A DNA stretch of 64,000 nucleotides from Paraburkholderia caffeinilytica. GTDB taxonomy: Bacteria > Pseudomonadota > Gammaproteobacteria > Burkholderiales > Burkholderiaceae. A program made the translations under genes and the position numbers. The DNA is taken from NCBI RefSeq assembly GCF_003368325.1, contig NZ_CP031466.1:868001-932000 (forward strand), given 5' to 3'. This document shows positions 1-64,000 of this stretch, in pieces (position 1 is the first letter of the stretch; each line of letters begins with the position of its first letter). The notes under the pieces were generated by a model, which searched no databases, had not been told where the DNA came from, and saw only the letters and a list, made by a program, of their open reading frames with translations.

Positions 1-566
1 CGCTCGATACGGTGGCGATCTGGTGCGCGTTCTGCATGTGCCTGCTGGCGGTGTATAGCGCTTTCAGCTGGCTGCCGACGATGTTGAGCACGCAGGGCTT
101 GTCCGTGTCGGTGGCGGGCTCGGGGCTCACCGCGTATAACCTGGGCGGCGTGGTGGGCGCGTTGCTGTGCGCCGTCGTGATCGCACGCACAGGCTCGCGC
201 TGGCCGTTGATTCTCTGCAGCGCAGGTGGTGCGGCGAGCGCGTTGCTGCTGCTCGGCGTGAACATCGCCGACCACACCGGTTTGCTGATCTTCGGTCTCG
301 GCGTGCACGGCCTGTTCGTCAACGCCGTCCAGTCGACGATGTTTGCGCTGTGCGCTTACGTCTATCCGACCCGTGTGCGCGCCACCGGTACCGCATCGGC
401 GCTTGCCTTCGGCAGGCTCGGCGCGATTGCCAGCGCATTCGCGGGCGCGGTGGTGATCACGGCTGGCGGCGCATCGTCGTACCTGTGGATGCTCGGGATC
501 GCGATGGTGATCGTAATGGTCGCGCTGATGCTGGTCAAGCGTCATATTCCAAAGCCGGGCGTTTGA
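1..566 (+). CDS. MFS transporter, C-terminal part (cut by window start)
   Basis: This is the 3' end of a major facilitator superfamily permease whose start lies left of the window; the reading frame begins at base 3 and stops with TGA at 564-566. About six hydrophobic segments are visible. The stretch with RVRATGTASALAFGRLGA near residue 120 is typical of the aromatic acid:H+ symporter group (PcaK/MhpT-like) just before the last two helices. The protein would act in the inner membrane as a proton-coupled importer of an aromatic or other organic acid. Its substrate cannot be read from this half. A porin gene follows 210 bases downstream, probably with its own promoter. Confidence 0.8.
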   Translation, partial: LDTVAIWCAFCMCLLAVYSAFSWLPTMLSTQGLSVSVAGSGLTAYNLGGVVGALLCAVVIARTGSRWPLILCSAGGAASALLLLGVNIADHTGLLIFGLGVHGLFVNAVQSTMFALCAYVYPTRVRATGTASALAFGRLGAIASAFAGAVVITAGGASSYLWMLGIAMVIVMVALMLVKRHIPKPGV

Positions 567-776
567 GGGACGCAATGTCCTGAGTCGCGGCGATCGAGCG
601 TGATACGCGGATCGCCGCCATCTGAAGCAGTCAATCTTTAGCGTATCGGACGGCTCGAATAGCGGTCGGTATCGTCACGTCAGTCATTAGCATCGCTACA
701 TAAAAACGCTGCGTGCGAGTCGCATACGGATGGGTATGCGCTCACTCAAAGCACTATTCCAGGAGACACGGAGACA

Positions 777-1913
777 ATGAAATACAAACTCGCTTTGGGC
801 GGCATGCTGCTCGGTATCAGCGCTTCGTCATTGGCACAGAGCAGCGTGACGTTGTACGGGATCCTCGATACCGGCATCGAACTGGTCACGCATGCGAACG
901 CGGCAGGCGATAGCGTTGTGCGCGTGCCTGGCGTCACGGGAGAATTCCCGTCGCGCTGGGGGATTCGCGGCAAGGAAGGGTTGGGCGGCGGAGTGTCCGC
1001 TGTTTTCGTGCTGGAAAGCGGCTTTAACACGAAAAGCGGCACGCTCAACCAGGGTGGCCGGCTGTTTGGGCGGCAAGCCTACGTAGGGCTGGAGAGTCCT
1101 TACGGCGCATTGACTTTCGGCCGCCAGTACACAATGACGTATTGGGCGATACTCGATTCCGATCTGCTTGGCCCGGACATCTACGGCGGCACGGGGTCGT
1201 TCGATCAGTACATGCCGAGCGCGCGCAGCGACAACACGATTGCGTACAAGGGCACGTTCTCGGGCTTGACGTTCGGCGCGACCTATTCGTTCGGCCGCGA
1301 TTCAGCCGGCACGGGCAATTCGCCGGGGCAGGGCACCTGTGTGGGGTCGATTCCGGGCAGTTCGCAGAGTTGCCGCGAATGGTCGGCGATGTTGCGCTAT
1401 GACATGAACGGCTACGGCGTGGCGAGCGCCTACGACGAGCAACGCGGCGGCCCGGGCGCGGCCGCGAATCTGTACGACGGCACGGCCCCCTTTGCACTGA
1501 CACAATCCGGCGACAAGGACGTGCGGATGCAGTTGAACGGTTACGGACACATCGGGCCGGTAAAACTCGGGGCAGGCTGGCTTGGACGTCATGTCGAAAC
1601 GGTATCCCCTGCATTGCCGGATGTGCGTTCGAATCTGTACTACGTCACGGCCGCGTATAACGTGACGCCTGCCTTCATTCTGGACGGCGGCGTGTACCGT
1701 ATCATCAATCGCGCCGACGACACGCGCGGCACGATCGCCGCGCTACGCACGACGTATTTGCTGTCGAAGCGTTCCGCGGTGTACCTGCAGGGTGCGTATC
1801 TGTTCAACAGTCCGCATGCCGCCTACACGGTAAGCCAGGGTGGGGGAGGCACGACGCCGGCGCCTGGCATTGGGCAACTCGGCCTGATGGCCGGCATTCG
1901 CCATTCGTTCTGA
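777..1913 (+). CDS. Gram-negative trimeric porin (OmpC/Omp32-like)
   Basis: 378 residues, the usual length for Burkholderia general porins. A signal peptide (MKYKLALGGM... cleaved after SSLA) leads to the family opening QSSVTLYGILDTGIE. Further family marks are SRWGIRGKEGLGGG near residue 60, GRQAYVGLESPYGALTFGRQY near 100, and a C-terminal aromatic end GIRHSF used for outer-membrane assembly. It should form a 16-stranded beta-barrel trimer for diffusion of small, often anionic, solutes. An AGGAGA-type ribosome site sits ahead of the ATG. It may serve the upstream MFS transporter, but the two are not tightly coupled. Confidence 0.92.
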   Translation: MKYKLALGGMLLGISASSLAQSSVTLYGILDTGIELVTHANAAGDSVVRVPGVTGEFPSRWGIRGKEGLGGGVSAVFVLESGFNTKSGTLNQGGRLFGRQAYVGLESPYGALTFGRQYTMTYWAILDSDLLGPDIYGGTGSFDQYMPSARSDNTIAYKGTFSGLTFGATYSFGRDSAGTGNSPGQGTCVGSIPGSSQSCREWSAMLRYDMNGYGVASAYDEQRGGPGAAANLYDGTAPFALTQSGDKDVRMQLNGYGHIGPVKLGAGWLGRHVETVSPALPDVRSNLYYVTAAYNVTPAFILDGGVYRIINRADDTRGTIAALRTTYLLSKRSAVYLQGAYLFNSPHAAYTVSQGGGGTTPAPGIGQLGLMAGIRHSF

Positions 1914-2445
1914 GTGGTGCACAGATGTCAGCTATTGCTGATCTGTCATGGGCGAGCTTCGCTGCGTCGAACGCTCGCCGCTCACGCCGGCGCAGAGCCA
2001 GCATGATCATGGCGCTGAGCAAAAAAATGCTGCTCTCGTAAGGCAGTGCAGGCGTGCCGTCGTTGAGCAGGCCGAGCAGCGATGCGAGACTGACCGATTT
2101 CCAGAATAGACATCCCAGTCTTCCGATAGAGAAAAAAGTGTGTACTGGGTTCTGTCTATCGACCTCGATCGTGAGTGCTGGAGCAGCCTATTTTTTAACT
2201 ATCCGTGATCTTAAGGATCTCTTAAGGAGAGTTAAAAAGACCAGAAGAGAACGTTGACCGGATAAACCCGCTTGCGCGTAGAAGCGTCTTTTTCATAAGA
2301 CTGGCTTAAGGTTTCTCATCGCATTGAGAGCCGTCACCATTCAGTCACGCGCGCATGTTTCTATCTATTACGTTCCCTTACCGGCTACCTCGCAAATGAC
2401 GGTGCCGCTGTCTTCCACCCCGCATACCTGTTTCAGGAGACGAAC
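1914..2445. other. Intergenic stretch with a coding-like relic on the minus strand
   Basis: No convincing gene. On the minus strand the frame from about 2190 down to 1914 is open and protein-like: a hydrophobic segment around FFSIGRLGCLFWKSV, then SSIFLLSAMIMLALRRRERR, which resembles the last membrane helix and basic tail of a membrane protein. An in-frame TAG lies at 2188-2190 and there is no start codon with a ribosome site, so it may be the 3' relic of a deleted gene. The part from about 2200 to 2445 is AT-richer and likely holds the promoter of the next gene. Confidence 0.3.
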
Positions 2446-3534
2446 ATGCCCAGCATACGATCAGTTTGTGCAGTAAGCCGCATTTCCAGTCGCACCGCGC
2501 TGGCATTCGCCGCACTCTGTTTCGCGGCTGGCGGCGCCGAAGCGCAAACCTCGGCGAAGCCGATAGTCACGCCGGGCTTTAGCCTGACTGTATTCGCGGC
2601 GGGCTCCGGCGGGTTGCTCAGCGGACCGGACTCACTGGCCGTGCTCGATGGTCACGTTTGGGTCGGCTATGCAAACAACGGTGCCCCGGATGGTTCGAAT
2701 GGCGCGATGAGCGCGATAGTTGAATACTCGTCAGACGGCAGTGTCGTGAAGACTTACCAGGTCGCGGGACACAACGATGGCCTGAAAGTCAATCCGTACA
2801 CGCGCGAGATCTGGGCGATGCAGAATGAGGATGCGAATCCAAACCTGGTCATAATAAATCCCGCCACCGGCCAGGCATCCAAACCGTATTCATTCGGCAA
2901 GACACTGCACGGCGGCGGTTACGATGACATCGTATTCAAGGACGGCCAAGCCTATTTCAGTGCGTCCAATCCCACTCTTAATGCTAGTGGTAAGAATACG
3001 GGGCCCGCGATTGTCCGCGTTGTGCACCTTGATGCAAGCACCTACACGATCGACATCACTCCGGTAATGCGCGGCACGTTGGACGCCAGCAACATTCCGT
3101 TTGGCACGGTGGCAACCCTCAACCTGACCGATCCGGATTCGATGACGCTGACGCCGTCGGGTGACGTGCTGCTCGATGATCAGGGAGATGGTCAGCTTGT
3201 ACTGTTGCGCTCGTCGGGCGATGAACCGCGAGTGCAATATCTGCCGCTTCTCGGTAACGTGCAGGTTGACGACACGGTATTCGCCACTGCGCGACGGGGC
3301 TACCTGCTCGTGTCCGATACGAAGGCGAACATGGTGTACAAGATTAGTGCGAATGTCTGGCAGCGCGACGCGGCGTTCTCCGCATCGACGGGCGTGGCGG
3401 CTACGAGCGGTACGCCGGCGGTGCCGGCTTATGTCGGCCAACTTGATTTGCGTAGCGGAGCACTCCTTCCTTTGGTGACCAATCTGGTCAGCCCGCACGG
3501 CATGGCCTTTGTACCGACAGAGGACCAACAGTAA
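2446..3534 (+). CDS. Secreted protein of unknown function, beta-propeller-like
   Basis: 362 residues with a signal peptide: a basic start, the hydrophobic run ALAFAALCFAAGGAEA, and cleavage before QTS. The mature part has repeated short blocks of the kind found in NHL/SMP-30-like propellers: GPDSLAVLDGHVWVGY, DGLKVNPYTREIWAMQN, DPDSMTLTPSGDVLLDDQGDGQLVLL and SPHGMAFVPT. It is probably a periplasmic or secreted propeller that binds or hydrolyses a small ligand, but I recognise no catalytic set. The start is supported by CAGGAGACGAAC ahead of the ATG. The gene stands alone between intergenic stretches. Confidence 0.65.
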   Translation: MPSIRSVCAVSRISSRTALAFAALCFAAGGAEAQTSAKPIVTPGFSLTVFAAGSGGLLSGPDSLAVLDGHVWVGYANNGAPDGSNGAMSAIVEYSSDGSVVKTYQVAGHNDGLKVNPYTREIWAMQNEDANPNLVIINPATGQASKPYSFGKTLHGGGYDDIVFKDGQAYFSASNPTLNASGKNTGPAIVRVVHLDASTYTIDITPVMRGTLDASNIPFGTVATLNLTDPDSMTLTPSGDVLLDDQGDGQLVLLRSSGDEPRVQYLPLLGNVQVDDTVFATARRGYLLVSDTKANMVYKISANVWQRDAAFSASTGVAATSGTPAVPAYVGQLDLRSGALLPLVTNLVSPHGMAFVPTEDQQ

Positions 3535-3673
3535 CGGCCGCGCGTTGATTGCCGGACTACGTGGTCGCCGTAAGCAGTTTCGCGGCGATTGCGTTGGCCG
3601 AACGCCCGGCTGTCCGCTGGAGCGGACGCGGTCATGAAGGTAGCACGATCCGCTCGCCGACCGTATCGCTTCC

Positions 3674-4924
3674 TCAAGCGATTCCCAGTGCCTTCAATAT
3701 CGGTAGATGTATTTCGGCAAAGCGATTCGCTTTCGCAATCAGATCGCTGCGGGTGTTCAGCGAGCTAACGGAAACACCTTCCATGGCATGAGCCGGCGTG
3801 GGGCTCGTGTGTAAAGCAGCTTCGGCGAATTCGGCCCATTGTGTGGGTTCCCTTAAATGACGTCGCCTCGCCAACAGGAAGAGCTGCGGCACACGTGGAA
3901 TGAATACGCCCGATCCGGACACCGGACTGACCAGGAATTGTACGTCCCCATGCTGGAGCGCCTGTTCGCAAATGGCGGCGTTCAGCCTGTCCGATGACGG
4001 ACGAGCGAGGTCAACGTGCGCCTCGTCCTGTACATTCAGCAACACGCCGGCCCCCGCTAGCAACGTCACCGCCTTGACGATGAAGGGGAACGTAATCCCA
4101 ACTCCGCGGACGCTGTTTTCGATCACGGCGAGGCGTGCGGGTTGATGGCTGGCAAGCGCGTCGAGAATTGGACCATATGAGCTTTCCGGTAGCGTCGCTT
4201 CTCCCAACGCTCCGCGTACCGTCAGCAGGACCGAAGCTCTCGGTAGTGCCAGCAAGGCGCATTGAGCGGGGTTGAGATTGATTTCGTCAACGTGATCGCG
4301 ATAGTCCGCAGAACAGTCATAGGTCAAACCGCTCGCGGCAAGCGATGATGTGACCTGCGAGAAAGTCATCGGCTGCCAGTCGCGATTGAAGTACTCATGT
4401 GCGAGGTAGTGCGTGTTCTCTTTGCACAATGCGTCGACACGTTCATCCAGCTGCGGGTTGACCACTGCGTAGCCGGGTTGCGTCGCAACCACGGTCTTGA
4501 CGAAGTCCAATGCCGCTGCAATGTGCGTCCGGGCTTGCGTTTCGGCGGGCACACCGCTGTGTGCATTCAACCGCGCGCTCGCCTGGAAATGACAGTTCAT
4601 CAATTCGCGCACGGGCAACATCGCGGCCCACCCGGGCTGGGTGTTATAGCTCATATACACGACGCCGCCGTCATTGAGTTTGCGTCGTATGAAATCGGCG
4701 ATTAGCACACGGTTTTCGTCGGAAATCCAGCTCCAGATACCGTGCATGCCGATGAAATCAAAATTCGGCAAATCGTCTCGCGCACAGAATTCCGAGAAGC
4801 TTTCAGCGAACAATCTCGCCTGCGATCCGGCGCACTGTGTCAGTTGCCGTGCAAAGCTTGCATGCGACGGGTTGAAGTCGGTACCGAATGTTCCTATGCA
4901 GTTTCCCTTACGAATGACACTAAT
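3674..4924 (-). pseudogene. 5'-truncated SAM methyltransferase with regulatory domain
   Basis: The frame reads into the middle of a class I methyltransferase followed by a methyltransferase regulatory-like domain. GTDFNPSHASFARQL is the acidic-loop region after motif I, and FDFIGMHGIWSWIS and GGVVYMSYNTQPGW are later motifs. Upstream of GTDFNPSH the frame hits TGA at 4925-4927 with no ATG or GTG and no ribosome site. The glycine-rich SAM loop (motif I) and about 60 N-terminal residues are therefore missing. A TTG at 4811-4813 could start only a shorter, non-binding protein. I call it a relic. The divergent gene at 5004 is a different methyltransferase, so this is not one gene split in two. 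Confidence 0.65.
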
Positions 4925-5003
4925 TCAGGTTCTCATAAGGTAACTTCCTTTACATTCATGCACCGATGGTGATGCACCCACGCTACCTGTCGGCTGATCT
5001 GGG

Positions 5004-5990
5004 ATGAGGTTCGAGTCTTTGGTCATTCGATACACCTCGTTATCCAATCGAGATTCGTCCTTCTACATGAATAGCTCCGACGCCCAGCTGCAATCCGATG
5101 TGTGGTCCGACTGGTTGTTACATATTCGGCACGGAGGCGATCCAGGGCACGAACGAGCTCTCCACGACGAACTCAAACACCATATGGACCGCGTTCTGGC
5201 CGGCGCGAGGCTTACCCCTGGCATGACGCTCGCCGACATCGGTACCGGCGATGGGCTGATCGGTTTAAGCGCGATCGACCGCGTGGGCCCATCGCTGCGC
5301 GTGCTTATGACGGATATATCGGCACCTCTGCTTCGTCACACTGAAGCACTCGCAGTTCAGCGGAACATTCGGGATCAGTGCGTCTTCATCCAATGCTCCG
5401 CCGAATCGCTCGATGGCATTGAGGATGGCGCCGTCGATGCAGTCACGACACGAGCCGTTCTCGCGTATGTCCCGGACAAGATGGCCGCTCTGCGGGAATT
5501 TCATCGGATTCTCAGGCCCGGTGGCCGGCTATCGATCTCCGAACCGATTATGCGCGACGATGCAATCGAGGCAAGCTCGCTGCGGACAATCGTTGAAGGT
5601 CTGCCCGAGAAAGCCGGGGACAACTTCTTCCACCTGCTGCATCGCTGGAAATCCGCTCAGTTTCCCGATACTGAGGGAAAAATTGCTGCGAGTCCGATTG
5701 CCAACTACGGCGAACGCGATCTGGTTCGCTTCGCTTTAGATGCGGGGTTCGCGGATGTTCATATGGAGTTCCACATTGATGTCCGCCCCGCCGCGGTCGC
5801 CTCCTGGGACGTGCTCCTTGGCAGCTCGCCACACCCTTGGGCTCCGCGACTCGGCGACATTCTCGCGACGCAGTTCACGGTGGACGAACGACTATTCTTC
5901 GAACAGATCCTCCGCCCGCAAGTTGAAGGTCGCCGATTGGTCACGGCCGAGCGCACCGCTTACCTTACCGCGCTAAAGTCTCTTCGCTGA
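5004..5990 (+). CDS. Class I SAM-dependent methyltransferase
   Basis: Up to 328 residues. Motif I is TLADIGTGDGLIGLSA (about residues 75-90), the acidic residue at the end of strand 2 is in RVLMTDIS, and later motifs are DGIEDGAVDAVTTRAVLAYVPD and FHRILRPGGRLSISEP, typical of small-molecule (UbiE/COQ5-like) methyltransferases. The C-terminal third (about 190-328) is a less common extension. The ATG at 5067 (MNSSDAQLQ) is an alternative start that better fits where homology would begin. Neither start has a strong ribosome site. It lies next to the divergent methyltransferase relic, and its substrate is unknown. Confidence 0.75.
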   Translation: MRFESLVIRYTSLSNRDSSFYMNSSDAQLQSDVWSDWLLHIRHGGDPGHERALHDELKHHMDRVLAGARLTPGMTLADIGTGDGLIGLSAIDRVGPSLRVLMTDISAPLLRHTEALAVQRNIRDQCVFIQCSAESLDGIEDGAVDAVTTRAVLAYVPDKMAALREFHRILRPGGRLSISEPIMRDDAIEASSLRTIVEGLPEKAGDNFFHLLHRWKSAQFPDTEGKIAASPIANYGERDLVRFALDAGFADVHMEFHIDVRPAAVASWDVLLGSSPHPWAPRLGDILATQFTVDERLFFEQILRPQVEGRRLVTAERTAYLTALKSLR

Positions 5991-6149
5991 CGCACATAGC
6001 TGCTTCCATCACCTGGCCCTCTCGGCGGCGGCGCAAAATAGAAAAGTGGAGTTCGCGCACGAACTGGTCCGCGCGCGAGGGGCACTTCAGTTAGGCTACG
6101 CGCAAACGGATTTCTGTCGGCGTAGCTTTCAGCGTAACTCCAATATTCG

Positions 6150-6168
6150 AGCCTTTACAGTAAAGGCT
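6150..6168. terminator. Perfect palindrome abutting the gabD stop codon
   Basis: Arms AGCCTTTAC and GTAAAGGCT flank a single base. It sits directly at the end of gabD (stop complement 6168-6170). As RNA it can fold into a 7-8 bp hairpin, but no T-run follows. It may be a weak terminator or 3' stabiliser, or a protein-binding palindrome. Confidence 0.35.
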
Positions 6169-7628
6169 CAGATCCCGCCGACGCACATGTACTTGATCAC
6201 GACGTAATCGTCGATGCCGTAGTGCGAACCTTCGCGGCCAAGACCGGATTGCTTGACGCCACCGAACGGCGCGACTTCGTTCGAAATCAGGCCGGTGTTG
6301 ATACCCACCATGCCATATTCGAGCGCCTCAGCAACGCGCCAGACGCGGCCGATATCGCGGCTATAGAAGTACGACGCGAGGCCGAATTCCGTATCGTTGG
6401 CGAGGCGGATCACTTCTTCATCCGACGAGAAGCGGAACAGCGGCGCGAGCGGGCCGAAGGTTTCGTCGCGTGCGACCTTCATGGCCGGCGTGACATCGGC
6501 GAGCACGGTCGGTTCGAAGAAGCCGTGGCCGAGCGCATGGCGCTTGCCGCCGGTGACGATGCGAGCTCCTTTGGCGAGGGCGTCTTCGATATGCGATTCG
6601 ACCTTGAGCACGGCGGCTTCGTTGATCAGCGGACCTTGCGTGACACCGTCTTCGGTGCCGCGGCCGACCTTGAGCTGTTCGACGGCGATGCGCAGTTTTT
6701 CGGCGAATGCGTCGTAGACTTTATCGTGCACGTAGAAGCGATTCGTGCAAACGCAGGTCTGGCCGCTATTGCGATATTTCGATGCGATGGCGCCCGCGAC
6801 GGCCGCATCCAGATCCGCGTCTTCGAAGACGATGAACGGTGCGTTGCCACCGAGTTCGAGCGACACTTTCTTGACTGTCGGCGCGCACTGCGCCATTAGC
6901 AGACGGCCGACCGGCGTCGAACCGGTAAAGGACAGTTTGCGCACGATCGGATTGCCGGTCATTTCCGCACCGATGGCTTTCGGCTCGCCGGTGACGACGT
7001 TGAACACGCCGCGCGGCACACCGGCGCGCTCGGCCAGCACGGCGAGGGCGAGTGCCGAGAGCGGTGTGGCTTCGGCCGGCTTGACGATGATCGGGCAGCC
7101 TGCCGCGAGCGCCGGACCGACCTTGCGCGTGATCATGGCTGCCGGGAAATTCCACGGCGTGATGGCGGCGCAGACACCGATCGGTTCTTTCGTCACGACG
7201 ATGCGTTTGTCGCCTGCCGGCGTGGGGATGGTGTCGCCGTTGACGCGTTTGCCTTCTTCCGCGAACCATTCCAGGAACGAGGCGGCGTAGAGGATTTCGC
7301 CTTTCGCTTCGGCGAGGGGCTTGCCTTGTTCCGTGGTCAGGATCTTTGCCAGATCGTCGGCGTTTTCCAGCATGAGGTCATGCCATTTGCGCAGGATCGT
7401 GGCTCGGTGTTTTGCCGTGGCGGCGCGCCATGCTGGCCATGCGGCGTTGGCTGTGTCGATCGCACGGCGGGTTTCGGTTTCGCCCATGCGGGGCACTGTG
7501 GCGATTGTTTCGCCTGTGGCGGGGTTTTTGACTTCGAATGTGGCGTTGTTGTCGGCGGATTGCCATTCGCCGGCTATGTAGGATTTTGTTTTTAGAAGGG
7601 AAGGGTCTTTTAGGTCTAGTGTCGGCAT
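6168..7628 (-). CDS. gabD: NAD(P)-dependent succinate-semialdehyde dehydrogenase
   Basis: 486 residues, the normal length for GabD. It oxidises succinate semialdehyde to succinate, the last step of GABA degradation. Seen in order: ITPWNFPAAMITRK (substrate/cofactor region), FTGSTPVGR (nucleotide site), LELGGNAPFIV with the general-base Glu, GQTCVCTNRFYV with the catalytic Cys, and ETFGPLAPLFRF and PFGGVKQSGLGREGS near the C-terminus. The start ATG follows an AGGAG-like site. It shares direction with gabT, but the two are separated by a 0.7 kb inverted-repeat element, so co-transcription through that structure is doubtful. Confidence 0.93.
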   Translation of the reverse strand: MPTLDLKDPSLLKTKSYIAGEWQSADNNATFEVKNPATGETIATVPRMGETETRRAIDTANAAWPAWRAATAKHRATILRKWHDLMLENADDLAKILTTEQGKPLAEAKGEILYAASFLEWFAEEGKRVNGDTIPTPAGDKRIVVTKEPIGVCAAITPWNFPAAMITRKVGPALAAGCPIIVKPAEATPLSALALAVLAERAGVPRGVFNVVTGEPKAIGAEMTGNPIVRKLSFTGSTPVGRLLMAQCAPTVKKVSLELGGNAPFIVFEDADLDAAVAGAIASKYRNSGQTCVCTNRFYVHDKVYDAFAEKLRIAVEQLKVGRGTEDGVTQGPLINEAAVLKVESHIEDALAKGARIVTGGKRHALGHGFFEPTVLADVTPAMKVARDETFGPLAPLFRFSSDEEVIRLANDTEFGLASYFYSRDIGRVWRVAEALEYGMVGINTGLISNEVAPFGGVKQSGLGREGSHYGIDDYVVIKYMCVGGI

Positions 7629-7708
7629 TTTTTGGGGGCTCCTGGGTTTTTGAATTTAGGTTTTTTGCCTGCGGGCGGCTTTTTTGGTTGTTTGCCTGCG
7701 GTGTTGGC

Positions 7709-8418
7709 CTTTCCTTGAATTGCTAGTGGTCTATTAGCGTTCGCCCCTGTGCGGGGCAGGCACCTACTTTCTTTGCCGCCGCAAAGAAAGTAGGCAAAGA
7801 AAGCGGCTCACACCGCTAATGCTAAGTGGGCACCGTAGCTCGCACGCGGTAGTGGTGCATCTGGAATCGGTGTTCGTGCCCCTGCACGTGCGTGTGACAA
7901 GGGCGTCATTCTTCCGGCGGCGCTGCGCGCGCCGAAGAGCACTTCATAAAACCACCCGCTACGTTTTCGCACTCGGGTTTTGATCGGGACTGCGACTCGC
8001 CGTTACATCGGCACCGCCACCGCCACTACCACTGAGACTACGCTGCACCGATGTTTCATTCGGTCGGCGAGTTCGCTCTTTCACTCGGTTGCGAAGCTCG
8101 TCTCCAAGATACTTGGGCACTTGCCGAGGCGAAGCCGACGGCCCCACTGACTTGAACCGAAGCCCCTGGTTTCCCATGCAGACCCGTCCGCGACGCACGT
8201 AGTGCGGAGTGGGAGCTGATGAGTCCTTTGTCACTAACGAATGAAGGTGCACGAGCACGGATTCCAGATGCACCACTACCGGTTGCGAACCACGGTGCCC
8301 GCTTAGCATTAGCGGTGTGAGCCGCTTTCTTTGCCTACTTTCTTTGCGGCGGCAAAGAAAGTAGGTGCCTGCCCCGCACAGGGGCGAACGCTAATAGACC
8401 ACTAACAAATCAAGGAAA
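7709..8418. repeat. Inverted-repeat element, copy 1 (long TIRs)
   Basis: About 710 bases, bounded by near-perfect terminal inverted repeats of roughly 110 bases that continue imperfectly to about 170. Each TIR holds two hairpins. In the left one they are GCCCC/GGGGC at 7743-7757 and a 14-bp stem CCTACTTTCTTTGC with its complement at 7763-7794 around CGCC. A second copy lies in opposite orientation at 24943-25674. The match with copy 2 continues outward on this side through 8403-8469, up to the gabT stop. No transposase is present. An internal minus-strand frame (7959-8309, 116 codons) occurs in both copies but does not behave like a gene. It looks like a non-autonomous MITE-type repeat. Confidence 0.85.
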
Positions 8419-8471
8419 GGCACAAAAACCAGAACCACAGACAACAAAGCGCCGAGCAGGCAAAAAAACCA

Positions 8472-9755
8472 TCAAACAGCTACAGCAACACTTTCCTTAA
8501 GCACAGCTTCAAGAATCCCCATCGCTTCATCAAAAACGGAGTCTTGAATAGTAAGCGGGAACAGGAACCGAACGACGTTCGAATAAACACCACAAACCAG
8601 CAGCAACAACCCGCGCTCAAGCGCCCGAGCCTGCACCCGCTTGGTGAAGTCCGCATCCGGCTCGGTGCCACCTGCCTTGCAGAACTCAACAGCAACCATC
8701 CCGCCCGGCCCACGCACGTCGGCGATCTGCGGAACCTCGCTCTGAAGCGCGATCAGCTTCGCCTTCACGCGGTCGCCCAACACCGTAGCCCGCTCGCAGA
8801 GCTTCTCTTCATCGATGATATCGAGCACAGCATGGGCGGACGCAACCGCCAGCGGGTTACCCGCGTAGGTGCCGCCCAGGCCGCCAGGCGCCGCGGCATC
8901 CATCAGATCGGCACGGCCGACCACACCCGACAACGGCATGCCGCCCGCGAGGCTCTTGGCCATCGTCGTCAGATCAGGCACCACGTCATAGTGATGCATC
9001 GCAAACAACTTCCCGGTACGGGCAAAGCCGGTCTGCACTTCGTCGGCAATCAGCAAAATGCCATGCTCGTTGCACAGCTTACGCAGCGCGCGAACGAACT
9101 CGGCCGGCGCCGGATAGAAACCGCCTTCGCCCTGAACCGGTTCGAAAATAATCGCCGCGACGCGCTTCGGGTCGATGTCGGCCTTGAACAGAAACTCAAT
9201 GGCCTTCAGCGAATCGGCGGTTGTCACGCCGTGCAGCGGATTCGGGAACGGGGCGTGGAACACGTCCGCCGGGAACGGACCAAAGCCGATCTTGTACGGC
9301 GCAACCTTGCCGGTCAGCGCCATACCCATCATCGTGCGGCCATGGAAACCGCCGGTGAACGCGATCACGCCCGGACGGCCGGTCGCGGCTCGCGCAATCT
9401 TGATCGCGTTTTCGACGGCTTCGGCGCCAGTCGTGAAGAAGGCGGTCTTCTTCGGATAGTCGCCCGGCGCGCGCGCGTTGATCTTCTCAGCCAGCTCGAC
9501 ATACGACGCGTACGGCACGATCTGATAGGCGGTGTGCGTGAAATGATCGAGCTGGTCGCGGATCGCGGCCAGAATCTTCGGGTGACGGTGGCCGGTGTTG
9601 CATACCGCAATGCCCGCAGCGAAATCGATGAAACGGCGGCCTTCGACGTCCCACAGCTCGGCGTTCTCCGCGCGCTCGGCATAGAAATCGCACATCACGC
9701 CGACGCCGCGCGGTGTGGCGGCGTCCTTGCGGCTCTTCAGGTCAGCATTCTTCAT
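8472..9755 (-). CDS. gabT: 4-aminobutyrate aminotransferase
   Basis: 427 residues, a class III PLP aminotransferase. It converts GABA and 2-oxoglutarate to succinate semialdehyde and glutamate, feeding GabD. Visible motifs: ALWDVEGRRFIDFAAGI-type N-terminal region, TGAEAVENAIKIAR (PLP phosphate contact), FHGRTMMGMALTGK, IFEPVQGEGGF, LIADEVQTGFARTGK with the PLP-ring Asp, and TMAKSLAGGMPLSG with the Schiff-base Lys near residue 269. The ATG is preceded by AAGGAG. It is divergent from gabR across a 138-base gap that should hold its GabR-controlled promoter. The inverted-repeat element begins immediately after its stop. Confidence 0.94.
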   Translation of the reverse strand: MKNADLKSRKDAATPRGVGVMCDFYAERAENAELWDVEGRRFIDFAAGIAVCNTGHRHPKILAAIRDQLDHFTHTAYQIVPYASYVELAEKINARAPGDYPKKTAFFTTGAEAVENAIKIARAATGRPGVIAFTGGFHGRTMMGMALTGKVAPYKIGFGPFPADVFHAPFPNPLHGVTTADSLKAIEFLFKADIDPKRVAAIIFEPVQGEGGFYPAPAEFVRALRKLCNEHGILLIADEVQTGFARTGKLFAMHHYDVVPDLTTMAKSLAGGMPLSGVVGRADLMDAAAPGGLGGTYAGNPLAVASAHAVLDIIDEEKLCERATVLGDRVKAKLIALQSEVPQIADVRGPGGMVAVEFCKAGGTEPDADFTKRVQARALERGLLLLVCGVYSNVVRFLFPLTIQDSVFDEAMGILEAVLKESVAVAV

Positions 9756-9893
9756 GGTTATCTCCTTCGCTCCTCGGTTTTTGCGGGGGTGCCGCCTACG
9801 GACGCCGCACGCTCAGCGCAGCACATGCAGCGACTATAATGAGATTTGGCTCTTAACTTCAGAGCCATTTCAATAAAAATGTAGGAGCCAATC
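9756..9893. promoter_or_regulatory. gabT/gabR divergent regulatory region
   Basis: 138 bases between divergent genes. Inverted arms TGGCTCT (9847-9853) and AGAGCCA (9861-9867) are followed by a third related half-site GGAGCCA at 9884-9890 beside the gabR start. TATAAT at 9835-9840 and its complement-strand neighbour TATAGT could serve as -10 elements. MocR/GabR proteins usually bind repeated half-sites in their own divergent promoter, so these are good candidate operators. Confidence 0.5.
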
Positions 9894-11405
9894 ATGCGCG
9901 CGAGCGTTTTGTCCGACTGGCTGGCGCAGCGCCTCGACCGTGGCAACGGCCAGCCGATCTATCGTCAGCTGCATCGGCTGTTGCAGCAAGCGATTCTGTC
10001 GCGCGAGTTGCCGGCGGGCAGCAAGGTGCCGTCGTCGCGTTTGCTGGCGCAGGAATTGGGCATCGGGCGCAATACCGTTACGCAGGTGTACGAGCAGTTG
10101 GTGCTCGAAGGCTATGTGAGTTCGGCAACCGGCCGCGGCACGTTCGTCGCCGAAAGCGCGCCCGACGAGATCGTCGGCGTGCCCGACGCCGAGGCGCTGG
10201 CCGCGCCGCTCGAGTCGTTGCCGCCGCCGTTGCAGGCCAGCCGCGCGTTGTCGGCGCGGGGCGCGAGGCTCATCGCGGGGGCGGGCGTGTCGAAGCGGCA
10301 ATGGGGCGCGTTCATGCCTGGCGTGCCGGATGTCACGAAGTTTCCGTCGCGCGTATGGAGCCGCCTGCACAACAAGTACTGGCGCCGGCCGCGCCCGGAT
10401 TGGCTGACCTACGCGCCGGGTGGCGGCCTGGCCTCGCTGCGGCACGCGCTGGCCGACTATCTGCGTACGTCGCGTTCGGTGCGTTGCACGCCCGAGCAGA
10501 TCATCGTCACGACCGGGATTCACCAGTCCGTCGACCTGGCGGTGCGTCTGCTGTCCGATCCGGGCGATCTCATCTGGACTGAGGACCCGTGCTATTGGGG
10601 CGTGCGCAGTGTGCTGCACGTGTCCGGCCTGCAGTCGCGGCCGATCGCCGTCGACGAAGAAGGCATCAATCCCTCTGCCGACGATCTGGCTCAGCCGCCG
10701 AAGCTGATGCTCGTCACGCCGTCGCATCAATATCCGCTCGGCATGGTGATGAGCCTCGCGCGGCGCCGCATGTTGCTGGAGTACGCGCGGCAGAACCAGT
10801 GCTGGATCATCGAGGACGACTATGACAGCGAATACCGCTACGGCAGCCGGCCGCTGGCGTCGCTGCAAGGTCTGGATCGATCCGGGCAGGTGATTTACGT
10901 GGGCAGCTTCGGCAAGACGCTGTTTCCGGGACTGCGCATCGGCTACCTGGTCGTGCCCGAAGCGCTGGCGGAGAGCTTTGCGACCGCGAGCGCGGAACTG
11001 TATCGGGAAGGGCAGTTGTTGCAGCAGGCGATGCTTGCCGAGTTCATCGCGGAAGGGCATTTCACGTCGCATATCCGCAAGATGCGCACGCTCTACGGCC
11101 AGCGTCGCCAGACCTTGCTGGATGCTGCCGCGCAGCGTTATGGCGACGCGCTGCCGGCGGTGGGCGGCGATGCCGGTTTGCATCTGGTGATGCAGTTGCC
11201 TGAAGGCAGCGATGACCGCGCGGTGGCTGCGGCGGCGCTGGAGCGCAATATCATCGTGCGACCGTTGTCGGGCTATTACGCGCAACCGGCGCTGGCGCCG
11301 TCGGGGCTGCTGATCGGCTATGCGTGTGTACCGGACGAGGAGATCGCACCGGCGTTCAATACGCTGGCTGATGCGATCGACGCGACGCTTGTGCAGTTCG
11401 CGTGA
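9894..11405 (+). CDS. gabR: MocR/GabR-family PLP-binding transcription regulator
   Basis: 503 residues with the two-part MocR layout. A GntR-type winged helix occupies about residues 20-85 (PIYRQLHRLLQQAILSRELPAGSKVPSSRLLAQELGIGRNTV split over that span). A fold-type I aminotransferase-like domain follows from about 130 to the end, with TYAPGGGLASLRHALADYL, EDDYDSEYRY, and GSFGKTLFPGLRIGY carrying the PLP Lys near residue 342. Such proteins sense GABA plus PLP and activate gabT/gabD. Its position opposite gabT supports that role. A TAGGAG ribosome site precedes the ATG. Confidence 0.88.
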   Translation: MRASVLSDWLAQRLDRGNGQPIYRQLHRLLQQAILSRELPAGSKVPSSRLLAQELGIGRNTVTQVYEQLVLEGYVSSATGRGTFVAESAPDEIVGVPDAEALAAPLESLPPPLQASRALSARGARLIAGAGVSKRQWGAFMPGVPDVTKFPSRVWSRLHNKYWRRPRPDWLTYAPGGGLASLRHALADYLRTSRSVRCTPEQIIVTTGIHQSVDLAVRLLSDPGDLIWTEDPCYWGVRSVLHVSGLQSRPIAVDEEGINPSADDLAQPPKLMLVTPSHQYPLGMVMSLARRRMLLEYARQNQCWIIEDDYDSEYRYGSRPLASLQGLDRSGQVIYVGSFGKTLFPGLRIGYLVVPEALAESFATASAELYREGQLLQQAMLAEFIAEGHFTSHIRKMRTLYGQRRQTLLDAAAQRYGDALPAVGGDAGLHLVMQLPEGSDDRAVAAAALERNIIVRPLSGYYAQPALAPSGLLIGYACVPDEEIAPAFNTLADAIDATLVQFA

Positions 11406-11424
11406 GCGGGGGGACGGTGCTCAC

Positions 11425-11460
11425 GGCCTCAAAAGCGGCCTCAAAAGCGGCTTCAAAGCG
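11425..11460. repeat. Short tandem repeat after gabR
   Basis: Three imperfect 12-base units of the type GGCCTCAAAAGC, the last one degenerate, lie between the convergent gabR and DMT transporter genes. No function is evident. Confidence 0.5.
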
Positions 11461-11507
11461 GAGCAACGACGCGGCGACAATGCACATCAACATTGCGCCG
11501 CACCGCC

Positions 11508-12344
11508 TCAAATCCGGATCAACACAGCCCCCAGCGTCACCAGCGCGCATGCCACGATCCGCCGCGTGGTCAGCTTCTCCTGCATGAACAGCCAGCCGAT
11601 CAGCACCGCGAAGATCGAACTGAGCTCACGCAGCGCGGACACCATCGCAATCGGCAGGTAGCGGTAGGCCTCGATGATCAGGCAATAAGCGGTCAATGCG
11701 AGCGCGCCGGACGCGATGCCCTTGAGCACCACCGTGCGGCCGATGAACAAGCCCTTTGCCCCGCCGCGCCAATGCCAGGCGAGCAGAAACTGCGGGACAT
11801 TCCAGATCAGATAGACCCACATGATGTAGCTCAGGCCGTTGCCCGCCACGCGCGCGCCGATTCCGTCGACGACCGAATACGTCGCGATGAAGAAGCCGGT
11901 CAGGAGCGCGAACGGCACGCTTTCGCCGGAAAAATGCATGCCGCGGCGGAACGCCAGTGAAACGATGCCGAGCGACACCAGCGCCACGCCGATGGCCGCC
12001 AATGGCTTGAGCGATTCGTGCGCGAATACCAGCGCCCCGACGAATACGAGCATCGGCGAAAGACCGCGCGCAATCGGATAGATTTGCCCGAAATCGCCGC
12101 TCTTATAGGCGCGGATCAGTGCCAGCAGGTAGCCGAATTCGAGCACGACCGATGCGAAGATATAAGGCCACGCCGCCGGTTCAGGCAAGGGCAGCACGAT
12201 CACACCGACCGCGCTGACGGCGAAATACGGAATCGCCATCATGCCGAGCAGCCAGACACGGTCTTCGGATAGATGCAGAAACGCGTTCCAGGTAGCGTGA
12301 AGGAGCGCGGAGAGCAGCACCAGCAAAACGACAAAGGTGTCCAT
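11508..12344 (-). CDS. EamA/DMT-family membrane transporter
   Basis: From the ATG at 12344 (MDTFVVLLVLLSALLHATWN) the protein has 278 residues and about ten hydrophobic segments in two repeats, the drug/metabolite transporter fold. The LLHATWNAFLH motif in the first helix and the C-terminal repeat ALRELSSIFAVLIGWLFMQEKL are typical of EamA proteins. A GTG 16 codons upstream is possible but would add a non-hydrophobic leader. It sits in the inner membrane and exports or exchanges an unknown small metabolite. It converges on gabR. Confidence 0.78.
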   Translation of the reverse strand: MDTFVVLLVLLSALLHATWNAFLHLSEDRVWLLGMMAIPYFAVSAVGVIVLPLPEPAAWPYIFASVVLEFGYLLALIRAYKSGDFGQIYPIARGLSPMLVFVGALVFAHESLKPLAAIGVALVSLGIVSLAFRRGMHFSGESVPFALLTGFFIATYSVVDGIGARVAGNGLSYIMWVYLIWNVPQFLLAWHWRGGAKGLFIGRTVVLKGIASGALALTAYCLIIEAYRYLPIAMVSALRELSSIFAVLIGWLFMQEKLTTRRIVACALVTLGAVLIRI

Positions 12345-12563
12345 CGAAGACCAGGGAGCGGGAATGAAAGGCCGGAAGCCGGCCGCAAGCACGTGATTAT
12401 TCCAGCAGAACGCCGGAATGGCGGGGTGGACGACTAAAGTGAAGGGGCTTTATGTGGCAAATGCCGGTAATTTGTGGCGGCAAAAGCCCGCCGCCCAAAC
12501 TCGGCGCAATGCTGGTGGGGCGGCTCGCTTACACCCTGGCACGCGGTAGCGAAGCCGCCTGAA

Positions 12564-12597
12564 CGAGGGTTGGCGAAGCGCGTCTCGCCAACCCTCG
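12564..12597 (-). terminator. 13-bp hairpin downstream of phnE
   Basis: CGAGGGTTGGCGA and its exact complement surround an 8-base loop, 22 bases past the phnE stop. No T-run follows on the minus strand, so it may stabilise the mRNA end or act in Rho-dependent termination rather than as an intrinsic terminator. Confidence 0.5.
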
Positions 12598-12619
12598 GCA
12601 TTCAGAAGTCGGGAAGCGG

Positions 12620-13462
12620 TCAGGTCACGCGTTCGCGCAACCACGCGGACGCCAGATCGATCACCGTCACGACGACGATTACCATGATCATCACCGCGGC
12701 CGTCTGCGCGTAATTGAACGAACGGATCGCCTCGTACAGCACCACGCCGATCCCACCCGCGCCGACCATGCCGACCACCATCGCCGAGCGCACGTTCGAT
12801 TCGAAGCGATATAACGCGTACGAGATCCACAACGGCAGAACTTGCGGCAGCACGCCGTAAATGATTTCGTCGAGACTGGTCGCGCCGGTGGCGCGCACGC
12901 CTTCAGCCGGACGCGGATCGATTGCCTCCACCGCTTCGGCGAAGAGCTTGGCGAGCACGCCGGTGGTGTGCACCCACAACGCCAGCACGCCGGCGAACGG
13001 ACCGAGTCCCACCGCGACGATGAACAGCATCGCGAAGACCATTTCATTGATCGCGCGGCATGCGTCCATCATGCGGCGCATGGGTTGCACGATCCACATC
13101 GGCGCCATGTTGTGAGCGGACATCAGTCCGCACGGCACGGCGCACACCAGCGAGAGAACGGTGCCCCAGACCGCCACCGACAGCGTCACAGCCATCTCGT
13201 GCAGATAGCTGCGCCATTCGGTGAAGTCCGGCGGAAAGAAGTCCTTGGCGAACTGGCCCATGTTGCCGGAGTCGGAGAACAGGTCGAGCGGACGCATGTC
13301 GGCGCCGTGCCAGGCGCCACCCAGCACGGCAAGCACGGCGATCCAGCCGATCAGCGACAGCCAGCCGCGCTTGCCTGCAGCGGGGGCGGCACGGCGCGCC
13401 GCCTGCGCGGCGAGCGCTTCGCTCGCGCGCGTGGGCGACGTGATCAGATCAACGGTGTTCAT
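12620..13462 (-). CDS. phnE: Phosphonate-type ABC transporter permease
   Basis: 280 residues. After a polar N-terminus of about 30 residues come five to six membrane segments and the permease EAA-like loop [40 protein letters not shown] in the C-terminal third, characteristic of PhnE. It forms the membrane channel for phosphonate or phosphite uptake with PhnC and PhnD. Its start overlaps the phnD stop by four bases (ATGA), which implies translational coupling. No C-P lyase or phosphonatase genes lie nearby, so the substrate is inferred from family membership only. Confidence 0.88.
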
Positions 13463-14436
13463 TGCTTGGCGATGGCGGTGTTGAGTGCGCTCAGCTTCGC
13501 GTCGAGCGCCGCCAGTTGGGTCTTGCGGTCGTCGTCGGAAAGATGCGTGTCGCTCTCGATCTTCTGCTTCTGCTGGAACAGCGCGACCTGGCGGATCGGC
13601 AGCAACTGCTCATCCGACGATGCCGCGAAGCCGGCGTAGCCCGTGATGGCAGCCATCACCGCTTTTTCATGCGGGTCGGTCTTGCCGTAGCCGAGGAAGA
13701 AGGTGCGGATCTTGTCCTTGGTGGCTTGCGGCAGATCCTTGCGCCACACCAGCGGGTCCGACGGAATCAGCGGCGAGGTCCACAGCACGCGGACCTGGGC
13801 GAACTTGTCCGGATGCTGCTTCTTCAGCGTGTCGAGCATCTCGGTGTTGTTGGTCGCGATGTCGACCTTGTTGTTCACCACAGCCAGCAGATTCGCTTCG
13901 TGGCTCGACGGCAGCACGGCCTTGAACGAGGTGTTGACCGGCGTGTTGTGCTGGGCGAACAGGTAGTAGCCGGGGATCAGCGTGCCCGAGGTGGAGTTCG
14001 GATCGCCGAAGCCGAGCGTGACGTCCTTCGTATTCTTAAACACGTCGTCGAGCGTCTTGAAGCGGCTGTTCACGTTGGTGATCAGCACCGACTTGTAACC
14101 CGCGTCGCCATTTACATACAGGACCTTCGCGAACACTTCGCCTTGCGAACGATCCACTGCTTCGATCGCCGACGCGTTGCCGAAATAGCCGACCTGTACC
14201 TTGTTAAAGCGCATGCCTTCGATGATGCCGGCGTAGTCGGTGGCGAAGAACGCCTTCACGTTCAGGCCGGTTTGCCTGTTCATGTCCGCGATCAGCGGTT
14301 CCCAGCGCTGTTTCAGCACGGAGGAGGAGTCGGTCGAGATGATGCCGAGGTTGATGTCCTCGGCTTGTGCCGCGACGGCGCAGGCGAATGCGGCCGCGCC
14401 GACGGTCAGCGTAATCAATGAACGCAGGAATTTCAT
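13459..14436 (-). CDS. phnD: Phosphonate/phosphite ABC transporter substrate-binding protein
   Basis: 325 residues with a signal peptide ([25 protein letters not shown], mature start EDINLGI). Family motifs include [62 protein letters not shown] and the Ser/Thr-rich ligand loop. It acts in the periplasm and hands ligand to PhnE/PhnC. It lies second in the phnC-phnD-phnE operon. The C-terminal 40 residues are a charged helical tail. Confidence 0.9.
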
Positions 14437-14478
14437 CGCTTTGAGGTCCGGTTGAGTGAACAGAGTAGGTGGGCGCGC

Positions 14479-15396
14479 TCAGCTCGAGTGCGCCGGATTG
14501 AGGGCGAACGCATAGCGCGTTGAAGTGGATTCGGTGTTTTGCGCCGAAGCGCCGGTGTCGGGTCCGCTGGCGTTGCTGTCCGCATGATTGGCCGTGTTAT
14601 CGGCAGCGGTCTCTTCGAGCAGTTCGCGGGCGTCGTCGCCGTAGAGTTTCTTGAGGAGGGCCGGGCTCAGCGCGGCGGAGGGGCCGTCGTAGACCACCTT
14701 GCCTCGGCGCAGTGCAACGGTGCGCGGGCAGTACTGCATCGCCATGTCGACCTGATGCAGCGACACCAGCACCGTCAGTTGATGCTCGACGTTGAGGGTG
14801 CGCAGCATCTCCATCACACGGCGCGACGATTCGGGATCGAGCGAGGCGATCGGTTCGTCGGCGAGCACGATGCGCGCGCGTTGCACCAGCGCGCGCGCCA
14901 ATGCCGCGCGTTGCTGCTGGCCGCCGGAGAGGTTGGCGGCACGTTCGCGCGCATGGTCGCCGATGCCGACTTCGTTGAGCGCGGCCAACGACCGCGCCCG
15001 CTCCGCGCCCGGAAAGCGTCCGGTGAGACGGCGCCACAGCGGCAGCCGTGCGAGCGCGCCGATCAGCACGTTGCTCTCCACGGAAAGCCGGTTCACCAGA
15101 TTGAATTGCTGGAACACGAAGCCGATATCGCGGCGAATGCTGCGCACTTCGCGCACGATGCGGCCGTTCTGCTGGATCGGCCGTCCGAGAATCGCGATCT
15201 GCGACGGCTGCGCGTCCGATGCCGTGAAGCCGGCGATATGCCGCAGCAGCGTCGACTTGCCCGAGCCCGAGGCGCCGATCAATGCAACCATTTCGCCCGG
15301 TTCGACGCGCAGATCGATTTCGTCCAACGCCTTGCGGCCGTTGCCAAATGTCTTGCTCAACCGTTCGATGCGGATTGCTTCCCGAATTGCGTCCAT
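14479..15396 (-). CDS. phnC: Phosphonate-type ABC transporter ATP-binding protein
   Basis: ABC ATPase of 305 residues from the ATG at 15396, chosen because GAGGGG lies just upstream; in-frame codons up to 15444 are less likely starts. Walker A is GASGSGKST, the Q-loop is [12 protein letters not shown], the signature [15 protein letters not shown], and Walker [14 protein letters not shown]. The C-terminal 45 residues ([15 protein letters not shown]...) are an unusual low-complexity polar tail. It is the first gene of the operon, 42 bases ahead of phnD. The 291 bases upstream up to 15687 are the shared promoter region with the divergent peptidase gene, and I see no clear operator there. Confidence 0.9.
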
Positions 15397-15687
15397 AAGT
15401 ACCCCTCGATGCATCCGGCTATCGCCAGCCTGTGTGAGGCTCATTCTAGGAAGCGTCTGTGACGGTTGAGTGAAGGCGTCGCAACGTCTAGACGACTATA
15501 TCTTCACGTGTCTTTTTTGCGTCGCTGGAAAGGCAGGCAGAAGTCATTCATTCGAATAAAAAATGACACCCGCATGACACGATTTGCATTGACTGCGCTC
15601 CGTTCCGCATGATCGCCTGCAGCCAGGCTATATTGCGTCAATCGGTGTGCCGTCCCCAATAACCTTGCAGTTCTATTCGACGTCGTC

Positions 15688-16722
15688 ATGCAGCCTTTGA
15701 GTTTTCTTCCCGACAGTTTTGCGGAGTACGAAGATCTCAAGACGATCCTCGACCAGGGCAGCGCCAGCTTCGAGATCCGCACCGTCTGCGAGACGACGGT
15801 GCGCGGCCGGCAATTCGCCGTGCACACCGCAAGCATCGGTTCAACCGATCCGCTCGCGCCGGCAATCGGTTTTTTCGGCGGCATTCACGGGCTCGAACGG
15901 ATTGGCTCGCAACTCGTGCTCGACTACATGCGCGCGCTGCTCGCCAGGCTGGAATGGGACGAGTTGCTGGTGCGGCAGCTGCAATCGATTCGTCTGATTT
16001 TTATGCCGATCGTCAATCCGGGCGGCATGTGGGCTGCCACACGGGCCAATCCCAACGGTGTGGACCTGATGCGCAATGCGCCGCAGAATGCCGACGAACG
16101 CGTGCCGCTGCTCGCCGGCGGGCAGCGGGTGGGCGCATGGTTGCCCTGGTATCGCGGCCGGCAAGGCGATCCCATGGAGCCGGAGGCGGCGGCGCTCCTG
16201 CGGGTGGTCGAAACCGACATGGCCGCGCGGCCGCTGAGCATCGCCCTCGACTGCCACTCGGGGTACGGCTGGCGTGACAGCATCTGGTTTCCGTACGCGC
16301 GCACGCGCAAGCCGATGGCGCATCTGCCGGAAATGTACGTGCTGAAAACCATGTTCGAGCGTGCGCATCCGCATCATGGCTACGCGTTCGAACCGCAGAG
16401 TCACCAGTACCTGTTGCATGGCGATCTGTGGGACTTCGCGTACGACCGTACGCCGCCGCCCAACGTCTTCCTGCCGATGACGCTCGAACTCGGTTCGTGG
16501 CTGTGGATCAAGAAGAATCCGCGCCAGCTGTTTTCCCGTCAGGGCATGTTCAATCCGGTGAAGGCGCATCGCACCGCACGCGTGCTGCGGCGTCACGCGA
16601 ATCTGCTCGATTTTCTCGCGCGCGCGGCGTTTTCGTCGCAGCGCTGGCTGCCGCAAGGCAATCGCCGCGAGCAATTGCTGCAAAGCGCGATCGACCATTG
16701 GACCACGCCGAACGCGCCATGA
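15688..16722 (+). CDS. M14-family zinc carboxypeptidase/deacylase-like protein
   Basis: 344 residues. The zinc pair is in FFGGIHGLERIG (HxxE), with NPGGMW, the third ligand region ALDCHSGYG, and the general-base Glu in TLELGSWLW, which is the M14/succinylglutamate desuccinylase-like layout. It should be a cytoplasmic metallohydrolase cleaving a peptide or N-acyl bond. No signal peptide. The stop overlaps the start of the next hydrolase gene, so the two are translationally coupled and probably work on the same substrate or pathway. Confidence 0.75.
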   Translation: MQPLSFLPDSFAEYEDLKTILDQGSASFEIRTVCETTVRGRQFAVHTASIGSTDPLAPAIGFFGGIHGLERIGSQLVLDYMRALLARLEWDELLVRQLQSIRLIFMPIVNPGGMWAATRANPNGVDLMRNAPQNADERVPLLAGGQRVGAWLPWYRGRQGDPMEPEAAALLRVVETDMAARPLSIALDCHSGYGWRDSIWFPYARTRKPMAHLPEMYVLKTMFERAHPHHGYAFEPQSHQYLLHGDLWDFAYDRTPPPNVFLPMTLELGSWLWIKKNPRQLFSRQGMFNPVKAHRTARVLRRHANLLDFLARAAFSSQRWLPQGNRREQLLQSAIDHWTTPNAP

Positions 16723-17495
16723 GCACCTGGATTCTGTTACGCGGACTGACGCGCGAAACACGCCACTGGGGTCGTTTGCCCGGCTTGCTGCGCGAGGCGA
16801 TCGGCACGGATCGCCTGTTGCTGCTCGATCTGCCCGGCAACGGCGAGTTCACGCACTTGCGCGCGCCGGCCGCGGTAGAAGACATGGTGGGCTTCGTGAG
16901 GATTGCTGCATTGCAAACCGGCGCGACAGGCCCCTATCGCGTGCTGGCGATGTCGCTTGGCGGCATGGTGGCGACCGACTGGGCGCAACGGCATCCCGGC
17001 GAGGTCGAGCGGCTCGTATTGATCAATACCAGCATGCGGCCATTCAGCCGCATGCCCGAGCGCTTGCGTCCATCGGCATGGCCGGGCCTGCTGGGCGTCG
17101 CGACGCACTGGCGCGACCCGCCGCGCGCGGAAAGCGGCATTCATCGGCTGACGTGCAACAACGTCGAAACGCTGGGCGCCGATCTCGATGCATGGAGCGA
17201 CATTCGCCGGAGCGCACCGGTGAGCCGGGGCAATGCGTTACGGCAGCTTTGGGCCGCCGCGCGCTTTAGCGCGGCGGCGGCGAAACCGCGTTGCCCGTTG
17301 CTGATTCTTTCTTCACGCGCTGACAAGCTGGTCAATCCGGTGTGTTCGGCGAAGCTCGCTGCGGCATGGGGTGCAACGCATCGCGAGCATCAATGGGCGG
17401 GGCATGACCTGCCTCACGACGACCCGGCCTGGACCAGCGAACAGGTTCAGGCTTGGCTTAAGCAGGAGGCTGGGGAACCGAAGGCCGCGCTTTAA
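16719..17495 (+). CDS. Alpha/beta hydrolase
   Basis: 258 residues from the ATG at 16719, which overlaps the stop of the peptidase gene (ATGA). Landmarks: LLLLDLPGNGEF in the oxyanion region, the nucleophile elbow VLAMSLGGMVATDWA with the Ser near residue 80, LILSSRADKLVNP with the acid residue, and a C-terminal catalytic His in WAGHDLPHDDP. It is probably an esterase or lactonase, with an unknown substrate. It forms a two-gene unit with the M14-type protein. Confidence 0.8.
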   Translation: MSTWILLRGLTRETRHWGRLPGLLREAIGTDRLLLLDLPGNGEFTHLRAPAAVEDMVGFVRIAALQTGATGPYRVLAMSLGGMVATDWAQRHPGEVERLVLINTSMRPFSRMPERLRPSAWPGLLGVATHWRDPPRAESGIHRLTCNNVETLGADLDAWSDIRRSAPVSRGNALRQLWAAARFSAAAAKPRCPLLILSSRADKLVNPVCSAKLAAAWGATHREHQWAGHDLPHDDPAWTSEQVQAWLKQEAGEPKAAL

Positions 17496-17639
17496 ACAGA
17501 GGCGGCAGGTTCACCGGCAGCGGGTATTACCTAAGTCGGCTCGGGCATCGCTTTCCGGGCGGCAGGCGCATAATCCCGGTTCAGACGATGCATGCGAATC
17601 AAGCGATACTCGCTATTGCCGCCCGCCAGGGAGTTGATC

Positions 17640-20600
17640 ATGCAAGCAAAGAATGAAGAAGCCGTCACGCACCTGCTCAACGATGTCTTTGAATTTGCGC
17701 GAGGGCGCTTGCCGGAGCCGACCTTCAAAGTCGTCGAGCCTTTCCTGCGGCACTACTACGACTTTGTCGACACCGACGACCTGCAGAGCCGCTCGATCGC
17801 CGATCTCTACGGCGCGGCGCTAGCCCACTGGCAAACCGCGCAGCGCTTCGTGCCAGGCAGCGAACGGCTGCGCGTCTACAACCCGATACTCGAACAGCAC
17901 GGCTGGCATTCCGATCACACGGTGGTCGAGATCGTCAACGACGACATGCCGTTTCTGGTCGATTCGGTATCGATGGCGGTCAACCGCCTCGGGCTCGCGC
18001 TGCACTCAGTCGTGCACCCGGTGTTTCGCATCTGGCGCGGACCGGACGGCAGCATCGTGCGCGTGGGTCAGGGCGCTGAAGACTCCGCCGATACGCGCTC
18101 GCAGCTCGCCTCGTTCATCCACTTCGAGGTCGACCGTTGCGGCGACGCAGCGAAGCTCGACGCGTTGCGTGACGAGATCGCCAAGGTGCTGCGCGACGTG
18201 CGCGCCGCGGTGGAAGACTGGCCGAAGATCGTCGAACTCGCGCGCGCCACAGTCAAAGGCATGAAGGCGGGCGAGGCGGGGCCGGAAGGTCTCGAGGCCC
18301 GCGCGTTCCTCGAATGGATGGTGGCCGATCATTTCACGTTTCTCGGCCAGCGCGACTATGAATTGGTGCAGCACGATATCGGCTTTGGCCTGCGTGCGAT
18401 ACCCGGCTCCGGCCTCGGCATTCTGCGCGATGAGTTGCGTACTGCGGGCGCCGCCGAAGTCACGCCGTTGCCGCCGGCGGCTGTCGATATCATCTCCGGC
18501 TCGTCGCCCATTTTCCTGACCAAGGCCAACTCGCGTGCAACGGTGCATCGACCGGGCTATCTGGATTACGTCGGCATCAAGCTGACCGGTGCGGACGGCA
18601 AGGTGACCGGCGAACGGCGCTTTATCGGCCTGTACACGTCCACCGCGTACCTGGTGTCGGCCGCGGAGATTCCGATCGTGCGGCGCAAATGCGCGAACAT
18701 CGTGCGGCGGGCCGGTTTTCTGCCGAAAGGGCATCTGGCCAAATCACTCGTGACGGTGCTCGAAACCTATCCGCGCGACGAACTGTTTCAGGCTGAGGAA
18801 AATCAGCTCTACGATATCGCGCTGGGTGTGCTCCGTTTGCAGGAGCATCAGCGCACGCGCATGTTCGTGCGGCGCGACCGTTTCGACCGTTTCGTGTCGT
18901 GTCTCGTGTTCGTACCGCGCGACAAATACAACACCGATCTGCGGCAGCGCATTGCCAACCTGCTGGTCGATGCGTTCAACGGGGAAAGCGTCGAATTCAC
19001 GCCGCTGTTGTCGGAATCGACGCTTGCGCGCATCCATTTCGTCGTGCATGCGAAGCCCGGGGGCATGCCCAATGTCGATACGCGTGAACTCGAGGCGCGG
19101 CTCGTGCACGTCACGCGCCGCTGGCAGGACGATCTCGCCGACGCGTTGCTCGACGCATTCGGCGAAGAGCAGGGCAACCGTCTTCTGCAGCACTATGCGG
19201 ATTCGTTTCCCCCCGGCTATCGCGACGATTATCCGGCCCGTACCGCGGTGCGCGATATCGAGTTGATCGAACGCGTGCAGGGCAGCGAGCGGCTCGCCAT
19301 GAACCTGTACCGCCCAATCGAAGCAGGGCCTCGCGCGTTCCGCTTCAAGGTTTATCGTGCGGGTCTGCCCATTGCGTTGTCGCGCAGTTTGCCGATGCTC
19401 GAACACCTCGGCGTGCGTGTCGATGAAGAGCGGCCCTATCTGATCGAAGCGCTCGACGCCACGCCTGCCTGGATTCACGACTTCGGCCTCGAACTCGCGG
19501 ACGATGCGGAATTCGATATCGAACGCGTGAAGGATCTTTTCGAAGATGCGTTCGAACAGGTATGGACCGGCGGAATCGAAAGCGACGATTTCAATCGCCT
19601 CGTGTTGCGCGCGCAACTGAGTGCGCGCGAGGTGACGATTCTGCGTGCTTATGCCAGGTACCTGAGGCAAGTGGGTTCGACATTCAGCGACGCTTATATC
19701 GAACGCGCCGTCACCGGCAATCCGGCGATTGCCCGCATGCTGGTGGAGTTGTTCGTGGCGCGCTTCGATCCGGTGCTCGGTGCTTCGCGCGAGGCTCGCG
19801 TCGACAACTTGCTGGAGACGATCGACAGCGCGCTCGATCAGGTGCCGAATCTCGACGAAGACCGGATACTCCGGCAATTCCTCGGCGTCATCAAGGCCAC
19901 ACAGCGCACGAACTACTATCGCTTCGACGCCGACGGCCACCCGAAACCGTACCTGTCGTTCAAATTCAATCCCGCGCAGGTGCCCGGTTTGCCTGAACCG
20001 AAGCCGATGTTCGAAATCTGGGTGTACTCGCCGCGTGTGGAAGGCGTGCATTTGCGCGGCGGACGGGTTGCGCGCGGCGGTCTGCGCTGGTCGGATCGGC
20101 GTGAGGACTTCCGCACGGAAGTCCTCGGGTTGATGAAGGCGCAGATGGTGAAGAACGTGGTGATCGTGCCGGTCGGCTCCAAAGGCGGTTTCGTCGTGAA
20201 GAATCCGCCGCCGCAGAGCGAACGCGACGCGTGGATGCGTGAAGGCATTGCCTGTTATCAGACGTTCCTGCGCGGCCTGCTCGATTTGACCGACAACCTT
20301 GCGGGCACGGCCGTGGTGCCGCCGCCCGACGTGGTGCGGCATGATCCCGACGATCCCTATCTGGTCGTCGCCGCCGACAAGGGCACCGCAACCTTCTCCG
20401 ACTACGCGAACGCGATCTCGCAGGAATACGGTTTCTGGCTCGACGACGCCTTCGCGTCGGGCGGTTCGGTCGGCTATGACCACAAGAAAATGGCGATCAC
20501 GGCGCGCGGCGCATGGGAGTCGGTCAAGCGTCACTTCCGCGAAATGGGCGTCGATACGCAGACGACTGATTTCACCGTGGTTGGCGTCGGCGATATGTCG

Positions 20601-22481
20601 GGCGATGTATTCGGCAACGGCATGCTGCTGTCGCCACATATCAAGCTGGTGGCCGCATTCGATCATCGGCATATCTTTCTCGATCCGAATCCCGACCCGG
20701 CCGTCAGCCTTGCCGAACGTGGGCGCCTGTTCGTTCTGGACCGGTCGAGTTGGGCGGACTACGACCCTTCGCTGATCTCGGCGGGAGGCGGCGTGTTTCC
20801 GCGCACCGCCAAGACGATTCCGTTGTCTCCCGCCGTGCAGTCGGTGCTTGGCATCAGCGCGCCGGCGCTCGCGCCCACTGAATTGATGCGCGCGATTCTG
20901 CAGGCGCCCGTCGATCTGCTCTACAACGGCGGTATCGGCACCTATGTGAAGGCGAGCCGCGAAACGCATCTGCAGGTCGGTGACCGCGCCGTTGACGCGA
21001 TTCGCGTCAACGGCGCCGATCTGCACTGCAAGGTTGTCGCGGAAGGCGGCAATCTCGGTCTCACGCAACTCGGACGTATCGAGTTCGCGCAGCGCGGCGG
21101 CCGCATCAATACCGATGCGATCGACAACTCCGCCGGGGTCGACTGTTCGGACCACGAGGTCAACATCAAGATCCTGCTGGGTCTGGTCGTCTCCGACGGC
21201 GAAATGACCGGGAAGCAGCGCAATACGCTGCTCGCGGAAATGACCGATGAAGTCGGCCTGCTCGTCTTGCAGGACAACTATTACCAGACCCAGGCGCTTT
21301 CGATCGCGGGACGCTACGGCGTCGAATTGCTCGATGCCGAAGCGCGTTTGATGCGCTACCTCGAACGCGCCGGTCGCCTGAACCGCGTGATCGAGTTCTT
21401 GCCCAGCGATGAAGAAGTCGCCGAACGCCAGACCGCGAAACAAGGGCTGACCACACCCGAGCGCGCGGTGCTGCTCGCCTATAGCAAGATGTGGTTGTAC
21501 GACGCGCTGCTCGAATCGTCGATGCCGGAAGATCCACTCGTCAGCGAGATGCTGATCGAATATTTTCCGAAGCCGTTGCGGCAGCGCTTTAGCGAACCGA
21601 TGCAACGTCACCCGTTGCGGCGCGAAATCCTCGCAACGCATTTGACCAATGCGTTGGTGAATCGCGTGGGCTGCGAGTTCGTGCATCGGCTGATGGAGGA
21701 AACCGATGCGCAGCCTGGCAACATCGTGCGCGCGTGCATCATGGCGCGCGACGTGTTCGATCTCGACGAAGTGTGGCGCAGTATCGATGCGCTGGATAAC
21801 CGTGTCGCCGACGATGTGCAGGCGCGCATGTTCGTCGAGGTGGCGCGGCTCGTCGAACGCTCGGCGCTGTGGTTCCTGCGGCAGTTGCAATCGGGGGCGG
21901 TCAGCGACGGCGATGTCGCGGGCCTGCTCGCACGTTGTCGCGACGCGGCGCAGCGCCTCGCGCCGCAATGGCCGGTGCTGTTGCCGAGCGCCGATCTCGA
22001 CGCGCTGTCCGAGCGGCAACGCGTGCTCGTGGACGCCGGTGTCGATAGCGAACTGGCGGTGCGAATCGCCAGCGGCGAGATCTCGGCGGCTTTGCTCGAC
22101 ATCGCCGAGGTGGCGTCGACCTGCGGGCGCAGTCTCGAACTCGTGGCGGGAGTCTACTTCGCGCTAGGCACGCTGCTGAACTACGGCTGGATCAGCGAGC
22201 GCGCGACCGCGCTACCGGCGCCTACACACTGGGACATGCTGGCGCGCGCCACGGCGCTGGCCGAGCTCGCACGCCTGAAACGCGCGCTGACCACGAGCGC
22301 GCTGGCCGGTGCCGACGAGGCGTCCACGCCGGATGCATTGGTTCAGGCATGGCGCGAGAAGCGCACCGCGCAACTCGAGCGTTATGCGCGCCTGCTTGCC
22401 GATCTGCGGGCCACGGGCGGTGCGAGCTTGTCGATGCTGCTGGTGATCGTGCGTGAGATGGCCGCGCTCGAAAGGGCATAG
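17640..22481 (+). CDS. gdhB: NAD-specific glutamate dehydrogenase, large (180 kDa) type
   Basis: 1613 residues from the ATG at 17640, which has AGGGAG ahead of it. This is the length of the L-180 class. An N-terminal regulatory part with ACT-like regions (about 1-700) leads to the catalytic core: [20 protein letters not shown] with [17 protein letters not shown] near residues 813-850, [17 protein letters not shown] near 980, and [17 protein letters not shown] near 1137. It oxidises glutamate to 2-oxoglutarate and ammonia, linking amino-acid (including GABA-derived) nitrogen to the TCA cycle. It is monocistronic. The long open frame on the opposite strand is a codon-bias shadow. Confidence 0.95.
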   Translation: [1613 protein letters not shown]

Positions 22482-22637
22482 CACGACGGAGCGCGAGAGC
22501 GGGCAGATGTGCTGCATACGTCACGGATCCCGGCGCAACACAGCGCCGGGGTTGGACGCATGCCGTGTGGCATGTCCATAATACGGACTATTGCCAACCG
22601 AACGCGCTCTGCAAACTCACGGACCCCCGCCACGACG

Positions 22638-23543
22638 ATGAAAGAAGAATCGCCGAAAGCCATTTTCTATGCGCTCGCCGCCAACCTCGGCATCGCCGTC
22701 TGCAAGTTCGCCGCGGCTGCCTTCACCGGTTCCGGTTCGATGTTCGCCGAAGCCATTCACTCGACCGCCGACTGCGGTAACCAGCTCCTGCTGCTATTCG
22801 GCTTGCGTGAAGCGCGCAAGCCGGCGAGCCCGTTGCATCCCATGGGCGGTGGCCGCGAGATCAATTTCTATTCGCTGCTGGTGGCATTGCTGCTGTTCTT
22901 TGTCGGCGGCGCGTTTTCGGTTTATGAAGGCGTGCATCGTCTGTTTGCGCGCGAGCCGTTGCAGTATGCGTATGTGGCGCTTGTCGTGCTGGGCGTTTCC
23001 GTGGTGCTCGAAGCCCTTTCCTTGTGGGGCGCGGTTAAGGAAATCCGCAAGACGCATCCTGATAAAAGCATGTGGCGATGGTTTCGCGAAACGCGCGAGT
23101 CCGAATTGCTGGTGGTGGCCGGCGAGGACATTGCCGCGTTGGCCGGTCTTGCAATCGCCTTTGTCGCCGTGTTGCTGACGATGGTGACTGGCAACCCTGT
23201 CTACGATGCATTGGGCTCGATCGGCGTGGGCCTGCTGCTGATGGCGATTGCGTGGCTGGTGGCGCGCGAAGTGAAGTCGATGATCGTCGGCGAATCGGCG
23301 AGCCCGGAAGTGCGCCGCGCGATCGAGACACATCTGCGCGCCCGCTCCGAGATTCGCAGCATCATCAACATGATTACGCTGCAGTGGGGCCGTCATGTGG
23401 TGGTGGCGGTGCAGGCCGAAATGATCGACTACGCGAGCGGCCGCGCGATGGTCGATGCGATCAACGTGATCGAAGCGGACCTGCAGGCAACATTTCCGCA
23501 AGTGCGCTGGGTATTTTTCGAACCGGATGTGCCGCGGGTTTGA
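22638..23543 (+). CDS. Cation diffusion facilitator (CDF) family transporter
   Basis: 301 residues from the ATG at 22638. Six membrane segments are visible. The second carries the metal site FAEAIHSTADCGNQLLLL (HxxxD), and the fifth GEDIAALAGLAIAFV supplies the opposite acidic pair. A cytoplasmic C-terminal domain (about 210-301) has the beta-alpha-beta-beta pattern ending in VRWVFFEPDV. It exports divalent cations (Zn, Co, Fe or Mn) in exchange for protons. Upstream in-frame ATGs add a non-homologous leader and were not used. The 295 bases that follow hold no recognisable gene. Confidence 0.87.
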   Translation: MKEESPKAIFYALAANLGIAVCKFAAAAFTGSGSMFAEAIHSTADCGNQLLLLFGLREARKPASPLHPMGGGREINFYSLLVALLLFFVGGAFSVYEGVHRLFAREPLQYAYVALVVLGVSVVLEALSLWGAVKEIRKTHPDKSMWRWFRETRESELLVVAGEDIAALAGLAIAFVAVLLTMVTGNPVYDALGSIGVGLLLMAIAWLVAREVKSMIVGESASPEVRRAIETHLRARSEIRSIINMITLQWGRHVVVAVQAEMIDYASGRAMVDAINVIEADLQATFPQVRWVFFEPDVPRV

Positions 23544-23838
23544 TGCGTTGTTTCGCTGATGCCGTCCAAATAACCGTTGGCGGTATCGAAGAAATCGATG
23601 TCGTGACCGAGCGCCTGTTTGATGACGGGGCGTGCCGCTTCATCGTCCGACGGCGAGGGGGTGCTCCGCGCGGGCAAGCGGTGGTTCAAGCAGCCGGGAC
23701 CAAGATGCAATACATCGGGGCCGGTGCGCGAATTGCCGCAATACGTAGTGGAAAATAATTTCTTCGCATCTATACTTCTTTCGGCTTGAAAGCGGTCCCT
23801 CTCCCAATCTGCATCATAAGCAAAAAGGAAGGATTAAG

Positions 23839-24894
23839 ATGCTGACTCGCACACTCGGCGCGATCTCCGCAATTGCGCTCGCGGCTTGCGCCGCCTTTAC
23901 ATCCGGCCCTGCCAGCGCGGACGACAACGACGGCGGCTCGCACGGGCGGCCGGTCAAGGTGATGATCATTTCGATGTTCGGACCCGAGGGACAGGTATGG
24001 CTCGACCGGCTTGGCCCATGGCGCGACATTACGGTCGACGGCTTATCGCCGGATTATCCGACGGTTCACTGCAATAAGCAGGACGTGTGCGTCATGACCA
24101 CTGGCATGGGGCATAGCAACGCTGCCGCGTCGATCATGGCGTTGACCTTCTCGCCGCGTTTCGATTTGCGGCATACGTACTTTATGGTGGCGGGGATTGC
24201 CGGGATCGATCCGCAGCAAGGCACGGTCGGATCCGCGGCGTGGGCGAAGTATCTGGTCGACTTCGGGATTCAGTGGGAGATCGATGGGCGGGAGATTCCG
24301 CCTGGCTGGAATACCGGGTACCTGGGCATCAATACCAAGAGTCCTACGGATAAGCCGCCGCTCGACTATCGGACGGAGGTGTTTCAGTTGAACACCCAGT
24401 TGGCCGATACGGCATTTGCCTTGTCGCGTAATGTTGTGCTGTCCGATAACGCTCAGGCGCAGGCTGCGCGGGCCAAGTATTCGTATGCGCCTGCGAATCG
24501 GCCGCCGACTGTCATTCAATGCGACACGCTGGCGGGCGATACCTGGTGGTCGGGGACGCTGCTTGGGCAGCGGGCGCGGGATTGGACCAGGATTCTGACG
24601 GACGGCAACGGCGTGTATTGCACCACGCAGCAGGAGGATAACGCGACGTATGAGGCGCTTAAGCGCGCGGCCTCGGTGAATAAGGTCGATTTGAATCGCG
24701 TTGCGGTGCTGCGGGCTGGGTCTGATTTCGATCGGCCTTACGATGGGCAGACTAGTGCGGATAATTTGCTTAACTATGCTGCGCAAGGGGGTTTTACGAT
24801 TGCTATTGAGAACCTGTACAGGTCTGGGAATCCGCTTGTGCAGGATATTGCTGCTCATTGGGGAGAGTGGCGGGAGGGGGTGCCGAAGAGGTAG
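23839..24894 (+). CDS. Purine nucleoside permease (NUP) family protein
   Basis: 351 residues with a signal peptide (AISAIALAACAAFTSGPASA). The mature start VKVMIISMFGPEGQVWLD and the motifs VCVMTTGMGHSNAAASIMAL, TYFMVAGIAGIDPQQGTVGSA, VIQCDTLAGDTWWSG and RAGSDFDRP are the NUP family (fungal NUP permeases and bacterial secreted relatives), related to nucleoside phosphorylases. It has no transmembrane helices beyond the signal, so a periplasmic nucleoside-binding or hydrolysing role is more plausible than a permease. AAGGAAGGA precedes the ATG. An inverted-repeat element starts right after its stop. Confidence 0.8.
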   Translation: MLTRTLGAISAIALAACAAFTSGPASADDNDGGSHGRPVKVMIISMFGPEGQVWLDRLGPWRDITVDGLSPDYPTVHCNKQDVCVMTTGMGHSNAAASIMALTFSPRFDLRHTYFMVAGIAGIDPQQGTVGSAAWAKYLVDFGIQWEIDGREIPPGWNTGYLGINTKSPTDKPPLDYRTEVFQLNTQLADTAFALSRNVVLSDNAQAQAARAKYSYAPANRPPTVIQCDTLAGDTWWSGTLLGQRARDWTRILTDGNGVYCTTQQEDNATYEALKRAASVNKVDLNRVAVLRAGSDFDRPYDGQTSADNLLNYAAQGGFTIAIENLYRSGNPLVQDIAAHWGEWREGVPKR

Positions 24895-24942
24895 GTTTTT
24901 TTGCCTGCTCGGCGCTTTGTTGTCTGTGGTTCTGGTTTTTGT

Positions 24943-25674
24943 GCCTTTCCTTGATTTGTTAGTGGTCTATTAGCGTTCGCCCCTGTGCGGGGCAGGCACC
25001 TACTTTCTTTGCCGCCGCAAAGAAAGTAGGCAAAGAAAGCGGCTCACACCGCTAATGCTAAGCGGGCACCGTGGTTCGCAACCGGTAGTGGTGCATCTGG
25101 AATCCGTGCTCGTGCACCTTCATTTGTTAGTGACAAAGGACTCATCAGCTCCCACTCCGCACTGCGTGCGTCGCGGACGGGTCTGCATGGGAAACCAGGG
25201 GCTTCGGTTCAGGTCAGTGGGGCCGTCGGCTTCGCCTCGGCAAGTGCCCAAGTATCTTGGAGACGAGCTTCGCAACCGAGTGAAAGAGCGAACTCGCCGA
25301 CCGACTGAGACGTCGGTGCAGCGTAGTCTCAGTGATAGTGGCGGTAGTGGCGGTAGTGGCGGTGGCGGTGTCGATGTAACGGCGAGTCGCAGTCCCGATC
25401 AAAACCCGAGTGCGAAAACGTAGCGGGTGGTTTTAAGAAGTACGCTTCGGCGCGCGCAGCGCCGCCGGAAGAATGACGCCCTTGTCACCAGAGCAAGCAG
25501 GGGCACGAACACCGATTCCAGATGCACCACTACCGCGTGCGAGCTACGGTGCCCACTTAGCATTAGCGGTGTGAGCCGCTTTCTTTGCCTACTTTCTTTG
25601 CGGCGGCAAAGAAAGTAGGTGCCTGCCCCGCACAGGGGCGAACGCTAATAGACCACAAGCAATACAAGGAAAGC
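24943..25674. repeat. Inverted-repeat element, copy 2 (long TIRs)
   Basis: About 732 bases, the same element as at 7709-8418 but in opposite orientation and roughly 95 percent alike. TIRs carry the same two hairpins. Outside the left TIR, bases 24893-24959 are identical to the complement of 8403-8469, so the repeated unit really begins at the stop codon of the NUP gene. Its interior frame (25055-25423, 122 codons) has an 18-base insertion of Gly/Ser codons relative to copy 1. Bases 25675-25970 beyond the right TIR hold AT-rich decayed matches to the outer flank and no gene. Confidence 0.85.
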
Positions 25675-25970
25675 CCAACACCCTAAAAGCACAGACAACA
25701 AAGCCAGCTCAACAAAAGACCAACGCCGTAGACACACGGCCCAAAACCCAACTCAAGAAAAACCCAACACCGCAGGCACAAAAAAACCCGCCGATCAGGC
25801 AAAAAACAAACCTTTACCGTTGCGGCGCCCGAAAAGGCATCCACACCCCCACATCCACATCCCAATCATCAAGTTCAGACGGTGTCATAACAAACTCCTC
25901 TGTAAAGAGTGCAAAAACAAACCGCGATGAAAATTTCTTTTGGAAACCGAATCATCGCGGCGCATTTGCC

Positions 25971-26279
25971 TTACTGCCCATTGGCCACGCGCGTGACCTC
26001 GCCGCTGCCACCTTCCTGCAATGCAATGCGCGCAGCCTGCGTCTGACCAATCAGACCTTTGTTCGGATACGACGTACGATTCAGCGCAGGCAGCGAACCG
26101 TCGCGATACGCCGCGACCAACTCGGCGTTAACTTCCGCACGCGTTTTGCCGACTGTAGTCGGCACAGGTTGCGTTTCGTATGTGCCCGCACGGCCAATGC
26201 TGCCACCGCTGCTTTGAGCGAACACCGGTGCGCTGGCAAGCAGCGAAAGAGTCAGACCTGCTAAGAGATTGCGTTTCAT
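25971..26279 (-). CDS. DUF4148 small periplasmic protein
   Basis: 102 residues: a signal peptide (MKRNLLAGLTLSLLASAPVFA) and the DUF4148 block GKTRAEVNAELVAAYRDGSLPALNRTSYPN, followed by a conserved Gly-rich tail. The family is abundant in Burkholderiaceae, often in many paralogues, and its function is unknown. A clean AGGAG lies seven bases ahead of the ATG. It is monocistronic. Confidence 0.85.
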   Translation of the reverse strand: MKRNLLAGLTLSLLASAPVFAQSSGGSIGRAGTYETQPVPTTVGKTRAEVNAELVAAYRDGSLPALNRTSYPNKGLIGQTQAARIALQEGGSGEVTRVANGQ

Positions 26280-26502
26280 GATTCACTCCTGTCGATTCGT
26301 TTGCAGCACGAGCGGTGCTGCGACAGGGTGAAATGTAGACTTCGAGGTGATCCGGATAAATCTCGCTTTCGCGAAATGAATTGTCGCGAATCTAGAACAA
26401 TCGCGACGACGCGCGCATTACCCGGTCACTGCGGGACAACCGCGGCATTAGAGCCGCGGTTGAAATTCACTTTTCCATTTTCCGTACTTCAACTCGCGTG
26501 AA

Positions 26503-27507
26503 TCAGGCGACCCACTCCGTTATCACCGGCGTATCGAGTATCGGCGCAGATTCGCGTTCTTCGAAAGTCCGCTTCGTGCACATCGCGTCGAGACTGCCGC
26601 GTCCGCTCAGCAACGGGCAACGGTCGAACAGCTCGGCAATCCAGTCTACGAAAACACGGACTTTAGGCGACAGATGCCGACTGTGCGGATAGACTGCGGA
26701 AATCGGCATAGGCAAAGGCTTCAGCTCCGGCAACACTTCAACCAGCTGGCCCGAACGCAGATGCGGCAGCACCATGAAGAGCGCCGGCTGAATCAGGCCG
26801 AAGCCCTCCAGTCCGCAGGTTACGTAGGCATCGGCGTCGTTCACCGACACAATGCTCTTCATCTTCACTTCGACTTCTTTGCCATCAACCATGAAGGCCC
26901 AATCGATCGTGCGCCCCGTGCGGCTCGAAAAATAATTGACTGCTTTGTGATTATCGAGGTCTTCAAGCGAAGTCGGCATGCCCGCGCGCTTGATGTAGTC
27001 GGGGGCCGCGCATGTCACGCCCTCGAACAAACCGATACGGCGCGCCACCAGCGAGGAATCCTGTAGCGCGCCCACCCGCACCACGCAATCCACGCCTTCC
27101 TGCAGCAGATCGACGGGCCGGTCCGTCAAGCCGAGCTGCAGGTCGATGTCCGGGTAACGCGTGTGGAATTCACACAGCGAAGGGATCACCAGCAAACGCC
27201 CGATCGATCCCGGCATGTCGATGCGCAGCTTGCCATGCGGCTTCTTGTTGCCGCTCTGGAAGCTGGCCTCGGTCTCTTCGACGTCCGCGAGGATGCGCAC
27301 ACAGCGTTCGTAGTACGCCGCACCGTCGGGCGTCAGCGACAAACGCCGCGTGGTCCGGTGCATCAGCCGCGTGCCGAGGAACGCTTCGAGGTTCTGAATG
27401 ATGGTGGTAACCGAGGCGCGCGGCAGGTCGAGCGTTTCCGCAGCACGGGTAAAGCTGTTGGTGTCGACGACGCGCGTGAACACTTGCATGGCCTGAAGCC
27501 GGTCCAT
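26503..27507 (-). CDS. bpeT: LysR-family regulator, BpeT/CeoR-like
   Basis: 334 residues. An N-terminal winged HTH (MDRLQAMQVFTRVVDTNSF... to about residue 60) is followed by a LysR substrate-binding domain (about 90-295) and a 30-residue tail. It is divergent from llpE-bpeE-bpeF-oprC, the order of the BpeEF-OprC and CeoAB-OpcM efflux loci of Burkholderia, whose LysR activators are BpeT and CeoR. It should activate the efflux operon in response to an inducer such as a salicylate-like aromatic (known for CeoR loci). GGAGG sits ahead of the ATG. The exact orthologue is inferred from synteny. Confidence 0.8.
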   Translation of the reverse strand: MDRLQAMQVFTRVVDTNSFTRAAETLDLPRASVTTIIQNLEAFLGTRLMHRTTRRLSLTPDGAAYYERCVRILADVEETEASFQSGNKKPHGKLRIDMPGSIGRLLVIPSLCEFHTRYPDIDLQLGLTDRPVDLLQEGVDCVVRVGALQDSSLVARRIGLFEGVTCAAPDYIKRAGMPTSLEDLDNHKAVNYFSSRTGRTIDWAFMVDGKEVEVKMKSIVSVNDADAYVTCGLEGFGLIQPALFMVLPHLRSGQLVEVLPELKPLPMPISAVYPHSRHLSPKVRVFVDWIAELFDRCPLLSGRGSLDAMCTKRTFEERESAPILDTPVITEWVA

Positions 27508-27586
27508 TGCAAACCTCCAAAAGGGGCGGGCGCACTGAGCAGGAATCGAATCCGCAGAGCAATCGCATTCGATTGTTCAGGGGCGC

Positions 27587-27644
27587 CGAATTGTGTTGCC
27601 GGATTATAGGCATTTATTTACGAGTCTGCCGAACCCACAATTCG
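27587..27644. promoter_or_regulatory. Inverted repeat in the bpeT-llpE intergenic region
   Basis: Perfect 9-base arms CGAATTGTG (27587-27595) and CACAATTCG (27636-27644) lie 40 bases apart between the divergent LysR gene and llpE, with an AT-rich stretch TTATAGGCATTTATTTA between them. The spacing fits two LysR half-site regions on the same DNA face, with the promoter between. Confidence 0.45.
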
Positions 27645-27659
27645 CAGCATTGAAGTTCT

Positions 27660-28535
27660 ATGCGCATTGCGCGGCTCGACATGGATGCATTTAAACCGCC
27701 GTACTCCTTTGTGCCCGCCGGCAGCGGCCCGGCACAGGCCGACAGCACGGCACTCGACGTCACTGACGTGCAGATCGAAGGGCACGCACAGGACATTACG
27801 TTGCGTTTGTACCGGCAAGCCCAGAAAACCGCACTGCCGGTATTGCTTTATTTCCACGGCGGCGGCTTTACCAAGGGCTCGATCGACCAGGCCGACTACG
27901 CCGCACGTTATTTCGCAGAACACTTACCGGCTCTGGTCGTGTCGGTCGGTTATTCGCTGGCGCCGCAGTTTCCGTTTCCGGCGGCGCCTGAAGACGCGCA
28001 TCGCGCGGCGCTGTGGGTGCAGACACGAGCCCGCGCGTTTGGCGGGAATAGCAAGAAGCTCGGCGTGGCGGGCCACGATGCGGGCGGACAGCTGGCCAAC
28101 TGCCTCGCTTTCATCGCGCGCGATCGCGGCGACGTGCGCATTGCCGCGCAAGCGCTGTTCGGACCGATGCTCGATCCGAGCCTGACGCGCCTCGGCGACG
28201 AACAGCGGCTCGGCTCGGACATCACCGCGAAGGAGTGCGCCGCGTGTTATCGCGCGTATCTGCCGCAAGCGTCGCAACGCATGCATCCGTATGCCGCGCC
28301 GCTCGAATCGTCGCGCCTCGCGGGCCTGCCGGCCACGCTGATCGCGACGGCGCAAAACGACGTGCTGCATGTGGAAGCGGAAAAGTACGCGAGCAGCCTG
28401 ATCGACGCGGGTGTGCTGACCCAGGTGGTCCGCTATCCCAGCATCTCGCACGCCGCGTTGGCCGACCATCCGCCCGCCTTGCAGGAAGCGGTGCGATTTT
28501 TTCAGTGGCGCTTCGATGCGCGCGCCCATCGCTGA
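27660..28535 (+). CDS. llpE: LlpE-like alpha/beta hydrolase of the efflux operon
   Basis: 291 residues of the hormone-sensitive-lipase fold. The oxyanion motif is YFHGGGF (66-69), the nucleophile elbow reads GHDAGG at 138-143, and the acid and base residues are likely Asp234 (AQNDVL) and His264 (SISHAAL). The canonical elbow is GDSAGG, so the nucleophile Ser is replaced here by Asp140, which makes ordinary esterase chemistry unlikely. It is the first gene of the operon, 45 bases ahead of the adaptor gene. In Burkholderia llpE accompanies CeoAB-OpcM and BpeEF-OprC. Confidence 0.78.
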   Translation: MRIARLDMDAFKPPYSFVPAGSGPAQADSTALDVTDVQIEGHAQDITLRLYRQAQKTALPVLLYFHGGGFTKGSIDQADYAARYFAEHLPALVVSVGYSLAPQFPFPAAPEDAHRAALWVQTRARAFGGNSKKLGVAGHDAGGQLANCLAFIARDRGDVRIAAQALFGPMLDPSLTRLGDEQRLGSDITAKECAACYRAYLPQASQRMHPYAAPLESSRLAGLPATLIATAQNDVLHVEAEKYASSLIDAGVLTQVVRYPSISHAALADHPPALQEAVRFFQWRFDARAHR

Positions 28536-28580
28536 GACACAAACAAGCAGAACTTTAATCAACGATACCGGGAGCTTCTC

Positions 28581-29792
28581 ATGACTATCCTTCCTCTTTC
28601 CCGTCGCCGTGTGGCGATTGCTGTTCTAGCTGTCGTCGTGGTGGCCGGGCTGGGCACGTTCGGCGCGATCCGCGTCGACGCGAGCTCGCCTGCGGCGCCG
28701 ACCATCGTGCCGGAAGTCGATGTTGCCACGGTGGTGCAAAAGACGATCACCGACTGGCAGAGCTATTCGGGCCGCCTCGAAGCGGTCGAAAAAGTGGACG
28801 TCCGTTCGCAGGTGCCGGGCACGATCGTGTCCGTCAACTTCAAGGACGGCGCGCTCGTGAAGAAGGGCGACACGCTGTTCGTGATCGATCCGCGTCCGTA
28901 CGCGGCCGAAGTGGATCGCGCCGAAGCACAGGTCGCGGCAGCACAGGCGCGTACAGGCTATACGCAAAGCGATTGGGAGCGCGCGCAACGTCTGATCGCC
29001 GACAACGCGATCGCCAAGCGCGATTACGACGAGAAGCAGAACGCCGCACGCGAGGCGAGCGCCAACCTGAAGGCCGCGCAAGCCGCCGTCGAAACCGCGC
29101 GCATCAACCTCGGCTATACGAAGATCGTCGCGCCGGTCTCGGGCCGCGTCTCGCGGGCGGAAATCACGGTGGGCAACGTGGTGTCCGCGGGCGCAAGCTC
29201 GGCGCCGCTGACCACGCTGGTGTCGGTTTCACCGATCTACGCATCGTTCGACGCTGACGAACAAACCTACCTGCAATACCTGAACCGCGCGAAGGATGGC
29301 AGCAAGGTGCCGGTGCAGCTGGGTCTGGCGGACGAAAGCGGCTACTCGCGCGACGGCACGATCGAATCCGTCGACAACCGGCTGGACACGTCGTCCGGCA
29401 CGATCCGGGTGCGCGCGCGTTTCGACAACCAGGACGGCGCATTGATCCCCGGTCTGTATGCGCGCGTGAAGGTCGGCGGCAGCGAGCCGCATCCGGCGCT
29501 GCTGATCGACGACGCCGCGGTGGGCACCGATCAGGACAAGAAATTCGTGCTGGTGGTTGACCAGAGCAACCACGTCGTCTACCGGGAAATCGCCGTGGGC
29601 GGCATGCAGGGCAACCTTCGCATCGTCAAGGGCGGTTTGCAGGCGACCGACCGGATCGTCGTGAACGGCATCCAGCGCGTGCGTCCGGGTGATGCAGTGC
29701 GCGCCCACATGGTGCCGATGACCACCGATCAGGACCCGAACAGCGCGCCGCTTGCGCAGACGCGGGCAAAAGCAGCGGACAAGAATTCGTGA
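28581..29792 (+). CDS. bpeE: RND efflux periplasmic adaptor, BpeE/CeoA-like
   Basis: 403 residues, membrane fusion protein family. An N-terminal hydrophobic anchor (VAIAVLAVVVVAGLGTFGAI) leads to a biotinyl-lipoyl half (VDVRSQVPGTIVSVNFKDGALVKKGD), a coiled-coil hairpin (about 95-165, rich in AQVAAAQAR and NLKAAQAAVETAR), the second lipoyl half (TKIVAPVSGRVSRAEI), and beta-barrel and membrane-proximal domains. It bridges the inner-membrane pump and the outer-membrane channel. GGGAGC precedes the ATG. It belongs to the llpE-bpeE-bpeF-oprC operon. Confidence 0.9.
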   Translation: MTILPLSRRRVAIAVLAVVVVAGLGTFGAIRVDASSPAAPTIVPEVDVATVVQKTITDWQSYSGRLEAVEKVDVRSQVPGTIVSVNFKDGALVKKGDTLFVIDPRPYAAEVDRAEAQVAAAQARTGYTQSDWERAQRLIADNAIAKRDYDEKQNAAREASANLKAAQAAVETARINLGYTKIVAPVSGRVSRAEITVGNVVSAGASSAPLTTLVSVSPIYASFDADEQTYLQYLNRAKDGSKVPVQLGLADESGYSRDGTIESVDNRLDTSSGTIRVRARFDNQDGALIPGLYARVKVGGSEPHPALLIDDAAVGTDQDKKFVLVVDQSNHVVYREIAVGGMQGNLRIVKGGLQATDRIVVNGIQRVRPGDAVRAHMVPMTTDQDPNSAPLAQTRAKAADKNS

Positions 29793-29866
29793 GCCTCGTG
29801 TGCCGCGCTCGTCCAGTCCTCTTGACTGGCCGTAGCGGGCGCATGCTCCAACGTTAAGAGCTTCCC

Positions 29867-32800
29867 ATGAACATATCCAAATTCTTCATCGATCGACCGA
29901 TCTTTGCCGGCGTGCTATCGGTACTGATCCTGCTGGGGGGCGTCATTTCGCTCTTCAAGCTGCCGATTTCGGAGTATCCGGAAGTCGTGCCGCCTTCGGT
30001 CGTGGTGCACGCGCAATATCCGGGCGCCAATCCGAAAGTGATCGCGGAGGCCGTTGCGGCGCCGCTCGAAGAGCAGATCAACGGCGTCGAGAACATGCTG
30101 TACATGCAGTCGCAAGCCAATAGCGACGGCAATCTCACGCTGACGGTGACCTTCAAGCTCGGCACCAATCCGGACCTGGCGACGCAACTGGTGCAGAACC
30201 GCGTCAACCAGGCGCTGCCGCGCCTGCCGGAAGACGTGCAGCGGCTCGGCATCACGACCATCAAGAGTTCGCCCACGCTGACGATGGTGGTCCACCTGAT
30301 CTCGCCGAACAATCGCTACGACATGACGTATCTGCGCAACTACGCGCTGCTCAACGTCAAGGATCGGTTGGCGCGGATTCAGGGCGTCGGCGAAGTGCAG
30401 CTGTGGGGTTCGGGCGACTATGCGATGCGCGTCTGGCTCGATCCGCAGAAAGTGGCGCAGCGCGGTTTGACGGCGACCGAAGTGGTCAACGCAATCCGTG
30501 AGCAGAACATTCAGGTGGCAGCCGGTGTGATCGGCGCATCGCCTTCGGTGCCGGGCACGCAACTGCAGTTGTCGGTAAATGCGCGTGGCCGTTTGAAGAC
30601 TGAGGGCGAATTCGGCGACATCATCGTCAAAACCGCGCCGGATGGCGGCGTGACGTATCTGCGCGACATCGCGCGTATCGAACTGGCGGCGTCGGAATAC
30701 GGCCTGCGTTCGCTGCTCGACAACAAGCCCGCGGTGGCGCTCGCCATCAACCAGGCGCCGGGTGCGAACTCGCTGGCGATTTCCGATCAGGTTCGTGCGG
30801 CGATGAAGGAACTGGCGGAAGACATGCCGGCGGGCGTCGAATACAAGATCGTCTATGACCCGACGCAGTTCGTGCGTTCGAGTATCGAGGCGGTGATTCA
30901 CACGCTGCTCGAAGCGATCGCGCTGGTGGTGATCGTGGTGATCGTGTTCCTGCAGACGTGGCGTGCGTCGATCATTCCGTTGATTGCGGTGCCGGTGTCG
31001 ATTGTCGGTACGTTCTCGTTGCTGCTTGCATTCGGCTTCTCGATCAACGCGTTGTCATTGTTCGGAATGGTGCTTGCCATCGGGATCGTGGTGGACGATG
31101 CGATCGTGGTGGTGGAAAACGTCGAACGGAACATCGAAAGCGGGCTCAGTGCGCGCGACGCGACTTATAAGGCCATGCAGGAAGTGAGCGGGCCGATTAT
31201 CGCCATCGCGCTGACGCTGGTTGCCGTGTTCGTGCCGCTCGCTTTCATGACCGGCCTGACGGGCCAGTTCTACAAGCAGTTCGCGATGACCATCGCGATC
31301 TCGACGGTGATCTCGGCGTTCAACTCGCTCACCCTGTCGCCGGCGTTGTCCGCGATGCTGTTGCGCAGCCACGGCGCGAAGGAAGACGTCCTGACGCGTG
31401 TGATGAATCGCGTGCTGGGCCGCTTCTTCAAGGGCTTCAACAAGGTGTTTCATCGCGGTTCGACGGAGTATGGCCGTGGCGTGAAAGGCGTGCTGCGCCG
31501 TAAAGGTGCGATGCTCGCGGTCTACGCGATCCTGCTGGGCGCAACAGTGCTGATGTCGCGCATCGTGCCGGGCGGTTTCGTGCCGGCGCAGGACAAGGAA
31601 TACCTGATCGCATTCGCGCAGTTGCCGAACGGCGCCTCGCTGGATCGCACGGAAAAGGTGATTCGCGATATGAGCGCGATTGCCCTGAAGCAGCCGGGCG
31701 TGGAAAGCGCGGTGGCGTTCCCGGGTTTGTCGGTGAACGGTTTCACCAATAGTTCGAGCGCGGGCATCGTGTTCGTCACGTTGAAGCCTTTCAAGGAGCG
31801 TGGCGGCAAGAAGCTCTCGGCCGGTGCGATTGCCGGTGCATTGAACCAGCAGTACGGCGCGATCAAGGATTCGTTCGTCGCGGTGTTCCCGCCGCCGCCC
31901 GTGCTCGGCCTGGGTACGCTGGGCGGCTTCAAGATGCAGTTGGAAGATCACGGCGCGGTGGGCTATGCGGAGTTGAACAAGGCTGCGGAAGCGTTCGTGA
32001 AGAAGGCGGCGCAGACGCCTGAACTTGGCCCGACCTTCTCGAGCTATCAGATCAACGTGCCGCAATTGAACGTCGACCTGGATCGCGTGAAGGCCAAGCA
32101 ACTCGGCGTGCCGGTCACGGACGTGTTCAACACGATGCAGATCTATCTGGGCTCGCTGTATGTGAACGACTTCAACCGCTTCGGCCGTGTGTATCAGGTG
32201 CGGGTGCAGGCTGACGCGCCGTTCCGTCAACGTGCGGACGACATCCTGCAACTGAAGACGCGCAATGCCGCGGGCGACATGGTGCCGTTGTCGTCGCTGG
32301 TGACGGTGACGCCTACGTATGGCCCGGAAATGGTGGTGCGCTACAACGGCTATACCGCTGCGGACATCAACGGTGGACCGGCGCCGGGCTTCTCGTCGGG
32401 CCAGGCGCAGGCCGCGGCCGAACGCGTGGCGGCGCAAACCCTGCCGCATGGCGTGAAGCTCGAATGGACCGACCTGACGTATCAGCAGATCATCGCCGGC
32501 AATGCGGGTCTGTGGGTGTTCCCGATCAGCGTGCTGCTCGTGTTCCTCGTGCTGGCCGCGTTGTATGAAAGCCTGACGCTGCCGCTCGCGGTGATCCTGA
32601 TCGTGCCGATGAGCGTGCTGTCCGCGCTGACCGGTGTGTGGCTCACGGGGGGCGACAACAACATCTTCACGCAGATCGGTTTGATGGTGCTGGTGGGGCT
32701 GTCGGCGAAGAACGCGATTCTGATCGTCGAGTTCGCTCGCGAACTCGAACATGACGGACGTACGCCGCTGGCGGCGGCGATCGAGGCGAGCCGCCTGCGT

Positions 32801-33052
32801 CTGCGCCCGATCCTGATGACGTCGATCGCTTTCATCATGGGTGTGGTGCCGCTGGTGATCTCGAGTGGAGCGGGTTCGGAGATGCGTCATGCGATGGGTA
32901 TCGCGGTGTTCTTCGGCATGCTCGGCGTGACGCTGTTCGGTCTGATGCTGACCCCTGTGTTCTATGTGGTGCTGCGCACGTTGGCTGGCGGGACGATTCA
33001 CGTCGCGCAGAAAGACGCGCCGCACCTTGGGGCGCCGGCGACGGAAGCCTGA
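29867..33052 (+). CDS. bpeF: RND multidrug efflux pump permease, BpeF/CeoB-like
   Basis: 1061 residues, HAE1 family. It starts MNISKFFIDRPIFAGVLSVL, with the first transmembrane helix, then a large periplasmic porter domain. TM4 carries the proton-relay pair in GIVVDDAIVVVENVER (near residue 410) and TM10 the Lys in GLSAKNAILIVEFA (near 945). A second periplasmic loop and the final helices follow. It exports drugs using the proton gradient; BpeF and CeoB handle chloramphenicol, trimethoprim and fluoroquinolones. No truncation is visible. Confidence 0.93.
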   Translation: MNISKFFIDRPIFAGVLSVLILLGGVISLFKLPISEYPEVVPPSVVVHAQYPGANPKVIAEAVAAPLEEQINGVENMLYMQSQANSDGNLTLTVTFKLGTNPDLATQLVQNRVNQALPRLPEDVQRLGITTIKSSPTLTMVVHLISPNNRYDMTYLRNYALLNVKDRLARIQGVGEVQLWGSGDYAMRVWLDPQKVAQRGLTATEVVNAIREQNIQVAAGVIGASPSVPGTQLQLSVNARGRLKTEGEFGDIIVKTAPDGGVTYLRDIARIELAASEYGLRSLLDNKPAVALAINQAPGANSLAISDQVRAAMKELAEDMPAGVEYKIVYDPTQFVRSSIEAVIHTLLEAIALVVIVVIVFLQTWRASIIPLIAVPVSIVGTFSLLLAFGFSINALSLFGMVLAIGIVVDDAIVVVENVERNIESGLSARDATYKAMQEVSGPIIAIALTLVAVFVPLAFMTGLTGQFYKQFAMTIAISTVISAFNSLTLSPALSAMLLRSHGAKEDVLTRVMNRVLGRFFKGFNKVFHRGSTEYGRGVKGVLRRKGAMLAVYAILLGATVLMSRIVPGGFVPAQDKEYLIAFAQLPNGASLDRTEKVIRDMSAIALKQPGVESAVAFPGLSVNGFTNSSSAGIVFVTLKPFKERGGKKLSAGAIAGALNQQYGAIKDSFVAVFPPPPVLGLGTLGGFKMQLEDHGAVGYAELNKAAEAFVKKAAQTPELGPTFSSYQINVPQLNVDLDRVKAKQLGVPVTDVFNTMQIYLGSLYVNDFNRFGRVYQVRVQADAPFRQRADDILQLKTRNAAGDMVPLSSLVTVTPTYGPEMVVRYNGYTAADINGGPAPGFSSGQAQAAAERVAAQTLPHGVKLEWTDLTYQQIIAGNAGLWVFPISVLLVFLVLAALYESLTLPLAVILIVPMSVLSALTGVWLTGGDNNIFTQIGLMVLVGLSAKNAILIVEFARELEHDGRTPLAAAIEASRLRLRPILMTSIAFIMGVVPLVISSGAGSEMRHAMGIAVFFGMLGVTLFGLMLTPVFYVVLRTLAGGTIHVAQKDAPHLGAPATEA

Positions 33053-33065
33053 GGAGAAAATAAAA

Positions 33066-34703
33066 ATGAATCGTTTTGAATCTTTAAGCGGGTGGGGCAG
33101 AGCGGCTGCCAGCGGTTTGCTGGTGGCGTTGCTCGCGGCCTGCTCCGTTGAGCCCACGTATAAGCGGCCGGAGGTGGATACGCCGGCTGCGTTCAAGGAA
33201 GCGCCGGCTGCTTCGGCTACGTCAGCTGCATCTGCTGCATCTGCTGCGTCCGCTGTATCCGCCACGTCGCCGCAGGACGCGGGCACGTGGAAGCCGGCTC
33301 AACCTGCCGACGACGCGCATCGCGGCGAATGGTGGACGATTTTCGGCGACTCGCAGCTCAACGCGCTGGAACAACAGGCTGCTGCCGCGAATCAGGACCT
33401 GAAGGCGGCCGCGGCACGCGTGCAACAGGCGCGCGCGGTGACGCAGGCCGCGAAATCGGACTGGTTCCCGAAGCTCGACGCGGGCTTCGGCCCGACGCGA
33501 GAACGTGCGTCGGCGGCTTCGCAATTGCTGCCGGATAGCGCGGGCGGCACGACCGGCACGATCTGGCGCGCACAGGTGGGCGCGTCGTACGAGACGGATC
33601 TGTTCGGGCGAGTCGGCTCGAATGTGAACGCGACGCGGGCGGACGAGCAGCAAAGCGAAGCGCTGTTCCGCTCGGTCCAGTTGTCGTTGCAAGCTGACGT
33701 CGCGCAAAACTACTTCCAGTTGCGCGAGCTCGACACGGATCAGGATCTGTACCGCCGTACCGTGGCGTTGCGCGAGGACACGCTGAAGCTGGTCGAGCGC
33801 CGCTTCAAGGAAGGCGATATCGGCGAGCTGGATGTTTCGCGTGCCCGCAACGAACTGGCGAGTGCGCGTGCCGACGCCGTGGGCGTGGCGCGTCAGCGCG
33901 CGGCCTCCGAGCACAGTCTGGCGATTCTGCTCGGCAAGCCGCCGGCGGATTTCTCGTTCGCGGAGGCGCCGCTCGCACCGGTGACGGCGCGTGTGCCGCC
34001 AGGTTTGCCTTCGGCGCTGCTCGAACGTCGGCCGGACATTTCGGCGGCGGAGCGGGCGATGATGGCGGCGAATGCGCGAGTCGGTCTGGCGAAGTCGGCG
34101 TTTTTCCCGAAGCTCGATATCACGGGCGCGTTTGGGTATGAGTCGGCGACGCTCGGCGATCTGTTCAAGTGGTCGAGCCGCGCGTTCCTCCTTGGGCCGC
34201 TGGCCGGCACCGCGCTGACGATGCCTTTGTTCGACGGTGGACGCCGCAAGGCCAACCTCGCGCAAGCTCGTTCGAAGTATGACGAGGACGTGGCGCAATA
34301 TCGTCAGCAGGTGCTGGTGGCGTTCCGTGAGGTCGAGGACAACCTGGCCGATCTGCGTTTGCTCGACGATCAGATACGCGAGCAGAACGATGCGGTCCAG
34401 GCCTCGCAGCGCGCGGCGCATCTGTCGCGCACGCAGTACACGGAAGGCGCGGTCAGCTATCTGGATGTGATCGACGGCGAGCGGCAGGTGCTGCTGTCGC
34501 AACTGCAGGCGAGTCACCTGTCCGGCACGCAGGCCGTGGCGACGGTCAATCTGATTCGCGCGCTGGGCGGTGGCTGGGGTGATGTGAAGCCCGCGGGCGA
34601 CGAGGCGGTGGGGGCGGTTGCGCCGGCTTCGGGTCCGGCTGCCTCATCTGTCTCTGCTGCTGCCTCTGCGTCTGAGCCCGCGGCTCAGGTGGCGACGCGC
34701 TAG
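33066..34703 (+). CDS. oprC: Outer-membrane efflux lipoprotein, OprC/OpcM-like
   Basis: 545 residues from the ATG at 33066, 13 bases after bpeF and preceded by GAGGAGAAAA. A lipoprotein signal ends in the lipobox LLAAC. Two outer-membrane efflux protein repeats (about 110-300 and 310-500) contain coiled-coil heptads and the motifs SYETDLFGRVGS and LLERRPDISAAERAMMAANARVGLAKSAFFP, as in NodT-type factors. Just after the lipobox lies an Ala/Ser repeat (SATSAASAASAASAVSATS) encoded by short tandem DNA repeats at about 33215-33265, a variable linker. It completes the tripartite pump. Confidence 0.92.
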   Translation: MNRFESLSGWGRAAASGLLVALLAACSVEPTYKRPEVDTPAAFKEAPAASATSAASAASAASAVSATSPQDAGTWKPAQPADDAHRGEWWTIFGDSQLNALEQQAAAANQDLKAAAARVQQARAVTQAAKSDWFPKLDAGFGPTRERASAASQLLPDSAGGTTGTIWRAQVGASYETDLFGRVGSNVNATRADEQQSEALFRSVQLSLQADVAQNYFQLRELDTDQDLYRRTVALREDTLKLVERRFKEGDIGELDVSRARNELASARADAVGVARQRAASEHSLAILLGKPPADFSFAEAPLAPVTARVPPGLPSALLERRPDISAAERAMMAANARVGLAKSAFFPKLDITGAFGYESATLGDLFKWSSRAFLLGPLAGTALTMPLFDGGRRKANLAQARSKYDEDVAQYRQQVLVAFREVEDNLADLRLLDDQIREQNDAVQASQRAAHLSRTQYTEGAVSYLDVIDGERQVLLSQLQASHLSGTQAVATVNLIRALGGGWGDVKPAGDEAVGAVAPASGPAASSVSAAASASEPAAQVATR

Positions 34704-34734
34704 GGTTTGCTTTAGTGAGTTGTCTGGTGACGAA

Positions 34735-34769
34735 CGCCGGGTTGCGCTGATGCGCAACCCGGCGTTTTT
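34735..34769 (+). terminator. Intrinsic terminator after oprC
   Basis: A perfect 13-bp stem (CGCCGGGTTGCGC and complement, 34735-34747 and 34752-34764) with a TGAT loop is followed by TTTTTCTTT. It ends the efflux operon 32 bases after the oprC stop. Confidence 0.93.
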
Positions 34770-34917
34770 CTTTGGTGACGTGATGCGATGCGCACAGCTG
34801 TGGGCGGGCGGGGGCCATCCGCCAAATCGTTTTTCCCGCTTTCCTTCCCAAAATCCGTTCGTAGACCGCCAGTTTCCCGCCGTCTATGATGATTCGCACC
34901 TCATCTGGAGAGAGGCG

Positions 34918-34950
34918 ATGACCTGTCCGATCTGCCGTTGTCCGCGCTGA
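34918..34950 (+). CDS. Cys-rich leader peptide ORF, MTCPICRCPR
   Basis: A 10-codon ORF with three Cys codons, preceded by a strong GGAGAGAGG ribosome site six bases before the ATG. It lies 150 bases ahead of the organosulfur transport operon, downstream of the previous operon's terminator. After its stop a GC-rich stem-loop can form (about 34970-35003, GCGCGCCGG pairing with CCGCGCGT around TTAAA, with one bulge). The layout suggests ribosome-mediated attenuation in which slow Cys decoding raises expression of sulfur-scavenging genes. It is a candidate from sequence only; no such leader is known to me for this operon. Confidence 0.55.
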   Translation: MTCPICRCPR

Positions 34951-35099
34951 TCCGCTCGCGCGTTCTGTTGCTGCTGCGCGCCGGTTAAACCGCGCGTTGC
35001 GGATTTCCGTTGTCCGATCAAATCCGGCATGCCTGCCCGCATGCCGTGGGATCGGCTCGCCTCGAAACACACACACGCTCCCATTCCAACGAGTTCACC

Positions 35100-35939
35100 A
35101 TGCGCATTTCTCTGACCACTGCAAGGCGCTTTTTCAAGGCGCGGACGCTGACGCTCTTCGGCGCATTCGGCGTCGCGCTCGCGTTGTCCGCTACGTCCGC
35201 ATTTGCGGCAGACACGCCCACGCTGAAAATCGGCATCGCCACCAGCCCGCAAATCGAAGCGCTCAAAGTGGCGGCACGCGAAGCGAAGGAGCAAGGACTC
35301 GATGTGAAGATCATCGAGTTCACCGACTGGAATACACCGAATGCGGCGCTCGCCAACAAGGATATCGACGTCAACTATTTCCAGCACATTCCGTTTCTCG
35401 AGAACGCGAAGAAGCAGGGCGGCTATAACTTTGTTGCGATCGCCCCGGGCACGATCATGAAGATCGGTCTGTACTCGAAGAAGATCAAACGCTTCGACGA
35501 ATTGAAAGACGGCGCCACTGTTGCCATCGCCAACGATCCGGTCAACGGCGGTCGTGGGTTGTTGCTGCTGCAACGCGCCGGTCTCATCAAGCTGACGCCG
35601 GGCATCGACTACCGCGCCACGACACTCGACATCATCGACAACCCGAAGCATTTGAAGATCGTTCAGCTCGAGGCATCGCAATTGGCCCGCTCGCTCGACG
35701 ACGTCGATCTCGCGCAAGGCTATCCGAGCTTCATCAAGCTCGCGGGCACCACCGATCCGAATAGCGCCTTGTTGTTCGACGGCCTGGAAAACAAGAACTA
35801 CGCAATCCAGTGGGTCGTGCGTCCGGAAAGCGCAAACGATCCGCGTATCCGCAAGTTCATCTCGATCTATCAGCATTCGCCCGCTGTGCGCGCCGCGCTC
35901 GACAAAGCCTTCGGCACGCTCTACGCCGTCGCCTGGTAA
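35100..35939 (+). CDS. MetQ/NlpA-family substrate-binding protein
   Basis: 279 residues from the ATG at 35100, where the signal peptide begins (TLTLFGAFGVALALSATSAFA, mature ADTPTLKIGIA). Family motifs: IIEFTDWNTPNAALANKDIDVNYFQHIPFLE and GATVAIANDPVNGGRGLLLLQ. MetQ proteins bind methionine. Here the partners are flavin monooxygenase-type desulfurisation enzymes, so another organosulfur compound is likely. No lipobox is visible, so it should be a soluble periplasmic protein. It is first in a five-gene operon. Confidence 0.85.
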   Translation: MRISLTTARRFFKARTLTLFGAFGVALALSATSAFAADTPTLKIGIATSPQIEALKVAAREAKEQGLDVKIIEFTDWNTPNAALANKDIDVNYFQHIPFLENAKKQGGYNFVAIAPGTIMKIGLYSKKIKRFDELKDGATVAIANDPVNGGRGLLLLQRAGLIKLTPGIDYRATTLDIIDNPKHLKIVQLEASQLARSLDDVDLAQGYPSFIKLAGTTDPNSALLFDGLENKNYAIQWVVRPESANDPRIRKFISIYQHSPAVRAALDKAFGTLYAVAW

Positions 35940-35981
35940 GTCGCGCCGCTCGCAACGTTGCAAATAGCAAGGAGCCGCACG

Positions 35982-37394
35982 ATGGCGAAGAAGATCCTGT
36001 TGAACGCGTTCAATATGAATGCGGTCGGCCATATCAATCACGGTTTGTGGACGCATCCGCGCGACCGTTCCGCGCATTACACCGACCTCGACTATTGGAC
36101 GAGCCTCGCGCAAACGCTCGAGCGCGGCAAGTTCGACGGGATCTTTCTCGCCGATATCGTCGGCGTGTACGACGTTTATCAAGGTGGACCGGAAACGCCG
36201 TTGCGTGAATCGGTGCAGATTCCGATCAACGATCCATCGCTGATCGTGCCCGCGATGGCGCACGTGACCAGGCATATCGGCTTCGGCGTCACGTCGAATC
36301 TGACTTACGAGCCGCCGTATCTGTTCGCGCGCCGCATGTCGACGCTGGATCACCTGACGAAGGGCCGGGTCGGCTGGAACATCGTCACCGGCTATCTGGA
36401 CAGCGCGGCGCGCGGCATGGGTCTCGCGCAGCAGATCAGCCACGACGATCGCTACGATCGCGCGGACGATTACATGGACGTGGTCTACAAGCTGTGGGAA
36501 CAAAGCTGGGAAGACGATGCGGTGGTGCGCGATCGCGCGGCGCGCATCTTCTCGCATCCTGACAAGGTGCATCGCGTCAAACACGACGGTCCGTACTATT
36601 CGATCGACGCCATTCATCTGAGCGAGCCGTCGCCGCAACGCACGCCGGTGCTGTATCAGGCGGGTTCGTCGAGCCGGGGCGTCGATTTCGCGGCGCGTCA
36701 CGCGGAATGCGTGTTTGTCGGCGGCCAGAACAAGCAGCTCACGCGTTCCATTGTCGACGACATTCGCGCACGGGCGGTGAGCTTCGGCCGCGCGCCCGAC
36801 GATATCAAGATCTTTGCCGGCATTACCGTTGTAGTCGGCGAAACAGAACGCGCCGCGCAGGAAAAATTCGAAGAATACCGGCGCTATGCGAGCGCTGAAG
36901 GCGGCATTGCGCATTTCTCGAGCTCGACCGGTATCGACTTCTCGCAATACGAACTGGATGAACCGATTTCGTATGTGAAGACCGAATCGATGCAATCGGC
37001 GGTCGAAGCGATTTCTAAGAGGAGCGTGAGCGGCGTATGGACCAAACGCAAGGTGCTCGAACAGATGACGCTCGGCGGTCGCGCGAAGCCCGTAGTCGGT
37101 TCGCCGCAGCAGATCGCGGACGAACTGGTGTCGTGGGTGGAAGAGGCCGGCGTCGACGGATTCAATCTGACCCGCACCGTCATGCCCGAGTCGTTCGAAG
37201 ACTTCGTCGATCTGGTCGTGCCGGAATTGCAGAATCGCGGCGTCTACAAGGAGGACTACGACCCGGCGCCGACGCTGCGTGAAAAGCTATTCGGCGGCGG
37301 CCGCGCGCGATTGCCCGAGGTGCATGCCGGCGCGCAGCATCGGCTTAACGCACCCATTGCGCGGATCGGCGCGCGATCCACCGTGGACGCATGA
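35982..37394 (+). CDS. FMN-dependent monooxygenase, NtaA/SnaA/DszA family
   Basis: 470 residues from the ATG at 35982, preceded by AAGGAG. A bacterial-luciferase-like TIM barrel with [76 protein letters not shown] (split over about residues 105-145) and [21 protein letters not shown]. These enzymes use reduced FMN and oxygen to cleave C-S or C-N bonds. Placed between sulfur-type ABC genes, it most likely desulfurises an imported organosulfur compound. A reductase partner is not in the operon. Confidence 0.85.
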
Positions 37395-37407
37395 GAGGAA
37401 CGAGGCC

Positions 37408-38562
37408 ATGGCTCATCTATTCGACGTGCCGCAGTTTATTGAAGACGCGCCGTCCCTCGCGTTGAATCGCGCGGCCGACACTGTGCAGGAAGCTGTCGTA
37501 TTCGACGATGTGGGCAAGGTGTTCTCCAATACCCGCGGTGCGCAGGCCGTGGCGCTGGCAAACATCACGCTGAAAGTGGCGCGTGGTGAGGTTTTCGGCA
37601 TCATCGGTCGTAGCGGCGCGGGCAAATCGACGCTGCTGCGGCTCGTCAATGGCCTGGAAAAACCGAGCTCCGGCGCCGTGCGCGTGAATGGCGTGAGTGT
37701 CGGCGAGCTCGACGAACGCGGGCTGGTCACGCTGCGGCGGCGAATCGGCATGGTGTTCCAGCATTTCAATTTGCTCTCCGCCAAAACGGTGCGCGAAAAT
37801 ATCGCGTTGCCGCTCAAGATCGCCGGTGTGCCTAAAGCCGCGATCGACAAAAAGGTCGACGCCTTGCTCGATCTGGTCGGCCTGTCGACCAAGCGCGATG
37901 CCTATCCGGCGAGTTTGTCCGGCGGCCAGAAACAGCGCGTCGGGATCGCGCGCGCCCTCGTGACCGACCCGGACATTCTGCTGTGCGACGAGGCGACGTC
38001 GGCACTCGATCCTGAAACGACGCAATCCATTCTCTCGTTACTGCGCGATATCAATCAGCGGCTCAACCTGACCATCGTGCTGATTACGCATGAAATGCAG
38101 GTGATTCGCGAAGTCTGCGATACGGTGGCCGTGATCGAGCGTGGTGAAGTCGTGGAGACGGGGCCGGTGTGGCGCGTATTCGGCGACCCGCAGCACGCCG
38201 CGACACGCGCGTTGCTGCGCACGCTGGTGCACGACCTGCCTGCGGATCTCGCCGCGCGTGTCAAACCGTTGCACGAGATCGCGCAAGCGGATGCGCGGAT
38301 TCTGCTCGACGTGCGCTTCACCGGCGCCGATGCCCGCGAACCCGACCTTGGCGCGTTGACGTCTGCATTGAGCATCGACGGTGGCCGGGTGAGTTTCGTG
38401 CATGGCGGCATCGACCGGATTCAGGGGCATGCGCAAGGGCGTCTTGTGGTGTCGGCGGAAGTGCGCGCGAATCCGGACGGCACGGTGCAAAAGCAGATCG
38501 CGACGCTGCTCGAACGCGCGCGTCACTATGCCAATCATGTCGAGGTGCTCGGCTATGTCTGA
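37408..38562 (+). CDS. MetN-family ABC transporter ATP-binding protein
   Basis: 384 residues from the ATG at 37408. Walker A is [11 protein letters not shown], the Q-loop [11 protein letters not shown], the signature [15 protein letters not shown], Walker [16 protein letters not shown]-terminal NIL domain (about 300-384) is the methionine-type regulatory domain that senses intracellular ligand. A 30-residue N-terminal extension before the ATPase core is longer than in E. coli MetN. It overlaps the permease gene by eight bases. It powers uptake with the MetQ-like and MetI-like proteins. Confidence 0.87.
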
Positions 38563-39211
38563 TCTCTGGCTCTCGGAACTCGCCGATGCCATTCGCGACA
38601 CCCTCGTCATGGTCGGCGTATCGGCCGTCATCGCGGCGTTGGTCGGCATTCCGCTGGCATTGGTGCTGGTGACCACCACGCGCGGCGGCATCTTTGAAAA
38701 GCGTGCGGTGAACAGCACGCTCGGCGCACTCGTCAATGCGTTCCGCTCCACGCCTTTCATCATTCTGCTGGTCGCGCTGCTGCCGCTCACGCGTTTGCTG
38801 ATCGGCACGACGATCGGCGTATGGGCCGCCATCGTGCCGCTCAGTATCGCGGCGATTCCTTTCCTTGCGCGCGTGGCCGAAGTGAGCTTGCGCGAAGTGG
38901 ACCGCGGGTTGATCGAAGCCGCGCAGGCAATGGGCGCGCAGCGCCGGCATATCATCTGGCATGTGCTGCTGCCTGAAGCGCTGCCAGGCATTCTCGGCGG
39001 CTTCACGATCACCGTGGTGGCGATGATCGGTTCGTCTGCCATGGCGGGCGCGGTGGGCGCCGGCGGCCTCGGCGATCTGGCGATCCGCTACGGCTATCAG
39101 CGTTTCGATACGACCGTGATGGTCACGGTGATCGCGCTGCTGATCGCGATCGTGACGGCGGTGCAGTTCGTCGGCGACCGCTTCGTGCGACGCCTTTTGC
39201 AACGCACATGA
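38555..39211 (+). CDS. MetI-family ABC transporter permease
   Basis: 218 residues from the ATG at 38555, inside the end of the ATPase gene, so it is translationally coupled. Five membrane helices are visible, and the permease loop with [34 protein letters not shown] matches the EAA motif that contacts the ATPase. MetI proteins are this short. It is the channel of the organosulfur importer. Confidence 0.87.
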
Positions 39212-39236
39212 TCGTCTCCCTCAGACCGCAACTTGC

Positions 39237-40421
39237 ATGACGAATACGCACATGTGGCCCCCACTTTCAGCGCCGACGGTACGCGATCTCGCCGGCTTGC
39301 TCGACGCGTTGCGCGCCAGCGCGGCCCAGCGTGATCGCGACGGCGGCCATGCTGCCGGGGAAAAACAATGGATCGCCGATGCCGGTCTGCTCGCGCTTGC
39401 GGTGCCGCATGAATTCGGCGGTTCCGGCGCGCGCTGGCCTGAAATCTACGAAACGATCCGGCGAATCGCGCGAGTCGACAGCGCGCTCGCGCATCTGCTC
39501 GGCTTCACCTGCCTGCAGGTGGTCAGCGTCAATGTGTGGGGCAATCCGGAACAACGCGCGCGCTATCTGGGCGGTACTGTGGAAGGGCGCTGGTGGTGGG
39601 GCAATGCGGTCAATCCGCTCGACACGCGACTCGTTGCAAGCGCAACCGGTGACGGCGGCTATCGTCTCGACGGCCAGAAAGGATTTTGTTCGGGCACGCG
39701 CGGCTCGCACATGATGACGGTGTCGGGGCACGATCCGTCCACCGGCAAAGCGGTGTTCGCCGTGGTGCCGACCACGCGCGAGGGCATTACCGTTCACGAA
39801 GACTGGAATCCGATCGGCCAGCGGCAGACCGATAGCGGCAGCGTCTCCTTCGCGCAAGTCAAGGTCGAGCCGCATGAGGTGCTGGAGCGGGCCGACACGC
39901 CCTACGCGAGTTTGCGCACGCTGATCTCGCAGCAGGTGCTGACCAATCTGTTCGTCGGCATCGCACAGGGCGCGCTCGAAGAAGCGCGTGCATACGTCAC
40001 GCAGCACGGCAAACCGTGGATCTCCTCCGGCGTCGACAAAGCCACCGACGACCCGTATCTGATCCAGCGTTTCGGCGAGATGCGTCTGCAGGCGGTGAGC
40101 GCGGAGGCATTAGCCGCGCGTGCCGCCTACGCACTCGAAGACGCATGGCAACAAGGCCCGGCGCTGGACGCCCAAACCCGCGCGCACGTGGCGCTCGCCA
40201 CCTCGGAGGCGAAAATCGTCGCGCACCGCGCCGCGCTCGACGTCAGCGAAAAACTGTTCGACGCCTGCGGCGCGCGCGCCACCCACGCGCCGCTCGCGCT
40301 CGACCGTTTCTGGCGCAACGCTCGCGTGCATACGCTGCACGATCCGCTCGACTATCGCGTTCGCGACGTCGGCCGTTATGCGCTGAGCGGGACATTGCCT
40401 GAGGTTTCTTTGTACACTTGA
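39237..40421 (+). CDS. Acyl-CoA dehydrogenase-fold monooxygenase, DszC/SfnB-like
   Basis: 394 residues. An N-terminal helical domain, a middle beta domain (GYRLDGQKGFCSGTRGSHMMTVSG, where the Ser/Thr-rich loop binds flavin), and a C-terminal helical domain (about 230-394). In sulfur operons this fold acts as a flavin-dependent monooxygenase (DszC, SfnB) rather than as an acyl-CoA dehydrogenase. The catalytic Glu of true dehydrogenases was not identified. It ends the MetQ-LLM-MetN-MetI operon and should work with the LLM enzyme in organosulfur breakdown. Confidence 0.78.
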   Translation: MTNTHMWPPLSAPTVRDLAGLLDALRASAAQRDRDGGHAAGEKQWIADAGLLALAVPHEFGGSGARWPEIYETIRRIARVDSALAHLLGFTCLQVVSVNVWGNPEQRARYLGGTVEGRWWWGNAVNPLDTRLVASATGDGGYRLDGQKGFCSGTRGSHMMTVSGHDPSTGKAVFAVVPTTREGITVHEDWNPIGQRQTDSGSVSFAQVKVEPHEVLERADTPYASLRTLISQQVLTNLFVGIAQGALEEARAYVTQHGKPWISSGVDKATDDPYLIQRFGEMRLQAVSAEALAARAAYALEDAWQQGPALDAQTRAHVALATSEAKIVAHRAALDVSEKLFDACGARATHAPLALDRFWRNARVHTLHDPLDYRVRDVGRYALSGTLPEVSLYT

Positions 40422-40481
40422 GGCGGTTCGCGGCGGCCGGCATGAGGCGTCGCGGTTTATCCCCTTCGAGAGACCATCGGC

Positions 40482-41810
40482 TTGCAGTTCAAATTACCGA
40501 CCACCGCAACGGCGCCGTTCTGCCCATCCGAGGTGCAAGGCACGGTCGCCGTCACGCAAGGCGCGCCGTTCTGGAAAAAAATCCTGCAATTCGCGGGGCC
40601 CGGCCTGCTGATTTCGATCGGCTACATGGACCCCGGCAACTGGGCCACCGATATCGAAGCAGGCTCGCGCTACGGCTACAGCCTGTTGTTCGTCGTCATG
40701 CTGTCGAGTCTTGCGGCAATGGCGCTGCAATGTCTGAGCATGCGCCTGGGCATCGCCACCGGGCGGGACCTCGCGGAATTGTCGAGGCTGCGTTATTCGC
40801 CCGGTGTCGCGCGCTTTCAGTGGCTGCTCGCCGAACTGTCGATCGTGGCCTGCGACCTGGCCGAAGTGCTCGGCGGCGCGCTGGCTTTCCATCTGCTCTT
40901 CAAGTGCTCGCTGACCGCCGGCGTGTTGCTGACCGCGTTCGACACGCTGATCGTGCTGGGCCTGAAGGGCAAGAATTTCCGCGATCTCGAAGCGATCATG
41001 CTCGGCCTGATCGCGACTATCGGTGTCGGCTACATCATCGAGTTGGCGCTGGTGGGGCCGCATTGGCCGTCAGTCGCGCACGGACTGATTCCTTCGTGGC
41101 AGGCGCTCGGCAGCCGCGAGCCGATGTATCTGGCAATCGGCATTCTCGGTGCGACCGTGATGCCGCATAACCTCTATCTGCATTCGTCGATCGTGCAGAC
41201 CCGCGCGGTCAAGCGCGATCCGGCCAGCATCCGGTCGGCGATCGGCATGTCGCGCATCGATACGATCGTCTCGCTGGTGATCGCGCTGCTGATCAACATG
41301 GCGATCCTGATTCTCGCGGCCGCCGCGTTCCATGCGACCGGCCACAATCAGGTCACCGAAATCGAAGACGCGTACAAGCTGCTGGCGCCGATCGTCGGCA
41401 CCGGTTTCGCGGCGGTGCTGTTCGCGATCACGTTGCTGGCGTCGGGACAAAGTTCGACCTTCACCGGCACGGTGGCGGGACAGGTCATCATGGAAGGCTT
41501 CCTGAAGCTGAAAATTCCGTGCTGGCAGCGGCGCTTCATCACGCGGGCGCTTGCCCTGATTCCGGCGCTGATCGGTGTGCAGATGATGGGCAACGGCGCA
41601 GTCGGCAAGCTGCTGGTCGCAAGCCAGGTCGTGTTGAGCCTGCAACTGCCGTTCGCCCTGTATCCGCTGATCCGCATGACCAACGATCGTTCGCTGATGG
41701 GCGAATTTGCCAACAGGCTGCCGACGCGGCTCCTCGCGTGGTCGCTGTTTGTAGTGATCAGTGCGGCGAACCTGTGGCTGGTGGCGCAGACGGTGGGGTT
41801 GGTGGATTGA
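40482..41810 (+). CDS. mntH: Nramp-family Mn(II)/Fe(II) proton symporter
   Basis: 442 residues. It has the Nramp signatures GYMDPGNWATDIEAGS (TM1, metal-binding Asp and Asn) and LGATVMPHNLYLHSS (TM6, Met and His), plus GQSSTFTGTVAGQVIMEGF. Eleven membrane helices are expected. The start is a TTG at 40482; no ATG precedes the conserved core in this frame, so the first residues are uncertain. The 60 bases after the previous gene hold the promoter, and I see no clear MntR site or Mn riboswitch. A bidirectional terminator follows. Confidence 0.9.
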   Translation: MQFKLPTTATAPFCPSEVQGTVAVTQGAPFWKKILQFAGPGLLISIGYMDPGNWATDIEAGSRYGYSLLFVVMLSSLAAMALQCLSMRLGIATGRDLAELSRLRYSPGVARFQWLLAELSIVACDLAEVLGGALAFHLLFKCSLTAGVLLTAFDTLIVLGLKGKNFRDLEAIMLGLIATIGVGYIIELALVGPHWPSVAHGLIPSWQALGSREPMYLAIGILGATVMPHNLYLHSSIVQTRAVKRDPASIRSAIGMSRIDTIVSLVIALLINMAILILAAAAFHATGHNQVTEIEDAYKLLAPIVGTGFAAVLFAITLLASGQSSTFTGTVAGQVIMEGFLKLKIPCWQRRFITRALALIPALIGVQMMGNGAVGKLLVASQVVLSLQLPFALYPLIRMTNDRSLMGEFANRLPTRLLAWSLFVVISAANLWLVAQTVGLVD

Positions 41811-41875
41811 CGCGGGGGTAGGCGGTGTTGAGCTGGCGGGTGTCCGATGCCGGCTGTCATGGCGAAGGTCAAATG

Positions 41876-41905
41876 AAAAAGTCCGCGCACCGCGCGGACT
41901 TTTTT
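41876..41905. terminator. Bidirectional intrinsic terminator, mntH/flhC
   Basis: Stem GTCCGCGC (41881-41888) and GCGCGGAC (41892-41899) with an ACC loop, flanked by five A on one side and six T on the other. It serves both the rightward mntH and the leftward flhDC transcripts. Confidence 0.9.
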
Positions 41906-41959
41906 CTGGGTGCTTCGGTTCGAATCAGGCTGGACCGGCCTTCATCGATTCCGCTCGAC

Positions 41960-42529
41960 TCAGGCGGCTTGCGCAATCTGCGCTGCTTCGAGCGCTTCCT
42001 GACGAGCGGCGGCGGCCTTCTTGGTCTTGCCCGCGCGTGACGGCGGCTGGCAGGCGCCACACACCACGTTGTGTTGCAGGTCGTGCTTGTGCGCGACGAA
42101 CTTGCCGGTGCAACGGCAGCATTTGGTCTGTTGCAGGATATCGGCGTCGAAGAAACGCACCAGCGTCCATGCACGCGTCAGATCCAGCACCGGTTCGGTG
42201 TCGCTATGCTGACAATGTTCCAGATACAGCCGATACCCTTTGGTCAGCGCATCCAGGTGCGAGCAACGCGCTTCGTTCTTGAGGAACAGGTACGTGTTGT
42301 AGAACAACGACGCGTGGATATTCGCCAGCCACGTCATGTACCAGTCCGCCGAGAACGGCAACATGCCCTTGGGCGGCGACACACCCTTGACCTCGCGGTA
42401 CAGCCGGATCATGCGGTCGCGCGAAAGCGTCAACTCGCTTTCGAGCACCTGCATGCGCGCGCCGAGTTCGATCAGCGCGATGGCACGGAAAACTTCTTGT
42501 GCGTCTTCCGTCAGGCTACGCTTGAGCAT
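41960..42529 (-). CDS. flhC: Flagellar master activator FlhC
   Basis: 189 residues from the ATG at 42529 (MLKRSLTEDAQEVFRAIALIELGARMQVLE). The central part WYMTWLANIHASLFYNTYLF and the zinc-binding cysteines in KCCRCTGKFVAHKHDLQHNVVCGAC are diagnostic. With FlhD it forms the FlhD4C2 activator of class II flagellar genes. It lies 14 bases after flhD in the same operon. The C-terminal tail is Ala/Lys-rich and lengthened, as in Burkholderia. Confidence 0.95.
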   Translation of the reverse strand: MLKRSLTEDAQEVFRAIALIELGARMQVLESELTLSRDRMIRLYREVKGVSPPKGMLPFSADWYMTWLANIHASLFYNTYLFLKNEARCSHLDALTKGYRLYLEHCQHSDTEPVLDLTRAWTLVRFFDADILQQTKCCRCTGKFVAHKHDLQHNVVCGACQPPSRAGKTKKAAAARQEALEAAQIAQAA

Positions 42530-42543
42530 CGCGGTCACCTCGA

Positions 42544-42864
42544 TTAAGCAAATTGCTCTGCAGGCTGGCCTGCAAGCAGGATCGCCGCGTGAGTCGGTGC
42601 AACGGCTGCATGCTTCGTCGTCTGCGTCAACGCCGACAACATCGAGTGGTCGTTGAAGCGGAAGAAGCACAAAAGCTGATCGGAAGCGGCCAGCTTGACG
42701 ATCTGCGCGAGCGACAGCCCGGCAAGCAAATCAGCCAGTTCCGACGACAGTCCCAGTCGGAACATACCGACCGGTTTGTCCTCACGCAACATACGTTGCG
42801 CGAGCATGATGTAAGACAAGTTGATCTCGCGGATTGAATCCAGCGTCTCGCTGCTACGGTCCAT
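42544..42864 (-). CDS. flhD: Flagellar master activator FlhD
   Basis: 106 residues. [33 protein letters not shown] is the conserved FlhD core, and [17 protein letters not shown] the dimer region. It partners with FlhC. It is first in the flhDC operon, and its long upstream region is probably the site of global regulation. Confidence 0.95.
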
Positions 42865-43358
42865 TTTTTGTGTTTCCGAAGCCCCGAATTACTATGTCGG
42901 CTTTTTTTGCCGTTATGTCTTTTGTGCCTCACCGGAAACGTTGTCCTCCGGCTACATGTCACCACTTGATACAGAGGGCGACTTTTTGATACATCGCGTT
43001 ACATTTCGTAACAGCTTGGGACGAATTGTATGAAGGGCAAAACAAGAAATCAATCCCTTCTCAAAAAAATATCCCAAAAAGATACATCGAATTTCGGTAA
43101 CTCTTTCACAGTCCTGTAATAGACGATGCTTAGCAGATTTTTGGTCGTCTGAGAATTTCGTCTGATCCATGAAAACCCTTGTGTGGTGGGCTCCTGCGTC
43201 TTTCATCTGAGTAATGGCGCATGTCCGGTCGAGAGCCGGAAAATCAGGACTGAATCAGAAAGGGAATAGAAAGCGAGTCCAATTGAAAGTAATAAATACC
43301 GTTCATTGGCACTGCTGTGGGGACAAATCAGGCGTGTAACAGGTTGGTGCGGCCCCAG
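42865..43358 (-). promoter_or_regulatory. flhDC upstream region
   Basis: About 490 bases without a gene, notably AT-rich for this genome, with A/T runs around 42900-43100 and 43255-43310. A long AT-rich leader is usual ahead of flhDC. I cannot place a promoter with confidence. A hairpin (GTTACAAA at 43358-43365 pairing with TTTGTAAC at 43376-43383) lies at the far end. Confidence 0.4.
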
Positions 43359-43658
43359 TTACAAACGAGGTCGCATTTGTAACTTCTGGCAACCGTTTGC
43401 GCGGAGCCGTCCGGCTTCGAGGCCGAACGCCGGGCGAAGGCGACTGTCGAGTACGTTGCGGGCGTGGGCGACGAACAGCCACAGCCAGCTGTTCAAGCTG
43501 CCTGACACGCTGCCGCTGAAATAGGCGCCGATGTTACAACCGCAGGCCAGGCGGGCTCCGTAGCCGCGCATCGGGCCGCCGACTATCGCTGCGATCGGTG
43601 AGCGGGCCGGCACCTTCCACACCGGCGCGTAATGGCGCGGCAAGTATGGCGGCTGTCA
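43359..43658 (-). pseudogene. YeeE/YedE-family transporter, C-terminal relic
   Basis: The frame encodes only the last part of a YeeE/YedE (sulfur-compound transport) protein. AAIVGGPMRGYGARLACGCN followed by IGAYFSG is the conserved C-terminal signature with its Cys, then SGSLNSWLWLF and a LRPAFGL end. Upstream in frame a TGA (43656-43658) precedes it, with only a TTG and no ribosome site. The first roughly 250 residues are absent, so it is a deletion relic. Confidence 0.65.
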
Positions 43659-43736
43659 TTGCGCTGCGCGGAGGGTGATGCCGATGTTCATCACCGTGAT
43701 GACGTCATGTGTAACAGGGGCCGCCGCCGATCGCTG

Positions 43737-44309
43737 CTACAGGAAGCGCGCCATCAGATCGGCGTCGTGAAACACCCCGCTGACGTTCAACGCGCCGGCC
43801 TCGCAGCCATATTTGCGAAAACCAAGCGACTCATAGAGTTTGCGTGCCGCCTCGTTCCGGCTACCCACCATCAACTGGATCTGCCGCAGGCCTTCTATCC
43901 GTGCCGCCCGCGCCAGCAACTCATTCAGCAAGGCGCGCCCGACTCCGCGGCCGGCGGCTTCCGGTGCGACATACATACCGATGACGGAGGCCTTGTGCCG
44001 TTCCTTGTCGCTCCGGCTACGCAGCAATCCGACCACGCCGATCAACGGCGCATTCGCCGATTCATAGGCACCGAGCAAAAAGTCGCCTTCGGCTGCGCGT
44101 GCGCCCTGCAACATCGCCTCGTGTTGCGCGGCGCCTTTGGCCACCGCTTCCTCGTAGCTTTGACCGAAGGACTCCGGATGCGCTTTCAGTCCACGGAGGC
44201 GAAGCTGAAAGTAGGCGTCGCGGTCGGCAGGACCGAGTTGGCGGATGAGTGGGGCGTTGTCGATCAAATGTGTATGTCCGTTCTGTTTGAATGGCGCCGC
44301 AAGCGGCAA
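43737..44309 (-). CDS. GNAT-family N-acetyltransferase
   Basis: About 175-190 residues. The acetyl-CoA site is SVIGMYVAPEAAGRGVGRALLNELL (motif A, R/Q-x-x-G-x-G/A), preceded by LLGAYESANAPLIGVVGLL and followed by QLMVGSRNEAARKLYESLGF. The start is uncertain: only TTG codons (44309 and 44267) precede the conserved IRQLGPADRDAYFQLR, and no ATG fits. Its substrate is unknown. It is probably in one leftward unit with nothing else. Confidence 0.8.
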   Translation of the reverse strand: MPLAAPFKQNGHTHLIDNAPLIRQLGPADRDAYFQLRLRGLKAHPESFGQSYEEAVAKGAAQHEAMLQGARAAEGDFLLGAYESANAPLIGVVGLLRSRSDKERHKASVIGMYVAPEAAGRGVGRALLNELLARAARIEGLRQIQLMVGSRNEAARKLYESLGFRKYGCEAGALNVSGVFHDADLMARFL

Positions 44310-44357
44310 TAATCTCGTTTTCGATGTTGCTCGGGTATCTGCGGTTATGCGGTCCTG

Positions 44358-45236
44358 CTATGGTTTCGCGGCTTGAACCTCTTGGCCCTCGGCGCGTTGG
44401 CTCGCGGCAAACTCGCGCAATGCCGCCGAGGTTTGCTGATCGGCGGGAAAGAACGCTTCAATAGCAAGCTCCGACAGTGTGACGTCTACCGGCGTGCCGA
44501 ATACGGTTGTCGTGCTGAAGAACGACAACACGCCGATTGGCGTGCGCAAGCGCAGCGGCACTGCGATCTGACTGCCTGCGGCGTCGTCCTGGTCGGCCGC
44601 TTCCGCGCCGGGCGGAGCGGGATAGGCGGCGAGTTCGTCGCGCAGTGCGCTCAACGTGTCGTCACCGCTCACGTCGACTTGTCGCTGGAGCCGGGACAGC
44701 GCGTGCGCGCGCCACGCATGCCAGTTGACGATCGACGCTGCGATGCCTTCCGGATGCAAGCTCAGTCTCATCGCATTGACCGGCGGTTTCAGAAGTTCCG
44801 GGCTTGCGCCTGCAAGCAGCGGTGCAAGCGCATTGTTCGCGGCAACGATGGTCCAGTGACGGTCGATCGCGAGTGCCGGATACGGCTCGTGGCCTTTGAG
44901 CACCAACTCGACTGCCTCGCGTGCGGCGGCCAGTTGCGGGTCCGTCAAAGGACGTTCGCGGAACAGCGGTGCATAGCCCGCCGCGATCAGCAGCGCATTG
45001 CGTGCGCGCAGAGGCACGTCGAGCCGCTCGGCGAGGTGCATGACCATTTCCCGGCTAGGCGCCGCGCGGCCCGATTCAACGAAGCTCAGATGCCGCGTTG
45101 AAATGTCGGCTTCAGCCGCGAGCAACAACTGGCTCATTCTTCGCCGCTGCCGCCATTCGCGCAGCAGATCGCCGACCGTGCGGCTTGCCGTTGGCCCGTT
45201 CGACGGGAGGGTATGCGCTGGAGAGAGTGTGTTCAT
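44358..45236 (-). CDS. XRE-family regulator with MmyB-like ligand domain
   Basis: 292 residues from the ATG at 45236. An N-terminal HTH (GDLLREWRQRRRMSQLLLAAEADISTRHLSFVESGRAAPS, split over about 20-62) is followed by the MmyB-like PAS-type domain (about 105-275), with YPALAIDRHWTIVAANNAL and LRTPIGVLSFFSTTTVFGTPVDVTLSELAIEAFFPAD, which in this family binds a fatty-acid-like ligand. Such regulators usually control a neighbouring reductase gene; none is adjacent here. A perfect palindrome 33 bases upstream suggests autoregulation. Confidence 0.82.
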   Translation of the reverse strand: MNTLSPAHTLPSNGPTASRTVGDLLREWRQRRRMSQLLLAAEADISTRHLSFVESGRAAPSREMVMHLAERLDVPLRARNALLIAAGYAPLFRERPLTDPQLAAAREAVELVLKGHEPYPALAIDRHWTIVAANNALAPLLAGASPELLKPPVNAMRLSLHPEGIAASIVNWHAWRAHALSRLQRQVDVSGDDTLSALRDELAAYPAPPGAEAADQDDAAGSQIAVPLRLRTPIGVLSFFSTTTVFGTPVDVTLSELAIEAFFPADQQTSAALREFAASQRAEGQEVQAAKP

Positions 45237-45268
45237 GCTGCCGATGATAGCCAAAGCGTGTCAGCGAT

Positions 45269-45289
45269 CCATTACCTGACAGGTAATGG
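45269..45289. promoter_or_regulatory. Perfect palindrome upstream of the XRE regulator
   Basis: Arms CCATTACCTG and CAGGTAATGG around a single central A, ending 33 bases ahead of the regulator's ATG. The size and symmetry fit an HTH-dimer operator overlapping its promoter. Short GAATACC-type repeats follow at 45288-45330. Confidence 0.6.
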
Positions 45290-45402
45290 AATACTCGAGA
45301 ATACCCGTGAATACCAGGGAATATCCGGGAAAGCGTAGGAGCATTCACGAATACGCCGCTCATTCAGGGCGTTCAATCAAGGGGCAACACGGCAGTCGCG
45401 AA

Positions 45403-45705
45403 TCAGGCGGGCGCCACGCCTTCCGGCACTGCGTTGAGTTTGACGCCGAGCGCGCGCAGCAGTTTGAACACTGTATCCATGCGCGGTTTGGAGCCGGGTG
45501 CGAGTGTTTTATAGAGGCTTTCACGCCCGAGCCCCGCGTCGGCCGCGACCTTCGCAATGCCGCGGGCTTTTGCGATGTCGGCAATTGCGGCGAGAAGGAG
45601 ATCGGCGTCGCCTTCTTCAAGCGCTGCGTTGAGATACTCGGCGATCATCTCGTCGCTATCGAGGTAATGCGATGCGTCGAACCGTGCGGTTTTGACTTTG
45701 CTCAT
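45403..45705 (-). CDS. HigA-like antitoxin
   Basis: 100 residues from the ATG at 45705. The middle holds an HTH (GIAKVAADAGLGRESLYKTLAPGSKPRMDTVFKLLRALG, about 50-88) typical of addiction-module antidotes of the HigA/DNA-binding group. The start overlaps the toxin stop (ATGA), so the order is toxin first, as in higBA loci. It should neutralise the toxin and repress the operon through the palindrome at 46035-46050. Confidence 0.83.
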   Translation of the reverse strand: MSKVKTARFDASHYLDSDEMIAEYLNAALEEGDADLLLAAIADIAKARGIAKVAADAGLGRESLYKTLAPGSKPRMDTVFKLLRALGVKLNAVPEGVAPA

Positions 45706-46007
45706 GACAGTTCCTTTCTGATGTCTGCCCACATTGATTTGGCATGCCTGATATCGGCTGGCTGCGTGGATTTGTCGCCACCGCAGAGCAGCAGGTACAC
45801 CATGCTCCCTTCGCGCGCGAAGTAGACCCGATAGCCGGGACCACAATCGATGCGCATCTCGGACACACCGTCTTCCAGCAGCTTGACGTCACCGAAATGA
45901 CCTCGCTCAGCACGCCGGACCCGCACCAGGATTTTCGCCCTCGCGCGCAAGTCTGCGAGGCCGGCAAGCCAGCGGTCGAATTCTTCGGTGCGGTTGACCG
46001 TGTACAC
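45702..46007 (-). CDS. RelE/HigB-like toxin
   Basis: 101 residues from the GTG at 46007, beginning VYTVNRTEEFDRWLAGLADLRARAKILVRV. The body RRAERGHFGDVKLLEDGVSEMRIDCGPGYRVYFAREGSMVYLLLCGGDKS is the RelE/ParE-superfamily mRNase fold. A longer reading from an ATG at 46073 exists, but a promoter and operator lie inside that stretch, so the GTG is preferred and gives the family's usual length. It is expected to cleave mRNA at the ribosome when free of antitoxin. Confidence 0.82.
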   Translation of the reverse strand: MYTVNRTEEFDRWLAGLADLRARAKILVRVRRAERGHFGDVKLLEDGVSEMRIDCGPGYRVYFAREGSMVYLLLCGGDKSTQPADIRHAKSMWADIRKELS

Positions 46008-46031
46008 AGGCGGTGAACCGATTTGTTGATG

Positions 46032-46060
46032 AGTGTATCCTTTTGGATACGATCGTGCAA
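46032..46060 (-). promoter_or_regulatory. Toxin-antitoxin promoter with operator
   Basis: On the minus strand TTGCAC (46060-46055), a 17-base spacer and TACACT (46037-46032) form a sigma-70-type promoter. The spacer and -10 overlap the palindrome GTATCC-TTTT-GGATAC (46035-46050), a fitting operator for the HigA-like antitoxin. Transcription would begin near 46025, just ahead of the GTG start. Bases 46061-46365 upstream hold no other recognisable feature. Confidence 0.65.
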
Positions 46061-46365
46061 GTGTAAAAACCATATTAGAAAAGCGGCTCGTGTCCGCACC
46101 CGTTCAGTTCGTCACATGCCGCGAGTCAACGCCGCGCGGCCCTCATTTCCGCCATGAGGTTAGCGGCTGATGCCGCCCCTGACGATTCGGCCAGATGGCC
46201 AATCCGACGGTAAAAAGGCGCGGTTCCGCGCGACGGCGCACCCGGATGCTTACCTCCCACGTAATCGACTCGCCGCGCTCCAACCGCCAATCTTCACTCC
46301 GAGCCCGCCGCATACAACGTGTCTGCCGAGCGTAGTGCTCAGTCATGCCAATCAAGGAGTCTGAG

Positions 46366-46734
46366 ATGAATGCGCATACCGATCTGATCGACCGTTATTT
46401 CGACGCATGGAATGAAACGGATGCGTTGCGCCGCCGCGAACTGATCGCCGCGACGTGGGCTGCCGATGCCGACTATCGCGATCCGCTGCTTGCCGGCGCG
46501 GGCCATGACGGCATCGACGCGATGATCCGCGCGGTGCATGAACGCTTTCCGCATCACACGTTTCGCCGCACGACGGAGGTCGACGGCTTCGCGAACCGCC
46601 TGCGCTTTTCGTGGGCACTCACCACGCCGGCCGGCGAGGCGATCGTCAAGGGATCCGACTTCGGCGTGCTCGACACGCATGGCCGCCTGCAGGCGGTGAC
46701 AGGTTTCCTCGACCAGGTGCCTGCCGCCACCTGA
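46366..46734 (+). CDS. SnoaL/NTF2-like protein
   Basis: 122 residues from the ATG at 46366, with AAGGAG upstream. LIDRYFDAWNETDALRRRELIAATWAADADYRDPL, HDGIDAMIRAVHERFPHHTF and LDTHGRLQAVTGFLDQVP are typical of the cone-shaped SnoaL-like/NTF2 fold. Members are small isomerases, hydrolases or ligand binders. The function here is unknown. It may be co-transcribed with the membrane protein that starts 30 bases downstream. Confidence 0.75.
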   Translation: MNAHTDLIDRYFDAWNETDALRRRELIAATWAADADYRDPLLAGAGHDGIDAMIRAVHERFPHHTFRRTTEVDGFANRLRFSWALTTPAGEAIVKGSDFGVLDTHGRLQAVTGFLDQVPAAT

Positions 46735-46763
46735 GCACCCGCAGTGTTTTCAAGGAGACGATC

Positions 46764-47150
46764 ATGCACGAGTCCGCCGCCACGGCTCCCGGTACTGTCC
46801 TCACGATCGCGCGCCTGTCGGGCGCCGTCGACGCGCTCTGCAGCGCGATCGCCGGCTTCGCTCTGCTGGCCGGCGCACGCGCGTTCACCTTCACTGCGTT
46901 GCTGGCCTGGCGCGAGCCGGTGCTGGGTGGCGCGGGTCTCGTGCTGCTCGCGTTGGTCGGATGGCTGCGGTGGCAGTGTCGTGGGGATGCCGCTCGCCGC
47001 ATCGTGCGGCACAGCGGCTTGACGATGAACCGCGGGCAACGGACCGTGCGTCGCGGGCTTGCTACAATCGGCCGCAACGCGCCACAGGGACAATCCGCCC
47101 GAACCCGGGCGGCTGGCCGTCAATCGAACCTCAAGGAGACACCGTGCTGA
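46764..47150 (+). CDS. Small hypothetical membrane protein
   Basis: 128 residues, ATG preceded by AAGGAG. Two hydrophobic segments: AVDALCSAIAGFALLAGARAFTFTALLAW and GGAGLVLLALVGWLRW. The last 45 residues are Arg-rich and may be read through sequence that serves as the leader of the next gene, which starts inside its 3' end. I do not recognise the family. The hydrophobic part and the ribosome site support translation; the tail is less certain. Confidence 0.5.
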   Translation: MHESAATAPGTVLTIARLSGAVDALCSAIAGFALLAGARAFTFTALLAWREPVLGGAGLVLLALVGWLRWQCRGDAARRIVRHSGLTMNRGQRTVRRGLATIGRNAPQGQSARTRAAGRQSNLKETPC

Positions 47151-47608
47151 AGAATCTGGACCCGCTGCTGAATGCCGACGTGCTGCATGCGCTACGTTCG
47201 ATGGGCCATGGCGACGAACTGGTGGTGTGCGACGCCAACTTCCCGGGCGCGTCCGTCGCGCAGGAGACGGTGTTGGGCAAGCTGCTGCGACTCGATGGCG
47301 TGAACGCACCGCGTGCCATTCGCGCGATTCTGTCGGTGATGCCGCTGGATACATTTATCGAACGCCCGGCATCGCGGATGGAAGTGGTGGGCGAGCCGAA
47401 TACGATCCCGGCCGTTCAGCGCGAAGCGCAGATCGAGATCGATGCGGCGGAAGGGCGCGAGGTGCCGCTTGCTTCGGTCGAACGGTTCGCTTTCTATGAG
47501 CGGGCGCGCAAAGCCTATTGCGTGATCGCCACCGGCGAAGAGCGCGGTTATGGCTGCTTCGTATTTACCAAGGGTGTCTTGCTCGCGCCGGATGCGCCGC
47601 AGCAATAG
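47144..47608 (+). CDS. RbsD/FucU-family sugar mutarotase
   Basis: 154 residues from a GTG at 47144, preceded by AAGGAGAC; the reading MLKNLDPLLNADVLHALRSMGHGDELVVCDANFP matches the family's N-terminus with its conserved His and Asp. VMPLDTFIERP and the C-terminal GYGCFVFTKGVLL are also typical. FucU-type enzymes interconvert sugar anomers (L-fucose, ribose). No sugar operon adjoins, so the substrate is open. The longer frame upstream is not coding. Confidence 0.85.
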   Translation: MLKNLDPLLNADVLHALRSMGHGDELVVCDANFPGASVAQETVLGKLLRLDGVNAPRAIRAILSVMPLDTFIERPASRMEVVGEPNTIPAVQREAQIEIDAAEGREVPLASVERFAFYERARKAYCVIATGEERGYGCFVFTKGVLLAPDAPQQ

Positions 47609-47889
47609 CATCGCGCACCGGTAGCGTGGCGATGACGCGCGGCAATCCGATCGAAATCGCGACCTGTCCTCTTGCATAAGCACAACCGGCACGCCGTCCG
47701 TGCCGGGCCAGAGCGGGCGCTCGCTGAGCGCCCGGACACCTTCTCCGTCCCCTCGACACGACACGAATTGCGCGGTTCACACCGGCCTGTGCTTGGAAAA
47801 GGCGGGCAACGCACCTATGCTCAGGTGCAAAGTGGGGAACTGCGGCCGCCCGGCCGGGTCTGCTGCTTATTCATTTACAGGAGCCCCTC

Positions 47890-48321
47890 ATGACGCGTCC
47901 CGTCGATTCCGGCGTCATCCTCATCGCGCGTATTGCGCTTGCCGTGCTGTTTTTGTGGGGCGGTGTGATGAAACTGCTGGGCTACGCGGGCTTCGTCGGC
48001 TATCTGCATGCGAAGGGGGTGCCGTTCGTCCAGATCGCCGCGCCGATTGCAACAGTGATCGAGGCACTCGGCGGTCTGCTGCTGATCGTCGGCTTCAAGA
48101 TCCGCCCGCTCGCGCTCATTCTGGCCGTCTACACCGTGGCGGCCGCCGTGCTGGGCCACGATTTCTGGAACGTGACCGATCCCGCTTTGCAACGCGATAT
48201 GGTGATCCACTTCTGGAAGAACATCGGTATTGCCGGTGGTTTCCTGCTGCTGTTCGTGACCGGAGCGGGCCGTATCAGTATCGACGGCGCGCGTGCGCCA
48301 CGCGGCGGCCTGAATCTCTGA
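47890..48321 (+). CDS. DoxX-family membrane protein
   Basis: 143 residues with four hydrophobic segments. The start RIALAVLFLWGGVMKLLGYAGFVGYL and the later HFWKNIGIAGGFLLLFVTGAGRISID are characteristic of DoxX/YphA-like proteins. The role is uncertain; relatives are linked to redox or sulfur metabolism. CAGGAG precedes the ATG. The 281 bases before it hold no clear gene. Confidence 0.85.
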   Translation: MTRPVDSGVILIARIALAVLFLWGGVMKLLGYAGFVGYLHAKGVPFVQIAAPIATVIEALGGLLLIVGFKIRPLALILAVYTVAAAVLGHDFWNVTDPALQRDMVIHFWKNIGIAGGFLLLFVTGAGRISIDGARAPRGGLNL

Positions 48322-48387
48322 TCACGCAATTGTGACGTAGTCTGTGCCGGCCGCTTTGGGTTGCGGCCGGCAGCAAGGGAGCAAGTG

Positions 48388-48660
48388 ATGATTCAAAGTT
48401 TCGAGCAAATCATTGGTGGCAAGGTTACGCAGTTGTGCGCAAGTCTTGGCGAAGGGTCTACGCCGCATCGCGTCATCATCAGCTTTGCCGACTCGGCGAA
48501 AACATTGGTCGTCCTGGATGCATCCGGTCTTATCGGCACGATCAAGGCCGAAATCGAACAGCCGGAAAAGCTGATCGCGGACGCGATCGCCAAGGCGCAA
48601 AGCGAAGGGTTGATCGAACGCGCGATCGATACTGGCACAATTCAGGAAGCGTCGCTGTAA
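48388..48660 (+). CDS. Small hypothetical protein
   Basis: 90 residues from the ATG at 48388 (MIQSFEQIIGGKVTQLCASL), with AAGGGAG upstream. It is amphipathic with no membrane segment or recognisable motif. Predicted strands HRVIISFADSAKTLVVLDASG and a helical C-terminal half. It converges on the MFS gene. Function unknown. Confidence 0.55.
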   Translation: MIQSFEQIIGGKVTQLCASLGEGSTPHRVIISFADSAKTLVVLDASGLIGTIKAEIEQPEKLIADAIAKAQSEGLIERAIDTGTIQEASL

Positions 48661-48683
48661 TACGGCAACGCGGGGTGGGACGA

Positions 48684-50375
48684 TCAGCGCGATTCACCCA
48701 CGTGCCGGGAACCCGTCATGCGAGGTTTCGAGGCCGACGACGCGTGCGGCTCCGGATGGACCAGACAGCCCATGACGCCGCTGATCACCAGCAGACCGAC
48801 TGAGATAGCCGTTGCGGCCTGCATCCCCACGACGATCTGCGTGGCGGCCGCGCCGCTCGCCAACGCGCCGAAGGCAGCGACGCCTACCGCGCCGCCTGCT
48901 TGCCGGGCGGTATTCAGCACGGCGGACGCAGTGGCCGCGCGCTTCGCTTCGACGGAGGCCAGCACGGCGGTCGTCATCGCCGGGACGGCGAGGCCCATCC
49001 CGGACGGAATCAGCAGGAACGGCAGCAGCAAGCCGATCAACGGCGTGGACGCATCCACGAAATGCAGCAGGCCATAACCGAGCCCCGCGGTGATTGCGCC
49101 GGCGATCATCGGCACACGTACGCCAAAGCGCCCGACCACCCAGCCGCTCGCCACGTTGGAGATCAGAAAGCCGCCCGTCAACGGCAGGAATGCGAGACCC
49201 GCCTGCAGCGGGGAATAGCCGCGTACGCGCTGCAGATACAGGCTCAGTACGAACACCATGCCGTAGTACGTCAGATTCACGCAGATGCCGAACAACACCG
49301 CCGCATTGAACGTGCGCTTGCGAAATAGCGAGAGCGGCAGCATCGGTGCCGCGACGCGCGATTCCACGACGATGAAGGCGGCGGTCGCGATCAGCGCGAG
49401 TATGAAACCCCCGGCGACCAGCGGATGGCTCAGCCCCAGCGGCCGCCATTCGATCACCGCGGCGACGAAGGCGGTGAGCGCGACGATCGCAAGGGTCTGA
49501 CCGCTCAGATCGATGCCGCGCGGGGTCGCCTCAGCCGTGGGGGCGACTGTTGGCTCGGTCGTAGCCTTTGCTGAAACCTGTGTCGTAGTCCCTGTCGTAG
49601 TCCCTGTCGTAGCGCCGGCCGTGGGCCCGGTCGTAGCCCTTGTTGCAGCCTGTGTCGTAGTTCTCGTCGTAGCGCCAGCCCCAGTCATGGCGCCGGAAGT
49701 AGGCCCGGTCGTAGCCCTTGTCACAGCGCCAGCCTCACTCATGGCGCCAGCCTTAGCCCCGACCACTTGCTGCGCGTCTTTGCGCGCGGACTCAGGCCGC
49801 GGCAGCCAGACCAAAGTCGCCAGCAAACCGGCTGCGCAGATCGGCAGATTGACGAGAAAGATACTGCGCCAGCCGAACGCCGCGATCAGCACGCCGCCGA
49901 GCACCGGTCCGGCCGCGATCGCAATCGCACCCGCGGCGGTCCACAGCCCGACTGCGCGCGCCCGGAGCTTCGGATCGTGGCCGTATGACTGATTGAGCAG
50001 CGCCAGCGAATTCGGCAGCATGGCGGCGGCGCCGATGCCTTGCACCGCGCGCGCGGCGACCAGCATGGTGGCATCGAGCGCCAATCCGCAGGCGAGCGAC
50101 GCGAACGCAAACAGCACGATGCCGGCCGCGTACATGCGTCGTGCGCCGAGCCGGTCACCGAGTGCGCCCGCCGACAGCATCAGCACGGCGAACACGAGCG
50201 TGTACGCGTCGACGACCCATTGCAGGCCCGCGACATTCGCGTGCAGGTTGGCGCCAATCTTCGGCAGGGCGATGTTGACGATGGTCACGTCGAGTTGCGT
50301 GACGACGAAGCCGACGCTGACGGTCGCAAGGACGCGGCCGAGGGCGGGCGAGACAGGGGGAGTGCAAGCGTTCAT
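48684..50375 (-). CDS. MFS transporter, DHA2/EmrB-like
   Basis: 563 residues from the ATG at 50375; an ATG three codons upstream is equally possible. Fourteen membrane helices are expected. Motif A-like GALGDRLGARRMYAAG follows TM2, with VTQLDVTIVNIALPKIG in TM1 and LGGVLIAAFGWRSIFLVNLP (motif C region). The central cytoplasmic loop is enlarged by about 75 residues of Thr/Ala/Gly-rich repeats that normal members lack. It is a proton-driven multidrug or metabolite exporter. Convergent with the gene at 48388. Confidence 0.85.
   Translation of the reverse strand: MNACTPPVSPALGRVLATVSVGFVVTQLDVTIVNIALPKIGANLHANVAGLQWVVDAYTLVFAVLMLSAGALGDRLGARRMYAAGIVLFAFASLACGLALDATMLVAARAVQGIGAAAMLPNSLALLNQSYGHDPKLRARAVGLWTAAGAIAIAAGPVLGGVLIAAFGWRSIFLVNLPICAAGLLATLVWLPRPESARKDAQQVVGAKAGAMSEAGAVTRATTGPTSGAMTGAGATTRTTTQAATRATTGPTAGATTGTTTGTTTQVSAKATTEPTVAPTAEATPRGIDLSGQTLAIVALTAFVAAVIEWRPLGLSHPLVAGGFILALIATAAFIVVESRVAAPMLPLSLFRKRTFNAAVLFGICVNLTYYGMVFVLSLYLQRVRGYSPLQAGLAFLPLTGGFLISNVASGWVVGRFGVRVPMIAGAITAGLGYGLLHFVDASTPLIGLLLPFLLIPSGMGLAVPAMTTAVLASVEAKRAATASAVLNTARQAGGAVGVAAFGALASGAAATQIVVGMQAATAISVGLLVISGVMGCLVHPEPHASSASKPRMTGSRHVGESR
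49535..49765. repeat. Degenerate tandem repeat inside the MFS gene
   Basis: Roughly 230 bases built of imperfect 12-base units related to CTGTCGTAGTCC, kept in frame. On the coding strand they give strings such as TTGPTSGAMTGAGATTRTTT, within residues about 205-280 of the transporter, between the two six-helix halves. It looks like slippage-driven expansion of a tolerant loop. Confidence 0.75.
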
Positions 50376-50426
50376 GAGGCACATCGTAGGCCGATGCGAC
50401 GCACGACGTTTCGGTCCGGCGTGAAG

Positions 50427-50472
50427 TGTCGAAATTGCCGGAATTACCGGAATTGTCGAATTTACCGGAAAG
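50427..50472. repeat. Short AATTNCCGG tandem repeat
   Basis: Four imperfect 9-10 base units (AATTGCCGG, AATTACCGG, AATTGTCG, AATTTACCGG) upstream of the DHA2 transporter start. They could be regulator sites or a simple repeat. Confidence 0.5.
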
Positions 50473-50496
50473 GCGGGGCGTGAAGCCGATGGAAAC

Positions 50497-50522
50497 AACA
50501 GCGCACCGCGCGGTGCGCTGTT
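50497..50522 (-). terminator. Hairpin after the MHS transporter
   Basis: Arms AACAGCGCACCG and CGGTGCGCTGTT, with the central CG as part of the loop, 14 bases past the stop of the leftward gene and followed by TGTTTCC. A likely intrinsic or semi-intrinsic terminator. Confidence 0.65.
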
Positions 50523-50535
50523 GGAGGCAGATCGA

Positions 50536-51837
50536 TTAACGCGCGTGCGGCGCGTCTTTGATGAACAGCGTAGTCAATGCGCCGACAATGCAGATCGCGC
50601 CGACATACAGCGGTGCGGCCATCGGGTTCGACTTCATCATCAGCGAAACGGCGATGGGCGTAAGGCCGCCGAACACCGCGTAAGCGACGTTATACGAGAA
50701 CGAGATGCCCGAGAATCGCACGACCGGCGGGAACGCCTTGACCAGCACGAACGGAATCGCGCCGATCACACCGACGAACAGGCCGGCCACGGCGTACAGC
50801 GGCACCAGCGTCGACGGATCGACGGCGAGCTGCTGGAACATTACGTAGTACGTCACGGCCAGTGCGAGGCCGCCGATGAAGATCGTGCGTCCCGCGCCGA
50901 TGCGGCCGGCGATCGAGCCCGCCATCACGCAGCCGATCGTCAGGCACAGCGTCGCCACGCAATTCGCCAGCAACGCGGTGGCCGGTGCGATATGAAACTG
51001 CTTCTGCAGCAGCGTCGGCGTCATCAGGATCACCACGACGATCGCGGCGGACAACATCCACGTGAGCAGCATCGACACGATCACGGCGCGGCCGTGATCG
51101 CGCAACACGGCCTTGAGCGGCACTTCTGCGGCGATCGCCTTGCGTTGCTTGAGCTCGGCGAACACAGGCGTCTCATGCAGCCAGCGGCGCAGATAAACCG
51201 AGAACATGCCGAATACGCCACCGACGAGAAACGGAATGCGCCATGCGTAGGCGGAGATTTCCGCCGGCGCGAAATTGCGGTTCACCGCCGATGCGATCAG
51301 CGAGCCGAGCAGGATGCCTGCCGTGAGGCCGGCCGTCAGCGTGCCGCACGCATAGCCCACGTGCCGTTGCGGCACGTGCTCGGAGACGAATACCCATGCG
51401 CCCGGCACTTCGCCGCCGACCGCCGCGCCTTGCATCACGCGGAACACCAGCAGCAGCACCGGCGCCATCACGCCGATGCTGGTGTAGGTGGGCAGCAGAC
51501 CCATCATCAGCGTCGGCACCGACATCAGCAGCACACTCAGCGTGAACATGCGCTTGCGGCCGAACAGGTCGCCGAAGTGCGCCATGATGATGCCGCCGAG
51601 CGGCCGCGCCAGATAACCCGCGGCAAAGATGCCGAAGGTCTGCACCTGACGCAGCCAGTCCGGCATCGCGGCCGGGAAGAACAACTGGCCGATTGCCGGC
51701 GCGAAGAATACGAAGATGATGAAGTCGTAAAACTCCAGCGCCCCGCCGAGTGCGGCGAGGCCGAGCGTCTTGTAATCGCTTCGCCCAAGAGGGCGTGGGG
51801 TGACAGCCTGCGCTCCACCCAGATTTGTCGCTTGCAT
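50536..51837 (-). CDS. MFS transporter, metabolite:H+ symporter (MHS) family
   Basis: 433 residues from the ATG at 51837 (MQATNLGGAQAVTPRPLGRSD). TM1 is ALGGALEFYDFIIFVFFAPAIGQLFFP with the MHS-typical FYDF, motif A is HFGDLFGRKRMFTLSVLLM, and QGAAVGGEVPGAWVFVSEH is the TM4-5 signature. Relatives import organic acids or osmolytes such as citrate, 2-oxoglutarate or proline with protons. Twelve helices are complete. The substrate cannot be read. Confidence 0.87.
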   Translation of the reverse strand: MQATNLGGAQAVTPRPLGRSDYKTLGLAALGGALEFYDFIIFVFFAPAIGQLFFPAAMPDWLRQVQTFGIFAAGYLARPLGGIIMAHFGDLFGRKRMFTLSVLLMSVPTLMMGLLPTYTSIGVMAPVLLLVFRVMQGAAVGGEVPGAWVFVSEHVPQRHVGYACGTLTAGLTAGILLGSLIASAVNRNFAPAEISAYAWRIPFLVGGVFGMFSVYLRRWLHETPVFAELKQRKAIAAEVPLKAVLRDHGRAVIVSMLLTWMLSAAIVVVILMTPTLLQKQFHIAPATALLANCVATLCLTIGCVMAGSIAGRIGAGRTIFIGGLALAVTYYVMFQQLAVDPSTLVPLYAVAGLFVGVIGAIPFVLVKAFPPVVRFSGISFSYNVAYAVFGGLTPIAVSLMMKSNPMAAPLYVGAICIVGALTTLFIKDAPHAR

Positions 51838-52246
51838 TGCTTGTGTCGTGTCTTGAATTGGGAACCACACGTAGCGCGTGGAAATACGGCGGTCGTCGGG
51901 CGAGAAGTGTGGCAAGCGCGGGTAGAGCACGGGACACCGGCGCGCCGGCCCGGGTAGGGCAGGCGCGATGACGACTGGGGCCAGGGCGGGGATTTTACAG
52001 GATGGAAGCCGGTCGCCTCGGGAAGTGCTTAATTAGATTGGGAAAAGTTCCCCGAAACGTGCCCTTTCGATGGCGGCCAGGATCGTGAGGGCGGTGCGTT
52101 GTCCGAGCCGTAGCGGTTGTGTGTAGGAATCCAGTGCACACGTGTCGGAAGGGGGCGATCGGCGCGCAAATTAGGAATGCTCCTATGGGATGGCTTGGGC
52201 GTCCCTCTGAGAATCGCGTCCGAGCTTATTCGTTACGAGTTATCCC
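51838..52246. other. Intergenic stretch, no gene seen
   Basis: 409 bases between divergent genes. Open frames here are short and lack a ribosome site. It should hold both promoters; AATTAG and TTGGGAAAAG near 52030 are the only AT-rich spots. Nothing else was recognised. Confidence 0.4.
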
Positions 52247-52828
52247 ATGCGCATTGCCATCCTTCAGCGTGACCCCGTCATGCGTCAGTCGATCGAAAAG
52301 GTCCTTATGAGCGCCAGCCATACGTGTATGGTCTACGACGACGGTCTGACCATGTCGAAAGCGCTCGCCCGTTCCACCGTGGACATGCTGGTGCTGGACT
52401 GGCAAGGCACTCGCCTGTCCGGCTCCGAAGTCCTGAGGTCGGTGCGCGCGGTCGGCGGCGACCGCCTGCCGGTCCTGTTCGCTTCGGCCGAGACGTCCGA
52501 GGATAGCGTCGTGCGCGCCTTTGCCAGCGGAGCAGACGACTATGTCGGGCTGCCGCTGCGTCCGGGCGAGTTCCGCGAGCGTGTCGCGGCATTGCTGCGT
52601 CGTGCTTATCCGGATCGCTTCAGCGCCGCGAGTTTCGATGTCGGCCCGTACCATTTCGACATGTCCCGTCGCCCGCAAAGCCTTATCCAGCAAGGGTTGT
52701 TCAATAGTTGTTCAAAATTCGTTCAAAACTCCCAGTGCCGATTCGCCGTGCGCGGTAGGATAGCGCCACAAAACACAGAAACTCCCGGGGGAGCACGTGG
52801 GCGCACAACTGATCAAGATGCAACGTAG
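52247..52828 (+). pseudogene. Response regulator interrupted by element insertion
   Basis: Residues 1-125 form an OmpR-type receiver domain: MRIAILQRDPVMRQS, the phospho-acceptor Asp in MLVLDWQG, Ser/Thr in VLFASAET, and the switch Lys position in GADDYVGLPLRPGEF, where the usual Lys is replaced by Leu. After FDVGPYHFDMSRR (about base 52667) the sequence changes to RPQSLIQQGLFNSCSKF..., which is unlike the winged-helix output domain expected there. The frame then runs into the start of the next gene. I infer that the integrated element cut off the DNA-binding domain. A receiver-only product could still be made. Confidence 0.7.
52697..52729. repeat. Three GTTCAA sites with 11-base period
   Basis: GTTCAA occurs at 52699, 52710 and 52721, exactly one helical turn apart, inside longer TTGTTCAA-like units. 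It is right at the presumed left end of the element. Such phased sites suit integrase arm-type binding or a cooperative regulator of the next gene. Confidence 0.6.
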
Positions 52829-53603
52829 TAGGGATGCCAGAAGACGATTCGAGAATATCAACCAGAAGCGCGACGCCTATCTGATCGTCCACTACTCGTG
52901 TGAATCGTTCTATGACATTAAGGACGGGCGAACACCGCGCATCACTTCGATTGCCATCCGGAATTTCGCTTCGGGTCAAACGCACTCGTTTTCGATTCAC
53001 AAATGCGCCGAACAAAGCGGCGTAAGCGCGGCTGACATTCCGAACGACTACGATAAGTTAGAACGGATGATGCTGGATGAGTACTTTGTATTCGTGCGCT
53101 CTCAAGGTGGGTTCAACTTTATCCACTGGAACATGCGGGATAACAACTTCGGCTTCCAGGCTATAGAGCACAGGCTGAAGGTGCTGAAGGGCGACCCTTT
53201 TGTGATTGACGACGCCCGCAAGTTCGACATGGCTAAAGAGCTAATCGCGATCTATGGCCCCGGCTATGCGCCTCACGGGGAACACGGCCGCCTATTCAGC
53301 CTTATGGACCTGAACAAGATCACGGCGAAAGACGCCATGAACGGCAAAGAGGAAGCTCGCGCGTTCGATGACAATCAGTTCGTCGCCCTTCACCAATCGA
53401 CACTGCGCAAAGTGGACGTGATGTCCAACATTTTGGAACGCGTGCTGGATGGGTCGCTAAAAACCGCGGCCACTTGGTGGGAGGCGCGTGGTCTGCATCC
53501 TGTTGCGATCGTTGAGCTTGCGAAAGAGCATTGGCTTTGGACGTTTTTCGCATTGCTTTTTGGTGCGATAGGCATTGTGTCCTCAATCAAAGGGTTACTG
53601 TAG
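52797..53603 (+). CDS. Conserved protein of unknown function with C-terminal membrane anchor
   Basis: 268 residues from a GTG with GGGGGAG just ahead. The N-terminal domain has YLIVHYSCESFYD, TPRITSIAIRN, TFSF-like SGQTHSFSIHK, then FNFIHWNMRDNNFGFQAIEHR and LHQSTLRKVDVMSNILERVLDGSLKT. The C-terminus has one membrane helix (LWTFFALLFGAIGIVSSIKGLL). The three blocks faintly recall a DEDD-type exonuclease pattern, but the first acidic residue is not in place, so I do not claim activity. The gene is AT-richer than the chromosome, lies between the element's end and int, and fits an accessory (moron) gene. Confidence 0.7.
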   Translation: MGAQLIKMQRSRDARRRFENINQKRDAYLIVHYSCESFYDIKDGRTPRITSIAIRNFASGQTHSFSIHKCAEQSGVSAADIPNDYDKLERMMLDEYFVFVRSQGGFNFIHWNMRDNNFGFQAIEHRLKVLKGDPFVIDDARKFDMAKELIAIYGPGYAPHGEHGRLFSLMDLNKITAKDAMNGKEEARAFDDNQFVALHQSTLRKVDVMSNILERVLDGSLKTAATWWEARGLHPVAIVELAKEHWLWTFFALLFGAIGIVSSIKGLL

Positions 53604-53635
53604 CCATCTGTTTCGTGGTCTAACTGGAGGCGACA

Positions 53636-53875
53636 ATGACAAGTATCGACGAGCAGCGGGCAGAAGAGCGGGCTGCAATTGACAACGAACGGCGTGCGTT
53701 TGAGCGGCGCCAACGAGCATTCATCAAGGTCCATCAACAGTTCGCACCACAAGGCAACGGGGCACCCACAGATGTGGACCTAGAAGAACTTGACGCCGCA
53801 GATGCAGACCATCGAGCAGCTGTCGCGGAGATGGATCGTATCTCCGAAGAAATACGCACCGGTAAGCGCCGATAG
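53636..53875 (+). CDS. Small coiled-coil protein
   Basis: 79 residues, very charged, with helix-forming runs (EQRAEERAAIDNERRAFERRQRAF and DADHRAAVAEMDRISEEI, split over the two halves). CTGGAGG lies ahead of the ATG, 32 bases after the membrane-anchored gene, so the two are probably co-transcribed. Function unknown. Confidence 0.6.
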   Translation: MTSIDEQRAEERAAIDNERRAFERRQRAFIKVHQQFAPQGNGAPTDVDLEELDAADADHRAAVAEMDRISEEIRTGKRR

Positions 53876-53965
53876 CCCCGCTAGAGGGTAGGTGGCTTGG
53901 TGATCGCGCGCTCAGGGGCAAACTCGGCCAACGGGCGTAATCGATAACCAAGAAGGAGATTAGAT

Positions 53966-54364
53966 ATGAATGTAAGCAAGATATTATTGTTGGTTATGTT
54001 GGCAACAGCTTCCGACATAGCGCAGGCAGAGGTCAAACTCATGTTGTTCGGGGGCACGAGCCATGATGTTTATTTGGGCTGTCTGAACTGCTCAGATGTG
54101 GCACCGGATTCAGTCCACAATGATATCGGCCAATACGGTTCAGACATTTCGCCGCAGAGCATCTTCAATGACATAGGCCAATACGGGTCAGACATTTCTT
54201 CTGAAAGCCCTTGCAATGACATAGCATCTGATCCGCCGGTGATCGTCGACCAAAATGGAGGATTCTACGGGTATCTGACGCTCAATGATACGCATCCCAA
54301 AGCAGTTACCGATCAGAACATCCTGGCTTGGTTAAAATATAAAGTCTGCAAGGTGCACCGCTGA
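53966..54364 (+). CDS. Secreted repeat protein of unknown function
   Basis: 132 residues with a signal peptide (MNVSKILLLVMLATASDIAQA). The mature part opens VKLMLFGGTSHDVYLGCLNCSD, then tandem copies of a 19-20 residue unit (SVHNDIGQYGSDISPQ, SIFNDIGQYGSDISSE, SPCNDIASDPPVIVDQNG), and ends NDTHPKAVTDQNILAWLKYKVCK. Similar YGS repeats occur in small exported proteins of many bacteria, with unknown role. Four Cys may form disulfides. AAGGAG precedes the ATG. It is AT-rich, consistent with transfer. Confidence 0.72.
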   Translation: MNVSKILLLVMLATASDIAQAEVKLMLFGGTSHDVYLGCLNCSDVAPDSVHNDIGQYGSDISPQSIFNDIGQYGSDISSESPCNDIASDPPVIVDQNGGFYGYLTLNDTHPKAVTDQNILAWLKYKVCKVHR

Positions 54365-54386
54365 CCGCCCCGAAGGGCGGCTTTCG
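54365..54386 (+). terminator. Short hairpin after the secreted-protein gene
   Basis: CCGCCC and GGGCGG around a CGAA tetraloop directly after the stop codon, followed by CTTTC. A plausible weak intrinsic terminator. Confidence 0.5.
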
Positions 54387-54475
54387 AGCGGGGCAGATGG
54401 CTGGCGGGTCGGAAGCTGCGGCACGACCACGGCCCATTGCGTGACGATCCATATGCGCCTGGATACCAACTCCCG

Positions 54476-55561
54476 TCACCTTGTGCTGATTCTCACCTTC
54501 AGAGGTTCAAGGCCACGCGAATTTGCATACAGGTCAGCAATCACGTCTGTCATATGCCCGAGTAGCGCTTTGGTGTCGACGCCGCCCTGTTCCATGTAAA
54601 GTCGTTTCGTCAGACTGCGCATTTCGTGGAAGGTCGGCGCGTCGTCGCCCGTGATGCCGGCAAGGTCGCGTGCTTCCTTGAACTTCGACGTGAAGGTCTT
54701 TATCTTGATCGCCGCTCCTTTGGGCGCGTTTACGTTTGGCCTGATGTGGTGGATCAGGTATTTGCTGACGATCCCTGTGGACCTGCAGCGCGCGATTACG
54801 TCGGAGAGCGACATCCCGAGCACGTCCATGCGCAGTTCAACCGGGATCGCGATGCGCACGCCTGTTTTGCCGCGCGTTAGCACTGCATGGCCGTCCTGTT
54901 GGAAGCTGCGCTCCCAGCGTGCTACCGTGGAACGGTCCTGCCCGGAAACGAGCGCCAGCAGCATCGCATTTTGCAGCCACAGCGCTACCTGCGGCGCCTT
55001 CTCGTAGATCGCCTGGAATTCCTCGAACGTCAGTCGTCGGCGCTTCACCGTAACCTTTGCCTTGTCGGTCGCGTCGGCGGGGTTCCTGTCCATCCAGCCA
55101 AGTGCCATGCCCCGGCGACACACGGCGCGCATGCGACTGCGGATGTGAACAGCCCATTGCATTTTGCCGCGAGCTTCGACCTTCTCCAGCATGTCGGCGA
55201 CGTGTTTCGTCGTCAGGGCTGCGCACGGGACTTTCCCGATCTCGTCGCGAATCGCGGAATCCACATACTTCCTGTGGCGCACCGTCTCGGGCTTCGCCTT
55301 GCCAACGGGCATCTTGTCCAATAGATCGCCGATAGTCTCTCGCGGCGTGTCCAGCCGCTCACTCAGGCTTCTTGTCACCTTGCCGGCTACTGCCTTGGCG
55401 TTCGCCTCCTGCGCTTCAAAGATCGCGAGTGCGAGATCGATGCGCCCGAGGACATACGTCTTCCCGTCACGCGGGTCGCGCCAGGTGTAGTAGCCGGGGC
55501 GTGGTTCGTGCATGTTGGCCGGCCAGTTGGCGCGGCGCCGGATGCGTGGTCGTGCTGCCAT
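54476..55561 (-). CDS. int: Tyrosine integrase of the element
   Basis: 361 residues from the ATG at 55561. The N-terminus (MAARPRIRRRANWPANMHEPRPGYYTWRDPRDGKTYVLG, split here only for position 1-40) is the lambda-type arm-binding domain, residues about 65-150 the core-binding domain, and 170-361 the catalytic domain. The catalytic Arg is in VSGQDRSTVARW, the HxxR box in TFHEMRSL, the second His in ALLGHMTD, and the nucleophile Tyr in ADLYANSRG. It recombines attP with attB and acts near the left end. It lies two bases after xis at the tail of the leftward operon. Confidence 0.9.
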   Translation of the reverse strand: MAARPRIRRRANWPANMHEPRPGYYTWRDPRDGKTYVLGRIDLALAIFEAQEANAKAVAGKVTRSLSERLDTPRETIGDLLDKMPVGKAKPETVRHRKYVDSAIRDEIGKVPCAALTTKHVADMLEKVEARGKMQWAVHIRSRMRAVCRRGMALGWMDRNPADATDKAKVTVKRRRLTFEEFQAIYEKAPQVALWLQNAMLLALVSGQDRSTVARWERSFQQDGHAVLTRGKTGVRIAIPVELRMDVLGMSLSDVIARCRSTGIVSKYLIHHIRPNVNAPKGAAIKIKTFTSKFKEARDLAGITGDDAPTFHEMRSLTKRLYMEQGGVDTKALLGHMTDVIADLYANSRGLEPLKVRISTR

Positions 55562-55563
55562 AG

Positions 55564-55761
55564 TTATTGAGGAATTCGTTGCGCAAGGCGTGGGCGAACC
55601 GTGCCGTCCTGAAAGACGGCGTTCTGTTCGACGTAGTAAGAGCGGCCGACCTTCACCGGCGTGGGAAAGATTTTCCCTGCGTTGATCCAAAGGCGCGCGG
55701 TGCGGATCGCCGGCGGCGGATCGAACTCGCGTTTCAACCACTCATCCAACCTGACTTTCAT
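55564..55761 (-). CDS. xis: Excisionase
   Basis: 65 residues. MKVRLDEWLKREFDPPPAI then TARLWINAGKIFPTPVKVGRSYYV is the lambda Xis-type winged-helix pattern, with the wing around KVGRSYYV. It bends attachment-site DNA and steers the integrase toward excision. It ends two bases before int, so the pair is translationally coupled. Bases 55762-55845 separate it from the PRTRC cassette and hold nothing recognisable. Confidence 0.85.
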   Translation of the reverse strand: MKVRLDEWLKREFDPPPAIRTARLWINAGKIFPTPVKVGRSYYVEQNAVFQDGTVRPRLAQRIPQ

Positions 55762-55845
55762 TTGACCTCCCGGGATTTGTGCATGGTTTTGAGAATTTGT
55801 TGTGCTGTTGCGGGCAGCGGGCCGGCATGATTGCCGCTGATCGGA

Positions 55846-56607
55846 TCAAGCGGCATTTGTCACCTCGGCGTGCCCAGGCAAGCTATCCACGGCCAGCGGC
55901 CGAACGTGCCCGGTTTTCAGGTTGACGAACGCGCCGCACCAGCTGAGCCGACCGTGTCGGAAAAACTCCCACAGGATCCCGAGCGCCGGCGTCACGATCG
56001 CCTGGTTGATGAAAAGCTCCTGCCGCTCGAGCGCTTCGGCGAGGCCGCAACTGGGCGCATCGTCTTCCGGAACCGTTGTGTCGATCAGCTCGGGCAGCAC
56101 GTCGTATGGCCAGCGCAGTGGCGTGCTGCCTTCGCGCGCCGCGGTTGGCCTCGATCCGAAGATGACCTGCCCGTCGCTGGCGCGATTGCCTAGATCCATC
56201 ACATACGCCGCGGTCTTCCCGATTGTTGTTGCAAGCTTTGCTCGAGCAGCTGCGCTGTCGACGCACAGAATCGCGATGCCCGCGCCCAGATGCACGAGTT
56301 CGCTGGTACTCGCATGGATCGGGCGAGCATGCCAGTCGAGACCAAAGAACGCGTTGAGTCGGTGAACCAGCACGATGCTCTTGTGCATGCCGATGTCGGC
56401 TGGACTGAACATCTGACGGCCGATGTTCGCTTCGCTGACCGTATCGCCGTCGAACGCGGTGACGTGCAAGCCCGGATGCCCGAGGGCGGTCAGCGCATGA
56501 TTGAGTCGCGCGAGGCCTGTCAGCATTTGCGAGCCATTGCCACCGCAGCCGATCAGCGCGATGTTCACGCGCCGATCGAGAAAATGCGCGGGCGTGATGT
56601 GCGTCAT
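55846..56607 (-). CDS. PRTRC system ThiF family protein (E1-like)
   Basis: 253 residues, ThiF/MoeB/E1 Rossmann fold. The nucleotide loop is IALIGCGGNGSQML (G20-S26), followed by AFDGDTVSEANIGRQMF with Asp53, Asp55, Arg64 and Gln65, and DIGMHKS with Lys76, then CVDSAAAR with Asp117. All adenylation residues are present. DAPSCGLAEAL carries Cys187, a candidate thioester Cys. It should adenylate the C-terminus of a ubiquitin-like partner, probably protein C. The start overlaps the stop of protein A (ATGA). It is last of the cassette, ahead of xis-int. Confidence 0.88.
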   Translation of the reverse strand: MTHITPAHFLDRRVNIALIGCGGNGSQMLTGLARLNHALTALGHPGLHVTAFDGDTVSEANIGRQMFSPADIGMHKSIVLVHRLNAFFGLDWHARPIHASTSELVHLGAGIAILCVDSAAARAKLATTIGKTAAYVMDLGNRASDGQVIFGSRPTAAREGSTPLRWPYDVLPELIDTTVPEDDAPSCGLAEALERQELFINQAIVTPALGILWEFFRHGRLSWCGAFVNLKTGHVRPLAVDSLPGHAEVTNAA

Positions 56608-57395
56608 GCCGGCTCCGGAACCTTGAATACGGCGGACACCGGCACTTTCAGCGGAATGACCATGCCGAGCACGCAGAGACGGAACGCGACGCTCGGCGTT
56701 CCGCCATCCCCGAGGCCGCCAAGCACCGCCGAGATCTTCACTTCGCCGGCATCGTCTTTATCGTCCTTTGGGCTGAAGTACGCGGGCGCGGCGCCATGGC
56801 TATGGAGGTCGATCGCGAGCGATTCGTGCGGCTCCAGCACCGGTCGGTCGAACTTGATCTCGTCGGGCGACGTGGACGAAACATGAAGCGGCTTATAGGT
56901 GAGTGCCTGCTTTTCCTTATCCCACACCATCCACGCGGCATGCTCGTTCGGCAGGGCGCTTTGTGCTTCCTCCGCGAACGCCTGCACGAACGGCAGCGCG
57001 ACGCCGAGCCGACCAAACGCGAGTTCGATCTTCGGCGTGACCACGCCATATGGCGGGCGCGGGCCAGTCTCGCTGTGCTTCGCCAATTGCTGGATCACAT
57101 GGAGCCACGGCCGGCGCACCTCGACGAACACGCCCTCGGCGGTCATCAGGAAGCGGTGGCCGACGTCGAGCAGCGGAGCGAACTGTGCGTGCTTCGGCAC
57201 GGCGACCGTCGGGGCGCTATCGAACAGCGCGACGTCGAGCGGGAACGCCTCGTCGTCTTCTGCCGCGGCGATCGCACGCGGTTTGGCGCGCGCGATCTCG
57301 TCGGCGACGCCTTGCGAAAACCGGTCGAGTGCAGTTGCGATGTCGCGCAGGCCTGCCTGCGTTGCGTCTTGAAACAGGGTGAGTAGTTTTTCCAT
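56604..57395 (-). CDS. PRTRC system protein A (JAMM/JAB-motif protein)
   Basis: 263 residues. The C-terminal half carries a full JAMM metal motif: His198-x-His200, seven residues, Ser208, two residues, Asp211 (DLHSHGAAPAYFSPKDD), with Glu151 (LPNEHAAWMVW) as the likely catalytic acid on the preceding strand. JAMM proteins are zinc isopeptidases or proteases that process ubiquitin-like proteins. The N-terminal 130 residues are helical and family-specific. The gene overlaps ThiF by four bases and follows protein B by four. Assignment to PRTRC A rests on order and motif memory. Confidence 0.82.
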   Translation of the reverse strand: MEKLLTLFQDATQAGLRDIATALDRFSQGVADEIARAKPRAIAAAEDDEAFPLDVALFDSAPTVAVPKHAQFAPLLDVGHRFLMTAEGVFVEVRRPWLHVIQQLAKHSETGPRPPYGVVTPKIELAFGRLGVALPFVQAFAEEAQSALPNEHAAWMVWDKEKQALTYKPLHVSSTSPDEIKFDRPVLEPHESLAIDLHSHGAAPAYFSPKDDKDDAGEVKISAVLGGLGDGGTPSVAFRLCVLGMVIPLKVPVSAVFKVPEPA

Positions 57396-57399
57396 GGCG

Positions 57400-58113
57400 T
57401 CAGTCCAGAGTGGTGATGTTGTCGATCACGTCCGCGAGCGTTCGCTTCGTGTCGATCAGGCGGTCAAGGGGAAATTCGGCGCCGTCGAGCAGGTCGAGCC
57501 AAAGACGCTCAGCGCCGCCGCGTCTGTGGATAAGTCGTTCGTTATTGGGGTGGGTAAAGCGGCTGCGGAAAAATGCATCCTCGAACGGCTTGATGCTGGC
57601 CGTATTGACGGCGTCTGGAGTCGTGACATTGCCGACGCAGATCTCGCCGTTTTCCCAGACGTTGTAATAGGGCGCGGTGTACAGCTTCGTCGTCGGGCCC
57701 GGCCGCTCGTTGTCGCGCAGCGCGAAAATCGACCAGCTGTCACGGTTGACAATGAACACCAGCGGCGGATGTCTGGCGTCGCCGGCACGCTCGCCGATCT
57801 TGTCGGTCGACTTGAACCACACGCGGCGCGTGCAGGCGGGAATCCACCACGCCAGCATGTTCGGGGCGAAATAGACGACACGCTCGTGCACGAAACCGCG
57901 ATAGCTGGTTTTGCGGGCGGCGATCTCGGCTATCTCAGCCAACTGGTCAAGTGTGATCGGCACGCCGGGTAGCAACGTCGGAAGGCCGTTGACGACCCGG
58001 GCTGAGTGCTGCGTCGCGTAGACATACTGGGTGCCTTCCGAGCGGTAGAACAGCAGCGCGCTGTCGAGCTGCAGCTCCACGTCGTTGTCCTGGGCGATCA
58101 CGACGGACTTCAT
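57400..58113 (-). CDS. PRTRC system protein B (E2-like)
   Basis: 237 residues. The segment LYTAPYYNVWENGEICVGNV (about 145-162) matches the active-site neighbourhood of E2 conjugating enzymes (pattern N-x3-NG-x-ICLG), with Cys159 as the candidate catalytic residue. Upstream strands PPLVFIVNRDSWSIFALRD fit the E2 sheet. It may accept the activated ubiquitin-like protein from ThiF. Its start overlaps protein F by four bases. The family name is well known for this cassette; the E2 role is inferred from pattern. Confidence 0.8.
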   Translation of the reverse strand: MKSVVIAQDNDVELQLDSALLFYRSEGTQYVYATQHSARVVNGLPTLLPGVPITLDQLAEIAEIAARKTSYRGFVHERVVYFAPNMLAWWIPACTRRVWFKSTDKIGERAGDARHPPLVFIVNRDSWSIFALRDNERPGPTTKLYTAPYYNVWENGEICVGNVTTPDAVNTASIKPFEDAFFRSRFTHPNNERLIHRRGGAERLWLDLLDGAEFPLDRLIDTKRTLADVIDNITTLD

Positions 58114-59156
58114 GCGAACACCCGCACAAGTGTTTTTGCCTGGTATTCTTCGCGGCCAAGTATGCCGAGAAGGTGCTCGACAGCCTTGGCCAGAAGCGCA
58201 GTTGCTTCCATCTGCTTAAGCCATGTCGCGATGTCGCCGCCGACGATGGCAAGCGGTGTCGCGGATGCTGCGCTGAGAAACTCGCCGTCGGCTATGTATT
58301 GCAGGAAATCATCGACCACGCGGCCGACAACGTCGTCTTCGGTCCACCGCACGACGAGGGCAAGGTCAATGGCATCGAGACCGGCACCGCCGGTTCCGAC
58401 ATCCGCGAACGGCCCGTAGAAACGCGCAATGTTCCAGACGGTGTCCATCGCCGCGACCACCTCGGCAGCGAATTCATCGCGACCTGCGGCGCGTTTGACC
58501 TGGGCACGCGAAAGAACACGCTTCGGCGATGCCGCCCACTCTGGCATGCCGCGGAAGAACTTGTCTCGCGTGAAGAAATCGAACGTCTCAATCAGTTCTT
58601 CGCGGGACTGACAGTCGTGCAGGCTCATCGCTTCCTCTATCGCGACAGACTCGTCGGACTCGCCGTACCAGTAGGTGTATTGGGCGATGCCGAGGGCGTA
58701 AGCGGGCGTGCAGATGGTCGGCAGCATGCTGCATGCGTCATAGAGCGCGGCAAGTAACGTCTGGCCCAGCCCTTCGCGCAACTGTTCCAGCACAGTGATC
58801 GCACCGCCAACGCAAACTTGAGGGCACGAGATTGGGCCATTCGTGGTCTGCACCATTGCCCACAACTGATCAGTCCGTTTGAGCGAGTCGGGGAAATACC
58901 CATCGAGCGCCTGTTCGAGCTGGAGATTCCAGTCGAACAGGTGCATACCGTGGGTAATGCGATTCCAGCGGCGGGTGAGCGCGGTCGTCGCGAGTGCGAG
59001 TTCCGAGCGGGGCCGGCGCGCGACATCTTCGGCCTCGATCACGCCGGACTCGAGAAGCGACCTGGCGAGCGGGTATGTAAGCGACTCGCCCGAACTGATC
59101 GTGTACACGCCCGGAATATCGGTGAGGGAAGGCAGGGCAATCGGCGAGAAACTCAT
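58110..59156 (-). CDS. PRTRC system protein F
   Basis: 348 residues, mainly helical, no signal peptide or membrane segment. Typical stretches are THGMHLFDWNLQLEQALDGYF, ALGIAQYTYWYGESDES and DALDLALVVRWTEDD-like VVRWTEDDVVGRVVDDFLQY. No enzymatic motif is evident. In PRTRC cassettes F accompanies B, C and ThiF and may be a target-recognition or scaffold subunit (inference). It overlaps protein C by four bases and protein B by four, so the set is strictly co-translated. Confidence 0.75.
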   Translation of the reverse strand: MSFSPIALPSLTDIPGVYTISSGESLTYPLARSLLESGVIEAEDVARRPRSELALATTALTRRWNRITHGMHLFDWNLQLEQALDGYFPDSLKRTDQLWAMVQTTNGPISCPQVCVGGAITVLEQLREGLGQTLLAALYDACSMLPTICTPAYALGIAQYTYWYGESDESVAIEEAMSLHDCQSREELIETFDFFTRDKFFRGMPEWAASPKRVLSRAQVKRAAGRDEFAAEVVAAMDTVWNIARFYGPFADVGTGGAGLDAIDLALVVRWTEDDVVGRVVDDFLQYIADGEFLSAASATPLAIVGGDIATWLKQMEATALLAKAVEHLLGILGREEYQAKTLVRVFA

Positions 59157-59542
59157 GGCAGCACCGGCATACTGGAAACGGGCAGTTGCAGACGCACGCC
59201 GGCGACGCGCCGCGACGCGAGGGCATGCAGGCGGCGTGCGAGCTGGTCCTCAGCGGCCCGCGCCTCGATCCGGTGCTCACCGGATGGTGTCAGCGGGCCG
59301 CGCTCGAGCTCGGCGCGCAACTGCTCGAGCGTCATGGCGCCGCCCTTTGTGCCGACAGCGCGGCGGAACGTGTAGATGTTCTTGTTGCCGACGACTTCCG
59401 GCCCCTCGATCTCGGCGTTGACGATCTCCGGATAGGTATTGCCATAGAAGTCGCGCACCTGATGAAGCGAGAAGGTCGGCGACGGATCCGTGAGCTTGGC
59501 GCCGTTGTAGCGGAATTCGCGAGCGAGCGTTTCGGTTTTCAT
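59153..59542 (-). CDS. PRTRC system protein C (ubiquitin-like), with long C-terminal tail
   Basis: 129 residues from the ATG at 59542. The first 66 residues are the PRTRC C domain: FRYNGAKLTDPSPTFSLHQV, DFYGNTYPEIVNAEIEGPEV and YTFRRAVGTKG, a small beta-grasp-type protein. A Gly-Gly pair at 67-68 follows directly. Family members I recall are about 65-75 residues, but here about 60 more residues follow (AMTLEQLRAELERGPLTPSG...). It is the likely ubiquitin-like modifier of the cassette, and the tail may need removal. Seen: the GG and tail. Inferred: the modifier role. Confidence 0.8.
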   Translation of the reverse strand: MKTETLAREFRYNGAKLTDPSPTFSLHQVRDFYGNTYPEIVNAEIEGPEVVGNKNIYTFRRAVGTKGGAMTLEQLRAELERGPLTPSGEHRIEARAAEDQLARRLHALASRRVAGVRLQLPVSSMPVLP

Positions 59543-59552
59543 CGGTCGCTCC

Positions 59553-60083
59553 TTAAAGCAGGTCGACGCCGTCATCCCCGGCGGCGGACTGCGCGTTGCT
59601 GGAATCCTGCTCCGCAGTTACTGCAGGTATTTCGGAAGTGGCGGTCTCGGCGGCTGGTTCGATGCCGGGAATTTGCGTTTGGCGTGGGTCGGTCGGGGGC
59701 GTATCGCCAGCACCGTCACCGTTGTCGTTCTCTGTCGGCGCCGGCTGTTCTGCGGCACGCTTGCGGCCACCTTTGCCTCTCGACGTCGGCGCGGACTGTC
59801 CTTTCGTTCCTGCATCGACAGTACCGTTCGCGGTGCTCGCGGCGCGCGCCTGGTCGAGCACCGACAGTGTGCTGGGCTCGTAGATCGAAACCGCTTCAGC
59901 GAAATCGCGATCGAGTTCGTCAGGCGTCGCGAGGATGGACAGCGGGTAGAGCGGTTTTTCGCCCTTCGTGTCGTCATTGGCGCGTGGTGTGACGTTCACG
60001 CGCAACTGGTCACCTTCGGCGGTGATAAGTAGCGTGAGGGTCGTGCGTTTCGCGAGTGGGTACAGCGATGCAAACAGGGACAT
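59553..60083 (-). CDS. PRTRC system protein E
   Basis: 176 residues. The N-terminal 85 residues form a compact domain (SLFASLYPLAKRTTLTLLIT, PLYPLSILATPDELDRDFAEAVSIYE), followed by a long disordered Ala/Pro/Thr/Asp-rich tail (about 90-176) ending DGVDLL. No catalytic motif. It is first of the visible PRTRC genes, ten bases before protein C. The usual ParB-like partner and protein D are not in this window. They may lie past the right edge. Confidence 0.78.
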   Translation of the reverse strand: MSLFASLYPLAKRTTLTLLITAEGDQLRVNVTPRANDDTKGEKPLYPLSILATPDELDRDFAEAVSIYEPSTLSVLDQARAASTANGTVDAGTKGQSAPTSRGKGGRKRAAEQPAPTENDNGDGAGDTPPTDPRQTQIPGIEPAAETATSEIPAVTAEQDSSNAQSAAGDDGVDLL

Positions 60084-60107
60084 TGCGCTTCTCCGTTCAA
60101 GGTGGGG

Positions 60108-60341
60108 TTAGTGCTGCTTTGCGCGCCACTCGGCGAACGGGCGGCGCAAGAGGTTGTGAAAGCGCTCTGCCGCAGCTTTGTCGGTGGCCAGCGCCCGGCG
60201 GCTGTCGATCTGACAGACGGTGCGGATAACTTCCGCGGCTTCGTCGGCGGTCAGTTGCTCGACCTGTGCCTCGGACGACAGCCACTCGCGAAATTTGGGA
60301 TCGCGCGGCAGCATGCCGGCGAGTTGCGATATGTTTGCCAT
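60108..60341 (-). CDS. Small hypothetical phage protein
   Basis: 77 residues, helical and charged (PRDPKFREWLSSEAQ, LTADEAAEVIRTVCQIDSRRAL, FHNLLRRPFAEWRAKQ). The pattern with a conserved R-x-L and W near the C-terminus resembles small proteins common in phage early regions of Burkholderia. It lies 24 bases ahead of the PRTRC genes in the same direction, so it is in the same transcript. Function unknown. Confidence 0.6.
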   Translation of the reverse strand: MANISQLAGMLPRDPKFREWLSSEAQVEQLTADEAAEVIRTVCQIDSRRALATDKAAAERFHNLLRRPFAEWRAKQH

Positions 60342-60350
60342 GGTTGCTTG

Positions 60351-60569
60351 TCAGGCCGCGAGGCCGTCGTAATTGCGGTCGGCGAAGTCTGTGTCGCCTG
60401 GGAAACGGCCACTGCCGTCGCTGCGATACCCGCGGAAAATAGAGCCTTGGCGATGCGGAAGCCAGTAGCCTTCGCAGTCGCACCGCGGTAACCGGGCGAA
60501 ATGGTCGGGGTGTTTGCGCAGGCAGCGGCGAGTCGCGCACTGGCGGCAGCGAACGTGGTATCGAGTCAT
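60351..60569 (-). CDS. Small Cys-rich protein, zinc-ribbon-like
   Basis: 72 residues with RYHVRCRQCATRRCLRKHPDHFARLPRCDCEGY: two Cys-x2-Cys-type pairs (CRQC and CDC) plus His, which could bind zinc. The rest is polar. Part of the leftward early operon, two bases after the next gene upstream. Function unknown. Confidence 0.6.
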   Translation of the reverse strand: MTRYHVRCRQCATRRCLRKHPDHFARLPRCDCEGYWLPHRQGSIFRGYRSDGSGRFPGDTDFADRNYDGLAA

Positions 60570-60571
60570 AG

Positions 60572-60778
60572 TCAGTCGTCGAAATCGCCGCTGGCGCGAC
60601 GCTTCACGTCGCCTCGTTCACGAAGGCGCCGCTGTTCGCGGAGTTCGCGTGCGCGCGCTGACGATTCGAGCGTCTGGCGAACCTCGGGTTTCTGAATCGC
60701 TGAGTCGAAGTTGCCGACCATATGCAGCAGTTGCCACTCGACACGTAGTAGATGGCGCGGCAGCGGACTCCTGTCCAT
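60572..60778 (-). CDS. Small hypothetical protein
   Basis: 68 residues. RHLLRVEWQLLHMVGNFDSAIQ is a likely helix, followed by a very charged tail (SARARELREQRRLRERGDVKRR). Packed between its neighbours in the leftward operon. No recognised family. Confidence 0.5.
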   Translation of the reverse strand: MDRSPLPRHLLRVEWQLLHMVGNFDSAIQKPEVRQTLESSARARELREQRRLRERGDVKRRASGDFDD

Positions 60779-60786
60779 TGCTCGCC

Positions 60787-60936
60787 TCAGATATGGTGAG
60801 CTGATAGGGGCCGCGCGGCTGATGCGATGTCGCTATCAGGATTGATGGCCGCCAGCGCGAAACTCGCGAGGGCCGCGATGATCCAGATCGCCCAGATCGG
60901 CAGGATTCTCTGATTGTTCGAGTGAAGACGTGCCAT
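60787..60936 (-). CDS. 49-residue single-helix membrane protein
   Basis: ATG at 60934-60936, stop at 60787-60789. Sequence begins MARLHSNNQRILP, then one hydrophobic helix (IWAIWIIAALASFALAAI) and a short polar tail. It sits tightly between two small genes of the leftward operon (3 bases and 8 bases apart), which supports it as a real gene. Function unknown; small membrane proteins are common in phage early regions. Confidence 0.55.
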   Translation of the reverse strand: MARLHSNNQRILPIWAIWIIAALASFALAAINPDSDIASAARPLSAHHI

Positions 60937-60939
60937 GGT

Positions 60940-61101
60940 TTAGCCCTGCACGCGAACGACATCAGTCACGGCAACACAGCCGGTGACGTGCATGGCTTGT
61001 TGAGCGGCGCTGACTGCGTCAGCGGCTTGGACCTGGATGTACGAACGGAGCGCACTCGGTTCTTCGCCCTTCATCAGGTAATAGCAGCGGTAACTTTTCA
61101 T
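60940..61101 (-). CDS. Small hypothetical protein, first gene of the leftward operon
   Basis: 53 residues from the ATG at 61101 (MKSYRCYYLMKGEEPSALRS). A strand-helix pattern with QVQAADAVSAAQQAMHVTGCVAVTDVVRV, resembling small phage proteins that take part in early control. It is the first gene after the leftward promoter at 61129-61158. An upstream in-frame reading to 61140 passes through that promoter and was not used. Confidence 0.6.
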   Translation of the reverse strand: MKSYRCYYLMKGEEPSALRSYIQVQAADAVSAAQQAMHVTGCVAVTDVVRVQG

Positions 61102-61128
61102 CACGCATCTCCATGGGAAACGTGACGA

Positions 61129-61158
61129 AGGATAGAACACTAAACCTCAGTCGGTCAA
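61129..61158 (-). promoter_or_regulatory. Leftward early promoter with repressor sites
   Basis: On the minus strand TTGACC (61158-61153), an 18-base spacer and TATCCT (61134-61129). The spacer holds GGTTTAGTG, the same half-site as in the rightward promoter, and another TAAACT lies at 61165. It drives the small genes, the PRTRC cassette, xis and int unless internal promoters exist. Confidence 0.65.
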
Positions 61159-61187
61159 GAAAACTAAACTGTTTGGTGCGCTGGACG

Positions 61188-61212
61188 AAAAAAAACCCGC
61201 GAGATGCGGGTT
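61188..61212 (-). terminator. Intrinsic terminator of the repressor gene
   Basis: Minus strand: AACCCGC, a five-base loop, GCGGGTT, then a run of T (complement of the A-run at 61188-61193). It lies 20 bases after the repressor stop and shields the leftward promoter from readthrough. Confidence 0.85.
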
Positions 61213-61231
61213 CTGGATATGTACGGGACCT

Positions 61232-61900
61232 TTACGAAGGTCGCCAGGATGACTTTTTCACAATCGCCCCGACGTAATGCATCTTGCTGATGCTCTCTTT
61301 CGGAAGGGCGATCGTTGCATGTGCTTCGTTTGTCGAAAGCAGGTGTATGCGACCTGCCCGTGAATAGGCCAATTCCTTGATCATCACCCGGCCATCGGTT
61401 GCTTTCACAAGAACCTCATCGCCAGGTTCGACAACCCTGTTCGGCTCGATGATTACGTATTCGCCGTCTTTAATGCGCGGCCGCATCGAGTCCCCGGTGC
61501 ACTTCAGCGCGTATGCATCTGGGTCTGACGACGGGAAGTCAACAAAACCGTCGCCTTGTCCGACTGGATATTCGATGTCGGCCCAGTATCCGTTGTCTCC
61601 TAGCTGCGCCATGCCTAGGACCGGGATGGCGCGACTAGGGGCAACCGGTAACGGATTCCATTCAATTTCATTGTGCTCTATCCCCGGAGTTCTCTTGTTT
61701 CCTTTGCCCATGACGATCCACACCGGGTTGTAGCCGAGCGCGTTTTGGATGCCGACAGCGTACTCGAGCTTGATGGACTTGATTTGACCGGATAGCCACT
61801 GGCTTACGGTGCCCTTTGAGACACCTGCGTGATGGCCGAGCGTGACGCTGTCTACGCCGGTTTCGTCGAGGATGGTTTGGATGCGTTCACTGAGCGTCAT
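61232..61900 (-). CDS. CI-like phage repressor, XRE HTH plus S24 peptidase
   Basis: 222 residues. HTH at about 5-60 (TLGHHAGVSKGTVSQWLSGQIKS), then a linker and an S24/LexA-type domain. The catalytic Ser is in GDSMRPRI (near residue 137) and the Lys is probably in VMIKELAYS (near 174). Such repressors hold lysogeny and self-cleave on RecA activation. The usual Ala-Gly cleavage pair is not obvious in AIPVLGMAQLGDNG, where a related site must lie. It is divergent from the Cro-like gene over a 73-base operator region. Confidence 0.9.
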   Translation of the reverse strand: MTLSERIQTILDETGVDSVTLGHHAGVSKGTVSQWLSGQIKSIKLEYAVGIQNALGYNPVWIVMGKGNKRTPGIEHNEIEWNPLPVAPSRAIPVLGMAQLGDNGYWADIEYPVGQGDGFVDFPSSDPDAYALKCTGDSMRPRIKDGEYVIIEPNRVVEPGDEVLVKATDGRVMIKELAYSRAGRIHLLSTNEAHATIALPKESISKMHYVGAIVKKSSWRPS

Positions 61901-61973
61901 GGTTTAAGAATCTAAACCAAATGTGGTTTAGAAAGCTTGTCACGGTTTAGTTTAGCGTTCTATACTGCGGTCC
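61901..61973 (+). promoter_or_regulatory. Repressor operators and rightward early promoter
   Basis: A palindrome TCTAAACCA-AATG-TGGTTTAGA spans 61911-61932, with further GGTTTA half-sites at 61901 and 61944. On the plus strand TTGTCA (61937-61942), an 18-base spacer holding GGTTTAGTTTAG, and TATACT (61961-61966) form a near-consensus promoter for the Cro-like gene. The repressor's own promoter must overlap on the other strand. Confidence 0.75.
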
Positions 61974-62171
61974 ATGAATGCGACCAAAGTTATCGAAGCG
62001 ATGGGTGGCCGGCGCCGGGTTATGGACATAACCGGCCTAAGCAAAGGCCGCATTTCGCAGTGGACAAGCAGTAATCACATCCCGGATTCCTGGATGGTGG
62101 CGTTCCGTGCGCTCGATCCGGAAGCGGTTCGCAAAGCCGAGGGCGGAGAGGCTCCAACACCGCAGCCATGA
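61974..62171 (+). CDS. Cro/YdaS-like small DNA-binding protein
   Basis: 65 residues. MNATKVIEAMGGRRRVMDITGLSKGRISQWTSSNHIPDSW is a Cro-type HTH with GRISQW in the recognition helix, and a short Pro-rich tail. Placed opposite the CI-like gene, it should be the lytic-switch partner binding the same operators. Confidence 0.8.
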   Translation: MNATKVIEAMGGRRRVMDITGLSKGRISQWTSSNHIPDSWMVAFRALDPEAVRKAEGGEAPTPQP

Positions 62172-62439
62172 ACTTTCGAAACGCGCGCTCAGCATGTCGT
62201 TGCTGCGAGCCTTGGCTGATAACGAGTTTTGTCTTGCGGTGGAAACGTTGGCTACCTGGTGTGCGATTGATGACAGGTCTACGCATGAAGCGTCTCCGCA
62301 CCAAAGAAACGGGCGGTAACCCGGCTTGCGGATATTGATAGCGACCCGGGCTCTTGCCTATCGATCGTTTGCCATAGGACCGACTTCCAGCCGGACGACG
62401 CCGGAGTCGCGTTGTCCGGCCGGTTCCCTCTTTCGGCGG
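62172..62439. other. Short stretch with unresolved small frames
   Basis: 268 bases. Two overlapping plus-strand frames exist: one starting ATGA-overlapped with the Cro stop (62168-62338, 56 residues, Cys- and Trp-rich) and one from 62194 to 62319 (MSLLRALADNEFCLAVETLATW). Neither has a good ribosome site, so I cannot choose one. Confidence 0.35.
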
Positions 62440-62622
62440 CTAGTCCTGTACTGGATTTTTCAGGAGCCAGTCCGAGTACGTTTCGATGAACTTGATGCAG
62501 AAGTTTGCTGCGTCGTCGCCTCGGTTCTGAGGCCCGCCGTTGAATTGCATCAGGTTCGGTTGAGTTTCGAGAATTTTCAGCAGTAAACGACGTGCGGATG
62601 TGCGTGCGGCGGGCTTTTCCAT
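62440..62622 (-). CDS. Small hypothetical phage protein
   Basis: 60 residues from the ATG at 62622, with AAGGAAAAC upstream. Text such as ARRLLLKILETQPNLMQFNG and CIKFIETYSDWLLKNPVQD suggests a helical protein under selection. It is oriented against its neighbours, so it may be expressed from the prophage state. Function unknown. Confidence 0.55.
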   Translation of the reverse strand: MEKPAARTSARRLLLKILETQPNLMQFNGGPQNRGDDAANFCIKFIETYSDWLLKNPVQD

Positions 62623-62757
62623 TTGTTTTCCTTTTTTCGATCGTTGTTTGTTGATGCGCAACTATTTTCTCACAGCACCTTGAGTCTTCAAGTCGGTTCA
62701 TTTTTTCGTCCCGTTGTTGAGGGCCAATCGTAGAAAAAAGAACCTCGCGTAAACAGC

Positions 62758-63297
62758 ATGAAAAACAGTTATTCACAAGGGGTTAGCGTGACCTGCAGAT
62801 ACAGCGATACAACATGGATCGATGTCCTCTATACGTCAGTACTCAAAACGCCGGGCAAGGTTGAGGATGCCGCGCGCTTTCTCACCGACCGTCGCGGCAT
62901 CCGCATTACTGGCGAATCGCTTCGTCTGAAATTGCGCGAAGTGGAGGGCGCCCGGATCTCGGGTGAAATGTTCGAGCTGCTCGTCGAATGGATGCTCGAG
63001 AAAAACCAGCCGCACGCGCTTGATGCCGTGCACGCGTTCAATGCCCGCTTCGGACTGGTGGCCGCGCTGAATGAGCGGCCTGATGCGGAGGAGGGTATCA
63101 CCGCGCTCGTTACCGCTGCGCTCGGCGTGAGCGACAAGACCGGCCGCCTCGCGGAGGAGGTTCGGCGTGCAGCGTTCGATGGCGTAATCGATCCACACGA
63201 AGTTGCGGCGATCGAACGGATCGGGCGCGATGGCCAGCGCCAGATCGAGCAGACGATCACGACTGCACGCGCTGCCGCCGGCATCAATCGACAGTAA
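62758..63297 (+). CDS. CII/CP76-like phage regulatory protein
   Basis: 179 residues. The N-terminal block (TWIDVLYTSVLKTPGKVEDA, FLTDRRGIRITGESLRLKLREVEG, ISGEMFELLVEWMLEKNQPHALDAVHAF) resembles the phage regulatory protein CII (CP76) family, with an HTH around residues 35-75. The C-terminal third is helical. Located between the cro-like gene and dnaB, it probably acts in early gene control. The ATG at 62758 lies in an AAACAGC context with no strong ribosome site; the ATG at 62815 is an alternative within the frame. Confidence 0.65.
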   Translation: MKNSYSQGVSVTCRYSDTTWIDVLYTSVLKTPGKVEDAARFLTDRRGIRITGESLRLKLREVEGARISGEMFELLVEWMLEKNQPHALDAVHAFNARFGLVAALNERPDAEEGITALVTAALGVSDKTGRLAEEVRRAAFDGVIDPHEVAAIERIGRDGQRQIEQTITTARAAAGINRQ

Positions 63298-63325
63298 GTC
63301 GCGTTTCGCTCACCGGGGAGAATAC

Positions 63326-64000
63326 ATGGGTGCAAAAGACCCATTGGAAGCGCACGCGCCTATCGCATCGACTGAGTCCGAGCAGGCTGTGCTGGGCGCA
63401 CTCATGCTCGATAACAGCGCGTACGATCGGATCGGCCAGCTGCTGGCGGAAGACGATTTCACGGTATCAGATCATCGCCTCATTTTCCGGGCAATCACGC
63501 AGCTGATCCTTGGGCAGAAGCAGGCTGACGCGATTACGGTGTTTGAGCGTCTGCAGGCGACGGGCGCACGGATCAAACAGCCGCTGCAGTACCTCAATGA
63601 GATCGTCCAGTCGACGCCGGGTGCGGCGAACGTCGCGCGATACGCGGAGATCGTCCGGAATCGGTCGATGCTGCGCGGCTGTCGTCGCGCGGCGATGCAG
63701 GTGATCGATATGTGTCACAACACCGCTGGACGCGAGGTATCGGAAATCGTCGATCACGCGCAGTCTGCGTTTCTGCGGCTCTCCGACACCGATCGTCGCA
63801 AGGACGACGAGTTCAAGCCACTCGTGCCGGCACTGACACGCGTGATCGAAAGGATCGACGAGCTTTTCCACAGGGAAAACAAGGGCGGCGTTACTGGTAC
63901 GCCGACGGGCTTTGTCGATCTCGACAGTCGGCTCGACGGCATGCACGAAGGCGAGCTCATCATCGTGGGCGGTCGGCCCTCGATGGGCAAAACGTCGTTC
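63326..64000 (+). CDS. dnaB: Replicative DNA helicase DnaB, N-terminal part (cut by window end)
   Basis: 225 codons visible. The N-terminal helical domain starts APIASTESEQAVLGALMLDN and runs to about residue 105. A linker follows, then the RecA-like core with GTPTGFVDLDSRLDGMHEGELIIVGGRPSMGKTSF, where the last part is Walker A. A GGGGAG site precedes the ATG. An element-borne DnaB implies its own theta-type replication. The C-terminal half is outside the window. Confidence 0.93.
   Translation, partial: MGAKDPLEAHAPIASTESEQAVLGALMLDNSAYDRIGQLLAEDDFTVSDHRLIFRAITQLILGQKQADAITVFERLQATGARIKQPLQYLNEIVQSTPGAANVARYAEIVRNRSMLRGCRRAAMQVIDMCHNTAGREVSEIVDHAQSAFLRLSDTDRRKDDEFKPLVPALTRVIERIDELFHRENKGGVTGTPTGFVDLDSRLDGMHEGELIIVGGRPSMGKTSF

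Follow-up and report, generated by a model that had tools for sequence, protein, structure and literature searches.

What does a PRTRC cassette do in a prophage? The name PRTRC denotes a ParB-related, ThiF-related cassette. In the window (the whole stretch of 64,000 nucleotides of Paraburkholderia caffeinilytica DNA that was analysed), six intact genes without internal stops, E, C, F, B, A and ThiF, occupy the minus strand from 60083 to 55846. A preliminary description had called them PRTRC, had read parts of a ubiquitin-like (Ubl) modification pathway into four of them, and had held the chemistry of the cassette to be uncharacterised. As far as prediction goes, this last point did not stand: Iyer, Burroughs and Aravind (PMC1779556), in the part of their text available to us, predicted already in 2006 that their type 6d operons encode a Ubl conjugation pathway. 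Our main conclusion, to which we give a probability of about 0.6, is that the six genes form a ParB-less PRTRC (type 6d) cassette, situated in the leftward operon of a temperate phage, whose products activate and conjugate a Ubl.

The cassette and its carriers

In a search with the TIGRFAM models, every one of the six genes scored above the NCBIfam cut-off of its own PRTRC family (E, C, F, B, A or ThiF). Pfam cut-offs were passed by C (Prok_Ub), B (Prok-E2_D), A (DUF2016 and Prok-JAB) and ThiF (ThiF), while E (PRTRC_E model) and F scored just under theirs. The N-terminal part of E is conserved, and its C-terminal half is of low complexity. PRTRC_F is alpha-helical by family, its match to Pfam alpha-hel2 (21.1 bits) lying under the cut-off of 25. 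No match to PHROGs at E<=0.001 was obtained for any of the six. Their coordinates agree with a co-directional set, mostly joined by ATGA overlaps as first described (3 of 5 junctions: C/F, F/B and A/ThiF, with short gaps at E/C and B/A), and their order is that of the plasmid copies. Ratios of dN/dS point to purifying selection on all six genes, at 0.06-0.20 against relatives L029 and L031, and 0.11-0.39 against three more distant relatives.

The cassette is carried by a prophage of ~46 kb (Table 1). A direct-repeat search for attachment sites found none; the ends of the element were found from the empty site in relatives. The right copy of the core lies beyond the window, at 98897 in continued window numbering, and the core is also present in L204. 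The xis and integrase genes follow ThiF (the integrase start was re-chosen at the ATG at 55561), and the earlier placing of the cassette inside an integrated element, in a phage operon ending in xis-int, holds. All five copies in the 64 kb of the operator-like repeat GGTTTAG fall within 60937-61950, around the repressor gene. The terminator, promoter-like sites and operator-like repeats around this gene suggest that early expression of the operon is CI-repressed. The four small leftward ORFs have relatives in 12, 41, 46 and 16 loci (in the order of Table 1), exclusively in the phage clade.

Table 1. Features of the cassette region, in window coordinates
Feature	Position	Strand	Remarks
Left copy of 10-bp core CATTTCGACA	52652..52661	.	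Left end of the element; junction of the empty site in relatives
Phage integrase	54476..55561	-	Pfam Phage_int_M and lambda Arm DNA-binding domain; PHROG integrases
Excisionase (xis)	55564..55761	-	phrog_629, 58.5 bits
PRTRC_ThiF, E1-like adenylating	55846..56607	-	TIGR03736, 304.2 bits (cut-off 144.75)
PRTRC_A, DUF2016 and Prok-JAB (JAMM)	56604..57395	-	Pfam and NCBIfam matches; conserved JAMM residues
PRTRC_B, E2-like	57400..58113	-	Cys159 in NGEICVGN, downstream His188
PRTRC_F, 348 aa	58110..59156	-	TIGR03742, 111.4 bits (cut-off 58.4)
PRTRC_C, whole ORF	59153..59542	-	NCBIfam TIGR03738, 105.7 bits; Pfam Prok_Ub, 90.3 bits
Small gene X, fused in frame to C from codon 70	59153..59335	-	Tail family 4
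PRTRC_C residues 1-67, predicted Ubl domain ending ...VGTKG (Gly67)	59342..59542	-	Prok_Ub, TIGR03738, AlphaFold model
PRTRC_E, 176 aa	59553..60083	-	TIGR03741, 66.2 bits (cut-off 37.95), residues 3-89
Four small leftward ORFs between repressor and E	60108..61140	-	60940-61140, 60572-60778, 60351-60569, 60108-60341
Promoter-like site (PL-like) before the leftward operon	61129..61158	-	GGTTTAG in spacer
Terminator-like hairpin directly after the repressor gene	61192..61214	-	Stem of 9 bp followed by a T run; such sites are no more numerous in the region than expected by chance
CI-like repressor (HTH and Peptidase S24)	61232..61900	-	
Promoter-like site (PR-like)	61937..61966	+	GGTTTAG in spacer
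CII-like transcriptional activator	62758..63297	+	phrog_101, 67.1 bits

The cassette recurs in the same order in many phages. Complete E-C-F-B-A-ThiF order was found in 69 of 73 IMG/VR contigs, and in 60 of these 69 the cassette is preceded on its own strand by a CI-like gene. The contigs were found with the window's ThiF by exact peptide patterns that miss distant copies, and, being picked in this way, they show the place of the cassette when it is present, not its frequency among such phages. All six genes are also present in an isolated phage, BgVeeders33. Terminases differ between carriers, as judged from searches of 49 of the 73 contigs and of BgVeeders33. Loci from genomes were taken as the best 80 of 548 confirmed matches. 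In the open-access literature we found no prior description of phage-borne PRTRC, of C tails, of gene X or of the relation between JAMM gene and Gly described below. Two papers pairing PRTRC with phage concern plasmids (PMC7466150) and an ICE (PMC3826726), and the main texts of two BgVeeders33 papers mention neither PRTRC, ThiF nor ubiquitin. PMC4838322 was rejected as a PRTRC paper, its match being the plasmid name pRtrCIAT899c.

Plasmid copies (16 of 330 matching records, hand-picked from a spread list of 40) contained a full-length ParB in 14 of the 16 opened; in most plasmid copies the ParB gene stands at the head of the cassette. ParB matches in six IMG/VR contigs were rejected as a retained PRTRC ParB, since they belong to a different single-domain gene downstream of ThiF. 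The cassette might be a plasmid-derived maintenance system, aiding partition, replication or establishment of a DNA molecule with ParB as just one client, a reading favoured by the ParB of the plasmid records and by the position of that different ParB-like gene, just after ThiF, in the six phage contigs. We consider it quite unlikely, as no full-length ParB was found near the cassette in phage-clade loci, and the best match to PRTRC_parB (TIGR03734) in the whole genome of the window reached 139.9 bits, against a cut-off of 278.6.

Conserved residues and predicted folds

Catalytic residues predicted for a Ubl pathway are conserved. In ThiF, G20, G22, G23, G25, R64, K76 and C187 are invariant (86/86 phage-clade and 76/76 other rows), in agreement with an adenylating E1 having the complete Rossmann and Arg/Lys set. 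The E2-like Cys proposed for B, Cys159, is present in 158 of 158 aligned rows (85/85 phage-clade, 73/73 other), and His188 in 85/85 and 69/73, respectively. The full JAMM motif reported for A is likewise there and conserved (E151, H198, H200, S208 and D211). Two further residues of A are retained: R81 in 85/85 and 51/52 rows, W97 in 85/85 and 53/53.

The preliminary description had named in advance an outcome that would speak against it: predicted folds of B and C with no relation to E2 and beta-grasp. Foldseek on the models of C and B returned nothing at E<=0.001, and its top-ranked rows for B were not E2s. A second look with VIA-align listed mainly E2s for B and mainly ubiquitins for C, at modest Z; it is only here that E2s came topmost. 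Sequence searches of the PDB, whether with B itself or with B and C profiles, yielded no useful match. The resemblance of the B model to E2 folds and of the C model to ubiquitin folds is of modest score, and the comparison did not turn against the proposal: the beta-grasp Ubl (C) and the E2 fold (B) of a Ubl conjugation system are both found among the models. Judged by homology and context, the reading of C as Ubl, B as E2-like, A as JAMM and ThiF as E1-like protein is supported.

E1-like adenylation and a terminal Gly are also common to ThiF-ThiS pairs. The same features could reflect sulfur-carrier chemistry of the ThiS/MoaD type, in which Gly67 of C would become a thiocarboxylate and modify a small molecule or RNA; ThiF adenylyltransferase models do match, weakly and below their cut-offs. 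An E2-like protein whose Cys is invariant (85/85 and 73/73 rows) is foreign to such chemistry, and makes this explanation highly improbable.

The C-terminus of PRTRC_C and the JAMM gene

C had been described as beta-grasp-like and ending near Gly-Gly. The first half was upheld by the Prok_Ub match and by the AlphaFold model, whose alignment with ubiquitin reaches model residue 67, placed on ubiquitin residue 76. The second was not: only the first Gly of the putative pair, Gly67, is conserved (84/84 phage-clade and 70/71 other rows, 154 of 155 aligned), and it is internal, 62 residues following it. These residues lie outside the single Prok_Ub match and were modelled as helices with lower confidence.

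By sequence comparison, the extra residues of the window's C are a small gene, X, which is separate in many relatives as a free-standing ORF between C and F. Among 140 loci, X was fused in 42 and free in 57, never both in one locus, and the JAMM gene was present in all 42 loci with a fusion. Tail family 4, that of the window, is fused in 8 loci and has a free copy in 36. Different tails may follow the same Gly: the window and L029 have 94% identical ThiF proteins and unrelated sequences after GTKG.

Where C ends varies with gene A. In systems without A, C ends exactly at the conserved Gly (26/26), and in systems with A it extends past this Gly in 124 of 137. This pattern suggests that A matures the Ubl, and rests on few independent events. 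Fisher's test gave p 8e-21, a value not used as evidence because the rows are related by descent, and a tree-aware test of the association (98 of 100 rows kept, most phage rows thinned on purpose) was not significant. For the counts, systems without a C or B match were dropped, leaving 155 of 162 ThiF rows. 'No JAMM' meant nothing above 20 bits to our own A profile; in one locus, L109, several further genes lie between B and ThiF. The terminal Gly of L107, aligned one residue off, was corrected by hand, and C of L194 and L195, missed by our profile, was taken from the record annotation.

Alternatively, X could be made from an internal translation start at codon 70, A being only a deconjugase and C not matured by it. 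An AAAGGG lies within the TKG codons, 7 nt before the codon-70 ATG, and 4 of 5 fused family-4 tails inspected begin with GAM, ASM or AAM. For tails of families 0 and 2, in contrast, no free copy exists among the loci searched, which makes the extra residues there seem joined to C, and systems lacking the JAMM gene have no tail. We regard this alternative as unlikely.

Proposed working and comparison with known systems

In the pathway that we propose, A would cut C after Gly67 and free the Ubl, with X as a small partner protein encoded beside C. ThiF would then adenylate Gly67 and take the Ubl on Cys187, from which it would be handed to B at Cys159. The E2-like protein, for which F or E may serve as adaptor, would move it to target lysines, and A may also take it off again. 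Transcription would start from the CI-repressed leftward promoter, so that the pathway would act mainly on induction or in early infection.

A wider proposal, to which we give slightly less than even odds, is that a temperate-phage lineage carries a complete, self-maturing Ubl conjugation pathway as a recurrent component of its early CI-controlled region and uses it offensively, tagging proteins of the host or of phages when the prophage is induced or a cell infected; the JAMM protein would mature the Ubl from fused precursors, whose tails would be swapped among phages in cassette fashion. Discussion of bacterial Ubl pathways mostly centres on host defence, and a complete phage-run, early-operon pathway, if true, would reverse that. 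The PRTRC family would gain small, inducible and genetically simple carriers, one of them isolated (BgVeeders33). The pattern at the C-terminus directly predicts that gene A cuts after a defined Gly, and the role of type 6d operons, a question standing since 2006, becomes testable stepwise.

Defence genes are often carried by prophages. The cassette could be a prophage-borne anti-phage defence, tagging proteins of superinfecting phages as reported for Bil-type systems; action against phage is described for operons that combine Ubl, E1, E2 and JAMM components, namely Bil and type II CBASS (PMC13373217, PMC11354881 and PMC10097602). PADLOC-DB profiles gave weak E1-E2 matches to ThiF (best 26 bits) and none to the other five genes, and an operon that seems to be under CI repression and has xis-int at its end is not what we would expect of a gene for the lysogenic state. 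We hold defence to be unlikely.

Compared with the PRTRC system of NCBIfam (TIGR03735-03738, 03741 and 03742, with TIGR03734 for ParB), the window has all six core genes on one strand; it differs in having no PRTRC_parB over the cut-off, in lying in a prophage, and in the fusion of C to X. Set beside the available text on type 6d (PMC1779556), it shares the alpha-helical protein, the E1-like protein, an E2-like protein with a downstream His (C159 and H188 of B, H188 being the paper's His by our own reading) and a JAB protein with an N-terminal alpha+beta domain and conserved Arg and Trp (DUF2016, R81 and W97 of A). It also shares the small Ubl with a conserved Gly at its terminus (Gly67), though in the window's protein this Gly is internal. 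That text names bacteria as carriers, and its available part is silent on phage carriers, on gene E and X, on tails of C and on a JAMM-dependent ending. Bil (BilABCD), compared by description of its components, likewise has a Ubl, an E1, an E2 and a JAMM enzyme acting on the Ubl: according to a review (PMC11354881), the C-terminal Gly of BilA is opened through processing by BilC. BilA has two Ubl domains and the window's C one, and defence is reported for Bil. Bub operons are bacterial, ubiquitination-like and, in the part of PMC13373217 available, not yet shown to protect against phage. Many of them come with CapW, CapH and CapP, or CapK and CapS, and, again by description, the window's operon adjoins a phage CI-type repressor.

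The PRTRC cassette and its prophage

The six co-directional genes E, C, F, B, A and ThiF reported in the preliminary description were recovered in uninterrupted frames, with no internal stops, and all six exceeded the NCBIfam PRTRC cut-offs. Pfam assigned C, the ubiquitin-like (Ubl) protein, to Prok_Ub, the E2-like B to Prok-E2_D, the JAMM protein A to DUF2016 and Prok-JAB, and the E1-like ThiF to ThiF; E and F scored slightly under the Pfam cut-offs. Separate from the E2-like part of B, its residues 13-75 (window 57889-58077) showed a weak structural resemblance to domains of the COMM and PC4 types. A CI-like repressor gene and four small ORFs lie upstream on the same strand, and an excisionase and an integrase downstream.

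The carrier is a prophage. At the right edge of the window (868001-932000 of a contig in an 8.3-Mb genome) the chromosome encodes DnaB, whose gene crosses that edge; farther right lies a GpA terminase, and by our reading of the ORFs there would also be portal, baseplate and tail proteins. The site is empty in three relatives, L203, L204 and L205, where the sequences at ~52660 and ~98890 (continued window numbering) adjoin. A 10-bp core was found at both prophage ends and in L204, with no exact copy in L205. Empty site and core together indicate an insertion of ~46.2 kb, which we place, as a probable reading, inside a response-regulator gene. In L203 another integrase-bearing stretch follows shortly past the junction; positions 953-1447 of L203 are 72% identical to the window's integrase and adjoin the same attachment site, so that this site may be used by another element too.

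Three ORFs separate the left core from the integrase; the first had no match in Pfam or PADLOC and the third none in PADLOC. Near the right end, a NACHT protein with a restriction-like start, as we read it, has a DUF4145 protein nearby. Neither matched a PADLOC model, and the NACHT protein is possibly an unrecognised defence gene.

Coordinates of the features (window numbering unless a locus is named)
Feature	Position	Strand	Remark
PRTRC E, C, F, B, A, ThiF	60083-55846	minus	
CI-like repressor	61232-61900	minus	upstream of cassette
Hairpin and T run	61214-61192		directly past repressor gene
Promoter-like site	61158-61129	leftward	after hairpin
Promoter-like site	61937-61966	rightward	
Three ORFs, function unassigned	52797-54364	plus	between left attachment core and integrase
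1246-aa protein with NACHT domain (Pfam)	93151-96891 (L006, right of window, 3151-6891)		beyond window, near prophage right end
Single-domain ParB-like gene	~10.9-11.4 kb in phage contigs L048, L050, L051, L052, L066, L067		just downstream of ThiF

The motif GGTTTAG occurs five times in the 64 kb, always between 60937 and 61950, and two copies sit in the spacers of the two promoter-like sites. Together with the hairpin, these sites and a CII-like gene, this suggests a lambda-like plan in which PL and PR would be under CI and the cassette expressed early. Several results speak against this plan. Counts of such sites were not above chance, and a longer shared word (up to 2 mismatches) was not significant. 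Across 57 phages, shared words were enriched only modestly and terminators after CI were scarce (10/57 versus 4/57 on the control strand). Lambda-like control is thus something we infer.

Recurrence in phages and plasmids

Scanning IMG/VR with the window's ThiF gave 73 loci, 69 of which hold the complete six-gene cassette, ordered alike; 60 of these 69 also have a CI-like gene upstream of the cassette and on its strand. Since the contigs were picked through ThiF, the frequency of the cassette among such phages cannot be read from them. All six genes are present in the isolated phage BgVeeders33 (OK665841), whose record calls them hypothetical proteins, apart from a dinucleotide-utilizing enzyme. 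It was the only one of 50,697 phage records to match B; ThiF was matched in 8 and the Ubl in 2. In a quick tree, 85 ThiF rows chosen from search results (viral contigs, BgVeeders33, the window and the closest bacterial contigs) formed one side of a branch with 99% SH-aLRT, one IMG/VR row, L098, falling outside. The cassette of this viral contig lacks JAMM, and its ThiF clusters with a Lentisphaerae contig, away from the main phage clade; L098 is perhaps a second, independent viral occurrence. Among 146 genomes (relatives and own genome), 25 had a ThiF above the PRTRC cut-off, phage and plasmid copies counted together.

Among 50 carrier records, the terminase was GpA in 13 (one barely above cut-off), and in 31 (BgVeeders33 included) it was related, in many cases distantly, to that of BgVeeders33; both kinds were matched in 1 and neither in 7. 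The cassette thus travels with different packaging modules. The window (GpA) and locus L029 (not GpA) differ in this respect though their ThiF are 94% identical, and after a common GTKG their C sequences differ as well.

The 16 opened plasmid records broadly share the gene order ParB-E-C-F-B-(A)-ThiF; some contain insertions, and ParB was found in 14. No full-length ParB was found near the cassette in phage-clade loci, nor any PRTRC_parB match above cut-off in the window's genome. The single-domain ParB-like gene of six phage contigs is unlike the long plasmid ParB.

The end of C, the JAMM gene and gene X

The window's C continues for 62 residues past Gly67, the conserved Gly of VGTKG. Among systems with C, B, ThiF and a closed C frame, C extended past this Gly in 122/134 with JAMM versus 0/21 without; eight further plasmids gave 2/3 versus 0/5, and both sets pooled 124/137 versus 0/26. 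As C extends only in systems with JAMM, we read A as the protein that would expose the Gly; without A, the C gene would have to stop there. On a thinned tree with 5 changes of JAMM state, 3 forced by starred branches, the contrasts with the C end all ran in the same direction, none opposed, and were too few for the test to reach significance.

The 103 tails of at least 30 residues fell into 11 groups, three being single sequences. By hhalign, family 3 is related to family 4 (probability 89.8; E 1.8e-6 in this single comparison), and family 1 to family 4 only weakly (31.9). Members of families 1, 3 and 4 were found standing alone between C and F as well, and the copies inspected terminate in VLP, PLP or PMP; families 0 and 2 had no free copies in the loci searched. 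The 140 loci that have both C and F comprise 42 in which this gene, X, is fused to C, 57 with X as a free ORF and 41 where it is missing or was not recognised; no locus has the fused and the free form together. Translation starting at codon 70, ahead of which stands AAAGGG, is another way in which the window's X could be produced.

Our search of the open-access literature found no text on phage-borne PRTRC, C-terminal tails, X or the JAMM/Gly rule, and the cassette variant yields a sharp, testable prediction. The chemistry proposed in the preliminary description, a Ubl pathway, agrees with the conjugation pathway that Iyer et al. 2006 (PMC1779556) predicted for this operon type, named 6d; the idea is therefore already in print.
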